Positions 1 to 64,000 of a DNA stretch of 64,000 nt are shown in pieces. The stretch is taken from positions 1 to 64,000 of the forward strand of contig CAILLA010000285.1 in the NCBI GenBank assembly GCA_903834925.1, read 5' to 3'. Under the pieces are notes generated by a model, which ran no database searches, was not told the origin of the DNA, and saw only the letters and a program-made list of their open reading frames with translations. Both the position numbers and the translations under genes were made by a program. The stretch is from an uncultured Schlesneria sp. GTDB lineage: Bacteria; Planctomycetota; Planctomycetia; Planctomycetales; Planctomycetaceae. Within the stretch, counting starts at the first letter, position 1; every line of letters begins with the position of its first letter.

Positions 1-68
1 AAGCCTTCAACCACGTTACGAGCCAGAATTTCGAGCCGTGAGATCCGGGCAACGGCCTCAGGCGGCAA
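1..68 (-). CDS. DUF58-family protein, N-terminal fragment cut by the window edge
   Basis: On the minus strand, a reading frame overlapping the last codons of the MoxR gene gives [20 protein letters not shown], which resembles the start of DUF58 proteins (helical start with a conserved 'L..RA..VVEGF'-type pattern). DUF58 genes normally follow MoxR genes directly, often overlapping them, and the pair is thought to act in membrane or metal-cofactor assembly. A TTG at 66-68 is the nearest possible start, so the overlap with the MoxR stop would be about 11 bases. Only some 22 residues lie in the window; the identification rests on this short match plus the context. Confidence 0.55.
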
Positions 69-1113
69 AAATCTTCGCGAGGTTTGGGTCACGGGTCAGT
101 TCGCCTTCTTTCGACGGAGTCGACTTGATCAGTTGTGCGATCACCTGGTCCGAAGTGATTCCTTCGCTTTCGGCCGAAAAGTTTACCACGATCCGGTGTC
201 GCAACACGGGAGCCGCAAGTGCTTGAATATCATCAGTCGAAACATAAGTCCGACCATTCAGCAGTGCACGAGCCTTCCCACCCAACAGCAGGAACTGTAC
301 GGCCCGCGGACCTGCTCCCCAACTGAGTTGGTCGCTAACGAACTTCGGAATGCCAGCCTCACCGACCCGCGTCTGTCGAACAAGCGCCAAAGCGTAGTCA
401 ACAACATGGTCGCTGGCTGGAACTTGCCGGACTAGTCGTTGCAATGTCAGGATCTCTTCGGCATCCAGAACTTGCGTGATAATGTCAGACTGAATCGACG
501 TCGTTCGCTTGGCGATCTGTCGCTCTTCGGCGAACGAGGGGTACTTCACAAAGACCTTGAACATGAACCGGTCTTGCTGTGCTTCAGGGAGCGAATAGGT
601 CCCTTCCTGCTCGATCGGATTCTGTGTCGCCAGCACGAAGAACGGATCAGCCAGAACGTGCCGAGTCTGGCCAACCGTCACTTGCCGTTCCTGCATCGCT
701 TCCAACAAAGCGGCTTGTGTCTTGGGCGGAGTCCGGTTGATTTCGTCGGCGAGAACCATATTGTGAAACAACGGGCCGGTGATAAACCGGAACTCTCGTT
801 TGCCCGTATCGCGATTCTCCTGCAGAACGTCGGTTCCCGTAATGTCGGCAGGCATCAAATCGGGTGTAAACTGGATTCGTGCGAAACTCATCGACAGACA
901 TCGAGCCAGCGTGCTGATCATCAGAGTCTTGGCAAGGCCAGGAACCCCTTCCAGCAAACAGTGACCGCGGCTGAAGAGTGCAATCAAAAGTTGCTCGATG
1001 ACATCGTCTTGACCAACGATGACTTTGGACATTTGATCGCGGATCGATTGATACGCTGTACCCAGCTTGGCAATGGAGGCTTCGATATCGGCTTGTGACA
1101 CGGAGTCGCTCAT
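58..1113 (-). CDS. MoxR-family AAA+ ATPase (first copy)
   Basis: This is a 351-residue MoxR-type AAA+ chaperone ATPase. Visible motifs are Walker A GVPGLAKT, Walker B with LADEINR, the sensor-like stretch [21 protein letters not shown], and a C-terminal lid domain with [10 protein letters not shown]. MoxR proteins are predicted to remodel partner proteins carrying DUF58 or VWA domains; the DUF58 start immediately downstream fits that. I chose the ATG at 1111-1113 over an upstream GTG (1155) because it is preceded by a GGGAGA ribosome site about nine bases away and the family begins at this point. A second MoxR copy lies at 55.3 kb. Confidence 0.93.
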
Positions 1114-1704
1114 GACGACGCGGTCTCCCAAATGTGAAGGAAAAACGAACCACACGCATGCTAACGGCTGACCGAACCGGACGCGACCCCGCCACGCGGT
1201 TTTCTTCCGAAGCGGTGTTGCGGATCATCCATGTCGTTGAGACAATCCGCGCGTGAAACAGTTCACAACGACATGGCGAGTCGAATTTGCCAATCGAGTG
1301 GTTGCAGCGGACGCTGCGGGTACATGAGCGTCTATTTTTGTGCAGTGAGATTGTCGGATTAACTTCGTTAAGTCGGGCAACTGACGTTGCCCTCAAGATG
1401 AATCGCATACGAATGATTTATATCTACCGAATGTGGGTCGCGATGGGCGAACATCCACCCAATATCGATTAGTCTAATTTTTGATTTGCGATGCCGTGAA
1501 AAGGAAACGGAATGTAGTCCTTTTCAGCGTAAATGGCTGCCCCATTGTCAATACTCGACAGGTCGCCGTTTCTCGTTCAGATACTTAGGTTCAAGGGCAC
1601 CCTGCCATTTGATCAACTGCTGCTTGCCTACTGGTCATAAATTATCTTATGGCGTTGCAACTCTCGACACGCGATCGCTAGAATTCGCTGAAGCGGAATA
1701 ATTC
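1114..1704. other. Divergent intergenic region, no gene seen
   Basis: This 591-base gap separates the leftward MoxR gene from the rightward TIR gene, so it should hold both promoters. Short open frames in it have no recognisable protein character. A small TTAAC-ttc-GTTAA hairpin lies at 1359-1371. I see no convincing -35/-10 pair and no RNA gene. Confidence 0.5.
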
Positions 1705-4700
1705 GTGGCTTTAGTGGGAATAGAAACGCCCATGTTTTCACAGACCCCAAGAGCTTTCATTTCCTACAGCCACCGGAACGACAGTGCAATCGCCAGGCTT
1801 CTTCAGCGCGCGATGCAAAGGCTTGGAAAACCCTGGTATCGACCTTGGGCGATCCATGTATTTCGCGACGAGACGGACTTAACTGCTTCAACCGCCGCGT
1901 GGGGGGCGATCAGTCGCGCACTTGACCGAGCAGACCACTTTATACTGCTGGCTTCAAAGGCTTCGGCAGAGTCAGACTGGGTTCGGAAAGAAATCTGCTA
2001 TTGGCTTACAAACGGCAGGCACGACCGATTCGACGTTGAATGGAGGACGTCCATCGATTCCATACGCGCCCGAAAACTTCTTATCGCCTTGGTCGACGAT
2101 CAGCTTGGATGGTGCCATAACGCAGACAACCAAGTCAACGACTTCGATTGGTCGACGACAACCGCTTTGCCAAAGGAGCTGGCGGGTGTTTTCGAGCACG
2201 AACCGTTGTGGGTCGACCTTCGACCTGAACAGAGGCCTGCGACTTTGTCGCTCGATAATTTTGACTTAATGCGAACCTGCGCGAAGCTCGCGGCGCCAAT
2301 ACACTACAAAGACGTTGAGGAACTCGATAAACACGCGAAGCAATTGATGGATGAAGACTATCAGCAGCACCGCCGTACTCTCCGCTACGTATGGAGGGCC
2401 GTCGGTGTTCTGGGGGTTCTCTTGATGCTGGCCGTAACCGGCGGCGTATTAACATGGATTGCCAAACGAGAGGCGTTCCGTCAGAAGGTGGCTGCTGAAT
2501 CTTACTCGCTCTACGCCGCTGTCGATAATATGAAAGCCGCAAAGACTGTAATCGGGATTACCACTGCGATTTGTGAAAAGGCGGACTCGCCAGAAAAACA
2601 AATAACAGATGAGAATAAACAGCAACTACAGGCGGCCGTGACTTATTTCGACGAATTTCTGCAAAACGCGAACAAACTTAGCAAATATGCCGACCAATCC
2701 CAAGGATTCTTGCGGGATTACCATAAATCGATTCCGATGGTTTACGCAGACGTCTACTACAATCGCGCCCTAGCGCTGCGTCACCTCGAAAAACCGGACG
2801 AGGCACAAATCGCATTTGCCGAGGGGATTACCGCGATCGAAAAACTAGCAATCGACTTCCCTGACGTGCCCCCCCTCCAATTGACGTTGCTCAACCATTT
2901 GATGGCTGCGGCGGAACTTGAAATGGAACTTCAGCATCCTGACCACTCTTTCTCATTTCTTGATCGTGCAATTGGGATAGCCGAGCGAACGTTATCGCAC
3001 TTTTCAACTCCAAAGGAACATGTCCAACAGATTCGGGCAACCCATCCAGTTCTTTACGATGAGGAAAATGCCATTCTGGAAAGACTTCATTTGGATCTCC
3101 TTCGGATGGATCCGTTCTTCCGAGAACAGATCGACCTGACTTTTGCCGACGTTTGTTCGAAGTTGCTTAATTGTACCCATGTAATTGGTGATACGGACAA
3201 ACTAATATCGCAATATCGTCGAGTCGTGCCAATATACTCGAAAATAGTCGAGCGCCACCCAAAGGCAGAAACACATGCCGGCCTCGGGGTGCATGCCTAT
3301 GGTCTCGCACGACTGCTTGTATCGAGGTCGGAAGATTGCATACCGGAAGCCATCCTTGCTCTCTCCGAAGCAGAGAACGCTTGCGCCAAAATGCTCGCCG
3401 GAACGGATACCGTTCTTACTCGCGAGGACGCGATCGATCAGTTTCGCATGATTATCAACTTGAAAGGCAGTAGCCTGCGTATGACAGGCCGTAATGACGA
3501 GGCGGTTGCCATGGCTCGACGCGCCGTCTCTGTTTGCCCAGACTCCCCAATCGTTATTTGTAGCGCGGCTCGTGAGTTGCGGCGGTGCGCCGCATACGTC
3601 GAGCCCGATCGACGATGGATTTCGTTTAAAGGGCGGAAGTTTATTCGCGAGCTCTACGATGAATCCTTCGATCTGGTGCTAACAAAAGCAGCGCCGTTGT
3701 TGACTCGTGACCTGTGCGCGAAGAAACCGAACGCGCAATCAATTCTCTGGGACCCCATTTTCGATGTCTCGAATTCGTTCGCGGCTGCGCCAGACTTCGA
3801 TCGCATTGAGATGGGCTATTGCGAACAACGTTCAACTTCGGTATCTCACGACGAGCTCTTAAGCAAGTTGTGGATAGATCATGAATTACTTGCCGATCAA
3901 GTGTTCCGATCCTGGGCAGCGATAGATCCTTTACTGCCAGATGACTTGAATATCTCCGACGAATTGAGTCAGGAGCGAGATGCACTTTGGCACAGTTTTT
4001 TCGACGAAAAGAATGGCGGAACGTATTGGACATTATATGCTCTCGGTATTGGTGAGACCGAAGTCCCTGCCCGCGACAAACGCCTTCACCTAGCACTCAA
4101 GAGCAATGATCCGCTGGAGCGGCTAGGTGCAGCATTTTCGGTGGCAAGGCTGGGGACTAAAGCGAAATCCGTCGAGAGTGATCTCATAGCGATGTTTAAA
4201 TCACATTTGCCAACTCGTGATCAGGAATTTGACGAAAGGAAAATGGCCACATTCGCATTGGCTCAACTTAACGTGACGTCGCCGAACGCTGTCGAAGCGC
4301 TATGTGACTTCAAGAATTCGGACTTCGTACAAGCATATGCAGCAGCTCGGCTCGGTGCGATTGCTATTCCCGAGATCTTAAAATCGCTTTCACGGAATTA
4401 CTCGGAAACGGACAAACCTTGGGCGAACATGGCGTCCACATGGAGAGAAAGTGCAATTCTAGCTTTATCGCTTATGCCCAAGGAAGTGATGCCACAATTA
4501 ATAAATGCCGCGAGCGTCGGTGGACCTGCGGTACGCGGCCCATTGATCGTCGCACTTGCGAGAATGGCTCCTGATTCCGACGCCGTAAAAACTGCTGTCG
4601 AGGCAGCTTTGAATGATCCTGATCCGTATTTTGCGGCGTGGGCCGTCCGACAGCTCACCAGCGTGAGCGATGGGGCCGTTTCCAGGTTGGCTGAGCTCGG

Positions 4701-5910
4701 TGAGATTGAAGTGTTAAGTCATCTCAAGTCTCCGGAATCATTGATCGTGACGCATCTGTTAAAGTGTGCAACTGACGAAACGCGACTGGAATGGCAGCGG
4801 ATTGACGTATTGATGGCCACGGGGTCGTTCCCTGAGGGCCGCCACAAAATTGCTGCGGTGATTTCTCAATGGCTCGACGGAAAGGCTATTGGAATACAGG
4901 GGCGAATTGCGGCAGCTCAACTTGCGTATAAGCTTGGCCCGGCTGTAGCTGATTGCGAAGAGTTGCTATCTTCACTCCGAAACGAGGCAAGGTCCGGCAA
5001 TCCCGACTCCGCATTCTGTGCCGCAATCGCGAATGCGTCCATCAAGAGGGATACAGAGGCAATACTATTGGCCTGCGAAGTCGGGAAGCAATGGCAAGCT
5101 TCGGACGATTGGGGGGTATCCGATTTTGATTCGCAGCTAGCCGATGACCTCTGGGATGATAAAAATGCGTGGCTTCGTGCGTTCCTTGCTGAGATTCTTT
5201 CACGACCAGGAATCGGCGACTGGGCATACGACATATTTTCACGATCATACGCCACCACGACCAAAAATCTACTTACCATGCTTGACAGTGAATACGTCGT
5301 TGTTCGAAGGTGTGCCTCGAAGATACTTTCGGGAAAGTCACTGGATTTTTCGTTTTTAAGCACAAATAAGAACCAGGAAGCTGACTATCTGAAGTTCATG
5401 ACTTGCGTTTCTAAAGAAGAAGATCCGTTGGTTCGAATTCGTTTATTGAAAACAATGTATGGCATTCCGGGTCACGAAGAAATCGCGCTGGTTTCGGCAA
5501 GTCATTTTCTACATTCCCCTGCAGACGATGTTAGACAAGAGGCTTTTGGATTATTTTCGCTTCAATGGTTGGATCCATTTTTGTTCGTTTGGGCATTTGC
5601 AAACGAATCGGACGAATCAGCGTTGCGTCAACTCGTGGCGACCGTCGAGAATCCGCCAAACGATGACTTTGGCGACGTTGCGAAGATTTTTGAAGCAATT
5701 GCTGCGAAGCGATCGACTGAAATGATCACCCAAATGACATCAACGTGGGCTGGTCTCACAAACGATGCGAAACGGGCAATTAGGAACGTTAAGACGTTGA
5801 TTAACAATCCGGATGAAAGAGTGCGCAAGGCCGCTCGCCGGGCCATTTCGTTGTTACTCATGTCGGTGAAGAATCCAGCAATTGAGGAGGAATTCCCTGA
5901 GGAACGATAA
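1705..5910 (+). CDS. TIR-domain protein with transmembrane helix, TPR-like and HEAT-like repeats
   Basis: The 1,401-residue protein opens with a TIR domain (about residues 16-155; start RAFISYSHRND, then FRDETDLT). A WxxxE motif in SDWVRKEI puts a glutamate at residue 96, where plant and bacterial TIR NADases have their catalytic Glu. One transmembrane helix follows at about 232-252. The rest is a long helical solenoid: TPR-like repeats to about residue 650, then HEAT-like repeats (for example DPYFAAWAVRQL and DERVRKAARRAI). By family knowledge such proteins may be NAD-consuming defence or signalling effectors, with the solenoid as sensor or scaffold; that role is inferred. The start is the GTG at 1705; an ATG at 1732 is equally possible. 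It precedes an AbiE-like gene pair. Confidence 0.85.
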   Translation: MALVGIETPMFSQTPRAFISYSHRNDSAIARLLQRAMQRLGKPWYRPWAIHVFRDETDLTASTAAWGAISRALDRADHFILLASKASAESDWVRKEICYWLTNGRHDRFDVEWRTSIDSIRARKLLIALVDDQLGWCHNADNQVNDFDWSTTTALPKELAGVFEHEPLWVDLRPEQRPATLSLDNFDLMRTCAKLAAPIHYKDVEELDKHAKQLMDEDYQQHRRTLRYVWRAVGVLGVLLMLAVTGGVLTWIAKREAFRQKVAAESYSLYAAVDNMKAAKTVIGITTAICEKADSPEKQITDENKQQLQAAVTYFDEFLQNANKLSKYADQSQGFLRDYHKSIPMVYADVYYNRALALRHLEKPDEAQIAFAEGITAIEKLAIDFPDVPPLQLTLLNHLMAAAELEMELQHPDHSFSFLDRAIGIAERTLSHFSTPKEHVQQIRATHPVLYDEENAILERLHLDLLRMDPFFREQIDLTFADVCSKLLNCTHVIGDTDKLISQYRRVVPIYSKIVERHPKAETHAGLGVHAYGLARLLVSRSEDCIPEAILALSEAENACAKMLAGTDTVLTREDAIDQFRMIINLKGSSLRMTGRNDEAVAMARRAVSVCPDSPIVICSAARELRRCAAYVEPDRRWISFKGRKFIRELYDESFDLVLTKAAPLLTRDLCAKKPNAQSILWDPIFDVSNSFAAAPDFDRIEMGYCEQRSTSVSHDELLSKLWIDHELLADQVFRSWAAIDPLLPDDLNISDELSQERDALWHSFFDEKNGGTYWTLYALGIGETEVPARDKRLHLALKSNDPLERLGAAFSVARLGTKAKSVESDLIAMFKSHLPTRDQEFDERKMATFALAQLNVTSPNAVEALCDFKNSDFVQAYAAARLGAIAIPEILKSLSRNYSETDKPWANMASTWRESAILALSLMPKEVMPQLINAASVGGPAVRGPLIVALARMAPDSDAVKTAVEAALNDPDPYFAAWAVRQLTSVSDGAVSRLAELGEIEVLSHLKSPESLIVTHLLKCATDETRLEWQRIDVLMATGSFPEGRHKIAAVISQWLDGKAIGIQGRIAAAQLAYKLGPAVADCEELLSSLRNEARSGNPDSAFCAAIANASIKRDTEAILLACEVGKQWQASDDWGVSDFDSQLADDLWDDKNAWLRAFLAEILSRPGIGDWAYDIFSRSYATTTKNLLTMLDSEYVVVRRCASKILSGKSLDFSFLSTNKNQEADYLKFMTCVSKEEDPLVRIRLLKTMYGIPGHEEIALVSASHFLHSPADDVRQEAFGLFSLQWLDPFLFVWAFANESDESALRQLVATVENPPNDDFGDVAKIFEAIAAKRSTEMITQMTSTWAGLTNDAKRAIRNVKTLINNPDERVRKAARRAISLLLMSVKNPAIEEEFPEER

Positions 5911-5925
5911 ATTAGGAACGGTTCC

Positions 5926-6147
5926 ATGCGGATACAATCGTATTCCCGTACATCGCGGCTTGAAAACAACGCGGAATCAAATGTCGCGGTCAACACGCGA
6001 TACCGAATCGCCGACGCCCTCGGTTACGACTTGAACGTGTCCGTCGTCCGCCGATCTCCACCACCAAAGCCAGAGCCAGAGAAAGCGGCTAAGACCGACG
6101 TCCACAAGAGTCGCGCTCGATTGGCGACTCCAGGGAAAGTATCGTGA
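5926..6147 (+). pseudogene. Possible C-terminal remnant of an Xre-type regulator
   Basis: The frame reads ...NTRYRIADALGYDLNVSVV followed by a basic Pro/Lys-rich tail. 'L.RIADALGYDLEV' is the usual end of the helix-turn-helix domain of Xre regulators and HigA-like antitoxins. The preceding helices that should contact DNA are absent: only about 75 bases separate this motif from the end of the TIR gene. I read it as a truncated relic, but a short expressed protein is not excluded. An 11-base run of C follows at 6152-6162. Confidence 0.35.
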
Positions 6148-6279
6148 CTAACCCCCCCCCCCTCCGATTCTGGGAAATTGCTCATTCGGAGAACCGACCA
6201 AAGAATGCGTTCCGCGATTTTACCTGACTAAATTAAAAACATTGACTTTTCGTTCAGGTTTGATAATTTTGTAAGGACT

Positions 6280-7338
6280 ATGTTACCTCCGAACGAAAAA
6301 CAGGCGCTGATTCCAATCCGCGAGCTCATCGCCGAGCTTCTTTCGGTTGATCTGAAATTGGTCGAAGTGAGACACATTGGCGAAAACAGCCCCCTCGACT
6401 TCAAAATCTCCGCTCCGCCATTTGAGCTTATCGCTGAGTTCAAGCGTAATTCGGCGGCGGGGATGGTCGCAAAAGGAATTGCGACGCTTAAGGAGTGTCG
6501 ATCGGAATCTAAAAAAGAGGCCGAACCACTGATCATCGTCCCATTCATGGGGGATGTCGGAAAGAAGCTTTGCGATGCGTCCTCAATTTCCTGGATGGAT
6601 TTGTGCGGTAATGCAAAAATCAAAGCTCCCGGACTGAGGATATGGATTGAAGGACGGCCAAACAAATTCATTGACCGCGGCCGGCCTCCCAATATCTTTT
6701 CGCCAAAAAGCTCGCGAATCTCTCGACAACTTCTCGCGGATCCATTTCGATTTCATCCACAGTCAGAACTCTCAAAACTGACAAAACTCGACGATGGATA
6801 CGTCAGTAAAATCGTCAGTAGACTTAAGCAAGAAGAGTACGTCGAAACAAACGAAAAAGGGGCTATCCGCCCCAGGAATCCCGGCCTACTTCTGGACGCC
6901 TGGCAGTCAGCCTACAACTTTAACCACCATCGGATTACGCGAGGTCATTCACCGGCGCGCAGCGGTGAAGAACTATTGCATCGCCTCGCGGATTCTTTGG
7001 ATTTCGACGAAATTCGATGGGGCGTTACCGGCCTTGGTGCCGCATGGCTTTATTCCGGTTTTGCCGCGTTCCGGCTCGTCACGGTTTTTCTCGAATCGAT
7101 GCCATCACAGGATTTTTTCAAAGAGTTGGAGTTCACTTCTGAGGCGAAGGGATCGAATCTTTGGGTTGTTCTTCCAGACGACGATAGTGTTTTTGATCGC
7201 GTAGAAAAACGAGAAGGAATCAGTTGTGTCAGTCCAGCGCAAACTTATTTGGATTTGAAGGATCAACCAGAACGTTCAAAAGACGCTGCAGTCGAACTTC
7301 GGAAACGCTATTTGACTTGGGATTTCCATGCAGAATAA
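6280..7338 (+). CDS. AbiEi-like antitoxin with N-terminal nuclease-like domain (type IV TA-like)
   Basis: This 352-residue protein has three visible parts. The N-terminus contains SPLDF (Asp40) followed by LIAEFKR (Glu53-x-Lys55), spaced like a PD-(D/E)xK core. The middle has SWMDLCGNAKI and GLRIWIEGRPN, as in AbiEi-like proteins. A winged-helix segment at about 143-195 includes LDDGYVSKIVSRLKQEEYVE. The next gene overlaps it by 11 bases and encodes an AbiEii-like nucleotidyltransferase, the usual partner. In type IV AbiE systems the AbiEi member represses its operon and counteracts AbiEii. The family assignment is inference from motifs and gene order; whether the nuclease-like core is active is unknown. 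ATG 6280 follows AAGGA very closely. Confidence 0.72.
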   Translation: MLPPNEKQALIPIRELIAELLSVDLKLVEVRHIGENSPLDFKISAPPFELIAEFKRNSAAGMVAKGIATLKECRSESKKEAEPLIIVPFMGDVGKKLCDASSISWMDLCGNAKIKAPGLRIWIEGRPNKFIDRGRPPNIFSPKSSRISRQLLADPFRFHPQSELSKLTKLDDGYVSKIVSRLKQEEYVETNEKGAIRPRNPGLLLDAWQSAYNFNHHRITRGHSPARSGEELLHRLADSLDFDEIRWGVTGLGAAWLYSGFAAFRLVTVFLESMPSQDFFKELEFTSEAKGSNLWVVLPDDDSVFDRVEKREGISCVSPAQTYLDLKDQPERSKDAAVELRKRYLTWDFHAE

Positions 7339-8176
7339 ACCAATTGATGCGGTTGGATATGCGCCGAACACTCTTCAATTAGTTCGGGCAACAAACCTTT
7401 ATATCGCAACCAAACTTGGGGACCTTCGCGACGAACTTGTGATTGTCGGTGGTCTCGTCCCTGGTCTGCTCATCCCAGCTTCGTCACTTCCCACTGGAAG
7501 CGCGGAGCATGTGGGTACAATGGATATCGACCTTGGTCTCGCAATCAGCATTCTGGATGAAGAACGTTACCACGAACTGTGCGAAAGGTTGCGAAATGCT
7601 GGATTTGAACCAGACAAGACGGACGATGGCAGGATCGTCAATCAACGATGGAAATATCAAGTCGAAAGTCAAACCATCACTGTTGATTTTCTCATTCAAC
7701 CAACACAAAGCACTGACAGGGGAGGGCGGCTCCGCAACCTTGAAAGCGGCTTAGCAGCAATCATCACTCCAGGGTTGGACTTGGCATTCCGAGATAAAAA
7801 ATTAGTCACCATTGATGGCGCGACAGTTAGCAATGAGGCAGCGAGTCGCGAAATTTGGGTTTGTGAAGCGGGTGCATTTGTCGTCCTGAAGGCTCTGGCA
7901 TTTCGCGGTCGAGGAGAAAACAAAGACGCTTACGACTTGCTCTACATTCTTCAGAATTATGGGACGGGTGTGAAAGCTGTTTTCGACCGGCTCAAACCGT
8001 TCCTTTCGGACCGACACGTTCAATCGGCCCTCGAAATCCTCCAACAGGATTTTTCCGATATTGATTCTATTGGAATCAAGCGATTTGCAGGATTCTTAGG
8101 AAGCCAAGATGACGACGAACTTCGTGCTGATGCGGCGGCTGCAGTTCGCTCATTGATTTTTCTCTGCAAAAAATAA
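7328..8176 (+). CDS. AbiEii-like nucleotidyltransferase (putative toxin)
   Basis: The 282-residue protein carries a minimal nucleotidyltransferase core: GG at 41-42 in VIVGGLVPGLL and the metal-binding pair Asp66/Asp68 in GTMDIDLG. Further along are VDFLIQP (third acidic position likely at the D) and the C-terminal lysine-containing helix ALAFRGRGENKDAYDLLYIL, where 'K..D.YD' is typical of AbiEii/DUF1814-like proteins. In that family the enzyme modifies tRNA or other targets with nucleotides and blocks growth. Its ATG lies 11 bases inside the preceding gene, so translation is likely coupled. Toxicity and phage defence are inferred from family, not shown. Confidence 0.78.
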   Translation: MQNKPIDAVGYAPNTLQLVRATNLYIATKLGDLRDELVIVGGLVPGLLIPASSLPTGSAEHVGTMDIDLGLAISILDEERYHELCERLRNAGFEPDKTDDGRIVNQRWKYQVESQTITVDFLIQPTQSTDRGGRLRNLESGLAAIITPGLDLAFRDKKLVTIDGATVSNEAASREIWVCEAGAFVVLKALAFRGRGENKDAYDLLYILQNYGTGVKAVFDRLKPFLSDRHVQSALEILQQDFSDIDSIGIKRFAGFLGSQDDDELRADAAAAVRSLIFLCKK

Positions 8177-8434
8177 TGTCGCCAGTGCGCTATATCGTGA
8201 AAACAGCAGGAGACGATTTTCTGGTAAGAAAAACGACGACAAGTCCTGCGTCGATAACTTGGTTAGCGTCACGACTGGGCCTTTCCCCGTTTCTTGGACC
8301 TGAAAAAACCGTTTCCGCAGGATCAGGTCAGACGAGTTCGTCCAAGGTTGGCGACGAAAACGGGGGCCGACTCTGGTACGATCTGATGGCTAACTGTTTT
8401 ATTGAGTCTCGATGCCAAACAACGAGGAAATCAG

Positions 8435-8695
8435 ATGCGAGAAAAACTTCGACCGTGGATCCCCGCGATGTTTTGCGCCGCTCTGAGCGTGATTACGATC
8501 ACTGCAAATCTGGTTCTGGCTTTCACAATTGGAACGCCGACCTCAAGCGTGGATTTTGTCTTTTATTGCTTCTTGCCAATGTGTTTCTTTTTTGTTGGAG
8601 ACTTCCTTTCCACACTGCGAAAAGAGAATCTGGCACTCCGATCACGGATTGACGAATTGTCATCAAAATTGAACTCCAGGGCCATTGAGACATAA
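8435..8695 (+). CDS. Small membrane protein with C-terminal coiled coil
   Basis: The 86-residue protein starts at an ATG preceded by GAGGAAA five bases away, which decides the start over the upstream TTG at 8402. It has two hydrophobic helices (about residues 8-30 and 37-55) and a short heptad-like tail, LRKENLALRSRIDELSSKL. I do not recognise a named family. An overlapping open frame from 8176 to 8652 is rejected as a shadow. The 258 bases before it, after the nucleotidyltransferase, show nothing else. Confidence 0.6.
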   Translation: MREKLRPWIPAMFCAALSVITITANLVLAFTIGTPTSSVDFVFYCFLPMCFFFVGDFLSTLRKENLALRSRIDELSSKLNSRAIET

Positions 8696-8841
8696 GTTGG
8701 CCCATCAGCGTTCATTACTGGATGGCAAGGTTTGCTGAGGTGGGGTGAGGTGAACTGTAAGTTCGTTGAATTCCCTCTAATTTGGTTGCGTAATCCGTTC
8801 TGTTGCCGCGATAATCGACCGATCACCACCGGGGCAATTCC

Positions 8842-10251
8842 ATGCGATTTACTTCTTCTCTGCTTGGGGTCTTTACCGCACTGATAGTATTTGCGTTTGC
8901 CGAACCGCTTCGTGCCGAGAAGCCAACGAAGGCTGAAATCGCGTCGATGGGAAAAGCGGCAACGGCGTATGTGGAAATCCCAAAACTCGGTTCGGGGACC
9001 GCGTTTTGTGTTCACTCCTCGGGTCTGTTCATTACCAATGAGCATGTCGTTCACGACGATCTCAAGGGTGAGATCACTCTTGTGCTCGAACCGGGGCTGA
9101 AAAAGCAACGAGTCTTAAAGGCTCGTGTGGTCCGGGTCGATGAGGCACGTGATCTGGCGCTGTTGCGCGTTGAGAACGCGGGGGAGCTTCCTGGTTTAAA
9201 ACTGGGGTCTGTGGACGGAATCTCTGAATTGATGGACGTCGTCGCCTTTGGATTCCCGCTCGGCCGTGCCCTTTCCCCGGACAAAAACGACTATCCCGCC
9301 ATCAGTGTCAATGCGGGGCGGGTCACTGCACTTCGTCACAAAGATGGCGAACTCCAACAAATTCAGATCGACGTCGCATTGACGTTTGGCAATTCCGGTG
9401 GCCCGGTCCTGGACGATCAAGGCAAGGTCGTCGGGGTCGTCGTTTCTGGAATTCGCGGCGCACAAGCCATCAATCAAGCCATTCCCGTCAGCCACCTGGA
9501 AACGTTTCTCAAGACGCCGGACATCCAAGTCACGTTCCCCGAATTGACGTCGAAAAATCTCGACCAGTCTCATGAGTTCAAGGCGCGGGTTGTTTCTCTT
9601 TTTCCGTCGCAAAAGGCAATGGATGTTCAACTGAATTTAAAAGTGGACAATCAGCCCGAGCGTCGCCAAAAGATGGAATTCAAAGACGGATACTTTCGAG
9701 TCTCAACCACGATCATCCAGCCGGGCCGAGAGGGGTTGCTCGACATCTCGGCTGAGTTCGAAGAGTCCAAAATCCGTGGTATCACGATTGATCGCGAGAT
9801 TCAGGTGGGCGCTCGAAAGATCAAGCTGAGTGACTGCCGACGAATTCAGCCGCAACCGAAGCCCGTGGTCGTATCACAAGACGGGAAAAAGTTGGAAGGG
9901 AACGTCGACGGCTTGGCGAAAGTCTCGATAAGGGTCGGCGGACAAAACCTGACGCTCGATCTCACTAGCGCGAATTCGATTGTCATTCAGGCCCACGATC
10001 CCGTGAAGTCGGTTCAATGCATCGTCATTGCCACTCAGGATGACAAAGTGATCGGACGAGCCGAAACCAACGCGGTGATTCAAGGGGCGGTCGCACCAGC
10101 GATTGAGGCCCCGGATGTGCCGGACGCAGAAGGTGGTCCAGGAGCACCTGTCGTTCCTGCGACGGTCGATATTCACCCTGCTCAGATCGCCGAGGGGAAG
10201 GTGACGAAGCAAAAACGGTGTCAGGAACCGAATACTGAAAATGGGGAGTAA
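8842..10251 (+). CDS. Secreted trypsin-like serine protease (S1C/DegP-type)
   Basis: The 469-residue protein has a signal peptide (residues 1-25, ending LRA) and a chymotrypsin-fold protease domain. The catalytic triad is visible: His68 in TNEHVV, Asp104 in EARDLALL and Ser185 in TFGNSGGPV. The flanking GFPLG and NQAIPV match HtrA/DegP-type proteases. No PDZ domain follows; instead there are about 250 residues of beta-rich sequence and a Pro/Ala-rich tail with no recognised domain. It probably works in the periplasm or at the cell surface, cutting damaged proteins or processing a specific partner; the substrate is unknown. Confidence 0.88.
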   Translation: MRFTSSLLGVFTALIVFAFAEPLRAEKPTKAEIASMGKAATAYVEIPKLGSGTAFCVHSSGLFITNEHVVHDDLKGEITLVLEPGLKKQRVLKARVVRVDEARDLALLRVENAGELPGLKLGSVDGISELMDVVAFGFPLGRALSPDKNDYPAISVNAGRVTALRHKDGELQQIQIDVALTFGNSGGPVLDDQGKVVGVVVSGIRGAQAINQAIPVSHLETFLKTPDIQVTFPELTSKNLDQSHEFKARVVSLFPSQKAMDVQLNLKVDNQPERRQKMEFKDGYFRVSTTIIQPGREGLLDISAEFEESKIRGITIDREIQVGARKIKLSDCRRIQPQPKPVVVSQDGKKLEGNVDGLAKVSIRVGGQNLTLDLTSANSIVIQAHDPVKSVQCIVIATQDDKVIGRAETNAVIQGAVAPAIEAPDVPDAEGGPGAPVVPATVDIHPAQIAEGKVTKQKRCQEPNTENGE

Positions 10252-10252
10252 C

Positions 10253-10322
10253 CTGCCGTAACAGGCGCTGATGGAAATAATTCGTTGGGGCTGGAAGCCT
10301 CCACTACAAAACCTGCAAACGC
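10253..10322. repeat. Dispersed palindromic repeat, family B (deleted copy)
   Basis: This segment shares CCTGCCGTA, GCTGATGGAAAT, AGCCTCCAC and ACAAAAC.TGCAAAC in the same order with 29443-29524. The first hairpin found in that copy is largely deleted here and the second is imperfect. It lies between two converging genes, the protease and the kinase, where it could also act in transcript ends. Confidence 0.7.
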
Positions 10323-10361
10323 GCGATACCTTTGTTTTTACCAGTTCTCTGTGATCATTTT

Positions 10362-13124
10362 TCATTGACGAATACGCTCAACAATCGACTTGATCGCGTT
10401 CTCGTTGCGGAGCCTTTCGAATGCAGAATCCGTCAGCAATCGTTCTTGATTCAAGACGTCGGCGAACTTTGTCATTTCATCAATTCGCAGTAGGAGTCTG
10501 ACGGCTGCTTCTTCGTGTACTTTGGGCGTGTTGCTGATTCTCAACGCCAGACAATGTCCCAGCGCGACATCCATGAGATGCCCGCTATTGGTCGGTTCAG
10601 CAAGTTCCGGTTCGGGACAGACAGCCAGGGTTTCGACGAACTCCTGGGCAGCTTGATCATCTAAACCAGAGCGGTGAAGGGCTGTGATGATCCTGACGCG
10701 ATGAAGCCCCCAAAACTCCTTGATACCTGAGGCCGAAGGGTAGTCTTCGAACATTTGTCGAAGCAATTCAACAGCTTCACGTCTGGCTGCAATTTCCGCT
10801 TCGATGTTATTGATATCGGTCAATGAATCCGCGATATTCCCGTACGACTGGGCGAGATCTGATCGGACGTTGAGAAGCCACGGAAATAGTTTGACGATCT
10901 GCGCTCGCAGATCTCTCGCTTGCTGATGCGAAACGAGAGCAGCCTGTGTCTGCTTCATTCCACGTAGGGTCAGCCCATAGCTGTTTAAGACTCTCGCGTG
11001 CAACCTGGTTGTTCTTAACCAATCGGAATCGAATCGACCGTTGGTCGGGATTGGTATGTGATTCTGGTTAAGCAGCCCGAGTCCCCGCTGGTAATGAGCG
11101 ACCGCTGTATCGAATCTGCCAAGCTTGTGATTGACGATCCCTGCCTGACTTTCAACCATTGCGCACTCGTAAAATGTCGTGCGATCAGAAGCGTTCATCC
11201 GGTTCGTCACAACCAAGGATCGCTCAATCGTCTCAGCGGCTTTTAATAAAAAGTCACGGCGCGATTCGACGTTCGTTGAACGCATCGCGCGGTCATAATC
11301 GATCGCGGCAATCAAAGAATGAATGCGCAACGACTCTAAGACGGCATCGAGACTTGCGTCATTGTTTTCCGTGAGTGTCGTCTCAGCCAATTCGGCTTTC
11401 GTCATTGCTGCGTCAGCGTTGCCGCGATTTCGTTCCAGTGTTGCTCCGATCCGATACGAGGCGGCTAATAGTAACCGAGCTTCCTTCATTCCATCGGGAA
11501 ACGCCAACAGCCGCCAGCAGACTTCCGTCGCCCGCTCGATTGCCATCTCGGAATCACGCGTGTCGCCGCTCAGTTTCAGCAGTGTTTGCTCACTAATCGA
11601 TTCGTCAATTGCTTGGGAAATATGATGAAGCTGTTTTACCACCTGAATCATCAGATCCCGATCATCGATGGCATTCGCAGCCCATTTGTCGTATTGCCTC
11701 CAGGCATTCTGAAGTAGATCGAGACGGAGTGCGGTCAGCTCGGGGCGACGCAACAAATCTTCGTTCTGCACCGCCTTGGTTTGGTATTCCAAGGAATCAA
11801 GTGCAACTTTGGTTGCGGTATTTCGAGCGATTTTCTGTTGATCTTCTTCGGCACGATGCTGGGCAATTCGAGACTGCTGCCAATTGAACAGAACAAGGGA
11901 GAGAACCAGTGTCATCATCGCCGCCGCAGCAATCTGAACGTGTCGTGCCGCCCAGCGAGATATGCGATCGATAAGGCGATATTTGTGTCGATGGGCTGCG
12001 ACGAGTTCGCCATGTTCCCAGCGTTCGATATCTTCACGGAATTCTGCTGCCGACGAGTAACGATCTACGGGCAATGAGGCGAGTCCGCGTTCGCAGATCG
12101 AGACTAATTCGCGGGGAATCGCTTTGTCATGAACTTGCCCTAACGTATCTGAAAAGTCGGTGAGGGGTGTCTTGCGAAAGACGCTCCAAAACCTTGTTCG
12201 TTTCGGTTGACTGGCACAGGTGCGAGGGGGATTTCCCGTCAAGATCATGTGCAGGATACCACTCAGGGCGAAAACATCTGTTCTCCCATCGAACCCTGCA
12301 GATCGTCCGTCTATTTGCTCAGGAGCCATAAATTCGGGTGTGCCCGCTACTGAAGTCAGATCCGGCACTGCTGCGAATTCACTTCGTGAGCCAACTGGCA
12401 TGACATCGGGCTTTGCACTGATCGGTTGTGCTAATCCCCAGTCGACAACGAATGTCGCTCCAGATGGTTCAACCATCACGTTGTCAGGCTTGAGATCAAG
12501 GTGTAGATACCCCGCTTGATGTGCGGCTTGGACGGTGTTGGACACGTCCTTAAGACAGGCCAGAAGTTTGAGCAAGGTGATTCGACGTTCGTCGCGATTC
12601 TGGTGACTCAACAGTGGCCGTTCTCTGTGAATGATTTCGGTGAGCGTCTGGCCAACAACAAGGCGCATTGAATAGAAACGACGTCCGTTGGAAAGCCGAC
12701 CCGCAGCATAAACGGGCGGGATACCAGGATGTTGCAGCCGAGCGGTCAACCGATATTCACGATAGAAGCGATCATGCTCACATTTCGTCCAAGAACTGAC
12801 GGACTTTGAAATCTTTACTGCCACAATGCGGCCAACTTTTCGGTCGAGCGCTTCGTAGACATCCCCCAGACCACCGCCGCCAATCCACCGCCGTCTCGTA
12901 AACCTGGCCTTACTCGAAAATCTTCGCGGTGTCCTTTGCACTTTCGCCGCCTGTTGATCGAATGCTGCGAACAACGACTGCTTGAAATCATCCAGATTTG
13001 GCGATCCAGCGACTTGAAGTGACGTGGGGTCGCTTGGTCTTGTTTGAGCCATTTTTGCAGTATCGAATGCTGATGGGGCATCCACAGAGGCGTTTTCGTC
13101 TGCGAGATTTCGATCAGCGTTCAT
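10362..13124 (-). CDS. Membrane-anchored serine/threonine protein kinase with TPR-like sensor region
   Basis: This 920-residue Hanks-type kinase has a glycine loop GGGGLGDV (82-89), the ATP-binding Lys104 in VAVK, catalytic Asp210 in HLDLKPDN, DWG (228-230) in place of DFG, and APE in FMAPEQ. A transmembrane helix lies at about 394-414, so the kinase is cytoplasmic. The rest is a helical TPR-like region, predicted to be outside the membrane, with RFDTAVAHYQRGLGLL-type repeats. Its ATG overlaps the stop of the upstream ECF sigma gene in ATGA, indicating translational coupling. Such ECF-kinase pairs are common in planctomycetes, where the kinase is thought to control the sigma factor by phosphorylation; that is family-based inference here. 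Confidence 0.93.
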   Translation of the reverse strand: MNADRNLADENASVDAPSAFDTAKMAQTRPSDPTSLQVAGSPNLDDFKQSLFAAFDQQAAKVQRTPRRFSSKARFTRRRWIGGGGLGDVYEALDRKVGRIVAVKISKSVSSWTKCEHDRFYREYRLTARLQHPGIPPVYAAGRLSNGRRFYSMRLVVGQTLTEIIHRERPLLSHQNRDERRITLLKLLACLKDVSNTVQAAHQAGYLHLDLKPDNVMVEPSGATFVVDWGLAQPISAKPDVMPVGSRSEFAAVPDLTSVAGTPEFMAPEQIDGRSAGFDGRTDVFALSGILHMILTGNPPRTCASQPKRTRFWSVFRKTPLTDFSDTLGQVHDKAIPRELVSICERGLASLPVDRYSSAAEFREDIERWEHGELVAAHRHKYRLIDRISRWAARHVQIAAAAMMTLVLSLVLFNWQQSRIAQHRAEEDQQKIARNTATKVALDSLEYQTKAVQNEDLLRRPELTALRLDLLQNAWRQYDKWAANAIDDRDLMIQVVKQLHHISQAIDESISEQTLLKLSGDTRDSEMAIERATEVCWRLLAFPDGMKEARLLLAASYRIGATLERNRGNADAAMTKAELAETTLTENNDASLDAVLESLRIHSLIAAIDYDRAMRSTNVESRRDFLLKAAETIERSLVVTNRMNASDRTTFYECAMVESQAGIVNHKLGRFDTAVAHYQRGLGLLNQNHIPIPTNGRFDSDWLRTTRLHARVLNSYGLTLRGMKQTQAALVSHQQARDLRAQIVKLFPWLLNVRSDLAQSYGNIADSLTDINNIEAEIAARREAVELLRQMFEDYPSASGIKEFWGLHRVRIITALHRSGLDDQAAQEFVETLAVCPEPELAEPTNSGHLMDVALGHCLALRISNTPKVHEEAAVRLLLRIDEMTKFADVLNQERLLTDSAFERLRNENAIKSIVERIRQ

Positions 13125-13792
13125 GGTCTCTCCAACAGCAACTCTTGCGGCTCGAAGCCGCCTCGTTCAGCGATCCCTTCAATCTCCGTGAGGATCGACT
13201 CACGAATCCGCGAGATGATTTTCCGCTCGTTGTCCGTCCGAGCATTGGCTTTGCCGATGTCGTTGGTGTCATCGCTTGCGTCGACATCAGAAGACATTCC
13301 CTTTGATTTTTTCCATGACTCGTAGACCTGCCAATGAAGGGCGGTCGTGACAACTTTGACGCGAGACTCAGCCGCGTTCAAAACCTCGACACGCCAAAAA
13401 CCACTCACGAGATCGGCACAAGCGGGTTCGAGTACTGCATCGTTCAGTTCGACCTCCCTCGAGCGGGACATCCGTCGTTTGGCGACCGAAATCGCGTTTT
13501 TTGCCAACTGACCCACACACTGACCAAAACGCGTCCCCTCAGGATGTCGCCATCCTTTTGACATGATGTCTTTATGTAATTCGATCAACACGTTCTGCGC
13601 GACGTCTTCCGCATCACTATGCCGGTGAGTCGGAAGTGAATTCCGAATTTGATTCAGTATCATCGGAAGTCGAGCTTCAACGAACCTTTTGAACGCAAAC
13701 GAAAGTCGTGCGGGGTCCCCCGAATAGATGTCTCCGAGAAATGTGTCAGAAGTGACCCACGCATCTCGTTGACGTGGAGCTTTTGCATCCAT
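13121..13792 (-). CDS. ECF-type RNA polymerase sigma factor paired with the kinase
   Basis: The protein (223 residues from the ATG at 13792) has sigma region 2 features: LPMILNQIRNSLP, then HSDAEDVAQNVLIELHKDI and GQLAKNAISVAKRRM. Region 4 runs through LHWQVYESWKK to NERKIISRIRESIL. It matches the planctomycete ECF class coded beside Ser/Thr kinases. I prefer the ATG at 13790-13792; an in-frame GTG at 13906 would add 38 residues lacking family character. The gene ends inside the kinase start (ATGA overlap). It faces two secreted-protein genes across a gap containing a strong inverted repeat, and those genes are plausible but unproven targets. Confidence 0.85.
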   Translation of the reverse strand: MDAKAPRQRDAWVTSDTFLGDIYSGDPARLSFAFKRFVEARLPMILNQIRNSLPTHRHSDAEDVAQNVLIELHKDIMSKGWRHPEGTRFGQCVGQLAKNAISVAKRRMSRSREVELNDAVLEPACADLVSGFWRVEVLNAAESRVKVVTTALHWQVYESWKKSKGMSSDVDASDDTNDIGKANARTDNERKIISRIRESILTEIEGIAERGGFEPQELLLERP

Positions 13793-14133
13793 TTGCAAAG
13801 TTCCGAAGCTGTTGACAAGATTTTGCCGCAAAACGCGTCGTGGCGGCACGGTTTTGTCACCATATCGGAACCTGAGAACTGAAACAACGTTCAACCCAAC
13901 CCTCACAACCTGCTCTTGTCGTTTCCCTCCTGATTTCCCACCAAAAAGATCTCTGCAGGCGGAGTGATGTTCGTGACAAAAAATTCTTTCTGCAGAAATT
14001 TTGTCACGATTTGGTTTTGATCAACAGAGAGATTCCTGAACCCGAAGCGTCACTCTTATGAGGTTGTCACCGTTGAAGATTTCGACGGGGTCTCGCATGC
14101 AGAACAGGCGCTCGACGGCGAGGAGTTCTCGAA
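13793..14133. other. Divergent intergenic region between sigma factor and secreted-protein genes
   Basis: This 341-base gap holds the promoters of the leftward sigma-kinase operon and of the rightward PPC-domain gene. Its one clear structure is the inverted repeat at 13971-14009, annotated separately. Short open frames here look like chance. Confidence 0.5.
13971..14009. promoter_or_regulatory. Inverted repeat TCGTGACAAAA / TTTTGTCACGA
   Basis: Two perfect 11-base arms (13971-13981 and 13999-14009) flank a 17-base spacer that also contains CTGCAG. The position between divergent operons suggests an operator or regulatory hairpin. It lacks the arrangement expected of a terminator, since no gene ends here. 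Confidence 0.55.
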
Positions 14134-14910
14134 ATGGGCCAGAATTTTATGGGATCGCAGAGATCGTTATTCCCAATATCAGGTTTATGTCAAGTTGCGA
14201 TTTGGATCGCAGCGGTAATGACGCATACCCAGATGGCGACGGCAGGTGGCGGAAGTCTTGGAACGTTTGCCCCAACGGCCACGGGATACAGTGTGACGAA
14301 ATATGGTTCGATTTCGTCGAGCCAGGATACCTGGACGTTTACGGTAAAAGGGAAAGCAACCGGTACGATCACTCTTTCAACGCTCACCGCCGACCTTGAT
14401 CTGAAGCTGAGCAACAATCAAATCTCTCAACACAGCGGTACGGCGGCAGAATCGATTTCGTTTACGCTCGATCCAGGAACGTATTCCATTACCGTCTATC
14501 CGTTCAAAGCAGCCCGGTCGGGATACAGTTTGCGACTCAATTTCACCGTCGAACAACCATGCGTGTCGGACGTCGACATCAATGGAGGAACGAATCCAAA
14601 AGGGTTCTTCACAAAAACGATCGGAACCTGTCCAACAGGTACATCGCATTGGGTCATGTTTGACATCACAGCCAGAAGTAAGGTCCCGGTGCGGCTTTCC
14701 GGAATGACCATCGATCTTGATATGGAAATTCGAAAGGGCACAAAAACCGGTCAGGTTGTTGCAAGCAGTACCAAACGCGGCACAGCCACGGAGGATATCG
14801 TGACGACACTCGACGCAGGACGTTACTACCTGCACATTTATCGCGTTGGCAGTTCCGGTTCCACATCCTACCGAAACGAAATTCAGACAGGCGGAACCAT
14901 TCGCTGGTAG
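14134..14910 (+). CDS. Secreted protein with two pre-peptidase C-terminal (PPC)-like domains
   Basis: The 258-residue protein starts with a hydrophobic signal-like segment (about residues 10-38). Two similar beta domains follow. The first has DLDLKLSN, then ISFTLDPGTYSITVYPF and SGYSLRLNF; the second has DLDMEIRKG, then DIVTTLDAGRYYLHIYRV. This 'D.DL...; L.PGTY...V' pattern is typical of PPC domains, beta-sandwiches found on secreted proteases and surface proteins. No catalytic domain is attached, so it may be a binding or accessory protein. ATG 14134 is preceded by GAGGAG. A hairpin/terminator follows at 14947-14993. Confidence 0.75.
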   Translation: MGQNFMGSQRSLFPISGLCQVAIWIAAVMTHTQMATAGGGSLGTFAPTATGYSVTKYGSISSSQDTWTFTVKGKATGTITLSTLTADLDLKLSNNQISQHSGTAAESISFTLDPGTYSITVYPFKAARSGYSLRLNFTVEQPCVSDVDINGGTNPKGFFTKTIGTCPTGTSHWVMFDITARSKVPVRLSGMTIDLDMEIRKGTKTGQVVASSTKRGTATEDIVTTLDAGRYYLHIYRVGSSGSTSYRNEIQTGGTIRW

Positions 14911-14946
14911 CCGGGACCGGTCGTCTGAACGAATTCCTTTGGGAGT

Positions 14947-14993
14947 GCTCCGGCTTGACGGAGCTTTGGAATTGTTGCGTAGCAACTTTTTTT
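14947..14993 (+). terminator. Double hairpin with T-run after the PPC gene
   Basis: GCTCCG-gcttga-CGGAGC (14947-14964) is followed by GTTGC-gta-GCAAC (14974-14986) and seven Ts (14987-14993). The second hairpin with its T-run has the form of an intrinsic terminator, 36 bases after the stop codon of the PPC-domain gene. Confidence 0.65.
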
Positions 14994-15013
14994 CGATCAA
15001 GTCAAAAGTAAAG

Positions 15014-15060
15014 GGAACTGCCCAAAAGTTCCAAAGCGGGTTCAATCCCCGCATTTCCCG
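15014..15060 (+). other. tRNA 3'-half-like sequence
   Basis: GGAACT-gcccaaa-AGTTCC (15014-15032) has a seven-base loop like an anticodon arm. It is followed after three to four bases by GCGGG-TTCAATC-CCCGC (15036-15052), which is a canonical T-arm with the T54-T55-C56-R57-A58 loop pattern. The next bases, ATTTCCCG, would be the acceptor 3' strand, but the matching 5' strand (GGGAAAT) and a D-arm are not present upstream, position 33 is C rather than T, and no CCA follows. It may be a tRNA relic or chance. Confidence 0.3.
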
Positions 15061-15218
15061 ATTCTACGCCCAATTTAGATGATTCCGTTCACCAATTTTT
15101 CACAATTAAATTGCATATCATCGATTGTTATTGAGCATTTGCTCACGCATGATGCCGCGAATCTGCTGTCTTGCAACAAGATCCCTAAACATTGCCATCC
15201 TTCAGAAGGGCCATTCTG

Positions 15219-18200
15219 ATGTTAAGACATTCTTGGATTCGAAATCTGTATCGGGTTTTGTCCGAACAGTCTAAAACCAAGCCTCGGCGACGTCGATCCC
15301 GCCAGTCGATTGAAGCGTTGGAATCAAGGCTTTTGCTGACGACTCCGACCGTCACTTCGCTCAATCTGATCGGAGCGGCGACGACGAATGCGAGTGCCAC
15401 AAGTTGGACGGCAACGTTCAGCGAATCGGTTCAGGGTGTTGATCCAACCGACTTTGCGCTGGTTGCCACCGGCTCGGTCGGTTCGACACTCACCCAGGTA
15501 ACGGGGACCGGTTCGGTCTATACGGTTACTGTCAGCGGTCTGACCGGGAACGGTACACTGGGCCTCAACCTGATCGACAACGATTCGATCAAGAACCTCA
15601 CCAACGTTCCGTTGGGTGGCGTCGGATCGGGCAATGCGAATTTCACGGGTCAGGTTGAGACGCTGGATCATGTCTTTCCTTTCGTGCAATCCATCAATCG
15701 CACGACCCCAGCAAGTGCCACGACCAGCGCCAACACCGTTAGTTACTCGGCAACGTTCAGTGAACCCATGACGGGAGTCGATCCGACCGATTTCACACTC
15801 GCGACAACGGGGACAATCGCAACATCGCTGATCCAGGTGACACCTGTCAGCAGTTCGGTTTACACAGTGACAATCAGTGGAGTGACTGGTAATGGAACAC
15901 TGGGATTAAATCTGGTCGACGACGGCAGCATCCATGATCTGGCAGGAAACCCCCTCACCACTCAAAACGCTGCCCCAAGCTTTGCGAATCAAGCTACCTT
16001 CGCCACAGGAACGTATCCAAGTTCCGTAACGACGGGAGATTTGAACGGTGACGGCATGCCAGACCTCGCCATTACGAACCCGCGGAGTAGCACGGTCAGC
16101 GTGTTGTTAGGGAACGGCAATGGGACGTTTAAGTCACAACAGACCTTTACTACAGGGGGCGGGGGGCCCAACTCAGTGAAGGTAGCCGATTTAAACGGCG
16201 ACGGAAAGAGCGACCTTGCCTTCGCTTGCTACGGTGACTGTGTTAGCGTTTTGTTAGGAAACGGAAACGGCACTTTTCAATCCCCAAAAACCTTCAGCAC
16301 TGGATCAAGTCCGTCTTCGATAACAGTCGGGGACATGAATGGGGACGGTAGACCTGACCTAGCCGTTGCAAACAGCGGCAACTCGAATATTCCAAGTACT
16401 ACAATCAGCGTGCTGCTGGGCAACGGGGACGGTACGTTTCAACCTCAGCAGGCGCTATTCTCTGGAAAAACTCCGTCATCGATAGTTATCGGAGATATAA
16501 ATAATGACGGCAAGCCCGACCTCGCAGTCACGAATCTCGGCAACAATACCGTGAGTATTATGTTGGGTAACGGGAATGGTACGTTCAATTTTGTTTTACA
16601 AAGCGTCACTACGGCTTCCGGCCCTATTTCCGTCACGCTGGGTGATCTAAACGCAGATGGCATACCTGACCTTGCAGTAGGGAATAACGGTAGCAGTACG
16701 GTGAGTGTGTTATTAGGTAATGGGAACGGGACTTTTCAAGCCCAGCAAACATTTGCCACGGGAAACTTTGCGCGATCGTTAACGATGGGAGACATGAATG
16801 GTGACGGCAAGCCCGACCTCGCCGTCGCGTGGGGTTATGGAATCGCAACAGTAAGCGTGTTTTTGGGAAACTTGAACGGCACATTTCAACCACAGACATC
16901 TTTCGCCGCGGGATCAGGAACATACTCTGTAACGTACAGTGATTTTAACATGGACGGTAAGACGGATCTTGTCGTCGCAAACTATAGTAGCAATACAGTG
17001 AGCATATTGTTGGGGAACGCGAACGGCAATTTCACGGATCAGGTTTACACCTTCGATCATGTCTCGCCTTTCGTGCAATCAATTAATCGCACCACACCTG
17101 TCGTCGCCACAACGAACGCGACAAGCGTTACGTACACAGTGACCTTTAGCGAAGCCGTGACCGGAGTCGATCTCACGGATTTCGCGATAGCGAAGATGGG
17201 AACGGTCGGTGGCACGTTGACTCAGGTTTCGGGGAGCGGTTCGGTTTACACCGTCTCCGTCAACGGAATTACCGGAGTTGGATCGCTGGGGCTGAATCTG
17301 GTTGACGACGGCAGCATCCACGATCTGACGGGAATCGGCCTCGCAACCCAGAACGCCGCAGCCAGCTTCTCGAATCAAGCGACATTCGGCACCGGGTCGG
17401 CCCCCAATTCCGTGACACTGGGGGATGTGAATGGGGACGGAAAGACCGACCTCGCCGTCGCAAACAGAGGTGGTAACTCCGTCAGCGTCTTATTGGGGAA
17501 TGGGAACGGCACGTTCGCCAGTCAACAAACCTTCGCCACGGGAATCGGTCCCGTTGCTGTCGCGATGTGGGATTTGAACGGGGACGGCAAGCTCGATCTC
17601 GCCGTTGCCAACAGAGATAACAATAGCGTCAGCGTTCTTTTGGGAAATGGAAATGGGACGTTTGGCACCCAACAGGCATTCACTGCCGGATACGGCCCGC
17701 GATCGATCACGGTTGGTGATTTGAACGGGGACGGCAAGCCAGACCTTGCTATTGTGAATTACGGCAGTGATTCAGTGAGCGTCTTACTCGGCAACGGCAA
17801 CGGGACGTTTACTGCCCAGCAGACTTTCGGTGTCGGCTCATCTCCACGATCGATCGCACTCGGCGATTTGAACGGGGATGGCAAACCTGACCTTGCAGTC
17901 GCGAACTATACTAGCGATACCGTGAGCGTTTTACTTGGAAACGGGAACGGTACGTTTGGGACGCAACAAACCTTCGCCACAGGACGTTTTCCGTTTTCGA
18001 TCACGCTCGGGGATCTCAATGCAGACGGTCGCCCTGACCTTGCCATCGCGAACAGGTTAAGCAATACGGTCAGCGTTTTGTTAGGGAATGGGAACGGCAC
18101 GTTTGCGGTTCAAAAGACGTTTGCGACGGGAGCCAGCCCGTTTTCAGTGACGCTTGCTGATTTCAACGGGGACGGCAAGCCTGACCTTGCCCTGGCAAAC

Positions 18201-21095
18201 TACAGTAATAATACCTTGAGCGTCTTGCTGGGGAACGGGAACGGCACGTTTGGGGCACAACAGATCTTCGCCACCGGAGTTCTTCCATTTTCGGTCACGT
18301 CTGGTGATTTCAACGCAGACGGCAAACCCGATCTCGTTGTTGCAAATCAAGGTGGCAGCGTCAGTGTGTTGCTCGGCAACAGTAACGGCAACTTCACAGG
18401 TCAGTCTTACAACATTGCAGCGCTACCGTCTGTCATCGCCCCCACGGCCAGCAACATCAACAGCACTTCGGCCACATTGGGGGGAAATGTTTCCAGCGAC
18501 GGTGGCAGTCTTGTGATTGAACGAGGGGTGGTTTATTCCCTGACGAGCATCAATCCCAATCCGCATATTGGCGGTGCTGGTGTGACCAAGCTGACTTCAA
18601 GCGGTACGACAGGTCTTTTCAGCGCAGGGGCAAATGGCCTGACACCCTCTGTCGGATATTCGTTCGTCGCCTATGCAACGAATGCAATCGGTACGACGTA
18701 TACGACTCCCGTCACGACGTTCACTACGGTTGTTGCACTCGTTGTGCCGACAGTGACAACACCGACCGCCGCCAATTTCACCACGACCTCCGCGACTCTC
18801 GGGGCGAATGTCACCAGCGACGGTGGCACAACGATTATTGAACGAGGGGTCGTCTACGCGCCGTCCAGCAGTAATCCCAATCCGCAGATCGGCGACGTCG
18901 GTGTGACGAAGCTTTCGACAAGTGGGACGACGGGTATTTTTACAATCAACGCGAATAACCTTACACCAGGTGTCGTGTATTCCTATGCCGCTTATGCCAT
19001 CAATAGTGTCGGCACAACGTACACGTCGCCCGCCTCGACATTCGCGACGCTGACAGCGAGTCCCTCAATTGTCACGACTGTTTACGAAGGGACGGGGCCG
19101 AAGGTCGTCCAGGCAGGGGGCACACTGACCTCATCCATCACGGCATTGTCCTTCACCTTTTCCGAAAATATGAACGCCGTTCCCAACGGCGCGAACAGCG
19201 TCATCAATCCGTCAAGCTGGCGTCTGACCCGCTATGGAATCGATGTCACGAACCAGATCTCAGGAATCACGTTTGCCTTAGATCCGATCTCGCTTCAGTA
19301 TGTCGCGGTCGTCTCATTTTCGTTTCCGCTAATACAGGGGGGATATCAACTGGTCGCCAGACAAAATATCCAGGACCTCGCGGGCCGACCGCTGGATGGG
19401 GATGCGAACGGAATTCCTGGCGGAGATTTCCGCATTAACTTCTACGTCGCTGCCACAGTGAATGGCACTACGGATGTGGGACCATGGTTGTACCAGATTG
19501 AAGATACGGCACTGAGTGCGCCAGGGCCGCTGGCGACGCCGATCACCTCATCCCTACTCGTCTTCGATTATGACAGCAACAACTGGACGGGAGCGACAAT
19601 CCAAATCTCGAGCAACTATCTCAGTGATCAGGATGTGCTTGGATTTGTTAACACATCGAAAATCACTGGCTCGTGGGACGCCACTACCGCAACATTGACG
19701 CTGAGCGGCACTGATACGGTCTCGAACTACCGAGCGGCGCTGCAGAATGTGACCTATAACAACACGAGTGTCACGCCGAACACGTCTGTCCTGCGGACGG
19801 TTGACTTCCAGGCGACGGACGGCCTGCTGGCAAGCAACGTCATTTCACGCAATGTCGCGGTGTTGTCAACCAGCATCCCTGCAGTCCTGTCGGGAGTGGG
19901 TGGGACGGGAACGTACTTCGAAGGCGATCCGGCAATTACACTTTTCGCCAATCTGGTGGTCACCGATCCGTACACGGTCAACCTGGCGACTGCTGCCGTT
20001 TCGTTTACAGGCTGGCAGGGGGAAGATCGTCTCGAGTTCAATAACATTTTTGCCTTGCAGCACACCTTCTCTCAAGATCTGACGAAGCATACGGCGACAT
20101 TCACGATTACCGGTATCGAGACGGTCGATCACTATCAGACGCTACTTCGTTCGGTGATTTACTGGGATGTGAGTGCCAATCCCGTGACCACCCCGCGCGT
20201 TGCCGGCATCGCCGTTAGTGACGGACTTTCGACCAGTAACATCGTATCTCGTAACACGGCGATTGTGTCGATTAACAGTCCTCCGACGTTAGTGGAAATA
20301 GAGTCAGGTTCGCTCGCATATCGCGCGAATGATCCGGCGTTTCCCCCCCAGCCCATTTCGGCCACGCTGTTGGTTGGCGATCCTGACAGTAACAACCTGA
20401 CGAAGGCGACCGTGCAGATTACCTCTGGGTATCAAAGCGATGCCAATGGCAATGACGTGCTGTCGTTTACGAATCAGCTGGGAATTACTGGTTCATTCAA
20501 TGCTGCCACAGGGATGTTGACACTGACGGGCACAAGTTCCGTCAGCAATTATAGGACGGCACTGCGGTCTGTGACATTCAGTTCCTCGGGATCTGCTGTG
20601 AGTACAGCGGACCGAACGTTAACGATTGCCGCCACCGACGATGCTTCGCCCACACCTGCGACGAGCCTTTCGACAACGCGGACGGTGACTCTTTCGACGA
20701 GTAACTTGCCACCCGCGCTCGCTGGAATTCCAAACTCAAATCTGAGTTACGTCCGAGGTTCCGCTGCTGCGGCCGTTGTTCCTGGTGTTTTTGTTTACGA
20801 TCCCGACAGCGTGAATTTGACAGGTGCAACGATCCAAATCACGGGCAACTATCAAAGTGGCCTGGACGTCCTCGCGGCGACGACCGTCACGGGAATTACT
20901 CAAAGCTTTAATGCGGGAACTGGGATGTTGACCCTTTCGGGGATCTCATCCCTGGCCAACTACCAGACAGTGCTTCGGTCGGTCACTTTCCAAACTTCGC
21001 TCAGTGCGGGGACGTTGTCGCGCACACTTTCGTTCCTAGTCAACGATGGTTTAGCGACCAGTTCGAACGTGACACGTGGTATTACGATTAGTTGA
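15219..21095 (+). CDS. Giant secreted FG-GAP/VCBS repeat protein with cadherin-like C-terminal repeats
   Basis: This 1,958-residue protein begins with a basic segment and ALESRLLLT, a variant of the LEPR-type leader of planctomycete giant surface proteins. The order is: two Ig-like repeats (each with VDPTDF and GLNLxD); seven FG-GAP repeats; a third Ig-like repeat; seven more FG-GAP repeats; two repeats with ERGVVY resembling fibronectin type III; a segment with FTFSENMNA; and four repeats of the type 'D.DS.NLT.ATIQI' plus 'LTLSGT'. Each FG-GAP unit carries a DxNxDGxxD calcium-loop pattern, as in DLNGDGKPDLA. Seven units per set is what one beta-propeller needs. ATG 15219 follows AGAAGGG by eight bases, which decides against the TTG at 15192. 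A role in adhesion or cell-envelope structure is inferred. Confidence 0.9.
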   Translation: MLRHSWIRNLYRVLSEQSKTKPRRRRSRQSIEALESRLLLTTPTVTSLNLIGAATTNASATSWTATFSESVQGVDPTDFALVATGSVGSTLTQVTGTGSVYTVTVSGLTGNGTLGLNLIDNDSIKNLTNVPLGGVGSGNANFTGQVETLDHVFPFVQSINRTTPASATTSANTVSYSATFSEPMTGVDPTDFTLATTGTIATSLIQVTPVSSSVYTVTISGVTGNGTLGLNLVDDGSIHDLAGNPLTTQNAAPSFANQATFATGTYPSSVTTGDLNGDGMPDLAITNPRSSTVSVLLGNGNGTFKSQQTFTTGGGGPNSVKVADLNGDGKSDLAFACYGDCVSVLLGNGNGTFQSPKTFSTGSSPSSITVGDMNGDGRPDLAVANSGNSNIPSTTISVLLGNGDGTFQPQQALFSGKTPSSIVIGDINNDGKPDLAVTNLGNNTVSIMLGNGNGTFNFVLQSVTTASGPISVTLGDLNADGIPDLAVGNNGSSTVSVLLGNGNGTFQAQQTFATGNFARSLTMGDMNGDGKPDLAVAWGYGIATVSVFLGNLNGTFQPQTSFAAGSGTYSVTYSDFNMDGKTDLVVANYSSNTVSILLGNANGNFTDQVYTFDHVSPFVQSINRTTPVVATTNATSVTYTVTFSEAVTGVDLTDFAIAKMGTVGGTLTQVSGSGSVYTVSVNGITGVGSLGLNLVDDGSIHDLTGIGLATQNAAASFSNQATFGTGSAPNSVTLGDVNGDGKTDLAVANRGGNSVSVLLGNGNGTFASQQTFATGIGPVAVAMWDLNGDGKLDLAVANRDNNSVSVLLGNGNGTFGTQQAFTAGYGPRSITVGDLNGDGKPDLAIVNYGSDSVSVLLGNGNGTFTAQQTFGVGSSPRSIALGDLNGDGKPDLAVANYTSDTVSVLLGNGNGTFGTQQTFATGRFPFSITLGDLNADGRPDLAIANRLSNTVSVLLGNGNGTFAVQKTFATGASPFSVTLADFNGDGKPDLALANYSNNTLSVLLGNGNGTFGAQQIFATGVLPFSVTSGDFNADGKPDLVVANQGGSVSVLLGNSNGNFTGQSYNIAALPSVIAPTASNINSTSATLGGNVSSDGGSLVIERGVVYSLTSINPNPHIGGAGVTKLTSSGTTGLFSAGANGLTPSVGYSFVAYATNAIGTTYTTPVTTFTTVVALVVPTVTTPTAANFTTTSATLGANVTSDGGTTIIERGVVYAPSSSNPNPQIGDVGVTKLSTSGTTGIFTINANNLTPGVVYSYAAYAINSVGTTYTSPASTFATLTASPSIVTTVYEGTGPKVVQAGGTLTSSITALSFTFSENMNAVPNGANSVINPSSWRLTRYGIDVTNQISGITFALDPISLQYVAVVSFSFPLIQGGYQLVARQNIQDLAGRPLDGDANGIPGGDFRINFYVAATVNGTTDVGPWLYQIEDTALSAPGPLATPITSSLLVFDYDSNNWTGATIQISSNYLSDQDVLGFVNTSKITGSWDATTATLTLSGTDTVSNYRAALQNVTYNNTSVTPNTSVLRTVDFQATDGLLASNVISRNVAVLSTSIPAVLSGVGGTGTYFEGDPAITLFANLVVTDPYTVNLATAAVSFTGWQGEDRLEFNNIFALQHTFSQDLTKHTATFTITGIETVDHYQTLLRSVIYWDVSANPVTTPRVAGIAVSDGLSTSNIVSRNTAIVSINSPPTLVEIESGSLAYRANDPAFPPQPISATLLVGDPDSNNLTKATVQITSGYQSDANGNDVLSFTNQLGITGSFNAATGMLTLTGTSSVSNYRTALRSVTFSSSGSAVSTADRTLTIAATDDASPTPATSLSTTRTVTLSTSNLPPALAGIPNSNLSYVRGSAAAAVVPGVFVYDPDSVNLTGATIQITGNYQSGLDVLAATTVTGITQSFNAGTGMLTLSGISSLANYQTVLRSVTFQTSLSAGTLSRTLSFLVNDGLATSSNVTRGITIS
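15989..18380 (+). repeat. Tandem coding repeats (FG-GAP units) in two blocks of seven
   Basis: The FG-GAP units occupy about 15989-17040 and 17370-18380. In the second block the period is close to 147 bases (49 residues), each unit running VSVLLGNGNGTF, QQTFATG, SVTLGDLNGDGKPDLAVAN. Units in block two are more alike at DNA level than those in block one, suggesting recent duplication or gene conversion. The sequence between blocks repeats the Ig-like unit seen at 15666-15960. Confidence 0.85.
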
Positions 21096-21491
21096 AAGTA
21101 TGGATTTCCACGCCCCGCTCGGCAGGCAGCAGAGCGCGTCGTGGAAAGAAATCCGGTTCACAAAATCGGTCAGTTTTTGCCTCTTCCCTGAGGAGAGAGT
21201 TCCGTGGCGAGAACGACAGGGACGCTCCAGTAGTTCCTTCTCTTATTGATTTTTTGAGAAATTAGTCGGAATCCGCGCAGGATTGAGTTTTGGTTTCCGC
21301 ATTTCTTGTTGAACAGCCCGTCGAAATCGATCCAAACAAGTTGCTCCAGGGTGGGCAGCGCGATTTCGTCAATTGCGACACAGCACGTTCGTCGAACCAA
21401 TCACAAGTGCGAAAGCAACTTTGCATTCACCGAACGTCCACCATGTATCGAACATCCTGTGTCCTCTACGACTTCAAATGGGAGTAACGAA
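21096..21491. other. Intergenic region after the FG-GAP gene, with a compound hairpin
   Basis: TTTCCACG (21105-21112) pairs with CGTGGAAA (21140-21147), and inside it CGCTC (21116-21120) pairs with GAGCG (21132-21136). This two-part stem lies ten bases after the stop codon and may end or stabilise the long transcript, though no T-run follows. The remaining 340 bases show no recognised gene. Confidence 0.45.
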
Positions 21492-22070
21492 ATGAGCAAT
21501 TCGAACAATCTGTTGAGTGGACTTGTGGGACTGGGCATGACGGCATTAGTGGGATATGGTGCCTACAAAGGAGTTGAGTATCTGGCAGACGCTCAACGTC
21601 AGGCTCGTGAAGAGGAACAGCGGCGGCGATTGGCGACCGCGAGAGGGATCGTCTGGGCTCAGCAAGCGGAAGAGAGTCGTCAGCGCGATCAGGTGCAGCA
21701 GCATCTTGCCAAGATGGACTCCGCGGTCGATCAGTTGATTGAGCAGCCGACTGCGGCACTGGAAGTCATTCGCGACTGCGTCCCGGAAATGGAAGAAACG
21801 AACTGGAAGATCTTCGCAGGTCTCCTTGCCAAGAAGTCCGAACAACACCCCGTTGCTCGAGGAATTCTCGGCCTGGCTCATTACACCCGAATGGCCGTTT
21901 CGGAAGTCTCCCAATTGGTCGGCCATTCCCTGGACGAAGCGGTCTCACTCGTTCATGACATCTGGAATCAGAAAGATGAAGCCGAGCAGGCAGGCTTTAT
22001 TCTGGCCCTGCATGCCAAGGCGAAAACAAACGTGCGTGCCAAGGCACTGCTGGGGCGTCTGACAGCGTGA
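21492..22070 (+). CDS. Membrane-anchored helical protein of unknown function
   Basis: The 192-residue protein starts at ATG 21492 behind GGGAG; an upstream in-frame extension to 21306 has no protein character. A hydrophobic glycine-rich helix (LLSGLVGLGMTALVGYGAY, about residues 6-26) is followed by a charged coiled-coil stretch rich in Gln, Arg and Glu (REEEQRRRLATARG) and then a helical domain. No family is recognised. It could be an inner-membrane protein with a cytoplasmic helical bundle. A lipoprotein gene follows 124 bases downstream. Confidence 0.65.
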   Translation: MSNSNNLLSGLVGLGMTALVGYGAYKGVEYLADAQRQAREEEQRRRLATARGIVWAQQAEESRQRDQVQQHLAKMDSAVDQLIEQPTAALEVIRDCVPEMEETNWKIFAGLLAKKSEQHPVARGILGLAHYTRMAVSEVSQLVGHSLDEAVSLVHDIWNQKDEAEQAGFILALHAKAKTNVRAKALLGRLTA

Positions 22071-22194
22071 TCCAACCAGGCCGCTCTCATAACGAATCCA
22101 GCATATTCTGCCAACAAATGAGCAGTCGGCATCTGCTGTCGCTGCCACATTCGAACCGTTTTCCGCAACCTTCAATCAATTAAGAAAGTAAAAA

Positions 22195-22593
22195 ATGAAA
22201 CCATCCATGATCTCGTTCATTCTCTTCAGCTTCCCTCTGTTCGTCGGATGCGGCAGTAGTGAGTCCAATGGTGAATTACGGGCGCTGAATTCAAAACTCG
22301 TCCATGCCGTCGGTCGATTTAATGACGCGGAGACGAGATTTGGCCCGGCGACCAACTACAACGAACTGATCAAGAGTGCCCATTGGATTGACCAGATGGT
22401 CGATGCTTATCAAGACATTGAACTCATTGAACGAAAGGCGACGGCCCTTGGTTCATCGCCTGTTTCAACGCTCAAGGCTGACTTGCAAAACAGGTTTAGG
22501 AAACATGCTGCGTCCTTTCAGTCTAGTGCCAAGTACATTGGTGCCATGGCTGAATTGGAACGAGCTCAAATCTGGCTTAACGCTTTGAATTAA
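22195..22593 (+). CDS. Small lipoprotein of unknown function
   Basis: The 132-residue protein has a short signal peptide ending in the lipobox LFVGC, so it should be lipid-anchored after cleavage before the Cys at about residue 19. The mature part is mostly helical and charged, with no recognised domain. The ATG lies in an A-rich stretch without a strong ribosome site. A strong intrinsic terminator at 22658-22699 follows it. Confidence 0.65.
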   Translation: MKPSMISFILFSFPLFVGCGSSESNGELRALNSKLVHAVGRFNDAETRFGPATNYNELIKSAHWIDQMVDAYQDIELIERKATALGSSPVSTLKADLQNRFRKHAASFQSSAKYIGAMAELERAQIWLNALN

Positions 22594-22657
22594 GCCCTGA
22601 AATGCAGTCGTAATCGTTCGCATGGCCCTGCTGTCGAACGTTACAAACGGCTTGATG

Positions 22658-22699
22658 CCACTGGTCGCCGTTCTCAGCCGACCAGTGGTGTTTTTTTTT
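22658..22699 (+). terminator. Strong intrinsic terminator, also a half copy of repeat family A
   Basis: CCACTGGTCG (22658-22667) pairs perfectly with CGACCAGTGG (22679-22688), followed by nine Ts (22691-22699). The hairpin stem and the CCACTGG...CCAGTGG edges resemble one arm of the GTGCCACTG repeat family, so the terminator may have been built from a repeat half. Confidence 0.85.
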
Positions 22700-22836
22700 A
22701 CACAACGGTGAGAACTTCGAGGACAGTGACTTTTCGGAAGAATCTTCGCCAGCTTTTACTAAAAGCCACAACAATTTCGCTCGAATGTCTGTGGCGTTTA
22801 CCATTCCAGATCGACGTTGAATAAAGTGGAACAATC

Positions 22837-23220
22837 ATGCCATCATTTAATTGCCCTGAATGTCGAAACGTGATCGATTGTCCTTCTAACTTCAGTTACA
22901 TCATGTGTAATGCGTGTCGCCAGACGGTCCAAAGCCCGCATTTTGAATTGCCCCCGCCACCGGAATCCTTGGATCATCATGCAGACTTCGATCTGCATGA
23001 TGATCCTGTGTCGGCGCAGATCTTCCGGGCCATGTTCCTCGCCGGCGGAGTCATCGTTGCATTCTTGTTTAGCGTTTTCCTGTCCGCACCGGCTTTTTTG
23101 GGAAACAAGACTGCGGGCAACGTGGCGGCGATTTTCATCGTCGTGCCGACCATCCTTATCTACCGCTCGATGTCACCAATATCGAAATCCGCATCCCAGC
23201 AAGACAAAATGGAAATGTAA
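22837..23220 (+). CDS. Zinc-ribbon membrane protein
   Basis: The 127-residue protein opens with a zinc ribbon made of CPEC (residues 6-9) and CNAC (24-27). A Pro/Asp/His-rich linker follows, then two transmembrane helices (about 65-85 and 92-110). Similar small zinc-ribbon membrane proteins are frequent in planctomycetes and have no known function. The ATG is preceded by GTGGAA. It converges with the DUF4419 gene, and two hairpins lie between the two stops. Confidence 0.7.
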   Translation: MPSFNCPECRNVIDCPSNFSYIMCNACRQTVQSPHFELPPPPESLDHHADFDLHDDPVSAQIFRAMFLAGGVIVAFLFSVFLSAPAFLGNKTAGNVAAIFIVVPTILIYRSMSPISKSASQQDKMEM

Positions 23221-23311
23221 TCAACTCAGTCCTTGTGTCAGGTCGGTCAGTTCCTGTGGAATGATGTTGTGTCCAGTCAGGATTGCGAGATGGGTGATCG
23301 TTGTCGGCCCA

Positions 23312-23357
23312 ATAAGATAAAGCGGCTTTACCTTATTGAGATAAAGCCACTTTATCT
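23312..23357. terminator. Paired hairpins between converging genes
   Basis: A 12-base stem with one mismatch (ATAAGATAAAGC against GCTTTACCTTAT, 23312-23336) is followed by the perfect palindrome AGATAAAG-cca-CTTTATCT (23339-23357). They lie in the 200-base gap between two genes that point at each other, so a bidirectional terminator is the simplest reading. The shared AGATAAAG core suggests local duplication. Confidence 0.5.
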
Positions 23358-23421
23358 GCCTTCGCATGGATACTCGAACGTCGCGAGATTCCCTTGAAAA
23401 CATGTATGGAACGGTGCAGGT

Positions 23422-24654
23422 TCACTCCTCGTTCGTGACTTCTCTGACGGCCCAGCCGATTTTTGGGCGGATTTCGAAGGTTTCCACGTTCTGTGTGAAC
23501 CCGGTAAAGCCCGCCAGAAATTCCATCTGGTATATTTGGTCGCGGTGCTGCCACACGAAGGGGGCCTTACTCAAACTCCCTGGCAGACTGTCGACGCTGA
23601 TGCAGTTATTCGGCTGCTCTTGATACGCAGTCCTGTGATAGGGCGTCCGGCGCGGTCCGCCTCCGTACACCTGAGGCTGTTCTTTCTTTGGTTTGATCGT
23701 TTCATTAAGCATGGGATTGCGATATCCAGGACCTTCCCTTCCGAGATAGGGGAAGAACTTGGCAATCCACCCGCTAATCAGCGGAGTGCCACTCCCCAGA
23801 CTGACGTCCTTGTAAATATTCTCCCATAACTCTGGTCGGTCTTTGCCTGCAGCGTTTTCCGCGATCTGATCCAGGATGGGAACCAACTTGTCTGTCCACC
23901 AATTCAAATCGAATTTTCCACCCAGAGTCATGGTTTTGTCTCTCAGCCGACTCCAGTCATCAGGCTCCCCTTCAAGCACGACCTCTGGGATTCCGCATAG
24001 GCTGTGGAGAAGGAATTTAAAATAGTTCTTCATGCAATCCATCAGAACAATCTCGAACGCCGCTTTTTCAACTTTTCCTGTCGTGGAAAACTCGGCGACA
24101 ATCGTGGAATAATTCTCATCGCCGATTCGTTGTCGAATCTGTTGTGAAAACTCCGCGAACACCTCTTCCCAAGAATTCTCGATTGCCCCTTTAATAAAAC
24201 CGTCAAACCGGACTTCGATACATTGTTTCCCGGAAAAATTCACAAATTTCTCACGCAGCTCTTCCGGATTGTTGTTGATATGTCGGGCAAGTCCCTGAGT
24301 GATCAGTAACCAGAACATATCCGGCGACACGACCAGGGGTCGGTGAGACTGATAGGCATGATGCACCGCATTGACAAACGGGTGGACAACACCATGCCCC
24401 CGATTCAAACGGTTCAACATTTCAATGGCTGTCTCGTTCGGTTCGCGTTCTAATACCGGTCTTCCGACAACCGACCTGGCATAATCCGAGCACGATTCGA
24501 TCGGGCCACCGACCAATTGTTCGATGGCCGACTTCATCGAAATCTCTTCAAACGGTACGTTTTCTTTCCGAACTGCTGAGACCTTTTGTGTCATTCGTCG
24601 GACTGTCATGGGAGTGGCTTTCTTAACGAGTCTTGAGTGCGCGGCACGAATCAT
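23422..24654 (-). CDS. DUF4419-family protein
   Basis: The 410-residue protein matches the DUF4419 pattern: GVVHPFVNAVHHAYQSHRPL, VSPDMFWLLITQGLARHIN, a central GEPDDWSRLRDKT and W..KLVPILDQI, then DRPELWENIYK and SGWIAKFFPYL. DUF4419 proteins occur in bacteria and fungi and have no established activity. The start is uncertain: ATG 24654 lacks a clear ribosome site, and ATG codons at 24609 and 24594 are also in frame ahead of the conserved region. Its upstream side carries two tandem copies of repeat family A. Confidence 0.82.
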   Translation of the reverse strand: MIRAAHSRLVKKATPMTVRRMTQKVSAVRKENVPFEEISMKSAIEQLVGGPIESCSDYARSVVGRPVLEREPNETAIEMLNRLNRGHGVVHPFVNAVHHAYQSHRPLVVSPDMFWLLITQGLARHINNNPEELREKFVNFSGKQCIEVRFDGFIKGAIENSWEEVFAEFSQQIRQRIGDENYSTIVAEFSTTGKVEKAAFEIVLMDCMKNYFKFLLHSLCGIPEVVLEGEPDDWSRLRDKTMTLGGKFDLNWWTDKLVPILDQIAENAAGKDRPELWENIYKDVSLGSGTPLISGWIAKFFPYLGREGPGYRNPMLNETIKPKKEQPQVYGGGPRRTPYHRTAYQEQPNNCISVDSLPGSLSKAPFVWQHRDQIYQMEFLAGFTGFTQNVETFEIRPKIGWAVREVTNEE

Positions 24655-24716
24655 AAGTCGGATTCAAGCGAAATTGCGAGAACAATCCTGGTGTTTTGTC
24701 CAATCTCAATCCTCCG

Positions 24717-24813
24717 GTGCCACTGGATGGCCGTCCTCGGCCACCCAGTGCTCTTCGAACGCTTTGAAAATGAGGAAGACACTGCGTCGGAGAAGACTCC
24801 GATGCAGTGGCAC
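24717..24813 (+). repeat. Repeat family A, full copy 1 (97 bp)
   Basis: The element begins GTGCCACTG and ends CAGTGGCAC. It contains two adjacent hairpins: CACTGG...CCAGTG on the left (loop near TCCT) and CACTGC...GCAGTG on the right, joined by a linker of under 30 bases. It differs from the next copy at only about six positions. It lies upstream of the DUF4419 gene, outside coding sequence. Confidence 0.9.
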
Positions 24814-24856
24814 ATGATCCGAAATTTGGATCTTCACAATACGTGCGAATATTCCG

Positions 24857-24953
24857 GTGCCACTGGATGGCCGTCTTCGGTCACCCAGTGCTCTTCGATT
24901 GCTTTGCAAATGAAGAAGACACTGCGTCGGAGAAGACTCCGATGCAGTGGCAC
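24857..24953 (+). repeat. Repeat family A, full copy 2 (97 bp)
   Basis: Same length and orientation as the copy 43 bases to its left, with the same termini and two hairpins. The right hairpin (CACTGCGTCGGAG through CAGTGGCAC) is identical in both copies, while the linker and left loop vary with partly compensating changes. The close tandem pair suggests local duplication or repeated insertion. Confidence 0.9.
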
Positions 24954-25060
24954 GGAATTCGAATTTTCGTTGTAGACGACACAGTAGGGCACAGGCCCGT
25001 TAACCACCTCCGCAGGGGAGGTGGGGTTTCGTTTGAGTTCGGACAATACCTCGGCGATTT

Positions 25061-26170
25061 TTATTTTGGCTTACGTTTAGGCGACGATTTTTTTCTCGTC
25101 TGCATCGAAACGGCGTCAGGTTTGTTTTTGGTCGATGATGGCCTTTTGACTTTTTGCTTTGACGTTGTCGAGGCTTTTGCCAGGGGTTTGGCCGTGGTCT
25201 TTGTCGTCACAACAGCTTTGCGAATCGGTTTGGTGCTTGTTGCCGACTTCGCCCGTTTTGTTCCCTTTCGAACCGGTTTTTTTGGAGTCGGCGTTTCGAC
25301 TGGGGTTGCGGTTGCGGCACCTGTGGTCGTACTTGTTTCCGCAGCAACCTTTTTCTTCGCCGTACTCTTTTTGGCTGATTTCCGGGGTGGGGCACTCTTC
25401 GCAACCGGCGTTTTTGTTGGTTCAAAAACCGTTGCAGCAACATCGAGCTCGATACCAAAAAGTTCTCCGAGATCGTTGCCGGCGAGTGCATTGTCGTTGG
25501 CAGACGCGAGTGATTTCTGCAGGTTCTCTGCCGAGACAGCCGCTCCGATCAATTCCAGATGGTCGACCGCTCGCAGTTGAAACAGAAGTTCTGGTGACGA
25601 ATCAAGTCGATGGCCGACCCCGTACATCGTTGCCGCGATATGTTTGCACATCCCCGCCGAATCGGGGCATGAGCAGTCTAAACTGATCTCTTTCGGTCGT
25701 GGAAACAGGCCGTCTTCTTTTTGTGTCAGTCGTTCCATCACTCCTTGATCGAACTTCCCCTGCAATAAGTCCAACAGCGAATCGATCGACCGGGAACAGT
25801 CTTTCTTGATTTTTTCCCAGACATCTTTCGCGAGCGTCGCGATCTTGATTTTGATCGTGTAAACCTCGGAACCACTGACGATCGCGCTGATCGATCCTTT
25901 GCCGATCTGCAGGTCAACGACCGAACCGTTACGGACATAAGTTCCACCACGTGGTAGCCGATTCGAATAATCGCTGTATTTTTCGAGGTTATCGCACCAT
26001 GCCTTTCCCCAGAACGATTTGGCGATCTTGCGTCCTTCGATCTTCACCGGGGCAAGAGACCGTTTTTCCTTCTTCGCCACTGCCGCAGCATATTTGGCCG
26101 CCTTCGCTTTTCGCTCTGCGACAGGAACGTAAGGTGCCCAGTCTCCGTAGTAATTGCCATACCGTGACAT
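25061..26170 (-). CDS. SWIM zinc-finger protein with lysine-rich tail
   Basis: The 369-residue protein has a SWIM zinc-finger motif, CSCPDSAGMCKH (about residues 186-197), thought to bind DNA or proteins. The N-terminus (YGDWAPYVPVAERK, then FWGKAWCDNLEKYSDYSNRLPRG) matches the bacterial SWIM family encoded next to SNF2 helicases. From about residue 260 the tail is a Lys/Ala/Pro/Thr-rich, histone H1-like sequence likely to bind DNA without specificity. ATG 26170 follows AAGGAGG. The SNF2 gene lies on the same strand upstream with a repeat between them, so the two may be a functional pair. Confidence 0.88.
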   Translation of the reverse strand: MSRYGNYYGDWAPYVPVAERKAKAAKYAAAVAKKEKRSLAPVKIEGRKIAKSFWGKAWCDNLEKYSDYSNRLPRGGTYVRNGSVVDLQIGKGSISAIVSGSEVYTIKIKIATLAKDVWEKIKKDCSRSIDSLLDLLQGKFDQGVMERLTQKEDGLFPRPKEISLDCSCPDSAGMCKHIAATMYGVGHRLDSSPELLFQLRAVDHLELIGAAVSAENLQKSLASANDNALAGNDLGELFGIELDVAATVFEPTKTPVAKSAPPRKSAKKSTAKKKVAAETSTTTGAATATPVETPTPKKPVRKGTKRAKSATSTKPIRKAVVTTKTTAKPLAKASTTSKQKVKRPSSTKNKPDAVSMQTRKKSSPKRKPK

Positions 26171-26259
26171 GACTGCCTCCTTGCAATTTGTTGGATGCGG
26201 ACTTTGTTTTGAACGCTCGCTAACGAAAAATCAAATGCTTTGTCAATCTTCTCAATTTC

Positions 26260-26352
26260 GTGCCACTGCTTGGCCGTCCTCGGTCAAGCAGTGCTCTTTG
26301 ACCCGGAGAAAGAGAAGACACTGCTTCTCCGAAGACTCCTAAGCAGTGGCAC
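26260..26352 (+). repeat. Repeat family A, full copy 3 (93 bp)
   Basis: GTGCCACTG to CAGTGGCAC with left hairpin CACTGCTTGGCCG...CGGTCAAGCAGTG and right hairpin CACTGCTTCTCC...AAGCAGTG. It sits in the gap between the SNF2 helicase and the SWIM gene, which are transcribed leftward, so it would be part of any shared transcript. Confidence 0.9.
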
Positions 26353-26428
26353 AGAATCCTGTTTTCAAATCTTGATGAAGTACAGGTTTCAATCTCGCTG
26401 AAAATGGTCCTCAAAACAAGCGTCTCTC

Positions 26429-29191
26429 TTACAAATCGTCCGCCGTTGCTCTGCCGATATCGAGTGCCACGAATCGCAGTAATTCGTCGTCGCTCATTTC
26501 CGTCAGCATTGGAGCCGTGTCTTCTCCGAGCAGTTGATCGGCTACGGCTTGCTTATCGCGGATCATGGCATCAATTCGTTCTTCGATCGTCCCCCGGCAG
26601 ACGAATTTGTGTACGAGCACATTCCGTTTCTGGCCAATCCGGAAAGCCCGGTCCGTGGCCTGGTTCTCAATCGCCGGATTCCACCATCGGTCAAAATGCA
26701 CGACGTGCGATGCGGCAGTCAGGTTGAGTCCCGTTCCGCCTGCCTTCAGCGAGATTACAAAGAACGGTGGACCGCCATCCGCCTGAAACGTCCGAACGAG
26801 TTCGGCTCGCTTCTTAACAGGAGTTGTCCCGTCCAGGACCAGCCCTTCCCGTCCAAAAACGGTGGCCAGATAATCTGCCAGTGGCCGTGTCATGGACTGG
26901 AACTGAGTGAAGACCAGCATCTTTTCCTGTCGTGCGATTATTGGTTCGCAGAGAAGCGCCAGGCGTTCGAACTTCCCGCTTTCTGCAGGAGTGAATGTCG
27001 AGCCTGTCAGATACTGTGCCGGATGATTACAGATCTGTTTGAACTGCATCAGCATCGAAAGAACGATTCCCTTTCGAGCGATCCCTTCAGATTCTTTAGC
27101 CTCTTCCAACCGTCTGGCCAGATCTTTCACGGCGTTCTCATAGAGGACTGCCTGTTTCTTCGAAAGACCGCATTCCGTTCGCATCTCGGTCTTTTCCGGC
27201 AAATCGGGAACGATCGTGGGGTCGGTTTTCATGCGACGCAAAATGTAAGGCCGCACCAGTCGGCGAAGCGCTCCAAATGCGGTCGAGTCCTGTTGTTGAT
27301 TCAGCTTTTTCACGAATTTCTTGAATTCGCCCGCCGAACCCAGAAGGCCAGGGCAGCAGAAATCGAACAGCGACCAGACGTCACCCAGATTGTTTTCCAC
27401 GGGGGTCCCGGTCAGAACAATCCGTCCCGCGGCGGTGAGTTTCTTGACACTTTTGGTTTGAGACGACGAAGCGTTCTTGATCGCCTGAGCTTCATCCAGA
27501 ACCAGCAGCGACCAGTGAATGTTGCTCAACCAGTTTTGATTTCGAGTCAGACTATAAGTCGCGATCACGACGTCATAACCAGCGAGTGCTTGCTGCGGAT
27601 TTTTGGCGATTTTTTCAAATGTCTCGGAGTCACATTCAGAACGATGAGCAATAAACACCGTCAATTGCGGGGCGAACCGTTTCAGTTCCTCACGCCAGTT
27701 TCCAATCAAAGACGCCGGTACGATCAATAAGCTTGGGGTTTGCTCATCGACTGGTTGCTTAGACTTTTTGCCTGCGGGTCTGGTCTGTGACGCGATATGC
27801 CGTTTTCGTTGGAGCAGAAGATCGATGACCTGAATTGTCTTGCCTAAACCCATGTCGTCAGCCAGGCAACTTCCTAAACCGAGTTCTGTCATGAACCATA
27901 GCCAGCGGACTCCTTCAGCCTGGTAAGGTCGAAGCGTCGCCTGCAGGTCTCGGCCCGGCTCACAGTTCGTGATACTGCTTGGGTCGCGCAACTGATTCAA
28001 TGTCTCACGCAACCAGTCGCCCGAGGTGATTCTCGACCATGACGCGACTTGTTCGTCAACATCGTCGTTGGATGCCAGCTTGGCTCCCGCCAGCATCCGC
28101 ATACCCTGGATGAAGTCGATCCCGCCCGCATGGGCATTCGCCAGACCTTCCCAATGATCGAGAGCCTGAGCCAGTTTTTCCCGATTGACCTCGACCCATT
28201 TCCCGCGCAGCAGCGCCAGCCCTTCGGTCCCTTCCATCAACTGCCGACGTTCTGCATCCGTAAGGGGTTCACCATCAACCGCAAGGTCGACTTCGAAGTC
28301 GAGCAGGCTGTTCATTCCGACAGTACTGGTCGCCTTACCGCCGACAGTCACGCGTACTTGTGGCCGTGGCGGTTGTCGAGCCGACCACCAGTTCGGCATC
28401 CGAACAACGACACCCGCCTCTTCCATCGCGACCGATTCTGTCAGAAATCGATAGGTCTGCCGAATGGTCCAGGCTTGGGGCGCGAAGAGCTGTTTGCTGT
28501 CGAGCAGTTCACGAACCACGGGACTTTTCGCCGCGGCTCGACGTACAGGTTCCAGTAGTGACTCCAGCTTCTCGCGATCGTTAGCCGCCGCGTAAAGCTT
28601 GAGTGCTTCGGCCAGCGGAATGTGTTGCAAGCGAGCCTGCCCTGACAATCGACTGGTGAAGGTCGCGAGAAAAGCAAATGGACGAGATTCATCCCGTTTA
28701 TTCTCGGCCACGTGAAACGTGACGCGTCCCAGCAAATGCCACAGCGGATTGACGGTTTGCAAAAACGAAGCAGGGCCGTCGGAACACGTCAGCGCACGTT
28801 CGACGACCAGTTCGCGTAATTCGACCCACAACCGTTTCAGAACCTCGGCATTCAGGTATTCCAGCCCGAGCATTGGCGGCGCGTCGGCGATCATCAGATC
28901 AAGTTGTTCGTGAGGCGGAGTGGGGATTTCCTTCCATTGATCGAATCCCCCTTCACCCAACTGGCAGACCGCCTGAAAAAACTGTCGCGTCAAACCACGC
29001 CAGAAAACGAATGCAGTCGGCAATTCTTGGTTGATAGAATGCGAAGCCAGCAAGAGCAGTCCCGAGGCACTTGATTCGTCGAAGGCCTCGCGTAACTGTT
29101 TCTTCGTCGAATCGGAAACAACTGGTAAGCTATCGGCGGCTTCAATAACAGAAAGATGCCCGCCGGGCGAAATGGCAATCGTCAAAGACAT
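26429..29191 (-). CDS. SNF2-family DEAD/DEAH-like helicase
   Basis: The 920-residue protein carries an SNF2 helicase core in the C-terminal half: Walker A DDMGLGKTIQ (near residue 445), LVLDEAQAIKN (near 565), LTGTPVENNL, and the C-terminal helicase motifs ISLKAGGTGLNLT and DRWWNPAIENQATDRAFRIG. The N-terminal 400 residues match the region found in bacterial SNF2 proteins that act with SWIM proteins. SNF2 enzymes translocate on double-stranded DNA and displace proteins. In bacteria they are linked to transcription-complex recycling, repair or phage defence; which applies here is unknown. The ATG has only a weak GAAAG ribosome site. Confidence 0.93.
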   Translation of the reverse strand: MSLTIAISPGGHLSVIEAADSLPVVSDSTKKQLREAFDESSASGLLLLASHSINQELPTAFVFWRGLTRQFFQAVCQLGEGGFDQWKEIPTPPHEQLDLMIADAPPMLGLEYLNAEVLKRLWVELRELVVERALTCSDGPASFLQTVNPLWHLLGRVTFHVAENKRDESRPFAFLATFTSRLSGQARLQHIPLAEALKLYAAANDREKLESLLEPVRRAAAKSPVVRELLDSKQLFAPQAWTIRQTYRFLTESVAMEEAGVVVRMPNWWSARQPPRPQVRVTVGGKATSTVGMNSLLDFEVDLAVDGEPLTDAERRQLMEGTEGLALLRGKWVEVNREKLAQALDHWEGLANAHAGGIDFIQGMRMLAGAKLASNDDVDEQVASWSRITSGDWLRETLNQLRDPSSITNCEPGRDLQATLRPYQAEGVRWLWFMTELGLGSCLADDMGLGKTIQVIDLLLQRKRHIASQTRPAGKKSKQPVDEQTPSLLIVPASLIGNWREELKRFAPQLTVFIAHRSECDSETFEKIAKNPQQALAGYDVVIATYSLTRNQNWLSNIHWSLLVLDEAQAIKNASSSQTKSVKKLTAAGRIVLTGTPVENNLGDVWSLFDFCCPGLLGSAGEFKKFVKKLNQQQDSTAFGALRRLVRPYILRRMKTDPTIVPDLPEKTEMRTECGLSKKQAVLYENAVKDLARRLEEAKESEGIARKGIVLSMLMQFKQICNHPAQYLTGSTFTPAESGKFERLALLCEPIIARQEKMLVFTQFQSMTRPLADYLATVFGREGLVLDGTTPVKKRAELVRTFQADGGPPFFVISLKAGGTGLNLTAASHVVHFDRWWNPAIENQATDRAFRIGQKRNVLVHKFVCRGTIEERIDAMIRDKQAVADQLLGEDTAPMLTEMSDDELLRFVALDIGRATADDL

Positions 29192-29249
29192 GAAGAACTT
29201 TCAGATGGTAATCTGCATCAAAGAAGGCTCCAGCGAGGATTCATGTCCT

Positions 29250-29285
29250 ACCAAAGTAGCCATCATCGCTCCGCGTGATGAGCAT
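29250..29285 (+). repeat. Dispersed repeat, family D (copy 1)
   Basis: These 36 bases, beginning ACCAAAGTAGCCATCATCG, recur exactly on the other strand at 39207-39242. Similarity continues for about ten more bases up to TCGAGAA. CATCA...TGATG inside can form a small hairpin. A diverged copy lies at 31311-31344. Confidence 0.85.
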
Positions 29286-29442
29286 CTCTCGAGAATGAGC
29301 CGATCGTTGCCGCAGCCTGGGTCCATTTTGGCAGACACTGAATTCAAAGTAAAAGCAGTGTACGGCGTCAATTGTACGTCATCCGTGAAAGGGTCGTCGC
29401 GCGGAGATGTCATCAGTTTTATAAATTGAAAATCGCGAGCGA

Positions 29443-29524
29443 CCTGCCGTATCAGCGGCTTCCAGCCGCTGATGGAAATTATGCGTGGAGGCTACCAGCC
29501 TCCACGACAAAACTTGCAAACTCG
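29443..29524. repeat. Dispersed palindromic repeat, family B (complete copy)
   Basis: Two perfect 10-base hairpins with three-base loops follow each other: ATCAGCGGCT-tcc-AGCCGCTGAT and CGTGGAGGCT-acc-AGCCTCCACG, then ACAAAACTTGCAAAC. The copy at 10253-10322 keeps the flanks but lost most of the first hairpin. A shorter related element with GCATGGGCTTCAGCCCGTGC and CCACAACAACTTG lies at 31379-31415. Confidence 0.75.
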
Positions 29525-29614
29525 GAGCGATGATTCCTGCTTTGGAAGTTCATGCCACGTGGTATGATCCGTTTGCCCGCGCAGTAGTTTAGAATCAGTA
29601 ATCAAGCCGCAAAC

Positions 29615-30025
29615 ATGACCGCGAGAATTCTGAACAACGATGAGGTGAATGAGGCCATGAACAATTGCCCGACGTTCAATGGTCACGCTGCCCACAAAAC
29701 AACGGTACTGTTGGCACTCGAGCGTTCCAAACATCAAGATCTCATCTCGCGATCCGAGGCCAAACGGGTATTGAGTAGATTCGAACGCTTTCGGGAAGTC
29801 CTGCTGGATTTCAAAGGAGTGAGTTCGATCGGACAAGCGTTTGCTGATGAGATTTTCCGTGTCTTTAAACAGAGTCACCCCGACGTTGTCATTCTGGCAA
29901 TCGACACGACTCCCGAAGTCGACAAAATGATCAGTCGCGCCAAATCCATTGAGAATACGCCAAGCTCCCCCCAACAGCCTGAAGCACAAAGACTGAATTC
30001 GTTAATCATTTTTCAACCGGGCTGA
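29615..30025 (+). CDS. STAS-like (DUF4325) domain protein
   Basis: The 136-residue protein contains LISRSEAKRVLSRFERF, then EVLLDFKGVSSIGQAFADE and IFRVFKQSHPDV. This is the signature of DUF4325, a STAS-like domain often found alone or with histidine-kinase-like ATPases. STAS domains bind proteins in regulatory switches; a partner is not evident nearby. The ATG at 29615 has no clear ribosome site, and an ATG at 29657 is an alternative. Its last 24 bases overlap the end of the thioredoxin-like gene on the other strand. Confidence 0.78.
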   Translation: MTARILNNDEVNEAMNNCPTFNGHAAHKTTVLLALERSKHQDLISRSEAKRVLSRFERFREVLLDFKGVSSIGQAFADEIFRVFKQSHPDVVILAIDTTPEVDKMISRAKSIENTPSSPQQPEAQRLNSLIIFQPG

Positions 30026-31255
30026 CGCAATGTCTTCAACGAACTTTTTCAAATCCTGTTCGGTTTGTGCCCCCGTGATTCTTTTCACTTCCACACCTTT
30101 GGAAACGAGAATAAAGCAAGGAATTGTTTCGACGTTGAATTGTTTCGCCAGATCGAGATTTCGATCGACATCGACAGCACGAATTGGAAGTCCTTGTTTT
30201 TTGAGTTTCTCGATCAAGGGAACCATTTTCTGACACGGGCCACACCAGGTCGCTGTGAAAAACAAGATCTGGTTTGAGTTCTTCAGATCGGTCGTTCGAT
30301 CAGATTCCAGTGGCATAGCTTCATCGGGAGGGGGAACAAATGACAGTGGTGGATTGTTCCTCTTTTCCATCAATTCGCTTAAGCGGCTCACTTCATCTCG
30401 CAGCGATTGAACATCATTCCGAAGTTGTTTCCTTTCTGAAATGTCGTGTTTTTTCGAACGCTTATTCTTTTTCGATTTCTCTTTATGGGTCCTGGAATCA
30501 TCCAGAGATTTGGAATCTGCAGTTGCTGGGAGAACTTTCAGTTGCGGGATCACCTCGTTGTAAAATTGTTGTCCGATTTGAAGAATCACTCTGGCGTCGT
30601 CTTCGGTCGTGGTGGTACCGGCAAGGACTGCAGCGGAATTACGAATCTCAATCACACGGACCTGAGCGTCTGGTGCCGCCAATTTGATTGCTTGATCGAT
30701 TTCGGATGTGTCGGATTCAACGACAATTTGCAGTTCACAATTTTTGAGCGTCGCAGGGTCGTCGCTTTTTCCTTCGCCGTAGTACTTGAACGTGGCCGCC
30801 CCTTTACGAAGTGCGATAAAAGCCATTGCGTTAGGGTCCCCTCCTGACATTTCCAGTACGGGTTCACGTGCGGGAAAGAAGTCGCTCCATTCGTGATTGT
30901 CGGGTGTTTTTGAACCTGACCGGGCGCCAACCTGCTGAGTGTTAAGGAGTACCCATCCGACGGGCTCATGTTCCACCATGTAAGGAAGTTTTAACGTCCA
31001 GCCTTTCGTCACCTTCATCCGAAAACGCCCAGGTTTCGGGGCAAATGAACAATGCGACAACGGCGCATCTGATTGAGTCAGATCTTTGACATCGATAAAT
31101 TCCTGTTCGCTCGATTCTTTTGCCAGAGGAGGTTTTGTTCGCGGCGTTTCGTCGGCAAATGCGGGCAACGAAATCGCTGTCGCCAAAACAGAGGCCATTC
31201 CAAACAGGCACATCGCCGAACGAAACGCACAAGCCACTTTGATTCGCATTAACAT
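30002..31255 (-). CDS. Secreted thioredoxin-fold protein
   Basis: The 417-residue protein has a signal peptide (about residues 1-33, ending AFA), a central region without recognised domain, a charged coiled coil (QLRNDVQSLRDEVSRLSELM) and a C-terminal thioredoxin domain with the CGPC active site in FFTATWCGPCQKMVPL and the cis-proline region ETIPCFIL. It likely acts in the periplasm as a thiol oxidoreductase or thiol-dependent partner. ATG 31255 follows AAAGGAA; longer starts upstream are not supported. It converges on the STAS-like gene with a 24-base overlap. Confidence 0.87.
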   Translation of the reverse strand: MLMRIKVACAFRSAMCLFGMASVLATAISLPAFADETPRTKPPLAKESSEQEFIDVKDLTQSDAPLSHCSFAPKPGRFRMKVTKGWTLKLPYMVEHEPVGWVLLNTQQVGARSGSKTPDNHEWSDFFPAREPVLEMSGGDPNAMAFIALRKGAATFKYYGEGKSDDPATLKNCELQIVVESDTSEIDQAIKLAAPDAQVRVIEIRNSAAVLAGTTTTEDDARVILQIGQQFYNEVIPQLKVLPATADSKSLDDSRTHKEKSKKNKRSKKHDISERKQLRNDVQSLRDEVSRLSELMEKRNNPPLSFVPPPDEAMPLESDRTTDLKNSNQILFFTATWCGPCQKMVPLIEKLKKQGLPIRAVDVDRNLDLAKQFNVETIPCFILVSKGVEVKRITGAQTEQDLKKFVEDIASARLKND

Positions 31256-31310
31256 AAATCGATTCCTTTCGACGTCTGAGAATCCCGACTGGTTAGCCCG
31301 CAAGGCTAAG

Positions 31311-31344
31311 CCAAAGTCTCCATCATCATTACGTGGTCATTGGT
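31311..31344 (+). repeat. Dispersed repeat, family D (diverged copy)
   Basis: CCAAAGTCTCCATCATC followed by TTACGTGG matches the start of the 36-base repeat at 29250 and 39207 with several substitutions. It lies just upstream of the thioredoxin-like gene, so it may be an older copy. Confidence 0.45.
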
Positions 31345-31378
31345 TTCTGTAAATTGAAAATGACAAGTCAAAACCCGT

Positions 31379-31415
31379 AGCATGGGCTTCAGCCCGTGCG
31401 CCACAACAACTTGAT
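31379..31415. repeat. Hairpin element related to family B
   Basis: GCATGGGCTTCAGCCCGTGC forms a stem of nine to ten pairs (one G-T). It is followed by CCACAACAACTTG, which resembles the CCACGACAAAACTTG flank of the repeat at 29443. It precedes a truncated metallophosphoesterase. Confidence 0.4.
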
Positions 31416-31468
31416 CGGGCGAACGCCCACACCATAAAAATTAGCAGCCAGGGAGCCATGATGGCTAA

Positions 31469-31759
31469 ACGGCAATCAACCAGGTGGACGGAGCTGTCTG
31501 CCTGGGCTGGGGCGGCGAGGTTGAACTGGCCGGAAGACGACTCGCGATGACTCATGGGCATCTCATCAAAGAATATCACCGGTTGCTGGCAACCAATCCT
31601 GATTATCTTTTCCTGGGTCATTCCCATGTCGCAGCCGATCATCGCGACGGGGTGACACGGTTCATTAATCCGGGTGCTCTTCACCGAGCAGAAGAATTCA
31701 CCGTCGCGTTGCTGAACCTCGAAACCGACAACCTCAAGCTTCTGCAGGTGTCAACGTAA
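31469..31759 (+). pseudogene. 5'-truncated metallophosphoesterase (YfcE/MJ0936-like)
   Basis: The frame gives GGEVELAGRRLAMTHGHL, then PDYLFLGHSHVAADHRDG and TRFINPGALHRA. These are the last three metal-binding motifs of calcineurin-like phosphoesterases (THGH, GHSH, NPG). The N-terminal motifs DxH, GDxx and GNxD, about 75 residues, are missing, and upstream is a stop codon and repeat-like sequence. The protein would lack half its metal site, so it is probably not functional. A GTG at 31484 is the only nearby start. Confidence 0.7.
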
Positions 31760-31810
31760 AATGAATGAAAAACCGCAAGCCTAATTGAAAAGTTCTGAAT
31801 GACGAAAGAA

Positions 31811-31936
31811 AGATTTTTGGAATACTAATCTTCGCGAATCTGCACTAATAAGACAAATGGCAGGAAAGTGACACTCAAATCCAAATCTTGAATTCTCCGA
31901 TTAGCGAAGATTCGTGCAGATTAGTGTTCCAAATCT
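31811..31936. repeat. MITE-like element with long imperfect inverted ends
   Basis: The left end (31811-31850), containing TGGAATACTAATCTTCGCGA, pairs imperfectly with the right end (31900-31936), containing TGCAGATTAGTGTTCCAAAT, over about 35 bases, leaving a core of about 50 bases. It has no coding capacity. It lies directly before the Nudix gene and could affect its transcription. Confidence 0.6.
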
Positions 31937-31974
31937 TAAAATTCCTGTTTTCCTGATCCTCGTGGCTCATTTTT

Positions 31975-32373
31975 ATGACTTCCTTGAAACAGATCGGAAT
32001 TGCGGTCGTCGAACATGCTGGGCGCTACCTGATTGGAGTACGCGGACCTGACGTGCCGCTTGCCGGGTTCGCCGAATTTCCTGGCGGGAAATGCCTGAAC
32101 AACGAGTCGCCGTTTAAATGCGTTGTCCGAGAGTGCCTGGAAGAGACGGGTCTGGTTGTGATTCCCGCACGCCTTTTGCAACACAAGGAGTTCGAATATC
32201 CGCACGGCCGGGTTTCACTCCATTTCGTGCTTTGTCATCCGGCCAACCACAATGATGTTCAAGATCAGCACCAACAGTTCTTGTGGCATTCTCCCAAGGA
32301 ACTAAAGGTCCTGAAATTTCCCGATGCCAACGCCGATGTGATTGATCTCCTTTCGCAAGCGAGTGATGCGTGA
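31975..32373 (+). CDS. Nudix hydrolase (MutT-like)
   Basis: The 132-residue protein has a complete Nudix box, Gx5Ex7REUxEExGU, read as GKCLNNE, SPFKCVV, RECLEETGL (about residues 38-60). The short length and the start IGIAVVEHAGRYLIGVRG resemble MutT-type enzymes that hydrolyse oxidised or other nucleoside triphosphates. The exact substrate cannot be read from sequence. No ribosome site is clear, and a MITE-like element ends 39 bases upstream of its ATG. Confidence 0.88.
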   Translation: MTSLKQIGIAVVEHAGRYLIGVRGPDVPLAGFAEFPGGKCLNNESPFKCVVRECLEETGLVVIPARLLQHKEFEYPHGRVSLHFVLCHPANHNDVQDQHQQFLWHSPKELKVLKFPDANADVIDLLSQASDA

Positions 32374-32491
32374 TGATCTGCGAGTAACTGAATTGTCTCA
32401 CACAATTTGTGATTTCGAAAAGCAAGCGGGAGTCCGAGAATGAACAATTTCGTGTGGAAAAGTTCAATGACGTAAAGTCAATTCTGGCAGA

Positions 32492-33655
32492 TTAATACCG
32501 CACGCCGACCGTGAGGATCGCCGAATCGCCCAAATTGAAGTTGGGTGTCGATCCCGCGAAAATCGCTCGACGATCGAAGACGTATCCCGCTTCGGTAAAG
32601 AATGTGTAGCGACCGGAATCCCACCGGATACCAGCAGTTAACCGCTGGTCAGTGATCTGGATACGATCGCTTGTTCGAGGGTCTACAATGATCGCCTGGT
32701 AAGCCTCTGCGATATATTGGTATTGGCTGTACACCCAGAAATCGGCGTTTCGCCAGTTCCCCATGAAGTAACTGATTCGCGACGTGGGAAACAACGCTCG
32801 AATTTCCCAACGATCATTGGGCGTCCAGATTGCTCCAACGTGCGGCACAACCAGTGTATTCACGCGATCCCAGATCGCGACTCCACCAACCAGTTTCCAC
32901 TTGGGTGAAGCCGTATAAGTTGCGATCGCCCGACCGTCAAAATTGAACGCGTTCTTATCGATCTTGGCTTCATACGTTTCAACGAGTTGTGGGTGAAATG
33001 CAATCTGGGCACTCCACGGTCCATCATTGAAAAATCCCAACAACAGATCACTGGAAATCTGGTCGACTTGAGCCGGTAAGTTGATTCCGCCGGGACCATC
33101 CCACCAGCGAGCATTAAACCAGAATGTCCCGTCAAAGAGTACACCTGGTCGAATCAGGCCAGAGTACTTTGCGTTGGAATTCCATCCGACGACTTTCATA
33201 TTTCCGGTCGTTCCGAATGCCTGAGTCGCCGGAAGCACCGAGATTTCGTTATACGTCGACCAACCCAATCTGTAGTCTTGTGGACCGTTTGAGCCGGTTA
33301 ACATTTGCCAGCCGTAAGGGTCGAAATAGTTCTTCAGAACCGGAAAATCTAAGGGGACAAACGGATTGATTTCCGCAATCAAGTGCTGAACTTTCGGATC
33401 TTCCAATGCGCATGCAATTCCCGAGTCGTAAAAGCGATCCTGAATTTCGTCGTTGACAGTTTGAGCACGTGCGACGAACGGTTCGCTGAAGACTCGGCTA
33501 GATGCTTGGGTAACGATTGACGCACTTTGTGCTTCGACCGGCGATTGAACATCGGCTGAAGCGGTTGTTTGTGGCCATGATGCGCGACTATCCGCGAACA
33601 CGATATTTGGATCGGTTCCCCAAATCGACACGGCGATCAGGAACGAAGTCAGCAT
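32492..33655 (-). CDS. Outer-membrane beta-barrel protein (DUF6268-like)
   Basis: The 387-residue protein has a signal peptide (ending VFA, about residue 21), a Ser/Gln/Val-rich linker and then alternating beta-strand sequence rich in Trp, Tyr and Gly, ending in TVGVRY. A terminal aromatic residue is typical of outer-membrane barrels. Features such as RPGVLFDGTFWFNARWWDGP and IRALFPTSRISYFMG fit the planctomycete DUF6268 family. Its cargo or ligand is unknown. It is transcribed alone, with a 530-base gap upstream. Confidence 0.7.
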   Translation of the reverse strand: MLTSFLIAVSIWGTDPNIVFADSRASWPQTTASADVQSPVEAQSASIVTQASSRVFSEPFVARAQTVNDEIQDRFYDSGIACALEDPKVQHLIAEINPFVPLDFPVLKNYFDPYGWQMLTGSNGPQDYRLGWSTYNEISVLPATQAFGTTGNMKVVGWNSNAKYSGLIRPGVLFDGTFWFNARWWDGPGGINLPAQVDQISSDLLLGFFNDGPWSAQIAFHPQLVETYEAKIDKNAFNFDGRAIATYTASPKWKLVGGVAIWDRVNTLVVPHVGAIWTPNDRWEIRALFPTSRISYFMGNWRNADFWVYSQYQYIAEAYQAIIVDPRTSDRIQITDQRLTAGIRWDSGRYTFFTEAGYVFDRRAIFAGSTPNFNLGDSAILTVGVRY

Positions 33656-34187
33656 GGCTCGTTGATTGTAACCTTAGTCCGCAATTTGTAGGAGACGAAT
33701 TTTCGCCGTGATACTCGCGGAGAAGCGTCTCAAAAGCTTAGAATCCAGACTGAAAAATGACCAATAAAAACTTTATCGAGATCACCATTAATGACGTAAC
33801 CAACGATATTGTTGTGGCTTATGTCAAACCATCTAAATTACCTATTTTGAGAATCGACTGAATCCCTCGTTCAACATGAGGTTTGCCACCAGTACCGACA
33901 CGACTTATCCGAATGACTTCTTTGTCATAACCCCAACCTTGTTTGCCGACGTCTTCGATTTTCTGTTGATTGATAGAGAAGTCCTGAAGAAAAAATTTGG
34001 ATATTGTTCTTGTATTCCTATACCCTCTCCGTCGATCGACGCACTCCACGGGCGTTAACTACGCTCGAAGAGATCGGCTGAACACCGATCCGCCTTCGCC
34101 GCTGGCTGCGGGTTAAACGATGAAGTCACCTTCCGCATACGATACCACCATCTCAAACACTCACTTTGAAGCTGAAAACGACCCTCT
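33656..34187. other. Divergent intergenic region before gltX, no gene seen
   Basis: This 532-base gap must hold the promoters of the barrel gene (leftward) and gltX (rightward). It is AT-richer than its neighbours around 33750-33980. I see no T-box, riboswitch or convincing promoter pair, and the short open frames have no protein character. Confidence 0.4.
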
Positions 34188-35753
34188 ATGACCACGCCTG
34201 TTCGAACTCGATTTGCTCCCAGTCCCACCGGTTACATGCATATAGGAGGGATGAGAACTGCCCTGTTTGCCTGGTTGTGGGCACGTCATACGGGTGGCGT
34301 TTTTATTCTTCGAATTGACGATACCGACCAGGAACGCAACGTCGAAGCGGCGCTCGGGCCTATTTTTCGGGCGTTTGAATGGCTGGGTCTCAATTGGGAC
34401 GAAGGACCGAAAGTCGGCGGTTCGTTTGAACCGTATTACCAGTCACAACGGACGGCGTTGTATCAGGCTGCTGTCGACCGACTTTTAGCAGAAGGAAAGG
34501 CATTCAAGGACTTTGACGCTCCAGAAGTCATCGCGGAAGATCGTAAACAGGCAGAAACTGCGAAAAGAACATACGTCAACGTTCGCCGTTCACTGGAATT
34601 GTCTGAGGCCGAGAAGAAGCAGCTTGAAGCAAGCGGCAAGCCGTTCGTCGTTCGATTTCTGATCCCGCGCGACCAGAAGATTGCCATCGACGATGCCGTA
34701 CGTGGCCATGTCGAATGGGACTGTTCACTGATGCCAGACCCGGTCATCATGCGAAGCAACGGTTCGTTTCTTTACAACTTTGCGACCGTTGTTGACGATT
34801 CTCAGATGCAGATTACTCACGTGATTCGAGCCGAAGAACATCTGGCCAACACGCCTGTCCAAGCCTTAATTCACATGGCTCTGGGAAACCCGTTGCCAGT
34901 GTTTGCTCATATTCCTTTCATTACGGCACCAGGCTCAACGAAAAAACTGAGCAAACGTGACGTCGATAAACTTCGAAACAGTCCTCAATTGAAAAAGATG
35001 TTTGATCGAGCCGATGAGGTCTTTCCACAATTGGGACTGGGGGATTCTAAAACGCTGAATCCTGTAATGGTTGAGTACTACGAACGACTGGGATATCTGC
35101 CGTCAGGAATTCTGAATGCTCTGTCGCGACTTGGCTGGTCGTTGGATGGGACAACGGAATTTCTGTCACTTGAAGACGTGATTCAGAATTTCACGCTCGA
35201 ACGCATCGTCAAAGCTCCTGCTGGATTCGATCCTGAGAAGCTACAGAGCTACCAGCAGCACTGGATGAACCAACTTCCGCTCTCCGATAAGGTCACGGGC
35301 TGTCTCCCCTTCCTGACGCAAGCCAAGCTGATTTCCGGCGATATCGATGATTCAACGCGAGAGATTGTTGCGCAGGTGATCTCAGCCGTGGCCGATCGCT
35401 TACGCGTCTTCAGTGATATTCTCGATTACAAAGAATTCTTTGTTGATGACGAATCAATGACTTTCGATGAAAAGCCGTTCCAGCAACGACTTCGTGATGC
35501 TCCGGAAGCGGTCGGATTGCTAAAGTCCGTTCGAGAGCAACTGACGACTGTTACTCCCTTTGATGCGGCAACGCTTGATAAACTGGTCCATGACTTTGTG
35601 GAAACCAGCGGGATCAAGATCGGTCAGATTGTTCATGCATTGCGTGTGGCCGTGACGGGAAAATCGGTTGGGGTTGGCCTGTTTGATGCGTTGGCAATTC
35701 TGGGTCGAACGCGTTCATTGCGACGGATCGACCGAGCTTTGGACAGAGTTTGA
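34188..35753 (+). CDS. gltX: Glutamyl-tRNA synthetase
   Basis: The 521-residue enzyme attaches glutamate to tRNA-Glu in the cytoplasm. Class I motifs are present: the HIGH-type HIGG at 18-21 (FAPSPTGYMHIGG) and KLSKR at 253-257. DDTDQERN and VRAEEHL-type sequence (HVIRAEEHLANTP) also match the family. Length and order agree with bacterial GltX. It lies next to the candidate oriC and the dnaA gene, which points the other way. Confidence 0.97.
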   Translation: MTTPVRTRFAPSPTGYMHIGGMRTALFAWLWARHTGGVFILRIDDTDQERNVEAALGPIFRAFEWLGLNWDEGPKVGGSFEPYYQSQRTALYQAAVDRLLAEGKAFKDFDAPEVIAEDRKQAETAKRTYVNVRRSLELSEAEKKQLEASGKPFVVRFLIPRDQKIAIDDAVRGHVEWDCSLMPDPVIMRSNGSFLYNFATVVDDSQMQITHVIRAEEHLANTPVQALIHMALGNPLPVFAHIPFITAPGSTKKLSKRDVDKLRNSPQLKKMFDRADEVFPQLGLGDSKTLNPVMVEYYERLGYLPSGILNALSRLGWSLDGTTEFLSLEDVIQNFTLERIVKAPAGFDPEKLQSYQQHWMNQLPLSDKVTGCLPFLTQAKLISGDIDDSTREIVAQVISAVADRLRVFSDILDYKEFFVDDESMTFDEKPFQQRLRDAPEAVGLLKSVREQLTTVTPFDAATLDKLVHDFVETSGIKIGQIVHALRVAVTGKSVGVGLFDALAILGRTRSLRRIDRALDRV

Positions 35754-36060
35754 AATCATCAAGGTCCCGTCTTCGGTACTCTTCTTACATATTAAATAAT
35801 CTCTCGTAGAAGTCTTATTAGAGGGGCCTTGAAATTGTGGATTGTCGATTCGCTGCAAGTTGTAATTCATGATCAGACAGCAAGTTGCGGCATTGAATCC
35901 ACATTTTAAGGTTGTTGATGGTTGGACGACGGGATATCGACAACCGTGTGGATAACTGGCGGATTCTGGCAGAGTTATCATCGGACCATCAATGACAGTC
36001 GGGCTTTTTGTGCATAACTCGTGTGTTTTGTGGAGCCTTGTCAACAGGTTATGCACAGTC
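35754..36060. other. Candidate replication origin (oriC) with DnaA boxes
   Basis: The gap between the converging gltX and dnaA genes contains a perfect DnaA box TGTGGATAA (35947-35955), two near-perfect boxes of the TTATGCACA form (36009-36017 on the minus strand; 36049-36057 on the plus strand, overlapping the dnaA stop codon) and weaker matches at 35836-35844 and 35895-35903. An AT-rich stretch at 35784-35822 (ACATATTAAATAATCTC) could be the unwinding element. Position next to dnaA is typical of bacterial origins. Function is inferred. Confidence 0.7.
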
Positions 36061-37116
36061 TTCGAGCGGTAGTTCTTTGAGTTGCTGACGAAGTTTCTGC
36101 AGCTGTTGCCGTAACGAAGGGGCACTCGGCATTAACTCGTTCAGCTTCGACAGGCTGTGCGAAACGGTTGTGTGTGATCGATCAAAGTAATGCCCGATTT
36201 GTTCGAGTGGTCGGCCCGTCAATTCGCGAGCCAGCCACATCGCACACTGTCTGGGAACGGCCAAACCTTGTGAACGTGACCGCGATCGAATCTCGTTCGG
36301 TTTAACTCCGAACTCATCCGCGACTTGCGTCACGATTTCGTCAAACGATAACCGTGGGGTTCGATCGGATTTTGCGAGCCATTGTTCGAGATAGTTGACA
36401 TCAATCAACGTCCTTTGCCGTGATTGATCTTCTGCCAGATCGATGACCGCCTGTCGCAATTCGCGAGGTGGGATTGGAAGGCGTTCCGCCAGAAATTCCG
36501 CCGATGCGGCAAACGGCTTGAGAATTGGCAGTTTTAACTCTTGAAACCACTCCTGAAACAGCTTGACCCGGCTCTTGTGACTGAGCATGGGCAAGGGAGC
36601 GCAAAGACCGCCATGACATCGACTGACCAGCCTCTGGTCTAATGGACGAAGTTCGCCAACCGGTTTTCGTGACGTGATCAGAATCTGCGTCAAACTAGTT
36701 TCCAGCGATTCAATCAACATCACAAACCAGGGCTGCAAAAACGGAGACGTTTCCAACCAGTGAATGTCTTCACAGACGATCAAGTCGAGTGATTGACAGC
36801 TTTCAAGGAATTCGGCCAGGGACTGTTGTTCGTCTGCCAGTTGCATCAGTTCGCAAAGATCCTGGACTGAGGCATAAGCAAATTTGAGACTAGGGTGTTT
36901 CTTTGCCAATTCGGCAAGAGTCCAGCGAGCCAGATGAGATTTTCCAATTCCCGCGATACCATGAATCAGCGTGATCGAACCCGAATTCGAGGCCGCAACG
37001 CGATGAACGTGCAGCCGCGTCACGGCCGCCTGGGCGAACTGATTTTCATCAAGCGACAGATACGTATCGACACCACGAAGAGCCAATCGGCTTGCGGTGA
37101 GCAACTCGTTGAACAT
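36049..37116 (-). CDS. dnaA: Chromosomal replication initiator DnaA, short form
   Basis: The 355-residue protein has the AAA+ domain with Walker A GIAGIGKS (53-60), Walker B LIVCEDIHWL (112-121) and the arginine-finger region PLDQRLVSRC. Domain IV (about 255-350) has the DnaA signature: AVPRQCAMWLARELTGRPLE, then FDRSHTTVSHSL, against the usual DHTTV. The N-terminal domains I and II, which usually bind DnaB and regulators, are missing, so the protein is about 100 residues shorter than the E. coli form. DnaA-ATP opens the origin; the DnaA-box cluster directly at its 3' end supports the call. The ATG has AAGG upstream. Confidence 0.92.
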   Translation of the reverse strand: MFNELLTASRLALRGVDTYLSLDENQFAQAAVTRLHVHRVAASNSGSITLIHGIAGIGKSHLARWTLAELAKKHPSLKFAYASVQDLCELMQLADEQQSLAEFLESCQSLDLIVCEDIHWLETSPFLQPWFVMLIESLETSLTQILITSRKPVGELRPLDQRLVSRCHGGLCAPLPMLSHKSRVKLFQEWFQELKLPILKPFAASAEFLAERLPIPPRELRQAVIDLAEDQSRQRTLIDVNYLEQWLAKSDRTPRLSFDEIVTQVADEFGVKPNEIRSRSRSQGLAVPRQCAMWLARELTGRPLEQIGHYFDRSHTTVSHSLSKLNELMPSAPSLRQQLQKLRQQLKELPLEDCA

Positions 37117-37453
37117 CGGGAACCGACCTTACAGGCAGTCAAGTTCGCAAGTGTCCATTTGCAGAGAGTCGTCCATGTAAACCGGAGAAAATCCCCCCGG
37201 TCAAACGATAATACCGCGTCAAACGTGAATTGTCGTGTCAATGGGTTCAGTGAACCTGGTCGATTCACAATCCTGCCGATGAAACCGTTGTTTGGTTTGA
37301 GCGGCAAATCAACTAATCTCAGATTCTTTTGCCTAGTCGTTACTACTTTCGCACCGACGGATTTTCCTGAATTCTCATTATCGTATGGGCATTTGGTCGG
37401 AATCTCGTTATTGATTTCCTGCAAATGAGTTTTGTTTACGGGAAGGCGAAAGG
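37117..37453. other. Divergent intergenic region upstream of dnaA, no gene seen
   Basis: This 337-base gap separates dnaA from a rightward secreted-protein gene and should contain both promoters. No consensus DnaA box, RNA gene or convincing promoter was found by eye. Confidence 0.4.
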
Positions 37454-37939
37454 ATGAGATGGCTGATCATTCTGGTGGCTGCGATCGATTGGTCGTGCAA
37501 TACGATCGCTCATGCCGAGGATTTTCGATTGCGTGTCGAAACGGTCGAACGTGGGTCCGATTCGGAAAAGGACACCAAAGAGGTCGTTTTGAACACGATC
37601 GAAGTCGTGACTCGGCCTGATGAGAAATTTCATACACGAGTCGTCATTGGAGCACAGACGCTCGTACTCAGTGGAAAACTCGAACGAAATGACGATGGCG
37701 GATTCAAAGTCCAGATTCGTCATCTCAGTGAATTTGACACCGGAGAATTTGTGACATTCGCCAAGGGTGGCAAACAACCGATCATCGACCGTTCGTCGGT
37801 GTCAACAACATTGAATGTGGTTTCAGGGACGCCGATAACGCTTAGCCAATCCGTCGGAACACGGTCAAAACCTGGAAAGAATCCCGAGAAATCCGAGCAT
37901 CGCGTAGTGCTCACGATTTCGAAGGACGAGGAGACGTAA
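37454..37939 (+). CDS. Small secreted protein of unknown function
   Basis: The 161-residue protein has a signal peptide (about residues 1-21, ending AHA). The mature part is beta-rich and charged (LRVETVERGSDSEKDT, then VVIGAQTLVLSGKLE) and ends with a lysine-rich segment. It looks like a single small beta-domain, possibly periplasmic. No family is recognised. The ATG is preceded by GGGAAGG at good spacing. Confidence 0.65.
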   Translation: MRWLIILVAAIDWSCNTIAHAEDFRLRVETVERGSDSEKDTKEVVLNTIEVVTRPDEKFHTRVVIGAQTLVLSGKLERNDDGGFKVQIRHLSEFDTGEFVTFAKGGKQPIIDRSSVSTTLNVVSGTPITLSQSVGTRSKPGKNPEKSEHRVVLTISKDEET

Positions 37940-38255
37940 ACAAGCGACGGGCGTTTTTTCCGAAGGTGGTCCGCAAAAGTAATTCAAATCAATTAGGCTC
38001 GATGGCGAGCCGTTGCAGAAATTGACGTGGCGAAAGGATTTGGACCCCTTCAGCAGAACCCAAGTCAAACAAGAAATGATTCTCGAACTCAAGCGGCTTG
38101 TATTTAAATCGGTGTTGATCCGGACACCGGTTTGCGCGGTTTGCTGAGCAGCAGATACTCCGAGAGCAATGTTAGTGGGATGATGATTGACCAATAGGGG
38201 ACCGAAAATTGCAGTTTGCGTGGGAAAAGTTGTTCTTCGTACTAACTTTTCACGC
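37940..38255. other. Intergenic region between converging genes, nothing recognised
   Basis: This 316-base gap contains no gene I can support and no strong hairpin with a T-run. Confidence 0.35.
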
Positions 38256-39095
38256 CTATGCAGCGTTTCGAGTCTCGGAATGTTTTGGGCCAATCGTCAC
38301 TTCGCCAGATGTCGGAGTTCTCTTTTTGCGTTGAAAATGGTTGAGGAAGTCGATCAGGCCTGGGGCCAGCCATTTCATGTTCCACAACAGGTGTGCCAAT
38401 AGACCGACGATTGGCATACGTTGATTGTGACGGATCGCTTTCACTGCGCTGCGGGCGACTGAGTCGACCGTCGCACAAAGCCAGCGAGGTGGCTCGGGAA
38501 CGGTCTTTCCTTCTTTGCCCGTGGCACATTGGCGGTACAGGTTTGTCTGGACCGGGCCTGGACAGAGGGCTGTGACACCCAGTCCGCGACGACCATATTC
38601 CGCTCGCAGCGATTCTGAAAATCCGATCAGGCCGAACTTGCTCGTGTGGTAAGCGGCAAAGCGTCCACCAGCGACAAGTCCCGAGATGCTGCAGACGTTC
38701 AGAATATGCGCCTCAGGTCGTTCGAGAAGGATTGGGAGAAACTCTCGTGTAATCTGAATTGGCGCAAGCAGGTTGATTCCGATCAACCAGTCCCATTGAG
38801 CGGCGGTCATCTTATGAGTCGGCCCGTAATAGGCGACTCCCGCATTGTTCACAAGGATGTCGAGCGTGCCCCAGTGATCCAGTAACGATTGAACCGCCAA
38901 AGTGATTTCGTCAGATTCAGTCAGGTCGACTACCGCCGTTTCTACGTTGACTCCGAGCGAACGGATTTCTTCCGCGACTTCGGATAGCCCGGCTTCGTTG
39001 ACATCCCACAGATAGATGTCGGCACCTTCGCGTGCAAGTGCTAATGCGATCGCGCGTCCAATTCCGGATGCGCCACCAGTCACAAGAACCTTCAT
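38256..39095 (-). CDS. Short-chain dehydrogenase/reductase
   Basis: The 279-residue enzyme has the classical SDR motifs: TGGASGIG (6-13) for NAD(P) binding, NNAG (83-86), and the catalytic Ser138, Tyr149 and Lys153 in SISGL...YHTSK. An Asp at the end of strand two (YLWDVNEAG) favours NAD over NADP. The C-terminal part (LLAHLLWNMKWLAPGLIDFL) is hydrophobic and may associate with membrane. The substrate is unknown. I start at the ATG at 39095; a TTG at 39134 would add 13 residues ahead of the fold. Confidence 0.9.
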   Translation of the reverse strand: MKVLVTGGASGIGRAIALALAREGADIYLWDVNEAGLSEVAEEIRSLGVNVETAVVDLTESDEITLAVQSLLDHWGTLDILVNNAGVAYYGPTHKMTAAQWDWLIGINLLAPIQITREFLPILLERPEAHILNVCSISGLVAGGRFAAYHTSKFGLIGFSESLRAEYGRRGLGVTALCPGPVQTNLYRQCATGKEGKTVPEPPRWLCATVDSVARSAVKAIRHNQRMPIVGLLAHLLWNMKWLAPGLIDFLNHFQRKKRTPTSGEVTIGPKHSETRNAA

Positions 39096-39206
39096 ACTGC
39101 GGATCTGTTTCACCGAATATTCCCTGTTATCCAAGAGACTCGACTGATCTCAAATTGAATACTTTTTTGAAAACATGCGGATTGAAATATGACGGGTTCT
39201 CGAACA

Positions 39207-39242
39207 ATGCTCATCACGCGGAGCGATGATGGCTACTTTGGT
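39207..39242 (-). repeat. Dispersed repeat, family D (copy 2)
   Basis: Exact reverse-complement copy of the 36 bases at 29250-29285, lying between the SDR gene and the next leftward gene. The flanks differ, so it is a dispersed element and not part of a larger duplication. Confidence 0.85.
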
Positions 39243-39266
39243 CTGAGGCGAAGCCACTTTGAATCG

Positions 39267-40703
39267 TCACGACAACAGCTTGAGAATTGCTAACTTGACG
39301 TACTGATCGAGATGATCCCAATCACCGATCATCTTCTGGATCTGCGGTGGAAGATTCCCTTGAGGACCGGGATTCGACGACGGTTGGTTGCTAGGAGGTG
39401 GGTTACTCGGTGGCGGATTGTTCTGCGGGGATCTCGTGCCCGGCGGTGGTTCCATGCCGTGCGGATAATCGATCGGGCCTTCTGGACCATGGACCGCGTT
39501 GGAATAACAAAGCTGGATCGGGGCGGTTCCGCTGCCGTCGGCGAGCGGAACTTCTTTAAAAACTTGCAACAGTTGCTTCGCTTCGGCGATCGGGTAATCA
39601 CCGATTTCCTGTCCGCTGTCCGAGGTCCAGCCGAGCAGATTCATCCCGTTAGGATCTGTGGCGGCATCGTCGACTTCGAGATCCGTCCGGGCTTCTTGAA
39701 GTTCGTGATAAAATGTGGCGACAACGTTTTTCCAGTTCTCATCAAAGACAGGGATTCCGTTCGTACCCCCATTCGGCCGTCGTTCGGAAAAAACACCAAC
39801 TGCGTAAAAGATTTTCTGGCCATCGACGTGTGCTGTGCCATGATAACCACCTAGTCCTCCGGTGGAATCTTCTGCGTCGGCGGTGGGAATGGCTTTATTC
39901 GTTACGGTCGATTGCTGGCCACCGCTTGGATCACCCAGAATGACTCCTCGAGGCAGTATGAAATTCACAACGGTATTGGCGAGATCTCGTCCATCGAAGG
40001 CCTTCTCCCGGTAGAGTTCCTGGATCTGCACTTCCAGATCCCCTTTCTTGACCAGTTTGGGTTTCCAGTCGTAGAAGAACGAGCCCAGAAACTGCGACGT
40101 GACCGGAGTGTTATTGAAGTATTGCATGATCACATTATTTAACCTGGGATCTGACATCGCCGCAGCCAGTTTCTTGTCGATACTTTTATAGTCGTTGGGC
40201 TCCCACGCCCCTTCTCCTCCGACAAAGATGTTCATGTACTTCAAGTCGCGGATCGTTCGACCACCGCGATATTTCAAATCTTCTGCGGGTGAAGCCGAGA
40301 TTCCCGAAGCAAGTGCCGTGTTCCGGACAGCAGCCTTTCGATGTTGAGACCCGCCCGTTTTGGGCATTCTGATTTCGCGAGTCAAAAACGGAAAGGCGCG
40401 TCCGTCAAACTGGCCACCCGCGCTGGCCACCATTGGATATGGCGAACCCCAACCCGGTACTTGTCCCTGAGCCGTCGCCATGTTGGAGGCAGCCGCATTT
40501 GATAAGTAGGCAGATTGGCCAATGCCGATCGGTTGGCCTGGCTGACCAACCGGTTGCATGGCGATCGGGGAATTGGAAACGGGTCGTGAGTTTGACGTCG
40601 GAGGAACAACGCCTCGATACGCCGAACGAAGACCGATAGGATCACTGGTGCAGCCGCAAAGCAGCGAAATTGCGGAGAGTAATAAAACCGACTTCCGTGT
40701 CAT
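39267..40703 (-). CDS. Lipoprotein with possible metalloprotease-like signature
   Basis: The 478-residue protein begins with a signal peptide ending in a lipobox-like LLCGC (Cys about residue 18), preceded by a good AAGGA ribosome site; upstream in-frame sequence to 40790 is not needed. The core has GGYHGTAHVDGQKIFYAVG, then VATFYHELQEARTD, LLGWTSDSGQEIGD. The 'HE..EA.TD ... GW...G.EIGD' arrangement resembles a family of secreted putative zinc proteases related to EXORDIUM/PHI-1-like proteins; I rate that similarity as suggestive only. The C-terminus is Pro/Asn/Ser-rich followed by a short helix. Function unknown. Confidence 0.6.
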   Translation of the reverse strand: MTRKSVLLLSAISLLCGCTSDPIGLRSAYRGVVPPTSNSRPVSNSPIAMQPVGQPGQPIGIGQSAYLSNAAASNMATAQGQVPGWGSPYPMVASAGGQFDGRAFPFLTREIRMPKTGGSQHRKAAVRNTALASGISASPAEDLKYRGGRTIRDLKYMNIFVGGEGAWEPNDYKSIDKKLAAAMSDPRLNNVIMQYFNNTPVTSQFLGSFFYDWKPKLVKKGDLEVQIQELYREKAFDGRDLANTVVNFILPRGVILGDPSGGQQSTVTNKAIPTADAEDSTGGLGGYHGTAHVDGQKIFYAVGVFSERRPNGGTNGIPVFDENWKNVVATFYHELQEARTDLEVDDAATDPNGMNLLGWTSDSGQEIGDYPIAEAKQLLQVFKEVPLADGSGTAPIQLCYSNAVHGPEGPIDYPHGMEPPPGTRSPQNNPPPSNPPPSNQPSSNPGPQGNLPPQIQKMIGDWDHLDQYVKLAILKLLS

Positions 40704-40808
40704 TGATGCGTCCTTCGCAAATACCGTCCCATCCTTGGAACGGCGAATTCCGCCGGTAAATATCAAAACCGGCAAAATCTGAATAGGCATCTTCTGCCGG
40801 ACGTGGTT

Positions 40809-41786
40809 TTACAGAGCCCGAACAAGATCAACCGCACGTTCCATGTCGTCAGGCAACGGAGCCGAAAACGTGTGCCACTCGGCCGTGATTGGGTGGGCGA
40901 ACGACAATTCTGCCGCGTGCAATGCCTGACGGCTGATGTAGGGCGAGATCGGGGCCAGCGCCGGTTCACCCTTCGCTGGCCGTTCTCGTTCAGGTTTCAA
41001 TTCGCCTAACAAACCGTAGAAATCGTCACCGACTACGGGGTGACCGATCGTCGCAAAGTGGACTCGAATCTGATGCAGTCGGCCTGTACGTGGTTTTGCC
41101 TTCACCAACGTATGACGCGAAAAGCGCACGAGAACTTCGTAATTGGTCTTCGAAGACTTCGCGTCAATCGCGTCCGCCTGACACGACATTAAGGCGCTGG
41201 CACCGCTACGGGCTCGTCCTATCGGCAGGTCGATTGTTCCCTCATCCTGTTTCACGACACCGTCCACAAGTGCGATATACGACTTGGAAATTCGCTCGCG
41301 CTGAAACTGCATCGACAATAACCGGTGCGACAGATGGTCTTTCGCCAAAGCGACGCAACCACTTGTATCGCGATCGAGGCGGTGGACAACGCCCGGTTTC
41401 GATTGGCCGGGAAAGGATGAGCTTTGATCAAGGTAATGCTGAACCGCGTTCGTCAACGTTCCCGACGGGTTCTGTCCCGTCGGATGAACGATTAGTCCTG
41501 CAGGCTTGTTGACGATCAATAACCATTGGTCTTCGAAAACGACACCGAACGAAATCTCTTCGGCGGGCATCAGGTTATCGGGAGGTTCGAGCAACTGTAC
41601 GGTGACCGTTTCGTCAGTAAAGACCCGTCGATCGGGTTGCGCTACGGTTCCCTGGACGGTCACTTGACCGGCCCGAACCATTCGATGCATTCGCCAGGGT
41701 GTGTAACTGCGAAAGTGTTTCGCCAGAAAAGTATCGACGCGACATCCCGACAGATAACTTTCAACAATCAACGTGGCAGAGTGCAT
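40809..41786 (-). CDS. rluD: RluD-type 23S rRNA pseudouridine synthase
   Basis: The 325-residue protein has an N-terminal S4 RNA-binding domain (about 15-65) and an RluA-family catalytic domain with HRLDRDTSG (135-143; catalytic Asp138), plus NKPAGLIVHP and RTGRLHQIRVH. RluD-type enzymes make pseudouridines in 23S rRNA helix 69. Whether this is RluD itself or a paralogue cannot be decided by eye. It begins 16 bases after the stop of the giant TPR gene on the same strand, so the two may be cotranscribed. Confidence 0.9.
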   Translation of the reverse strand: MHSATLIVESYLSGCRVDTFLAKHFRSYTPWRMHRMVRAGQVTVQGTVAQPDRRVFTDETVTVQLLEPPDNLMPAEEISFGVVFEDQWLLIVNKPAGLIVHPTGQNPSGTLTNAVQHYLDQSSSFPGQSKPGVVHRLDRDTSGCVALAKDHLSHRLLSMQFQRERISKSYIALVDGVVKQDEGTIDLPIGRARSGASALMSCQADAIDAKSSKTNYEVLVRFSRHTLVKAKPRTGRLHQIRVHFATIGHPVVGDDFYGLLGELKPERERPAKGEPALAPISPYISRQALHAAELSFAHPITAEWHTFSAPLPDDMERAVDLVRAL

Positions 41787-41802
41787 ACAATCAAACGATC
41801 CT

Positions 41803-44800
41803 TTATGGCGTTGCCGACTTGGGCGGCTCTTTCGTTTTCAAAGTGAATTCTGTCAAAACAAGTTCGCCGGTTGAAGCGGGAATCTCGGTTCGCAGTCCAA
41901 AATTGCCACCCTTAAGCGGAGCGTTACCGATTGGTCCCTGGTAGACCAGATCCCATTCATTCGAGTCTGATCTTGAATGGAGTATGAACGCGGTTTCTCC
42001 CTTGCGGACGAATCGTAACCTGCCCGAGGCTTCGGTTGTATCGCGCGAGCCGTGTTTCCATTCGAAATCGTCTTTGACACGAATTCGATGCGTGCCAAAC
42101 ATGAGCGTTTTGTCCGCCTGACGTCGGAGTCCTCCAACAATAATATTTGTATTTTCTGGATCGTTCCATCCGCCTCCAATATCAAATTGCGCTTCAATTC
42201 TGGGGGCTTGCCAGTCCTTCTGTTCGGTTTTCGAAACGAAGTCGCGATAACCGATTGTGACTTCAACATCGCCTTTCACATCCATGTTCCAGATGAAACC
42301 GCAAAAGCTTTCCGCGTCTTTACCATTTTCCCCTCGAACCAGCTTCAGTCCGTTCTCCACCGGTTCCATCCGATTCGTTTTTAAATCACCATAGATTTTG
42401 AAAGACGCGGGTCTGGCTCCCTGAAACTTCCAAGCCAGTTTTGTTGTCAGTTCATCCTCAGCAAAAACATATGGCTTCGAAATCTGGGTGGTCTGGCCTT
42501 TTTTGTTCGACCTGATGGTCAATCCGGTGAAGACGACACTGGCAGACGAGGTTGGCATTTCGGCTCGAAGACAGAAATTGCCCCCTTTCAGCGGCGCGGC
42601 ACTGACCGGCCCTGAGTTCAGCAAAATCCAATCATCGGATTCCGGCTTTGAGTACAAGTAGTAAGCCATATCACCCTTGCGGACAATCCGTATCTTTCCC
42701 GACTTTTCAGGTGCTTCTCTTTCCGAGTATTTCGATTCGAGTTGTTTCGAAACTCGAACGCTGTGACCCGTATAAACGTTTGACGTACCGTTTACACGTT
42801 GGCGGTGACCCATATGCAACATATTGATCGAATCTTCCCACCCGCCGCCGATATACAAATGCAATTCGACTCGCGGAATCTGCCAATCCGTTTGTTCGGT
42901 CTTCGACTGCAAGTCGCGATAACTGAGGGTGACATCGAAATCACCTTGAATATCCGAGTTCCAGGTATATCCCAACGGGATGGCTTCCGGGGTCGCTTTT
43001 TCTCCACGGACAAGTTTTAATCCCCCCTCCACCGGTTCCATCAGATTAGGTTTGACCACTCCCCACGGCTTAAGCAGGGCGGGATTGGCCCCCTGGAAAT
43101 TCCAGTGGAAATCGGTTTTGAGATCGGCCTCAGCAAGGTCAAAGTGCTTGGACCCCCTGTTCGAAAATTCTTGTTCTTTTAACGTTGGAAGCGACTTCGG
43201 CCACGCCCCCCGGTAAACCACGTTCTTAACGCGAACAGCGGTCTCTTCGACATAGTGGAACAATCCCAGTTGCCGTTGGTTGGTCAACTCGATTGGCCCT
43301 TCGTAGACGTCAGCATCGTTCAGTTTGAGTTGAACCGTATCACCCCTTGTCGTCATCTGAAGGTGGTTCCACTCATCCTTCTTTAATGGCAATGTGGCAG
43401 GTCCACGACGATGTTCTGGATTTGATTCGACGTTATCTGGCGCAAGGCCTGAGCGTTCCCATTGTGCATCGGTCAACCAATGAAGTTGGACGCCGTCCGG
43501 TTCCAGCAGAAATGCCATGCGACCGAGTGCGGGATGCACATGCGTTTCATTCGGGACATAGAAAAAGTCGTAATCGACGACCGAATCCTCAACAAGCGGT
43601 CGATGGTATCGCAACAGACTCGGACGTTTGCGGCCTGCCGTTTTAATAAACTGCTGACCCACGATTTCGTCATTGTTCTTGATCCAGGCACTATTGTTTT
43701 CGTTTTCATTCTGTTGCCGATTGTTCATCGGATCGTGATACAGGCTGGCCGTCCAGCCGACCAGATCGTTACGTGCCGACAGATTGAGTTGTTCAGGAAT
43801 TTCAGGCTGGCCTTTAATGCGAATCATCCGCGCACCGCCTGAAAGATTGCCCCAGGCCATCAGTCCGAGCCAGGGATCGGGTTGATCAGGCAGAGTTTGT
43901 TCATGCACCTTGCGATCCTCAATGTAGTACGTCGCCTTATTCGGTTCGACGACCAGTTTCATCAGGCACCACTCGCCGAATTCGATCTTGGGTTCAATTT
44001 TTGGGCTTTGCCAACTGCTGTAGAGATCACCCAGATCGACAACCTCGCGCGTCCATTGAGCACCGCACCAATGCCCGTGATACATCAATCGCGTTTCGCG
44101 CCAGCCGAAAGTGGCCAGCTCGGCCTCGACGGTAAACGATCCCCGTAACGGAGATTGAAAATAGAGATAGTCATGACTGTATCCCGCGACGTGCGTGATC
44201 TCGTTCTCGCGGAAGTGCCAGCGTGAAATCGGCCCGCGTGCATGGGCGTCGGCCCATTCGATTGACGCTGTGGTCCATTGCCCTTTCGGGGACGAACCAC
44301 CAGCAGGCGAAAGCTGGTTCGTGTCGATCAGCCTCTTGCACTGGTCGCGCAGTCCGGTTGTACGACCTTCCCACATTTCCCCTAAACCCCGCTTATGCTG
44401 ATGATCGACAATTTGCGTCAATAATGTCAGCGCCGAAGCTCGCAGCTCAGGATGTCGTGTTGCATCGCTTCCGACGAGGACTTCTGGCCAGCGTTTTACC
44501 ATGCGAGCGTTTTCAGGAATCGCTTTGCACAACGGCAACAGTTGATTGATTCCTTCATTCGATTTGGCGAAGTCTCCTTTTGCCGTATTGATCATGATCT
44601 GCATCGCTAACTTCGAGCGGGACGCGAGCGGTGTTTTGTCATCGGGTGCCTGCTCTACCAGAGTTGCCAGTTCGTCCAGTCGATTCAGTTTCTTCGCCAC
44701 ATCGACCAGATCCAGCGCCGGTGCAATCAGTTCGCCACCGATTTTCTGCCGACGAAATGATGGGACATCGTTGTCGCCATTGGAATCGATTCTTCCCGTC

Positions 44801-47800
44801 AGCCGATTTTTAGTCGGGATTCCATTGTCACTGGTAAAATCTCCGAACAGGCGATAGTTCGCATGGTCGTCGTTGGGCAGTACCCAGTGTTTGAGTGATT
44901 CATATTGAGCTTCGGGTGCCATCGCTCGGGTTTGAAGTAACAGATCTTCCAGGCCACTGGTATGAAATTTCTCATCGATGGTGCGACCGAAATTGCGTCG
45001 TTCCTGTGGAGTCCTTTCATGAGCAGGGGCGAGCAGATTCGAGGTGATTTCGGAGGAGAGCATCGCTGGCCAATCTCCCGTCAGGACAATATTTCGTATC
45101 TGGACGGCAGTCGCATTCTTGTCATGGTAGAAACCAAACTGACGGCTGTTTTCCGATTCGAGCTTCCGGACAGCGACCACCGATTCATTGAGCGAGAGCG
45201 TGACAACGCCGTCCTTCAACGACACCTCGACGGAATTCCAGTCGCGGTTTTTTAAGTTGACCTTTCCACGCTGGATTGATTGTTCGACCACAACGTTGTC
45301 GGCAGCAAGTCCGCCATAGGCATCCTCGGGTGAGCTGCCATCTGTCATCCAGTGCAGCTTGACTCCCTCGGGATCAAACAGGAACGACAGTCGATCAAAG
45401 GCCGGAGCGACATCGGTTACGGCTGATCCCGATTCGTACCAGAATTCGTACTTGATCCGTTCGCTATCCTGAATGGGACGGTCGTAATGCAGCCGACTTT
45501 GTTGAACGGTTGGTTTGCCAAGACCCGATAGAGGCTGATGTCGTCCATGAATAACGCCATCTTTCGCCCACCAGTCGAATTCAGGAGTTTCCGTCGGCTG
45601 ACCCGAGTCGTTTTCAAGGACTCGATTGGGATCGCGGTTCGGCTGGCGTTCGCCGTAGAACTCGGTCACCCAACCCAGCAGGTTGTCTCCTTTGACCAAT
45701 GCGATCTCGCGGGGAATGACCGGATTTCCAGTAATCTTCAGGTTTTGCAATGCCGTCATCCAGACCTTGTCGCAATGGACGAACAGCCAAGGTGAAGCGG
45801 ACGAGGGCTTCGGTTCTTCGTGGATGAAGTAACCGTTCACATAGTACCGGACTTTATCTGGTTTGATTTCGAGTCGAATCTGGTTGTAACGGTTTTGAAC
45901 TTCTGGAGGGTCTGGCTTGTGAACGGTATCAACGCGATTACCGACGGAGATGATCTGTGTGTCATTACCGAGGTTCAGTCCATGATAAATGACCCCTCCA
46001 TATCCGAGATCACATTCACCCCAAGGTCCAAGCCACGCGTCGCAAGTGACTTCAAATTCACCCCCAAGTGGATACTTGAGGTACAGGTGACTCGTATCCG
46101 GGCCAAAGAGGTGTGCAATCTGCCCGTCGTGTCCGATCCACCACATTGGCAAAGCACCGGCAGCCTCGGTCCGTGCGCTTACGACGGCACCAGCGGTCCA
46201 GTGATTGAGATCCGTATTCCAGGGCTCATGATTCATCCGTTCGGCCGCTTTCGGCCCAACCGTCGGCGCGTAGTATTCGCGTCGGCCCATGACCATCAAC
46301 ATATTCTCGTGGTGGCGTGATGCCTGATTCACAAATTGCAGGGCGAGTTCTCGGCCGACGGGACGAAGGTTCTTGTCGGCAATTGCCGCATGTGCCAGTA
46401 GCAAGTCATTAATTTGAGCCCAGGACTGGTTGTTACCGTCATCGTCTCCATCCTCGTCACCGGCACTACCACCAGCGACCTTCTTTCGTTCGTCGACATA
46501 TTTTCGAAGCGCCGGCAATTGCTCGGCACCATCGCCTCGGGCAATCTGGGTCATCAGCAATAGGAACTTTGCATGTTCCACATCCTGCTCGGCATGTGGA
46601 ATTAATAGATCACGAAGTTCATCCAGTTTTTTTGTCTCGGCAGCAGCAGCAACAAGTAAGCCTGCCGTGCTGGCCAATTCCGAAACGCGAGGACCTCGCG
46701 GAACGTCACCTCGTAAGGCATCAAAGCTTGTCGGAGCACTGTCGCCTGCAATCAGATTCCCGATGACACGAATCGATTTTCGTTCTGGCGTGGGCAGCGA
46801 CCAGGCCTTCAAGAGTTCATATCGTTCTGCCGCCGGGATCGTCGCGAGTCCCGAAAGGATTGTGGTCGTCGCGCGACTGGGGCCTTCTTGATTATAGTTG
46901 TTGACGATTGGCAAGTCGGCATATCGACCGAGGCACTCCAGAGATTCGGTTCGAAGCCCCGCGCGCGCGTATTCAGCGGCGATTTTCATCATCTCGATTC
47001 GTCGACGGTATTGACCGTAATTGCCTCCGTATCGAGCGTAAACCGGAGTGAGATAATTCAGATATTCTTCGAGATGCTTCTTTCCACCTTCGACATTCTT
47101 ATTTTGGAAGTGCAACCGAGCGAGGGCAAATCGAAACGATCGGACCGGCTCTTCCTGGACGTTACCTCGTCCTTGTTGCCCGTTCTGTGTGAAATGATCA
47201 ACAGCCCGTTCGAGCAACACCATCGCCGCCGGAGGCAACTCAGTAAGACTCAATGCTGGGATCGCCACGTGACAGGCAAGTTCGCTGGAATTCTGTAGCG
47301 AATCCTGCTGCAGACGCTTACTGAGCATTTCAATCTGCTCGGTTGCTAATGCGTTGTCTCGCGTCGCAATTGCGAGCTGCGCGAGCAAGACCCGGGCGGA
47401 AAGTTCACCTAGCGGCTGCTTCAATTTCGGTTCGAGCAGTTGTTTGACCTCGTCGATTTTATTCGCCTGCAAGGCGGCTTTGACCAGCAGCGAGCCGATG
47501 CTTTGCGGCGGTTGATTCGGGTTCAGGTTTAGCGGTTTTGGGTACAGAAAGACTTCGAGCGGACGTCGTTCCGGAAGGACGGCAGACTTCAGCAGGTTGT
47601 AGACGACGTCATCGGAAAACCCTTTTTGTCTCCATAATCGTTCGATGCCCGTTAGTCGTTCTTCAATTTTCAAAGTCAGTTGCGACTGTTCATTCTGATT
47701 ATTGGGATTCCGTGATGCCGCAAATGGCTGATTTGGATCGATCGCTTGAATGGCCTCGATCGGTGGACCCGACTGAAGTGCCAATGACATCGCCTTGACC

Positions 47801-50800
47801 GACAGATCGTTCAGGCCGTTCTCGGCTGCCAGTTTCGCGATCTGTGTTGCCTGTTCAAACTGGGCAAGCGTGATCACGTTTCCTTTGGTACCCGCTGCGG
47901 CGGCAGGAGGGGTAGCCGATCTAATTGGGACCGAAAGGGTTGCCTGTCCCACAAGTGCGGGTGCGAGCATCATCTCCCACCGGGAAAGCCCGGTTTTGAT
48001 GTGCCACTGCTTCGGAGTCCTCGGAGAAGCAGTGGCTTTCCATCGAATTTCGTTTTGACGTTCGGCACTGCTTGACGGAAGACCGGCAAGCAGTGGCACG
48101 ATGCGCGATGGGTTACCAACCGAACTTGTCTTCGCGTCTCCCTCTTTCTTCGTTTTTTCCACCGGTTTTGGAATGACGACTTCCAACATCTCGGTCCAGC
48201 GTCGTTCAGCCACTTCCTTGTCACCGGCTTGAAGTGCGAGTTGTCCCCATTCTCTCAGGATCGCCAGCGCGTATCCGTGATCGGTCTGTCGCCGAGCGGC
48301 TTCCAGTGCCCGTTCGCCGAGTTTAGTACCCGATTCTCGAAGTGAGTCGTGCTTGAGGCATTCCCGGCCAACCAGCCACAGCGCCATCTGTTGCTTGGCG
48401 GCATCGCGCTGTTTTGTTGTAAAGCCTCCCTTTTCTGGCTGAGGATCAAGCGGTCTTTCGTCGACCAGTTCAACCAGTTGCTTCACGACCGCCGACTGAT
48501 TTTCGGTATCCTTTAATGTTTCGGCCATTTGAGCAACCAGGATCAGGACAGCAAAATGCCCAGGATTGTTGGCTCGAATCTCGCTCAATGCCGTCTTCGT
48601 CTTCGCGACCATTTCCGGGTTGGATGCGATTCCAGAGACAAGGTTCGAGAGAGCGCTCGACATCGTAGTCTTGTCGAGATCTCGTGATTCCAGCAACAGC
48701 AACAGGTCAATGTGTGATGACTTGTCTTTCTTCGAATCGTCCCCTGTTAAGAGTTCCGGAAGGAGTTCTGGCTTGATCTCCTTGAGTGCCGTTTGGAAAC
48801 CTGTCTCCAGCTGCTTTTTCATCCGAGTGATTTGTTGAGTTCCATTCTTCCCGCCACCGAAAACTCGTTCGGCCGAGACAAAGTCTTCGGAACGAGCCAG
48901 TTGTTCCTGATAAACACGAAGCGCATCGATCGGAAATCCAAGCGATTTCATCTCATTTCCGAGCGAGGTCGAATTATTAATGCGCTGGTACGCTTCGTAA
49001 TCCTCGTTGCCACGATTACGCGTTCCCTTGATCTTGCTTGCTTCCAGCATTACTCGCCGTGCATCGCTCTTTCGTCCACGTTGTTTATAGAGCATCACCA
49101 GTGGCTTGCCGGGCGTATATTCAAACTGGTTTTGCGTCATCGCGTCGGGGTCTTTGCTCGCCGCTTCGAAATACTGAATCGCCAGGTCGATACATTTTTC
49201 ATGAGGCATCAACTCCTGACCGATCTCCCAACGCGTGTATTGCCCCTGTTGCATCCCCTTGAAGGTTGGTAACAACTTTTCCAAGACGACTTTGGCTTCA
49301 TCAACCTTGCCGCGACGCAAGTCGATCAAAGCCAGGAGCGCCGTTCCCCCGTCCCATTTCTTGACCTTCTTCTGCGTTGCTTCAATCTCTTTCGTTAATT
49401 CGTCAAACTTCTTATTCGTCGCAGCAATGGTCAGGAAGCGGTTCATCAGTGTGGTGATCTTCCCCTCACCATTCCAATTTTGAATTTGTCCGAAACCTGG
49501 CCAGCCTGCGTTTTGCAGGATTGATGTTTCGGTCGGGATGATCCCTTGGCGGGCATAGTCATAGATTTCCGGCATCTGCCAGAAAATGTCATTGTTCAAA
49601 TTGGATAACAGCTGCTGCCTTTGATCAGGCAAGTCTTTCCAGGCACGCTTAAACAACGCAACGGCCTGAGTTTTCGACTTTTCCTGATACGACAAATTGC
49701 TGATCATGTTCGTCAGTTCCCAGGGGTTCTGTCGGAACATTTTGAAATCCATTTCGTCAATGACGCCGGCCAGATCGTTCAGTTTGTCTGCTTGCTGGAA
49801 CGAGTTAATAATCTGGTAGAAATTGTTTCGCGCCAGCTTCGGATCTTTCTTGAGCGCCACTTTGAAATGTTCAACTGCCTCTTTGTGCTTTCCCTGATTC
49901 ATTAACTGTTGTCCGAGGCTGAACCGAAACTGCGGATCGTCCTGTTTCGTTTCTGCGATCTTCGCGGTCATCTCTTCGACTTTTTTCGTCTCGCCATTCG
50001 CTGAATAGTACTCGATCAACGTTTCGATCAGTCGCTGAGATTTGGGCGAGGATTTCAGTTGGCCTTCGACCTTCTTAATCATTTCGGGGAGTTTGCCCGA
50101 CCGCTTGAGCACCGTCAGTGCCTGCTGTCGTAATCCAGAATCGCCGTTCTGGTTGTTACCACGCCGCCGCGCCACGGCATTCATCGTTGTGGATCCACCA
50201 CTCGATCGTCGCAGCAATTGATGGGCGATCTGAGTCGCGACTTCGTTCTTTCCCTGCGACTGGTACTGCTGCATCAAGTTTGAAAGAACATCGGTCTTGT
50301 TCCCCGCCTGACGTCCCGCGCGAGACAGAACAGCCTCTGCCTGATCATGCATTCCCAGCTGATGCATCTGTTGGGCGAGCTGGATTTGCAAATTCGAATC
50401 CAATCGCAACCCGAACAATCGGTCGGCGGCGGCACGTGCTCGATCGATATTGCCGCTGTTTACGGCCATCCGCAGCGCCGTAATCTCGCGCTTTTGCATC
50501 GCCTGCTGATCGGTTGCTGTCAGTGAGTCAACAATTTCCAGGGCTTGCTCGTGTTCGCCCCGTTGTTCATAGAGCTTGGCCAGTTCAAACTTCATATCGA
50601 CGTTATCATTGAGCGCCTCGGTGGCCGGCGCAAGGACAGCCAATGCCTCGTCTTTCTCATCCATCCACCAGTGAAGGTAACCCAGACCAAACTGCCAGAA
50701 AATCCTCTGAGTTTCGGACGTATTGGGATCACTCAGTGTTTTCTGAAAATGGTCAACCAGGTCGCGCGACGAATCGGCCTCTTTGTAGATCGCGAATGCC

Positions 50801-53800
50801 TGATACAGCATCTGAATCGTCGATTGATTGTAAATCTCGTTGGCGGTGGGGAAGGCAAGGTTGACGTACTGCTGGTTGTTTCCTTGCCAGACGTAAACGT
50901 AGCCCTGTTGCTGGTACTGGAACTGTTGTTGTTGATTCCGTTTTTTCGTAGCGGCCGGGACAGCTTTTTGTTTCTCGTACCGTGCTACAGCCGTTTTCAG
51001 ATACCGATCCCATAGCCCGAGGACATCGCCGATCGCCTTTTTCTGAGCTCGTTTCGCCATCAGTTGGGCAAGGATTTGTGACTGGTACTCGGGCGTTGAA
51101 ACGTACTGGGCGTAATTGAATGCGCCGTTCGGGTTTTGAGCCTGGTTAGCCGCCCCGTCGTCCTTAATTTCTGCAAGTCGGTCAAGCAGTGTGATTGCGG
51201 TGGCATAGTCATTTTTCTGCACAATTTCGGGGAGCAACGTGGCGATCTGGACAGGTTCTTTTGCTGCGCTGATCATGTCCTGGAACATTTTGTCCGCTTC
51301 GTCTTTCCGTCCCGCTCGCTTTAATTCGGCGGCAACGATCGGAAGAAATGACTGACCAAAAGTCATCATCGTTGTGCTGTGGTCGATCGACTTGTAGCAC
51401 TCCATGACGTGATTCATTTCTTCGGGATCTAGCGCTGTCAGTTTGGGCATGCGCTGTTGTGCTTCTTCGTCGTCTTCGTCCGTTTCGACGGCTTCTTCAG
51501 TCATTTCGATGGGGTCACCGTCTTCGTCAACCTGGCCGGGAACGAAGCCACGGTTCGACAGCGATGCCAGGTACATTGTTTTTGTCATGACGTCGGTATC
51601 AGCTCGTAACGAGAGTTTTTTCAGAATCTCGTAGGTGGCCTTGGAGTTGTTGGTCAGCGATGCGAAGTAATACCAATCGCGTAACCCCCGCAGGTCTTCT
51701 GCCTTTTCGCCAAGCCCCCGATGTTCGTTCAGGAATTCCTCTTCCTTCCCTTCGTTTCGAGCCAGCAGATTCAACCAGCCGACGCAGGCGATTCGCGCCG
51801 TTCCGTAATCATGCGGAGTCCAGAACGGCTGTTGTCCACCACCATAGTAATTCTGGTTATCCAATCCGACTGCCTGACGAATCTGCCACGTGCTCTGGAC
51901 GCGCATCATCAAGGGGTCCATTTCTTGAATCTGAGCGACCGGACTACGTGTCCGTCCTTGAGACTTCTTCAACTGGTTTTTGGCCGACAACGTCAATTCA
52001 TCGTCGTTCAGTTTCAAAGCCAGAATTGCCTCAAATCGCGACTTCGCTTCGGCCGCTTTGTCCTTCGATTTGGCGAGAGCGACCCCTTCCCGATAGATCA
52101 ATTCCCAGTTCTTGGGCTGATCGCGAGTCAGCTTTTCCACAACGGTCAATGCTTGTGCGTAATTCTCTTGATTGAGCATCGAATCTAGCGACTTCAACAC
52201 CGTTTCCGGGTCTTTCTCTTCGATCGTGATCCGGCTCATCAGGGCGGTTGCTTCGTCGTTCTCACCCAGTTTCATCAGCAGTTGAGCCAGTCGCATCGTC
52301 GCTTCTTTTCCCGGTGCCGACTTCATCAGTTGCTGTTGAAATTTTACAGCGGCATCCAGGTCACCATCGGATTCACACAGCTTGATCAGTTGAGTCAAAA
52401 GCTGAACATCGCGGGTCTCTTCCGTCAGCAATTTCTCCAGTTCCTGTCGCGCGTTCCCGTCGTCGCCAGCAGACTGGTAGGCCTGGGCGAGGCAGATCGT
52501 CATTTCACGTTGTTGGTTCGGTTCCCGACGTTGACGCTCGAGCCGTTCGAGCAACCGGTCAAACTGGTTTGTTTGAAGATACAGTTCGGTCAGTTTGGGA
52601 ACGACGCCGAGTCGATCATCGAGATTGGCCGCCTTGTCGAACGCTCGCCAATAGAGTTCGATTGCTTCACTCGTACGAAACTGTTCGCTGAGTGCCGACG
52701 CGAGTAATAACAGACCTTTGGGTTCCGTCGGGTTCACTCGAACCGAACGCCGCAAGGCACCGAGTCCTTCTTCCGCTTCACCTAACTGAAAACAAAGTTG
52801 GCTGAAGAATTCATACGATTCAGGATTTCCGGGGGCCGCAGCGATCAGGTCTCGTCCCGCTTGAATCGCCTTATCGCGGCGACCCAGCTTTTGTTCCAGC
52901 GTTGCGACCTGTTTCAGATATTCCGTCCGGTATCGTCGGTCGATGGCGGCGAGTTTGGTATTGATGTCGACAGCCGCAAGTAGGTTGTTCTGAGCTTCAT
53001 AAATCCGGGCGGAAGCCATCAGGATCGGAACGGATTGCGGCGCGAGTGTACTGGCCTTGGTGACCGCCTGAGCCGCTTCTTTCAGTTGCCGTTCGGCTTC
53101 GTAAGCACGCCCCAGCCAGAACCAGTGGTCGGCGTCTTTAGAATCTTTTTCTTTTTCACGTTCGGCAATTCGTTCTTTCAGCTTGTTCACCGCTTGAAGC
53201 TCACGCAGTTCCCGCATCAACCAGGCTTCACGTTCTTCATCGTTCGCCGCCAGCTTTTTCACGATCGACAATTGAGTGAGCGCCTGATCGTGCTGATCCG
53301 CCTGAGCCAGCAAATCGGCCTGTTTGACCTGCAAGGCAAAATCTTTCGGATCGAGTTTGCAGGCTTCGGCGTTCGTCTCGACCGCTTCGGACAGGTATCC
53401 AAAGCTGGCCAGAACTTCGGCCAGACGAGCGACATTCGGAGCCGTCTTCAGTTTGCCGTCGGCGATCGCTCGCCATGTCGTCATCGCCTCGTCTTTGCGC
53501 TTCAGCGTATGAAAATACTCGCCAAGATATTCGCGATACTGAGCCTGCTCGGGGGCGAGCGAGATTGCCTTCTGGTACAGCTCAAGCGCCTCGTCCGTCA
53601 TTTCCGCCTGACGAAACAATTCGCCGACTTGAGAGGCGATCAGAGGATCTTTTGGTTTTGCCGTGGTCAATCGGCGCCAGACGGCCGCTGCATCCTTTTT
53701 GCGAGTCGCCTCGTCACGCGCGGTATCTTTCAGAATCACGCGGCCCCAATCCCGCAGTGTATCAGGGTTGTTCGGTTCATGTTTGTCGAGCTGTTCATAT

Positions 53801-54957
53801 TGTGCGATGGCCTCAGCGTACTTTTGTTCGTACATCAATTGGCCGATCAAGGCGTTGCGTAATTCCTTTTTCTTAGGCGCAAGCTTCAGCCCCTTTTCCA
53901 GCCACGCTTGAGCCTCAGGTCCGCGACCCATTCCTGCCAGCAATCGTGACAAGCGAGAAACGGCTTCAAGATCTTCCGCGTTCTTTTTGATCCAGGTTTC
54001 GTAGTACATAATCAGACCCGACTGATCATCGGTTCGCAGATAGACCGCCTCGATCCGGCGGCGGACTTCGCGATAAAGCCAATTGTCGGGATTGAGTTGT
54101 CCGAGCAGTTTCTCGAATTCGGCGATCGCCTCGTCTGATTTTCCAAGCCGCACTTTGATTTCGGCTGCTTCCATCTGGAACAACGACTGGCGGTATTTGT
54201 CCTTTGTGGTCTTTGCCAGTCCCTGATATCGCGGCAAGGCGGCAGCAAACTCGTTTTCTTCGAGTAGCGTGGTCGCGATCTGTTCCTGAACTCGAGCATC
54301 ATTGGGAAATTGCTTCTCTAAACGGTTCCAGACTTCCAGTGCCTTATCGGTTTTTTGAGCTCGTTGATACACTCGGCCAAGCGCCTGGAAGATGTCGAGC
54401 AAATCCGCCTGAGCCGGTTTACGTTGAATCGATCGTTCGAGTGCTTCTGCCGCCTTGTCTGGTTGGCCGATGAGCACCAGCGACTGACCCAGATAATACG
54501 ACGCGAGATAATTGTCTTTGACGAGTTGTTCGGCATGTTCAAACGCATCAACAGCGACGGCATCTTGTCCCCGCAACGATTCCAGCAGCCCGACGATCAT
54601 CCATGCGGTACCCGCTTCAGCCCCTTTGGCGGTTTGGGTTTTGTCGCGGTAGTTTTTGACCAGTCCATCCAGCGACCCTCGCTCGACGTGAAAGCCGTAA
54701 ACTTTATCGAGAGCCGTCCCGCGTCGAGGATTCTTTTCGAGGACGGTGACAAATCGGTCCGCAACCGATTTTTCCTTCGCCTCTTCCGGATCAACTTCCT
54801 GAGCCTTCAGGTGGCAGGCCATCAAGGCTCCCGCAAGAAAGCACAGCGTTAAACATCGGAATCCAATTCTCAAACCATAGCCCGACGCGCAATCGAGGGA
54901 TCTTGTCCGATTGACGGATCGTCTCTGAATCAACCAATCGAAGCGAAGTGAACTCAT
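41803..54957 (-). CDS. Giant secreted TPR protein with concanavalin-like C-terminal domains (4,384 aa)
   Basis: I start at ATG 54957 because it is preceded by a perfect AGGAGG; the 95 codons upstream look non-coding. A signal-like helix (about 33-52) precedes a TPR solenoid filling most of the first 2,700 residues, with units such as NYLASYYLGQSLVLIGQPDK. Acidic (TDEDDEEAQQ, GDEDGDDDGN) and Gln-rich stretches interrupt it. Two beta-rich blocks at about 2930-3270 and 3580-3880 (YLKYPLGGEFEVTCDAWLG; YFQSPLRGSFTVEAELATF) and two end repeats at about 3950 and 4170 (WNFQGA, LVRGE) resemble planctomycete DUF1583/DUF1581 regions with lectin-like folds. It likely acts outside the cytoplasm. Residues about 2286-2319 come from a repeat insertion. 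Confidence 0.9.
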   Translation of the reverse strand: MSSLRFDWLIQRRSVNRTRSLDCASGYGLRIGFRCLTLCFLAGALMACHLKAQEVDPEEAKEKSVADRFVTVLEKNPRRGTALDKVYGFHVERGSLDGLVKNYRDKTQTAKGAEAGTAWMIVGLLESLRGQDAVAVDAFEHAEQLVKDNYLASYYLGQSLVLIGQPDKAAEALERSIQRKPAQADLLDIFQALGRVYQRAQKTDKALEVWNRLEKQFPNDARVQEQIATTLLEENEFAAALPRYQGLAKTTKDKYRQSLFQMEAAEIKVRLGKSDEAIAEFEKLLGQLNPDNWLYREVRRRIEAVYLRTDDQSGLIMYYETWIKKNAEDLEAVSRLSRLLAGMGRGPEAQAWLEKGLKLAPKKKELRNALIGQLMYEQKYAEAIAQYEQLDKHEPNNPDTLRDWGRVILKDTARDEATRKKDAAAVWRRLTTAKPKDPLIASQVGELFRQAEMTDEALELYQKAISLAPEQAQYREYLGEYFHTLKRKDEAMTTWRAIADGKLKTAPNVARLAEVLASFGYLSEAVETNAEACKLDPKDFALQVKQADLLAQADQHDQALTQLSIVKKLAANDEEREAWLMRELRELQAVNKLKERIAEREKEKDSKDADHWFWLGRAYEAERQLKEAAQAVTKASTLAPQSVPILMASARIYEAQNNLLAAVDINTKLAAIDRRYRTEYLKQVATLEQKLGRRDKAIQAGRDLIAAAPGNPESYEFFSQLCFQLGEAEEGLGALRRSVRVNPTEPKGLLLLASALSEQFRTSEAIELYWRAFDKAANLDDRLGVVPKLTELYLQTNQFDRLLERLERQRREPNQQREMTICLAQAYQSAGDDGNARQELEKLLTEETRDVQLLTQLIKLCESDGDLDAAVKFQQQLMKSAPGKEATMRLAQLLMKLGENDEATALMSRITIEEKDPETVLKSLDSMLNQENYAQALTVVEKLTRDQPKNWELIYREGVALAKSKDKAAEAKSRFEAILALKLNDDELTLSAKNQLKKSQGRTRSPVAQIQEMDPLMMRVQSTWQIRQAVGLDNQNYYGGGQQPFWTPHDYGTARIACVGWLNLLARNEGKEEEFLNEHRGLGEKAEDLRGLRDWYYFASLTNNSKATYEILKKLSLRADTDVMTKTMYLASLSNRGFVPGQVDEDGDPIEMTEEAVETDEDDEEAQQRMPKLTALDPEEMNHVMECYKSIDHSTTMMTFGQSFLPIVAAELKRAGRKDEADKMFQDMISAAKEPVQIATLLPEIVQKNDYATAITLLDRLAEIKDDGAANQAQNPNGAFNYAQYVSTPEYQSQILAQLMAKRAQKKAIGDVLGLWDRYLKTAVARYEKQKAVPAATKKRNQQQQFQYQQQGYVYVWQGNNQQYVNLAFPTANEIYNQSTIQMLYQAFAIYKEADSSRDLVDHFQKTLSDPNTSETQRIFWQFGLGYLHWWMDEKDEALAVLAPATEALNDNVDMKFELAKLYEQRGEHEQALEIVDSLTATDQQAMQKREITALRMAVNSGNIDRARAAADRLFGLRLDSNLQIQLAQQMHQLGMHDQAEAVLSRAGRQAGNKTDVLSNLMQQYQSQGKNEVATQIAHQLLRRSSGGSTTMNAVARRRGNNQNGDSGLRQQALTVLKRSGKLPEMIKKVEGQLKSSPKSQRLIETLIEYYSANGETKKVEEMTAKIAETKQDDPQFRFSLGQQLMNQGKHKEAVEHFKVALKKDPKLARNNFYQIINSFQQADKLNDLAGVIDEMDFKMFRQNPWELTNMISNLSYQEKSKTQAVALFKRAWKDLPDQRQQLLSNLNNDIFWQMPEIYDYARQGIIPTETSILQNAGWPGFGQIQNWNGEGKITTLMNRFLTIAATNKKFDELTKEIEATQKKVKKWDGGTALLALIDLRRGKVDEAKVVLEKLLPTFKGMQQGQYTRWEIGQELMPHEKCIDLAIQYFEAASKDPDAMTQNQFEYTPGKPLVMLYKQRGRKSDARRVMLEASKIKGTRNRGNEDYEAYQRINNSTSLGNEMKSLGFPIDALRVYQEQLARSEDFVSAERVFGGGKNGTQQITRMKKQLETGFQTALKEIKPELLPELLTGDDSKKDKSSHIDLLLLLESRDLDKTTMSSALSNLVSGIASNPEMVAKTKTALSEIRANNPGHFAVLILVAQMAETLKDTENQSAVVKQLVELVDERPLDPQPEKGGFTTKQRDAAKQQMALWLVGRECLKHDSLRESGTKLGERALEAARRQTDHGYALAILREWGQLALQAGDKEVAERRWTEMLEVVIPKPVEKTKKEGDAKTSSVGNPSRIVPLLAGLPSSSAERQNEIRWKATASPRTPKQWHIKTGLSRWEMMLAPALVGQATLSVPIRSATPPAAAAGTKGNVITLAQFEQATQIAKLAAENGLNDLSVKAMSLALQSGPPIEAIQAIDPNQPFAASRNPNNQNEQSQLTLKIEERLTGIERLWRQKGFSDDVVYNLLKSAVLPERRPLEVFLYPKPLNLNPNQPPQSIGSLLVKAALQANKIDEVKQLLEPKLKQPLGELSARVLLAQLAIATRDNALATEQIEMLSKRLQQDSLQNSSELACHVAIPALSLTELPPAAMVLLERAVDHFTQNGQQGRGNVQEEPVRSFRFALARLHFQNKNVEGGKKHLEEYLNYLTPVYARYGGNYGQYRRRIEMMKIAAEYARAGLRTESLECLGRYADLPIVNNYNQEGPSRATTTILSGLATIPAAERYELLKAWSLPTPERKSIRVIGNLIAGDSAPTSFDALRGDVPRGPRVSELASTAGLLVAAAAETKKLDELRDLLIPHAEQDVEHAKFLLLMTQIARGDGAEQLPALRKYVDERKKVAGGSAGDEDGDDDGNNQSWAQINDLLLAHAAIADKNLRPVGRELALQFVNQASRHHENMLMVMGRREYYAPTVGPKAAERMNHEPWNTDLNHWTAGAVVSARTEAAGALPMWWIGHDGQIAHLFGPDTSHLYLKYPLGGEFEVTCDAWLGPWGECDLGYGGVIYHGLNLGNDTQIISVGNRVDTVHKPDPPEVQNRYNQIRLEIKPDKVRYYVNGYFIHEEPKPSSASPWLFVHCDKVWMTALQNLKITGNPVIPREIALVKGDNLLGWVTEFYGERQPNRDPNRVLENDSGQPTETPEFDWWAKDGVIHGRHQPLSGLGKPTVQQSRLHYDRPIQDSERIKYEFWYESGSAVTDVAPAFDRLSFLFDPEGVKLHWMTDGSSPEDAYGGLAADNVVVEQSIQRGKVNLKNRDWNSVEVSLKDGVVTLSLNESVVAVRKLESENSRQFGFYHDKNATAVQIRNIVLTGDWPAMLSSEITSNLLAPAHERTPQERRNFGRTIDEKFHTSGLEDLLLQTRAMAPEAQYESLKHWVLPNDDHANYRLFGDFTSDNGIPTKNRLTGRIDSNGDNDVPSFRRQKIGGELIAPALDLVDVAKKLNRLDELATLVEQAPDDKTPLASRSKLAMQIMINTAKGDFAKSNEGINQLLPLCKAIPENARMVKRWPEVLVGSDATRHPELRASALTLLTQIVDHQHKRGLGEMWEGRTTGLRDQCKRLIDTNQLSPAGGSSPKGQWTTASIEWADAHARGPISRWHFRENEITHVAGYSHDYLYFQSPLRGSFTVEAELATFGWRETRLMYHGHWCGAQWTREVVDLGDLYSSWQSPKIEPKIEFGEWCLMKLVVEPNKATYYIEDRKVHEQTLPDQPDPWLGLMAWGNLSGGARMIRIKGQPEIPEQLNLSARNDLVGWTASLYHDPMNNRQQNENENNSAWIKNNDEIVGQQFIKTAGRKRPSLLRYHRPLVEDSVVDYDFFYVPNETHVHPALGRMAFLLEPDGVQLHWLTDAQWERSGLAPDNVESNPEHRRGPATLPLKKDEWNHLQMTTRGDTVQLKLNDADVYEGPIELTNQRQLGLFHYVEETAVRVKNVVYRGAWPKSLPTLKEQEFSNRGSKHFDLAEADLKTDFHWNFQGANPALLKPWGVVKPNLMEPVEGGLKLVRGEKATPEAIPLGYTWNSDIQGDFDVTLSYRDLQSKTEQTDWQIPRVELHLYIGGGWEDSINMLHMGHRQRVNGTSNVYTGHSVRVSKQLESKYSEREAPEKSGKIRIVRKGDMAYYLYSKPESDDWILLNSGPVSAAPLKGGNFCLRAEMPTSSASVVFTGLTIRSNKKGQTTQISKPYVFAEDELTTKLAWKFQGARPASFKIYGDLKTNRMEPVENGLKLVRGENGKDAESFCGFIWNMDVKGDVEVTIGYRDFVSKTEQKDWQAPRIEAQFDIGGGWNDPENTNIIVGGLRRQADKTLMFGTHRIRVKDDFEWKHGSRDTTEASGRLRFVRKGETAFILHSRSDSNEWDLVYQGPIGNAPLKGGNFGLRTEIPASTGELVLTEFTLKTKEPPKSATP
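48001..48099 (-). repeat. Repeat family A, full copy 4 (99 bp), inside the giant gene
   Basis: It has the standard ends and two hairpins (CACTGCTTGCCGG... and ...CGAAGCAGTG on the minus strand), in the same orientation as the host gene. Its length is a multiple of three and the frame has no stop: it is read as 33 residues beginning VPLLAGLPSSSAERQ and ending PKQWH, joining normal coding sequence on both sides. Confidence 0.92.
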
Positions 54958-55296
54958 CACAAAAGCCTCCTGATCGTGAATTTTGTCGCCTTTTCCAGCG
55001 ACCTGGCATGTTGCCAGACGAGTGTCGCAGGGGAAGCGGGAACGAACGCGTGAAATGTCTGTCGGAAAATACTCAGGCATTTTGTCTTGCCCGGCTTGCG
55101 TTGGGAAGCCATCAACGACAGAATTTTGCATCGCGTCGATCAGGGGGCTCCTCCTATCGCACGGTTCAACGTTGCTTGGACACCCTTGTCCATCAATTTT
55201 GTCTGGTAACCGAATCACTTTCAGGACAACCGCCGACCCCATAATTCAGCGACTCGGGTGTTGCTGACTTGTCGGTAAAGTAAGGAATCCGCCCTC
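54958..55296. other. Divergent intergenic region, giant gene and second MoxR gene
   Basis: This 339-base gap should contain both promoters. The ribosome sites AGGAGG (minus strand, before 54957) and AAGGAATCC (plus strand, before 55297) are clear, but no strong promoter consensus or hairpin was found. Confidence 0.5.
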
Positions 55297-56289
55297 ATGT
55301 CGACGACCGCTGAGACTCAACAAGTGTGCGACCAGTTTCGTTCGGACTTTAAAACTTTGCGCGACGAAATCGGCAAAGTGATCGTGGGAAACGACGATAT
55401 TATCCGCGGAACGCTGATCTGCCTGATCGGTGGCGGCCATGTTCTGCTGGAAGGGGTCCCCGGTCTGGGCAAGACAATGCTCGTCCGAACTCTCGCTGAT
55501 GCTCTGCACCTGAAATTCAGCCGCGTGCAGTTTACCCCCGACCTGATGCCGGCCGACTTGCTCGGTACGAACGTCGTTCTGGAAACACCCGACAAACAAA
55601 AGAAGTTCGAATTCCAGCAGGGGCCAATCTTCACCAATGTGCTGCTTGCTGACGAAATCAATCGAGCAACGCCGAAGACGCAGTCGGCACTGCTTGAGGC
55701 GATGCAAGAGCATACCGTCACGATTGCCGGACACACCTACAAATTGCCCGAACCGTTCTTTGTACTGGCGACGCAGAACCCCCTCGAAATGGAAGGGACC
55801 TATCCACTTCCTGAAGCTCAGCTCGACCGTTTCTTCAGCAAGTTGATCGTCAAGTTTCCAACACTGCATGAGCTGGAAACGATTCTCGATCGAACGACGG
55901 AAGCCAAGTCACCGCGAGCGACACCGGTTCTTGCCGGAGATCGCATCTTGTCGATGAGTCAGCTGATTCGACAGATTCCAATCGCCGACGACGTGCGCCG
56001 GTATGGAATCTCGCTCGTCCTGGCGACTCATCCAGACCATGCGTCAGCACCGGATGTGACGAAGCGATACGTTCGCTATGGCAGCAGCCCCCGAGGTGCT
56101 CAGGCGTTGATCCTGGCAGCAAAGATCCTGGCAATTCTTGACGGTCGATACCATGTTGCTCGCGACGACATCCGGGCCATCGCGCTGAATGTCTTACGGC
56201 ATCGAATCATTCTGAACTTCGAAGGACAGGCCGAAGGGATTCAAACCGACGCTGTCGTCGAAGGGATTCTCAAGAGCGTTCCTGCTTAA
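55297..56289 (+). CDS. MoxR-family AAA+ ATPase (second copy)
   Basis: The 330-residue protein shows Walker A GVPGLGKT, Walker B LADEINRATPKTQ, ATQNPLEMEGTYPLPEAQLD and the C-terminal RGAQALILAAK. It keeps the same architecture as the copy at the left end but differs throughout, so they are old paralogues. No DUF58 or VWA gene follows; instead a lipoprotein of unknown family comes next, so its partner may be encoded elsewhere. ATG 55297 is preceded by AAGGAATCC. Confidence 0.94.
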   Translation: MSTTAETQQVCDQFRSDFKTLRDEIGKVIVGNDDIIRGTLICLIGGGHVLLEGVPGLGKTMLVRTLADALHLKFSRVQFTPDLMPADLLGTNVVLETPDKQKKFEFQQGPIFTNVLLADEINRATPKTQSALLEAMQEHTVTIAGHTYKLPEPFFVLATQNPLEMEGTYPLPEAQLDRFFSKLIVKFPTLHELETILDRTTEAKSPRATPVLAGDRILSMSQLIRQIPIADDVRRYGISLVLATHPDHASAPDVTKRYVRYGSSPRGAQALILAAKILAILDGRYHVARDDIRAIALNVLRHRIILNFEGQAEGIQTDAVVEGILKSVPA

Positions 56290-56338
56290 TCCGTTGCACA
56301 ACAATTCAACGTCGGCGCATATTGGTGAAAAACGCCAG

Positions 56339-56354
56339 AGACGCATGTGCGTCT
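56339..56354. other. Short hairpin AGACGCA-tg-TGCGTCT
   Basis: Seven-base perfect arms lie 50 bases after the MoxR stop codon, before the lipoprotein gene. It has no T-run, so it may be a weak attenuator, an mRNA-stability hairpin or a repeat fragment. Confidence 0.3.
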
Positions 56355-56506
56355 TGGTACGGACGCACGGATTCTGGACCCAGGCTCTATTTCATCGCGC
56401 GATTCAGGGTTGGTAGAATATGTGTTCCAAGTGAAGTCGGGAGTTCTTTCCCGAGAAATCTCTTAAGAATTCGTTTTCCAACCAACATTGATTCAGAGTG
56501 ACTTTC

Positions 56507-58444
56507 ATGAGATGGATTTGTCTGCGGGAATGCACTCGCTTATTGTTCGCCGTCATCACGTTGGCGACGTTTGCTGGATGTGCCGGGCCGGAAATGGTCG
56601 TCATCGAAAAAACGGACTATAACCCACCTGCTGCAAGCAAAGCAGAAGAATTTGCGGACGACGTTTTCGACGCCAGTGCAGTTCCTCCGTTCGTACCGGA
56701 GAGAGTCGATTCACGTGAAGAAAAGGGATGGTCAGTCAATCTGAGTGCCGCAGTGACAAAGCTTGATCAGGAGCTTTTGAAGCCCGATTCGGATGAGGTG
56801 TTGCTGAAACTTCATGCGAACTATCGAGATGCAATTCAAAGTATGAAATCCACCGGCGTCGACGTTCTTCCGTCGATCAATTTGATCGATGGAAAAGCCA
56901 AACAGTTCGACGATGGTCTTTACGCGGCACTGGAACAATACTGGTTCCAGGAACATGCTGCGGAATTTATTGGGGATTTGGCGTTCCTTAAGGAGCTCGC
57001 GGCGGCTGTGCCAGCTGACAGTCGAGCCGCCGCGTTTTTCGCTGTTGGACTCGAATTGGCCGGGATCAAGATTCCCGCAACAAATCAAACTTCCAGAACA
57101 TTCTTTAAGGAACTCTTTGATTCTGATCTCGTGCAAAGTAAGCCAATTGGCTTTTATACGTGGAACGAGAAGCTGCAACAGTGTTATCGAGTCGGTCGTT
57201 ATTTCCAGATGGAATTTGAACTGGATAAGAATGATTGGATGCAGCCACTGATTCGTGCGTTGCAAACGAATTCCGAAATTCAGACGACCTATCGCCAGAT
57301 TCTCGCACGATGGGCTCGACTCAGCAATGCCCCTTCACGACTGACGGTGCTGGATCTGGTTAACCATTCTGCGGGCGAGAAACTTGTCCAGCTTCGTCGT
57401 CAGCGAAATCTGACCACAAGCACCGTTTCATTGTTCCCTCCCGGATCGAATCGCGAATCCGAGCTGACTCGGCGGCTGTTCCCCAACGGGTTCTCGGCAA
57501 AGGAGGACATTATGCGAGAACTAGTGAAAGCGATCCGAAGCGGATCGGTCGATCTTCAACCGAAAGAGAACAGCGGATGGTATGACTATCAGGTCTATGC
57601 ACTCGAAACGCTGCTGGTGCCAAAACGAGGAGAAGAATCGAAATGGCTGTTACTGACGGGCAACTATAAACGCCGTCGGCTGGAAGCCTTCCAGGCCTTG
57701 ATCACGAAGCGCAAAGAAACACATGTGCTACGTAGTGAATCGGGGGTAAAAACCGCCGCATCGGCTCCATTACAACCTGACCCGCTGGAACGATTTTCAC
57801 CCCGACTACGGATAGAACCCGCTCCGACTTATTACTTGCGGATGGCACGGTCGTATCGATTTTTGAACCAAGCCCTTCACGAGTTTGTCCCTGAGGCTCA
57901 ACTGACGAAGTTACATGGGCTGACAGAACAAGGGACTCGAAAACAACCGTTACTCGAGGAATTACGAGACATCGAGCGATTGTTCTACGGCTGTTACGCA
58001 ATCTCGGCAGAAGATATCGGACTGGGATTGAATTTGGCCGAAGATGAGCAAGCAGTACTCGCCGAAAGCCGGAGCATCGCCGGGAAATGGTTGACGAGTT
58101 ATACCGACGATTCTGACCTCGCTGTCGATACACGCGTGATTGTCCCCGTTGCTGAGGATCTCAGTCGAGGAGTCATTTCTGTCTGGGCCACGTCCGGAAT
58201 CCGGTTTTCTCGTTTGAAGACGAATTACGTTTCCGAAGCTCCGCCCCGCGTCAGGACAAGCGACGGCGAAGAGTGGACGCCATTGAAACCCGAACAACTG
58301 GGTGATGCCACGTACTTACTACCCGTCGACGAATTTGTTTCGGTCCAGATCCCCAGCAGCCGAATTTTGAACCGCAAAGAATTCCAGGATCTCTGTAACG
58401 GAGCAAAAAACAAAGAGGAACTCGTCCAGCGTTTGCAGCAATAG
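56507..58444 (+). CDS. Large lipoprotein of unknown function
   Basis: The 645-residue protein has a signal peptide with lipobox ATFAGC (Cys about residue 25). The mature part is largely helical with no repeats or motifs I recognise, and a C-terminal segment (LDLAVDTRVIVPVAED-like region and YLLPVDEFVSVQI) that looks beta-rich. I start at ATG 56507; a GTG three codons upstream is also in frame. A half copy of repeat family A begins eight bases after the stop codon. Confidence 0.7.
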   Translation: MRWICLRECTRLLFAVITLATFAGCAGPEMVVIEKTDYNPPAASKAEEFADDVFDASAVPPFVPERVDSREEKGWSVNLSAAVTKLDQELLKPDSDEVLLKLHANYRDAIQSMKSTGVDVLPSINLIDGKAKQFDDGLYAALEQYWFQEHAAEFIGDLAFLKELAAAVPADSRAAAFFAVGLELAGIKIPATNQTSRTFFKELFDSDLVQSKPIGFYTWNEKLQQCYRVGRYFQMEFELDKNDWMQPLIRALQTNSEIQTTYRQILARWARLSNAPSRLTVLDLVNHSAGEKLVQLRRQRNLTTSTVSLFPPGSNRESELTRRLFPNGFSAKEDIMRELVKAIRSGSVDLQPKENSGWYDYQVYALETLLVPKRGEESKWLLLTGNYKRRRLEAFQALITKRKETHVLRSESGVKTAASAPLQPDPLERFSPRLRIEPAPTYYLRMARSYRFLNQALHEFVPEAQLTKLHGLTEQGTRKQPLLEELRDIERLFYGCYAISAEDIGLGLNLAEDEQAVLAESRSIAGKWLTSYTDDSDLAVDTRVIVPVAEDLSRGVISVWATSGIRFSRLKTNYVSEAPPRVRTSDGEEWTPLKPEQLGDATYLLPVDEFVSVQIPSSRILNRKEFQDLCNGAKNKEELVQRLQQ

Positions 58445-58451
58445 ACTCTTC

Positions 58452-58490
58452 GTGCCACTGCTTGACCGACCTCGGTCAAGCAGTGCTCTT
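58452..58490 (+). repeat. Repeat family A, half copy / hairpin after the lipoprotein gene
   Basis: GTGCC followed by CACTGCTTGACCGA-cc-TCGGTCAAGCAGTG gives a perfect 14-base stem (58456-58485), then CTCTTCC. It is the left half of a family A element; the right half is absent. Its place just after a stop codon suggests use as a transcript-end structure, although no T-run follows. Confidence 0.8.
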
Positions 58491-58633
58491 CCGGTGTGTT
58501 AAGAGTCAACATCGCGGAAGTTTCGCGTCCAACCAAAGTCACTCGAGCGTGTTAAGTCTTTCCGGAGTGCAAAACAATCACCGCCAAGGCATCGTACCCA
58601 TTGGCAAGTACCCTTCAAACCCCCTTGCGCTGT

Positions 58634-59059
58634 TTACCGCCAGAACGCGAGAATCGCTCCCATCACCGGCAGCGCAACCAGATCAAACCCGGAATCAATC
58701 AGAAACGCCCCAATCAATTTGGGGCCAGAGACATGTGCCGTCATCCGAAACGCGGCCACGATCGACCAGCAGATCAGGCCGACATGGATGCCCGTAATCA
58801 GTTCCACATTCGGAAAATCGACCAGCAAGATGTCGATCCCTACAGCTGCGATCAAGTAGCAGAAAATCAGCTCAGCAAAAAAGACCGGCATCGGTCGTTT
58901 GCTCTTCATTTCCTGAAGTTGTTCAGGAGTATAACCCTGTTTCACGACCCAGATCTTGCCAAACAAAACCGTGTACCAGACCGCACCAATAAAAAAGGCA
59001 GCCAATGCAGCGGCAACAACCGCCAGATAGTTAAGGCGAGTCAGGTAAAGATGATGCAT
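58634..59059 (-). CDS. DUF1761-family membrane protein
   Basis: The 141-residue protein has four predicted transmembrane helices. The start NYLAVVAAALAAFFIGAVWY followed by GKIWV and a charged loop (YTPEQLQEMKSKRP) is the DUF1761 signature. These small inner-membrane proteins have no known activity. ATG 59059 is preceded by TAGGAAAC. It stands alone, with repeat elements on both sides. Confidence 0.85.
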   Translation of the reverse strand: MHHLYLTRLNYLAVVAAALAAFFIGAVWYTVLFGKIWVVKQGYTPEQLQEMKSKRPMPVFFAELIFCYLIAAVGIDILLVDFPNVELITGIHVGLICWSIVAAFRMTAHVSGPKLIGAFLIDSGFDLVALPVMGAILAFWR

Positions 59060-59170
59060 GGACGTTTCCTAAGTTGGGATCTTCGCGTGCGCCGTTACTT
59101 TGTTACCAACCCACCTTCCAAACGTCAAAGACCCACGCAAAATTGTTGTCATCCTACGTGGCCGACGCTG

Positions 59171-59230
59171 CTAGCGTCGGACCGGATCGGCAAAGCCGAC
59201 CACATTATGTTTGCGCTGCTTGCACCAGCA
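59171..59230. repeat. Dispersed repeat, family C (copy 1)
   Basis: Beginning CTAGCGTCGGACCGGAT and ending in GCGCTGCTTGCACCAGC, this segment aligns over about 60 bases with 61301-61360. It contains a GCTAGC-centred stem with the preceding CCGACGCTG. Confidence 0.6.
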
Positions 59231-59259
59231 AGTATTCGCCGAATTAATGTGGCAGGGAC

Positions 59260-59793
59260 CTACAACGACGTCCACCAATCGTGCAATGGGTCGTCACGTC
59301 GAGGACGAAATTTCGCGAATCGTTCGATGGCCTGGACCGTCTGCTTAATCTCGTTTTCAGTTGGGTTGGTAATATTGATCCAACGTTCAACCAACTCTGG
59401 CGTTGTAATGATGGCAATTCCAAATTCCGACGCCAGTCGTATTGCTTTGCGATCATCGGTTGCAACCATCCAATTTCTTGATTTGGCGATTGCCATACTA
59501 CTTGCCTCACCGTCATCGACCTCGATGGCGAAGTTGACGTAAAATTCAATTTCTTGTTTGGTTTCGAGTCGACACTCTTTGATCAAGCCTTTGGAAATCT
59601 CGGGAGCGAAATCGATTAGCGACGGTATGAGTAACGTTGAGTCCATCGGGTCAACTTGCCGAATCGACATCGATTCGCGGCGAACTTCATCCGACACGTA
59701 GAAGTCTCCACCGCAGGCTGGAATGATGGACTGGATCCTGCCGGATGCGTAAAGGTTGATCAGGCAACAGGCATCAATAATGTGATCTGCCAT
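59260..59793 (-). CDS. PIN-domain protein, putative toxin partner of the Xre/ImmA gene
   Basis: The 177-residue protein begins HIIDACCLINLYASGR, giving the first PIN-domain Asp, then SDEVRRE, and VDDGEASSMAIAKSRN followed by VATDDRKA for the remaining acidic residues. PIN domains are metal-dependent ribonucleases and the usual toxins of VapBC-like pairs. It starts 11 bases after the Xre/ImmA-IrrE gene on the same strand, so the pair is probably one operon; the toxin role is inferred from fold and position. Confidence 0.8.
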   Translation of the reverse strand: MADHIIDACCLINLYASGRIQSIIPACGGDFYVSDEVRRESMSIRQVDPMDSTLLIPSLIDFAPEISKGLIKECRLETKQEIEFYVNFAIEVDDGEASSMAIAKSRNWMVATDDRKAIRLASEFGIAIITTPELVERWINITNPTENEIKQTVQAIERFAKFRPRRDDPLHDWWTSL

Positions 59794-59804
59794 GTCGTTC
59801 CTGA

Positions 59805-61028
59805 TTACGCACGCATATTCAACAGCGAATCGTTGGAATGTGACTCAAAATCCATAGGACGAGTTCGACCATCATCCGACACATCGCCGGTGGTCGAAAG
59901 TCGATTTTCGACGATCTCTCTGGCTGAAACCCGGTCACACCGGAGTATTGCGGCAAGTTCACCTTCCGTCAGTTCGCCGCGATCATAAGCATGAGCAGCC
60001 AGAAAAACGTAGCGATCAGGAAACCGTTCTTCGGTCACGGGATTCTGATGCAGCGACAATAGTTCCGTGGCCCGCCGGACTTCGAATCGCGACTCTTTGA
60101 GGTAGTCCCGGACTCCCTTGGGAATTAATTCCAGCGTTTCCAGCCGAATCGCCATCGCTTCAACAGACACGAAGTAAAAGTGCGCCAGCCGACACAGGTC
60201 CGAGATCTTGAAGTCGCCCCGATCATTAACCGTCTGATTAAATCGACGACGTACGGAAGTCGCGGGCATCAGGAACGCCATCGAAAACGCCTCGGCAAAT
60301 CGCTCGTTGGCGGGCTTTCGACCAGGGTAGGCGATGTAGTCAATACCCGGCTTGAAGCGATCCGTGATCAAATGACCGTACTCATGTAACAGCGTCGCTC
60401 GTCGCCGTTCAGGCGGATGTTTTCGATTGACGGCGACAACGCCTCCAAAATCCCTGGAAAATGCGAACATTCCAGCGATACGCGACGGCAGATCCTCATA
60501 GATGATCCGCAATCCAACTTCCACCTCCAACAGGCTGCGGAGATGAATCACGGGTTGATCGCCCAGGCCCAGTCGCTGTCGTTCCTTAATGGCTTCGTCT
60601 TCAGCCAGACTCACGACATCGACGCGGGAACCGAGTTCAACCTCATGGGGGTAATTCAGCCGCAACTTGACTCCCAGCAACCGCTCAAGCCGACTGTAGT
60701 CCTCGGCAAACTTCTGAAGAGCGGAAATGGCGAGAGCGGTCTCCGATTCACTCGCCTTCATGTCTTGAGCAACGGCTCGCAGATGAGGTTGAAGATCGGC
60801 AAGTGGTTCACCGGGACGAACAATCGCATTCACCGTCGTGGAATACATACTTGCCAGCGCAACGATCTCGTCCGGCTTAGCGGCACGGGTCCCCTTTTCG
60901 ATGGCGATGAGCGTCGGACGGCTACATCCGATACGCTTCGCGGCATCGTCCTGAGTGACCCCGCGCGCTTTCCGGGCATCCGCTAATCGCTGACCCATAA
61001 CGGTTGGATCAAGGTGATCGAGTTGCAT
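59805..61028 (-). CDS. Xre regulator fused to ImmA/IrrE metallopeptidase domain
   Basis: The 407-residue protein has an Xre helix-turn-helix (about residues 12-66: MGQRLADARKARGVTQ, then GCSRPTLIAIEKG) and an ImmA/IrrE peptidase domain with HEYGH (215-219) and a downstream NERFAEAFSMAFLMP. Such proteins repress their operons and can cleave regulators; in toxin-antitoxin settings they sit beside PIN or other toxins. ATG 61028 is preferred to GTG 61031, and AAGGGGA precedes it. The PIN gene follows 11 bases downstream, and a sigma-70-like promoter lies upstream at 61069-61096. Confidence 0.88.
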   Translation of the reverse strand: MQLDHLDPTVMGQRLADARKARGVTQDDAAKRIGCSRPTLIAIEKGTRAAKPDEIVALASMYSTTVNAIVRPGEPLADLQPHLRAVAQDMKASESETALAISALQKFAEDYSRLERLLGVKLRLNYPHEVELGSRVDVVSLAEDEAIKERQRLGLGDQPVIHLRSLLEVEVGLRIIYEDLPSRIAGMFAFSRDFGGVVAVNRKHPPERRRATLLHEYGHLITDRFKPGIDYIAYPGRKPANERFAEAFSMAFLMPATSVRRRFNQTVNDRGDFKISDLCRLAHFYFVSVEAMAIRLETLELIPKGVRDYLKESRFEVRRATELLSLHQNPVTEERFPDRYVFLAAHAYDRGELTEGELAAILRCDRVSAREIVENRLSTTGDVSDDGRTRPMDFESHSNDSLLNMRA

Positions 61029-61068
61029 CACTTTCCCCTTTTGCTACGCCGCGTGACCTGCAAAAGAG

Positions 61069-61096
61069 GTTATCGAATCGATATTTACATTGTCAA
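61069..61096 (-). promoter_or_regulatory. Sigma-70-like promoter for the Xre/ImmA-PIN operon
   Basis: On the minus strand TTGACA (61091-61096) is followed after 16 bases by GATAAC (61069-61074), about 40 bases before the ATG at 61028. A surrounding ATCGATTCGAT palindrome and AT-rich sequence could be an operator for the Xre protein. Confidence 0.5.
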
Positions 61097-61253
61097 ATAA
61101 TAAATGAACTATTGTGAATCGTGTTGTAAAGAAGTAAAATCTCCCGAGAGGGCAAGAAAAACGCTGTATCATACGCCAGCCCAGCCATCCGTCGTGAATT
61201 GCTTGCGGGAAGCGTCTACTACCTGAATGGCGACCCCGATTCACCCGTCTTAA

Positions 61254-61282
61254 AGGATCGCGATAGAGGCTCTCGCGATCCT
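61254..61282. other. Strong hairpin AGGATCGCGA / TCGCGATCCT
   Basis: Perfect 10-base arms with a nine-base loop; on the plus strand GTGATTTTT follows, on the minus strand TTTAAG. It lies downstream of the Rpn pseudogene and upstream of the Xre/ImmA promoter, so it may be a terminator isolating them. Confidence 0.5.
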
Positions 61283-61300
61283 GTGATTTTTGCTCCGATT

Positions 61301-61360
61301 CTAGCAGAGTCGGGCCGGATTGGCAGACCGTCCACACTATGTTCGCGCAGCTCACCAGCG
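61301..61360. repeat. Dispersed repeat, family C (copy 2)
   Basis: CTAGCAGAGTCGGGCCGGAT through CTATGTTCGCGCAGCTC and ACCAGC aligns with 59171-59230 at roughly three of four positions, with one or two small gaps. It begins a few bases beyond the original stop codon of the Rpn pseudogene. Confidence 0.6.
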
Positions 61361-61365
61361 GAACT

Positions 61366-61957
61366 TCAGGACACACGACGGTTTCGAAGGCGAACTTGAA
61401 GATCAGCCGTTTGTGACTGAAGTTCCTCCAATTTTTTCCCGTCGAAATCCGCATCGGTGCTGACAGGGAGATTCAAACTCTTGAATCATTCGAATCATTT
61501 TGATTTCCCCTTTAATCTCCCCTTCAATTTCACCTTCGATGAAACCCTCTCTACGTAATGCATTGAGTAACCATTGCTGGTCGCGGATCGCTTTTTCTCG
61601 TGCATCGTACATGGCTTTATCCTCGGTAACTTGTGCGATCTGAGTGATGGTCTGTGTCGCCTGACGAATTGCTTCCTGCGGGAATAGTTTCAACAATTCG
61701 TCAGGCTCGTATTCATGAGCACGGAGCAGCCAGTAGAGCCAACAATCTAACATACTCGCCGTGGCCAGATCTTTCTCTTGAAGATCATACCGTCCCAACT
61801 CGATCGTGTGAATTTCTAATGTGTCGTTCAACGTCCGTCCCGATTCCAGATCGGTGAAACGGAAAGCATGGTGGACTTTCTTTGAGTCGTTCCAGAGCAC
61901 TCCGTCGAGCAGACAAATGGAAAACGCTGACATTCGCACTGGAATCCCGTCGAGCAT
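61366..61957 (-). pseudogene. Rpn/PD-(D/E)XK nuclease-family pseudogene, truncated and frameshifted
   Basis: The frame holds ICLLDGVLWNDSKKVHHAFR, then SGRTLNDTLEIHTIEL and EREKAIRDQ-like and GEIEGEIKGEIKMIRMIQ segments, as in Rpn-type (recombination-promoting nuclease) proteins. The first 100 or more residues, including the nuclease core, are missing: an in-frame stop lies three codons upstream. Near 61455 the frame shifts; the other frame continues normally with LNLPVSTDADFDGKKLEELQ and stops at 61366. A defect at both ends makes it a pseudogene. Confidence 0.75.
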
Positions 61958-61994
61958 CGCGGATAATCAAACGATTTTCCAAACGTGGAGATCG

Positions 61995-62166
61995 TTGCGC
62001 GTGGCGTCCGTCTACCTTGAAACATCTGTGTTCGGATATTTGGCGTCCCGTCCTATTCAAACATATTGCCAATCCGGCATTTCGACGTAGAATCGATGAC
62101 GAGCTGGCGGATCGAGGATTGACGTCAACGGTCATCTGTACGCCCCAGGAGTTAATCAATGTCTGA
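61995..62166 (+). pseudogene. PIN-domain toxin with large internal deletion
   Basis: One frame gives RVASVYLETSVFGYLASRP, the start of a PIN domain with its first Asp/Glu region. Near 62050 it is joined, one frame over, to HIANPAFRRRIDDELADRG and TVICTPQELINV, the end of the same kind of protein. The catalytic middle is lost. The stop at 62166 overlaps the ATG of the next small gene, the normal arrangement for this toxin and its partner. Confidence 0.7.
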
Positions 62167-62359
62167 CGATCCAATTGTTTCCGAAATCAGAAAAATCCGA
62201 GAGGATTACGCCGCATCGTTGGATTATGACCTCGAACAAATTGTCGCTGACTTGCAGTCCCGCCAAGGTAAAGATGGTCGGCGAGTTGTTGATCATTCAT
62301 CGCCAAAAAAGACCGATCAAAACGGTCAACGCGAGCGAAGTATCGCTGCGACACCTTGA
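62159..62359 (+). CDS. Small antitoxin-like partner of the broken PIN toxin
   Basis: The 66-residue protein reads SDDPIVSEIRKIREDYAAS followed by YDLEQIVADLQSRQGKDGRRVV. This 'DPI..EIR..R...A..YDL..I..DL...Q' pattern belongs to small proteins encoded directly next to PIN toxins in planctomycetes and cyanobacteria, presumed antitoxins. Its ATG overlaps the end of the PIN remnant. The tail after residue 45 looks less conserved and may have drifted. Confidence 0.6.
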   Translation: MSDDPIVSEIRKIREDYAASLDYDLEQIVADLQSRQGKDGRRVVDHSSPKKTDQNGQRERSIAATP

Positions 62360-62501
62360 AAGTTTGAAACGGGAGATGGCTTCTGCAATTCACTTTGGTC
62401 GCGGCAACAATAGATCGAATATCTGACTCATCTGGCGGCCATTTTTGAGATTTCGTCGATTATTGAGCCGTCAAGAACAATTTCAGATACCGGATTCAGT
62501 A

Positions 62502-62771
62502 ATGACAACGCTTGAAACAACTGCTGTTGTACCCGACGACCGGCGACTGTTTTTGCAGCTTCCCCAGATCGTTTCTCCAGGCGAACATCGTATCGGAATC
62601 GAAATTGATCCTCTTGAGGAGCCTCAAGAGAACGTCGCGACATCCGTGACTTGGGATGGAGAAGTTCTGGTTTACGCTGGTTCGAGTGGATTCACTGGTG
62701 ATATTTGTCAGTTCATAAATAATGAACGCGACGGGCGATTCCGCGAGATCGTTAACGGCACGTCTCGATGA
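62502..62771 (+). CDS. VapB-like antitoxin
   Basis: The 89-residue protein starts MTTLETTAVVPDDRRLFLQL, then PQIVSPGEHRIGIEIDP, matching the short AbrB-like or beta-rich antitoxins coded before PIN toxins. Its stop overlaps the ATG of a truncated PIN gene in ATGA. I use ATG 62502; upstream in-frame sequence from 62445 is not conserved. C-terminal sequence beyond about residue 45 is unusual for the family. Confidence 0.6.
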   Translation: MTTLETTAVVPDDRRLFLQLPQIVSPGEHRIGIEIDPLEEPQENVATSVTWDGEVLVYAGSSGFTGDICQFINNERDGRFREIVNGTSR

Positions 62772-62890
62772 AGGTTCTTTTTGATGCCTCTGTCTTGGCT
62801 ACGGCTCATCTGCCGTCACACGCGAATTATCCGGGATCACGACACTGGTTAGAACGGGGCCAAGCAAAACGCGTTCGAGCGTGTCATTGA
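62768..62890 (+). pseudogene. Truncated PIN toxin (N-terminal 40 residues)
   Basis: The frame reads KVLFDASVLATAHLPSHANY, then SRHWLERGQAKRVRACH and a stop. This is a typical PIN N-terminus with its first Asp (LFDAS) and the HxxxxxxWL region, but the last three acidic positions are absent. Its ATG overlaps the antitoxin stop, so it is a decayed toxin in its original operon place. No further PIN sequence was found downstream. Confidence 0.68.
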
Positions 62891-63017
62891 GCCAAATTCA
62901 CTGATGAAAACTTATTCGGTCCTCACACCTTTACCTTTATCGCTGCGAATCAATCATGCATTTAACAAGTTGGTTCAGTGAAACCGATATCTTAGTAACG
63001 CTGAAAGTCGACTGTCA

Positions 63018-64000
63018 TTAGACATGCCATTCAGGAGCGATATCACCTGCTTCGCCGTCAAAATCTGCGCTTACACAATTTCCTTCGTCGTCAAATACAA
63101 AGGCACATCGACCGTGAGCTGGCTTCGGCTTATTCCGTGCTCCCATAATCTGCCGTAATGCGGCGCGGCTCGCTGCAGGCTCATTGACTGATAACGGAAC
63201 GCGGACTTCTTTCTCATCCAGACCTGACAGGCATGTACAACTTATGCGGCTAACGAACGGCCGGATGTGCTGAAGCGCCTCACGTCGCGGCAGTCGGTGC
63301 CGATTAAAAGGAGTGAGAACCGAGATTGGATTTCGTTCACGCGCGAAAGTTGCCCACAGATGGCTGCAATAACCGTTACTCGACCCGTGATGGCTTATCT
63401 TTACTGCGTGGCACGACAGTTGTGCCGGTTCAAATTCTTCAAGCAAATCACTCCAACCACCCTTCTCAACATCTCCCGATAGGACAACACGAGTTTTTCC
63501 GAAAACTACCAGAAGCGCAATAGAAATTACATTATGATCTGAAGGCTTGAGCTTCGAAACCAAACGACCATTTGAATCAAAACAATCTTTCAGTTTTGAC
63601 TCGTAACGAATAGCTTGACGTGTAGAAGGAGATAAGGCTGTGACTTGGAGTTTTGCTGTTTGGTCAATCGGAGACGGGTAGAGAATTGTCCCCGTACACG
63701 CCTTTTTGGGAATCATTGGCCTGCCGTTTGCCGTCTTCTGAATTTTGACTTGACGGAAGATGTTTTTAAGTTCGCTAACATTTTCCTGTCTCTCACGGGC
63801 GCCTGCTTTCATCGCATCGAAGGATTCGTGTTCTAAGATCAATCTCAACTCTTCGCCGGTCATTGCCCCGGGAAGCAAGAAGAAGTCGACCAAGTATTTC
63901 GAAAGTAATTGGCTCATCCCACGAAAGTGATCGGCATGAGGGTGGGTCATGCAAATAAAGGCCAATCGTTGGACATTTCGGCTCTCTAAAAAGAGAAGCG
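63018..64000 (-). CDS. MBL-fold hydrolase (ComEC/competence-type), N-terminus beyond the window
   Basis: The frame stays open to the window edge, so the true start lies further right. It contains the metallo-beta-lactamase motif THPHADH at the N-terminal side of the visible part, LSGDVEKGG, and ISHHGSSNG, which matches the ComEC-type C-terminal MBL domain and related solitary hydrolases. These act on nucleic acids or phosphodiesters in several systems. The last 100 residues, with HGRCAFVFDDEGNCV, are not recognised. It lies beyond the decayed toxin genes and might belong to another system outside the window. Confidence 0.78.
   Translation of the reverse strand, partial: LLFLESRNVQRLAFICMTHPHADHFRGMSQLLSKYLVDFFLLPGAMTGEELRLILEHESFDAMKAGARERQENVSELKNIFRQVKIQKTANGRPMIPKKACTGTILYPSPIDQTAKLQVTALSPSTRQAIRYESKLKDCFDSNGRLVSKLKPSDHNVISIALLVVFGKTRVVLSGDVEKGGWSDLLEEFEPAQLSCHAVKISHHGSSNGYCSHLWATFARERNPISVLTPFNRHRLPRREALQHIRPFVSRISCTCLSGLDEKEVRVPLSVNEPAASRAALRQIMGARNKPKPAHGRCAFVFDDEGNCVSADFDGEAGDIAPEWHV

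Follow-up and report, generated by a model that had tools for sequence, protein, structure and literature searches.

The Rickettsia palindromic elements (RPE, Ogata et al.) are dispersed palindromes located in frame in protein genes, to which they add tens of residues, according to the retrieved portions of two reports (PMC10969869, PMC3733652). Intragenic REPs are known from several phyla, and dimers of GTAG- or CGTC-tagged REPs were found in frame in ORFs, where they encode 20-30 residues (PMC3733652, 2013). The retrieved part of this last report also proposes flexible linkers as REP-tolerant sites, describes two Xanthomonas species whose recB genes carry REPs at nearly the same position and names O. 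terrae (Verrucomicrobia) as the organism with the largest number of GTAG cases. REPINs, as presented in the available excerpt of PMC3116915, are inverted pairs of REPs that occur in high copy number, are mainly extragenic (14 of 1,067 16-mers overlap genes) and may be linked to Y1 transposases.

The repeat analysed here belongs to an uncultured Schlesneria, where it occupies a linker in a giant gene. Judged by the excerpted descriptions, it resembles the GTAG/CGTC REPs as in-frame dimers in ORFs, in the approximate number of encoded residues (20-30 there) and in the tolerance of flexible linkers, and it resembles REPINs as an inverted REP pair of high copy number that is mainly extragenic. It differs from the former in that inspection of the aligned copies revealed no unpaired GTAG or CGTC at the hairpin end, which is preceded by GTGC. 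As far as the excerpt goes, the recB case concerns two species of one genus, whereas the giant-gene linker contains unrelated families across genera. In-frame REPs are already known, and it is the recurrence of several unrelated families in one linker that sets this case apart and lifts it above a known kind. Among the papers listed by literature searches on planctomycete or Schlesneria palindromic repeats and on protein-coding palindromes, no report of such a recurrent colonisation was found.

A REPIN-like repeat in frame in a giant gene

The window, i.e. the whole stretch of 64,000 nucleotides that was analysed, contains on its minus strand an ORF of 4479 codons, the product of which matches TPR families as well as DUF1581, DUF1583_N and DUF1583. 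The 4,384 residues given to this gene in the initial annotation fit a start at the sequence MSSLRFDW. In the following, "own" designates the Schlesneria genome that contains the window, G-numbers designate other genomes and L-numbers sampled loci. The features of interest are listed below, with their basis in brackets.

41803..55242, minus strand: giant TPR / DUF1581 / DUF1583 gene, likely start at 54957, 4384 residues (ORF listing, profile matches)
47881..48156, minus strand: variable linker hosting the insert, 92 codons in the own genome (alignment of homologues, AlphaFold2)
48001..48099, minus strand: REPIN-like repeat, 99 bp, in frame, 33 residues (sequence, BLAST, fold)
48066..48099, minus strand: first hairpin (REP arm) in gene orientation (inverted-repeat listing and fold)
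48001..48034, minus strand: second, inverted hairpin (REP arm) in gene orientation (inverted-repeat listing and fold)
47914..47973, minus strand: hydrophobic stretch MMLAPALVGQATLSVPIRSA, possibly a relict signal peptide of a once-separate downstream gene (by eye)
26260..26352, plus strand: another full REPIN copy, intergenic (REPIN model scan)
24717..24953, plus strand: two more full REPIN copies in tandem, intergenic (REPIN model scan)

The repeat is exactly 99 bp long, has the ends GTGCCACTG and CAGTGGCAC, and consists of two inverted hairpins that fold into one long hairpin (z = -4.6). It encodes the 33 residues VPLLAGLPSSSAERQNEIRWKATASPRTPKQWH, corresponding to residues 2382-2414 of the long ORF, and four of its six frames are open. 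The initial annotation had described it as a stop-free 99-bp repeat adding 33 residues in frame to the giant TPR gene, which sequence and ORF confirm. The accompanying remark that palindromes rarely stay translatable was overstated, as between 35 and 111 of 163 REPIN copies are open, depending on the frame considered, the copy length is divisible by three in 68 of the 163, and both conditions hold in 18% of the copy-frame combinations. Chance or a sequencing error as the source of the repeat was ruled out by the copies in the genome, the fold z and the homologues. No Rfam family matched the window at gathering scores.

A 286-residue segment around the linker was modelled with AlphaFold2, using a shallow alignment of 4 sequences as input. 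The mean pLDDT was 55.3, with values below 50 for the linker (residues 78-172), values of 81-90 in the first seven ten-residue blocks upstream of it, which form helices, and block values from 29 to 77 downstream, many of them low; two other stretches were also below 50. The low pLDDT points to disorder of the linker rather than proving it. The outcome of the disorder prediction proposed in the initial annotation is suggestive, given the shallow alignment and the low values in many blocks of the downstream flank.

Other repeats are present in the window as well. Two copies, 82% alike, of another dispersed repeat around GGCTGGAAGCCTCCAC are located at 10262-10323 and 29463-29524, a 59-nt inverted pair at 29237-29295 and 39197-39255 is 85% complementary over a separation of 9.9 kb, and a 137-nt repeat occurs nine times in an ORF of 1967 codons (15192-21095), with a spacing of 147 bp for six of the copies.

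Copy number, genomic placement and class of the repeat

In the own genome, BLAST listed at least 48 matches to the repeat, the window copy itself counted, and the closest other match was 90% over 105 bp (E 9.7e-34). A covariance model built from 14 copies gave at least 148-150 matches per genome in all four species, a count in which a near-palindrome may figure on both strands. Placement was assessed in sampled DNA, which amounted to 0.76 Mb in the own genome (the window and 40 stretches) and, with 20 stretches each, to 0.26 Mb in G109 and 0.31 Mb in G034; genes were called by a simple codon-usage script. The stretches were mostly chosen around known copies, and the giant gene was deliberately included in the own and G034 samples and is absent from the G109 sample. 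With this sampling, the full copies numbered 163 (91 in own, 41 in G109 and 31 in G034), of which 161 were intergenic; the two in genes were both in the giant-gene linker, one in the own genome and one in G034. The intergenic share was thus 131 of 132 for own and G109 together and 30 of 31 for G034, each with one copy in a gene. A second scan with the 12 of the 14 seed rows that are found verbatim in the genome yielded 164 full copies, 162 of them intergenic, and the same two in-gene places (own and G109, 133 copies, 132 intergenic and one in a gene; G034, 31 copies, 30 and one, respectively). Among 17 half copies, 14 were intergenic, one overlapped a gene edge and two were in orthologous PSCyt genes. 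In these genes the PSCyt1 and PSCyt2 parts are separated by a lone REP hairpin that keeps the frame (own L156:2185-2222 and its G109 orthologue L187:1100-1136).

Two inverted imperfect palindromes folding into one long hairpin, together with many dispersed copies that are almost all extragenic, are the characteristics of REPINs. Unlike REPINs, some Schlesneria copies are part of a larger element with the ends GGCAACGC and GCGTTGCC. Both ends were found around 4 of 132 REPINs (L163, L169, L149 and L159, all own), which form the core of an element of 188-194 bp; the upstream end is near 12 of the 132 and the downstream end near 10, within 130 bp, for about 0.8 expected. The RPEs are described as being frequently inside genes, whereas such a large in-gene, in-frame share is absent here, with two of 163 full copies, as far as a comparison of descriptions shows. 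The parallel with Rickettsia drawn in the initial annotation thus holds for the principle of in-frame palindromic insertion, but not for the placement of the copies.

Matches to Y1_Tnp are present in all 15 genomes of the genus, including 10 in the own genome. Four of these 10 proteins were scanned; the best reached a score of 61.8, compared to the NCBIfam RAYT cut-off of 80, and two reached the IS200/IS605 cut-off. As none of the four was at the RAYT cut-off, mobilisation by a RAYT was dropped as a claim. A REPIN was found within the retrieved flanks of one of the 10 Y1_Tnp loci (L041, at a contig end). The G034 sites orthologous to two of the own intergenic copies are without the element (202 versus 18 bp and 215 versus 25 bp), which may reflect either gain or loss.

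The insertion among Schlesneria relatives

The orthologous linker could be read in 10 of the 15 genomes of the genus, the named members of which are uncultured Schlesneria bins; the homologous-locus search gave no match in G096, G130 and G075 and weak matches in G149 and G152. Own, G118, G034 and G109 group together with 100/100 support in a tree built from the protein sequence around the linker. The 99-bp insertion is at the identical site with the same junctions in own and G118, and G109 has these junctions with the repeat as an in-frame tandem pair, 126 bp or 42 codons apart. The linker of G034 contains a 93-bp copy of a different REPIN subfamily, with orientation and frame unchanged, inside a 173-bp composite that is bounded by GGCAACGCC and GGCGTTGCC and parts of whose flanks are also dispersed; 37 dispersed pieces of the G034 genome match this linker, the linker itself and opposite-strand pieces being counted. 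As the tree places G034 within the carriers of the other subfamily (support 95/92), its copy may have replaced an earlier one instead of being newly inserted.

The REPIN model did not match the linkers of G140, G135, G125, G145 and G151, and no REPIN was seen by eye in that of G150, which is split over two contigs. The alignment of homologues proposed in the initial annotation thus contains a gap, the linker measuring 64 residues in G125 and G151, which are without the insert, compared to 92 in own. Homologues with the same 33 residues and without the nucleotide repeat, which that annotation had regarded as evidence against an insertion, were not seen, as G118 and G109 carry the nucleotide repeat too. 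Because the nearest REPIN-free linkers (G135 and G140) are diverged and offer no clean empty site, the boundaries of the insert and the added length are approximate.

We consider it quite probable that the repeat is a selfish REPIN-like insertion, tolerated by a flexible linker in which palindromic repeats are recurrently accepted. In a common ancestor of several Schlesneria species, a selfish two-hairpin repeat would have entered the fast-evolving flexible linker that joins both halves of the giant protein, and would presumably be translated, judging from the open frame, as 33 unconstrained residues. The gene would have stayed intact because a repeat of 99 bp is divisible by three and because its frame was open; insertions breaking the frame would have been lost.

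Alternatively, the linker might be the remnant intergenic region of two fused genes, in which the repeat was already present, so that it never inserted into coding DNA. Some traces of such a fusion were seen by eye. In G037, G098 and G137 the downstream half is in an ORF without the upstream half and starts near a signal-peptide-like stretch, and the fused Schlesneria linkers end with a hydrophobic stretch that looks like a signal peptide in G100 and G133. The linker may therefore well descend from a former gene junction, as far as can be read from these sequences. However, the gene is already fused in the REPIN-free Schlesneria (G125, G151, G145, G140 and G135) as well as in more distant genera, and the carriers branch from within these fused lineages, which indicates that at least the Schlesneria insertion postdates the fusion. 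In addition, the linker parts flanking the insert are mostly third-position biased, albeit with small counts. A repeat that predates the fusion is thus very unlikely.

An assembly or binning artefact was also considered, as the three named Schlesneria carriers are metagenome-assembled genomes and as repeats break assemblies, the contigs of G150 and G163 ending in or near the linker. However, in-frame repeats are present at the site in four separate genomes, own included, and an artefact preserving the frame in each of them is unlikely. The single-contig genome G042 also has an in-frame repeat there, and we regard an artefact as extremely improbable.

The same linker in other genera

A family search of 170 genomes matched 46, from which 36 linkers were extracted (29 of orthologue type and 7 paralogues). 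Linkers were admitted only if both flanks were in one frame, so that split or frameshifted genes fall outside the count. The 36 linkers, of 19-234 residues and with boundaries slightly different from those giving 92 codons in own, contain no stop in 2704 codons, compared to 76 and 77 stops in the other two frames.

Dispersal was tested in six chosen linkers, those of own, G034, G008, G036, G042 and G169, the five non-own ones having been picked for their length, unusual sequence or richness in hairpins. Dispersed sequence was present in all five, which is a lower bound obtained from chosen cases, and in four other genera (G008, G036, G042 and G169) the dispersed repeats in frame in this linker are unrelated. 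Counted as above, the matching pieces in the respective genomes numbered 72 for G008, the linker of which contains a C-rich palindrome pair, 51 for G036, 13 for G042 and 76 for G169, with a 315-bp and a 78-bp repeat family. The G169 linker has 234 residues, versus 107 in its congener G133, and only a single one of the six frames of its 315-bp repeat, the frame in use, is open. The suggestion of the initial annotation that the orientation with an open frame may be selected is better supported by this repeat. It appears that unrelated palindromic repeats would have settled in the same tolerant linker in other genera, with the frame open in each case seen. The 132-residue linker of G135 is not hairpin-rich (z 0.85 relative to mononucleotide shuffles), and the fold z was -3.27 for the G034 paralogue and -3.17 for G018.

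The repeats of these genera were also located. The G042 repeat occupies 6 distinct places, one of them in a gene, namely the linker, and among 19 sampled places of the G169 315-bp repeat 17 are intergenic, one is the linker and one is near an ORF start at a contig end. Counting the linker, 8 of 27 places are in genes for G008, 7 of 32 for G036 and 5 of 15 for the 78-bp repeat of G169. As these three are fairly often in other genes, their presence in the shared linker is less remarkable. The notion that in-gene insertion is unique to the giant-gene linker was dropped for the same reason, the REP between PSCyt1 and PSCyt2 being a further case. Under uniform insertion over coding DNA, the rough expectation for the giant-gene linker is 0.001-0.036 per lineage, given for orientation only, since it assumes uniform tolerance and a simple gene caller and uses samples chosen around known copies.

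Another site with in-frame palindromes was noticed in a PSD1 (DUF1553) loop near profile position 64, where three G008 genes (L249, L252 and L257) have C-rich palindromes. The same loop contains the palindrome GGCTGGAAGCC in own L156 and is shorter in the G109 orthologue L187. It is possible that this loop is a second hotspot.

Selection on the insert

Between own and G118, the differences by codon position are 4, 3 and 5 within the insert and 26, 18 and 112 in the upstream flank. Even numbers in the insert next to a third-position-biased flank suggest that the inserted peptide is unconstrained whereas the surrounding gene is constrained. The hairpin arms behave differently from the middle of the repeat, which changes at about the third-position rate of the flanks: arm third positions changed in 0 of 22, 1 of 22 and 1 of 22 cases, compared to 29-36% in the flanks (P 9.5e-5, 7.6e-4 and 7.6e-4, from pairs that are not independent). 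The in-gene copies fold at -47.4, -47.9, -46.0 and -39.0, about as well as 22 sampled same-type copies, the window copy included (mean -49.6, sd 5.8). We read the conserved arms as a sign that the hairpin is probably maintained at the nucleic-acid level, through either selection or conversion between copies.

Arm conservation of this kind is not what a purely neutral, unmaintained insert would show, and it speaks against the tolerated-insert reading. It might reflect selection for an RNA- or DNA-level function of the hairpin in the host gene, e.g. a delay of the ribosomes between two domains or protection of the transcript, in favour of which are the almost unchanged third positions of the arms and the preserved folding. 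However, it may as well be a property of the repeat itself, e.g. conversion between copies. Intergenic orthologous pairs inspected by eye included one with a similar pattern and a paired arm change and another with arm decay, so that arm conservation is not clearly specific to the host gene; moreover, many homologues are without a strongly folding linker. We therefore hold a function in the host gene to be quite unlikely. Somewhat less unlikely, albeit still doubtful, is that the linker is a conserved landing site for successive palindromic families, the hairpins of which would be kept at the nucleotide level for a role between the parts of the message encoding the two protein halves.

Significance

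With a tolerated insertion as the preferred reading, tolerance of the flexible linker would be the cause of the recurrence, and the site appears to be one where repeats land safely time and again, not an isolated curiosity. The giant gene thereby offers a natural series, in which one orthologous linker either lacks in-frame insertions or contains them from different repeat families. This series permits tests of how mobile hairpins turn into protein sequence and of whether flexible linkers serve as safe harbours for bacterial selfish DNA. It is also a warning that some of the residues of giant planctomycete proteins are derived from repeats.
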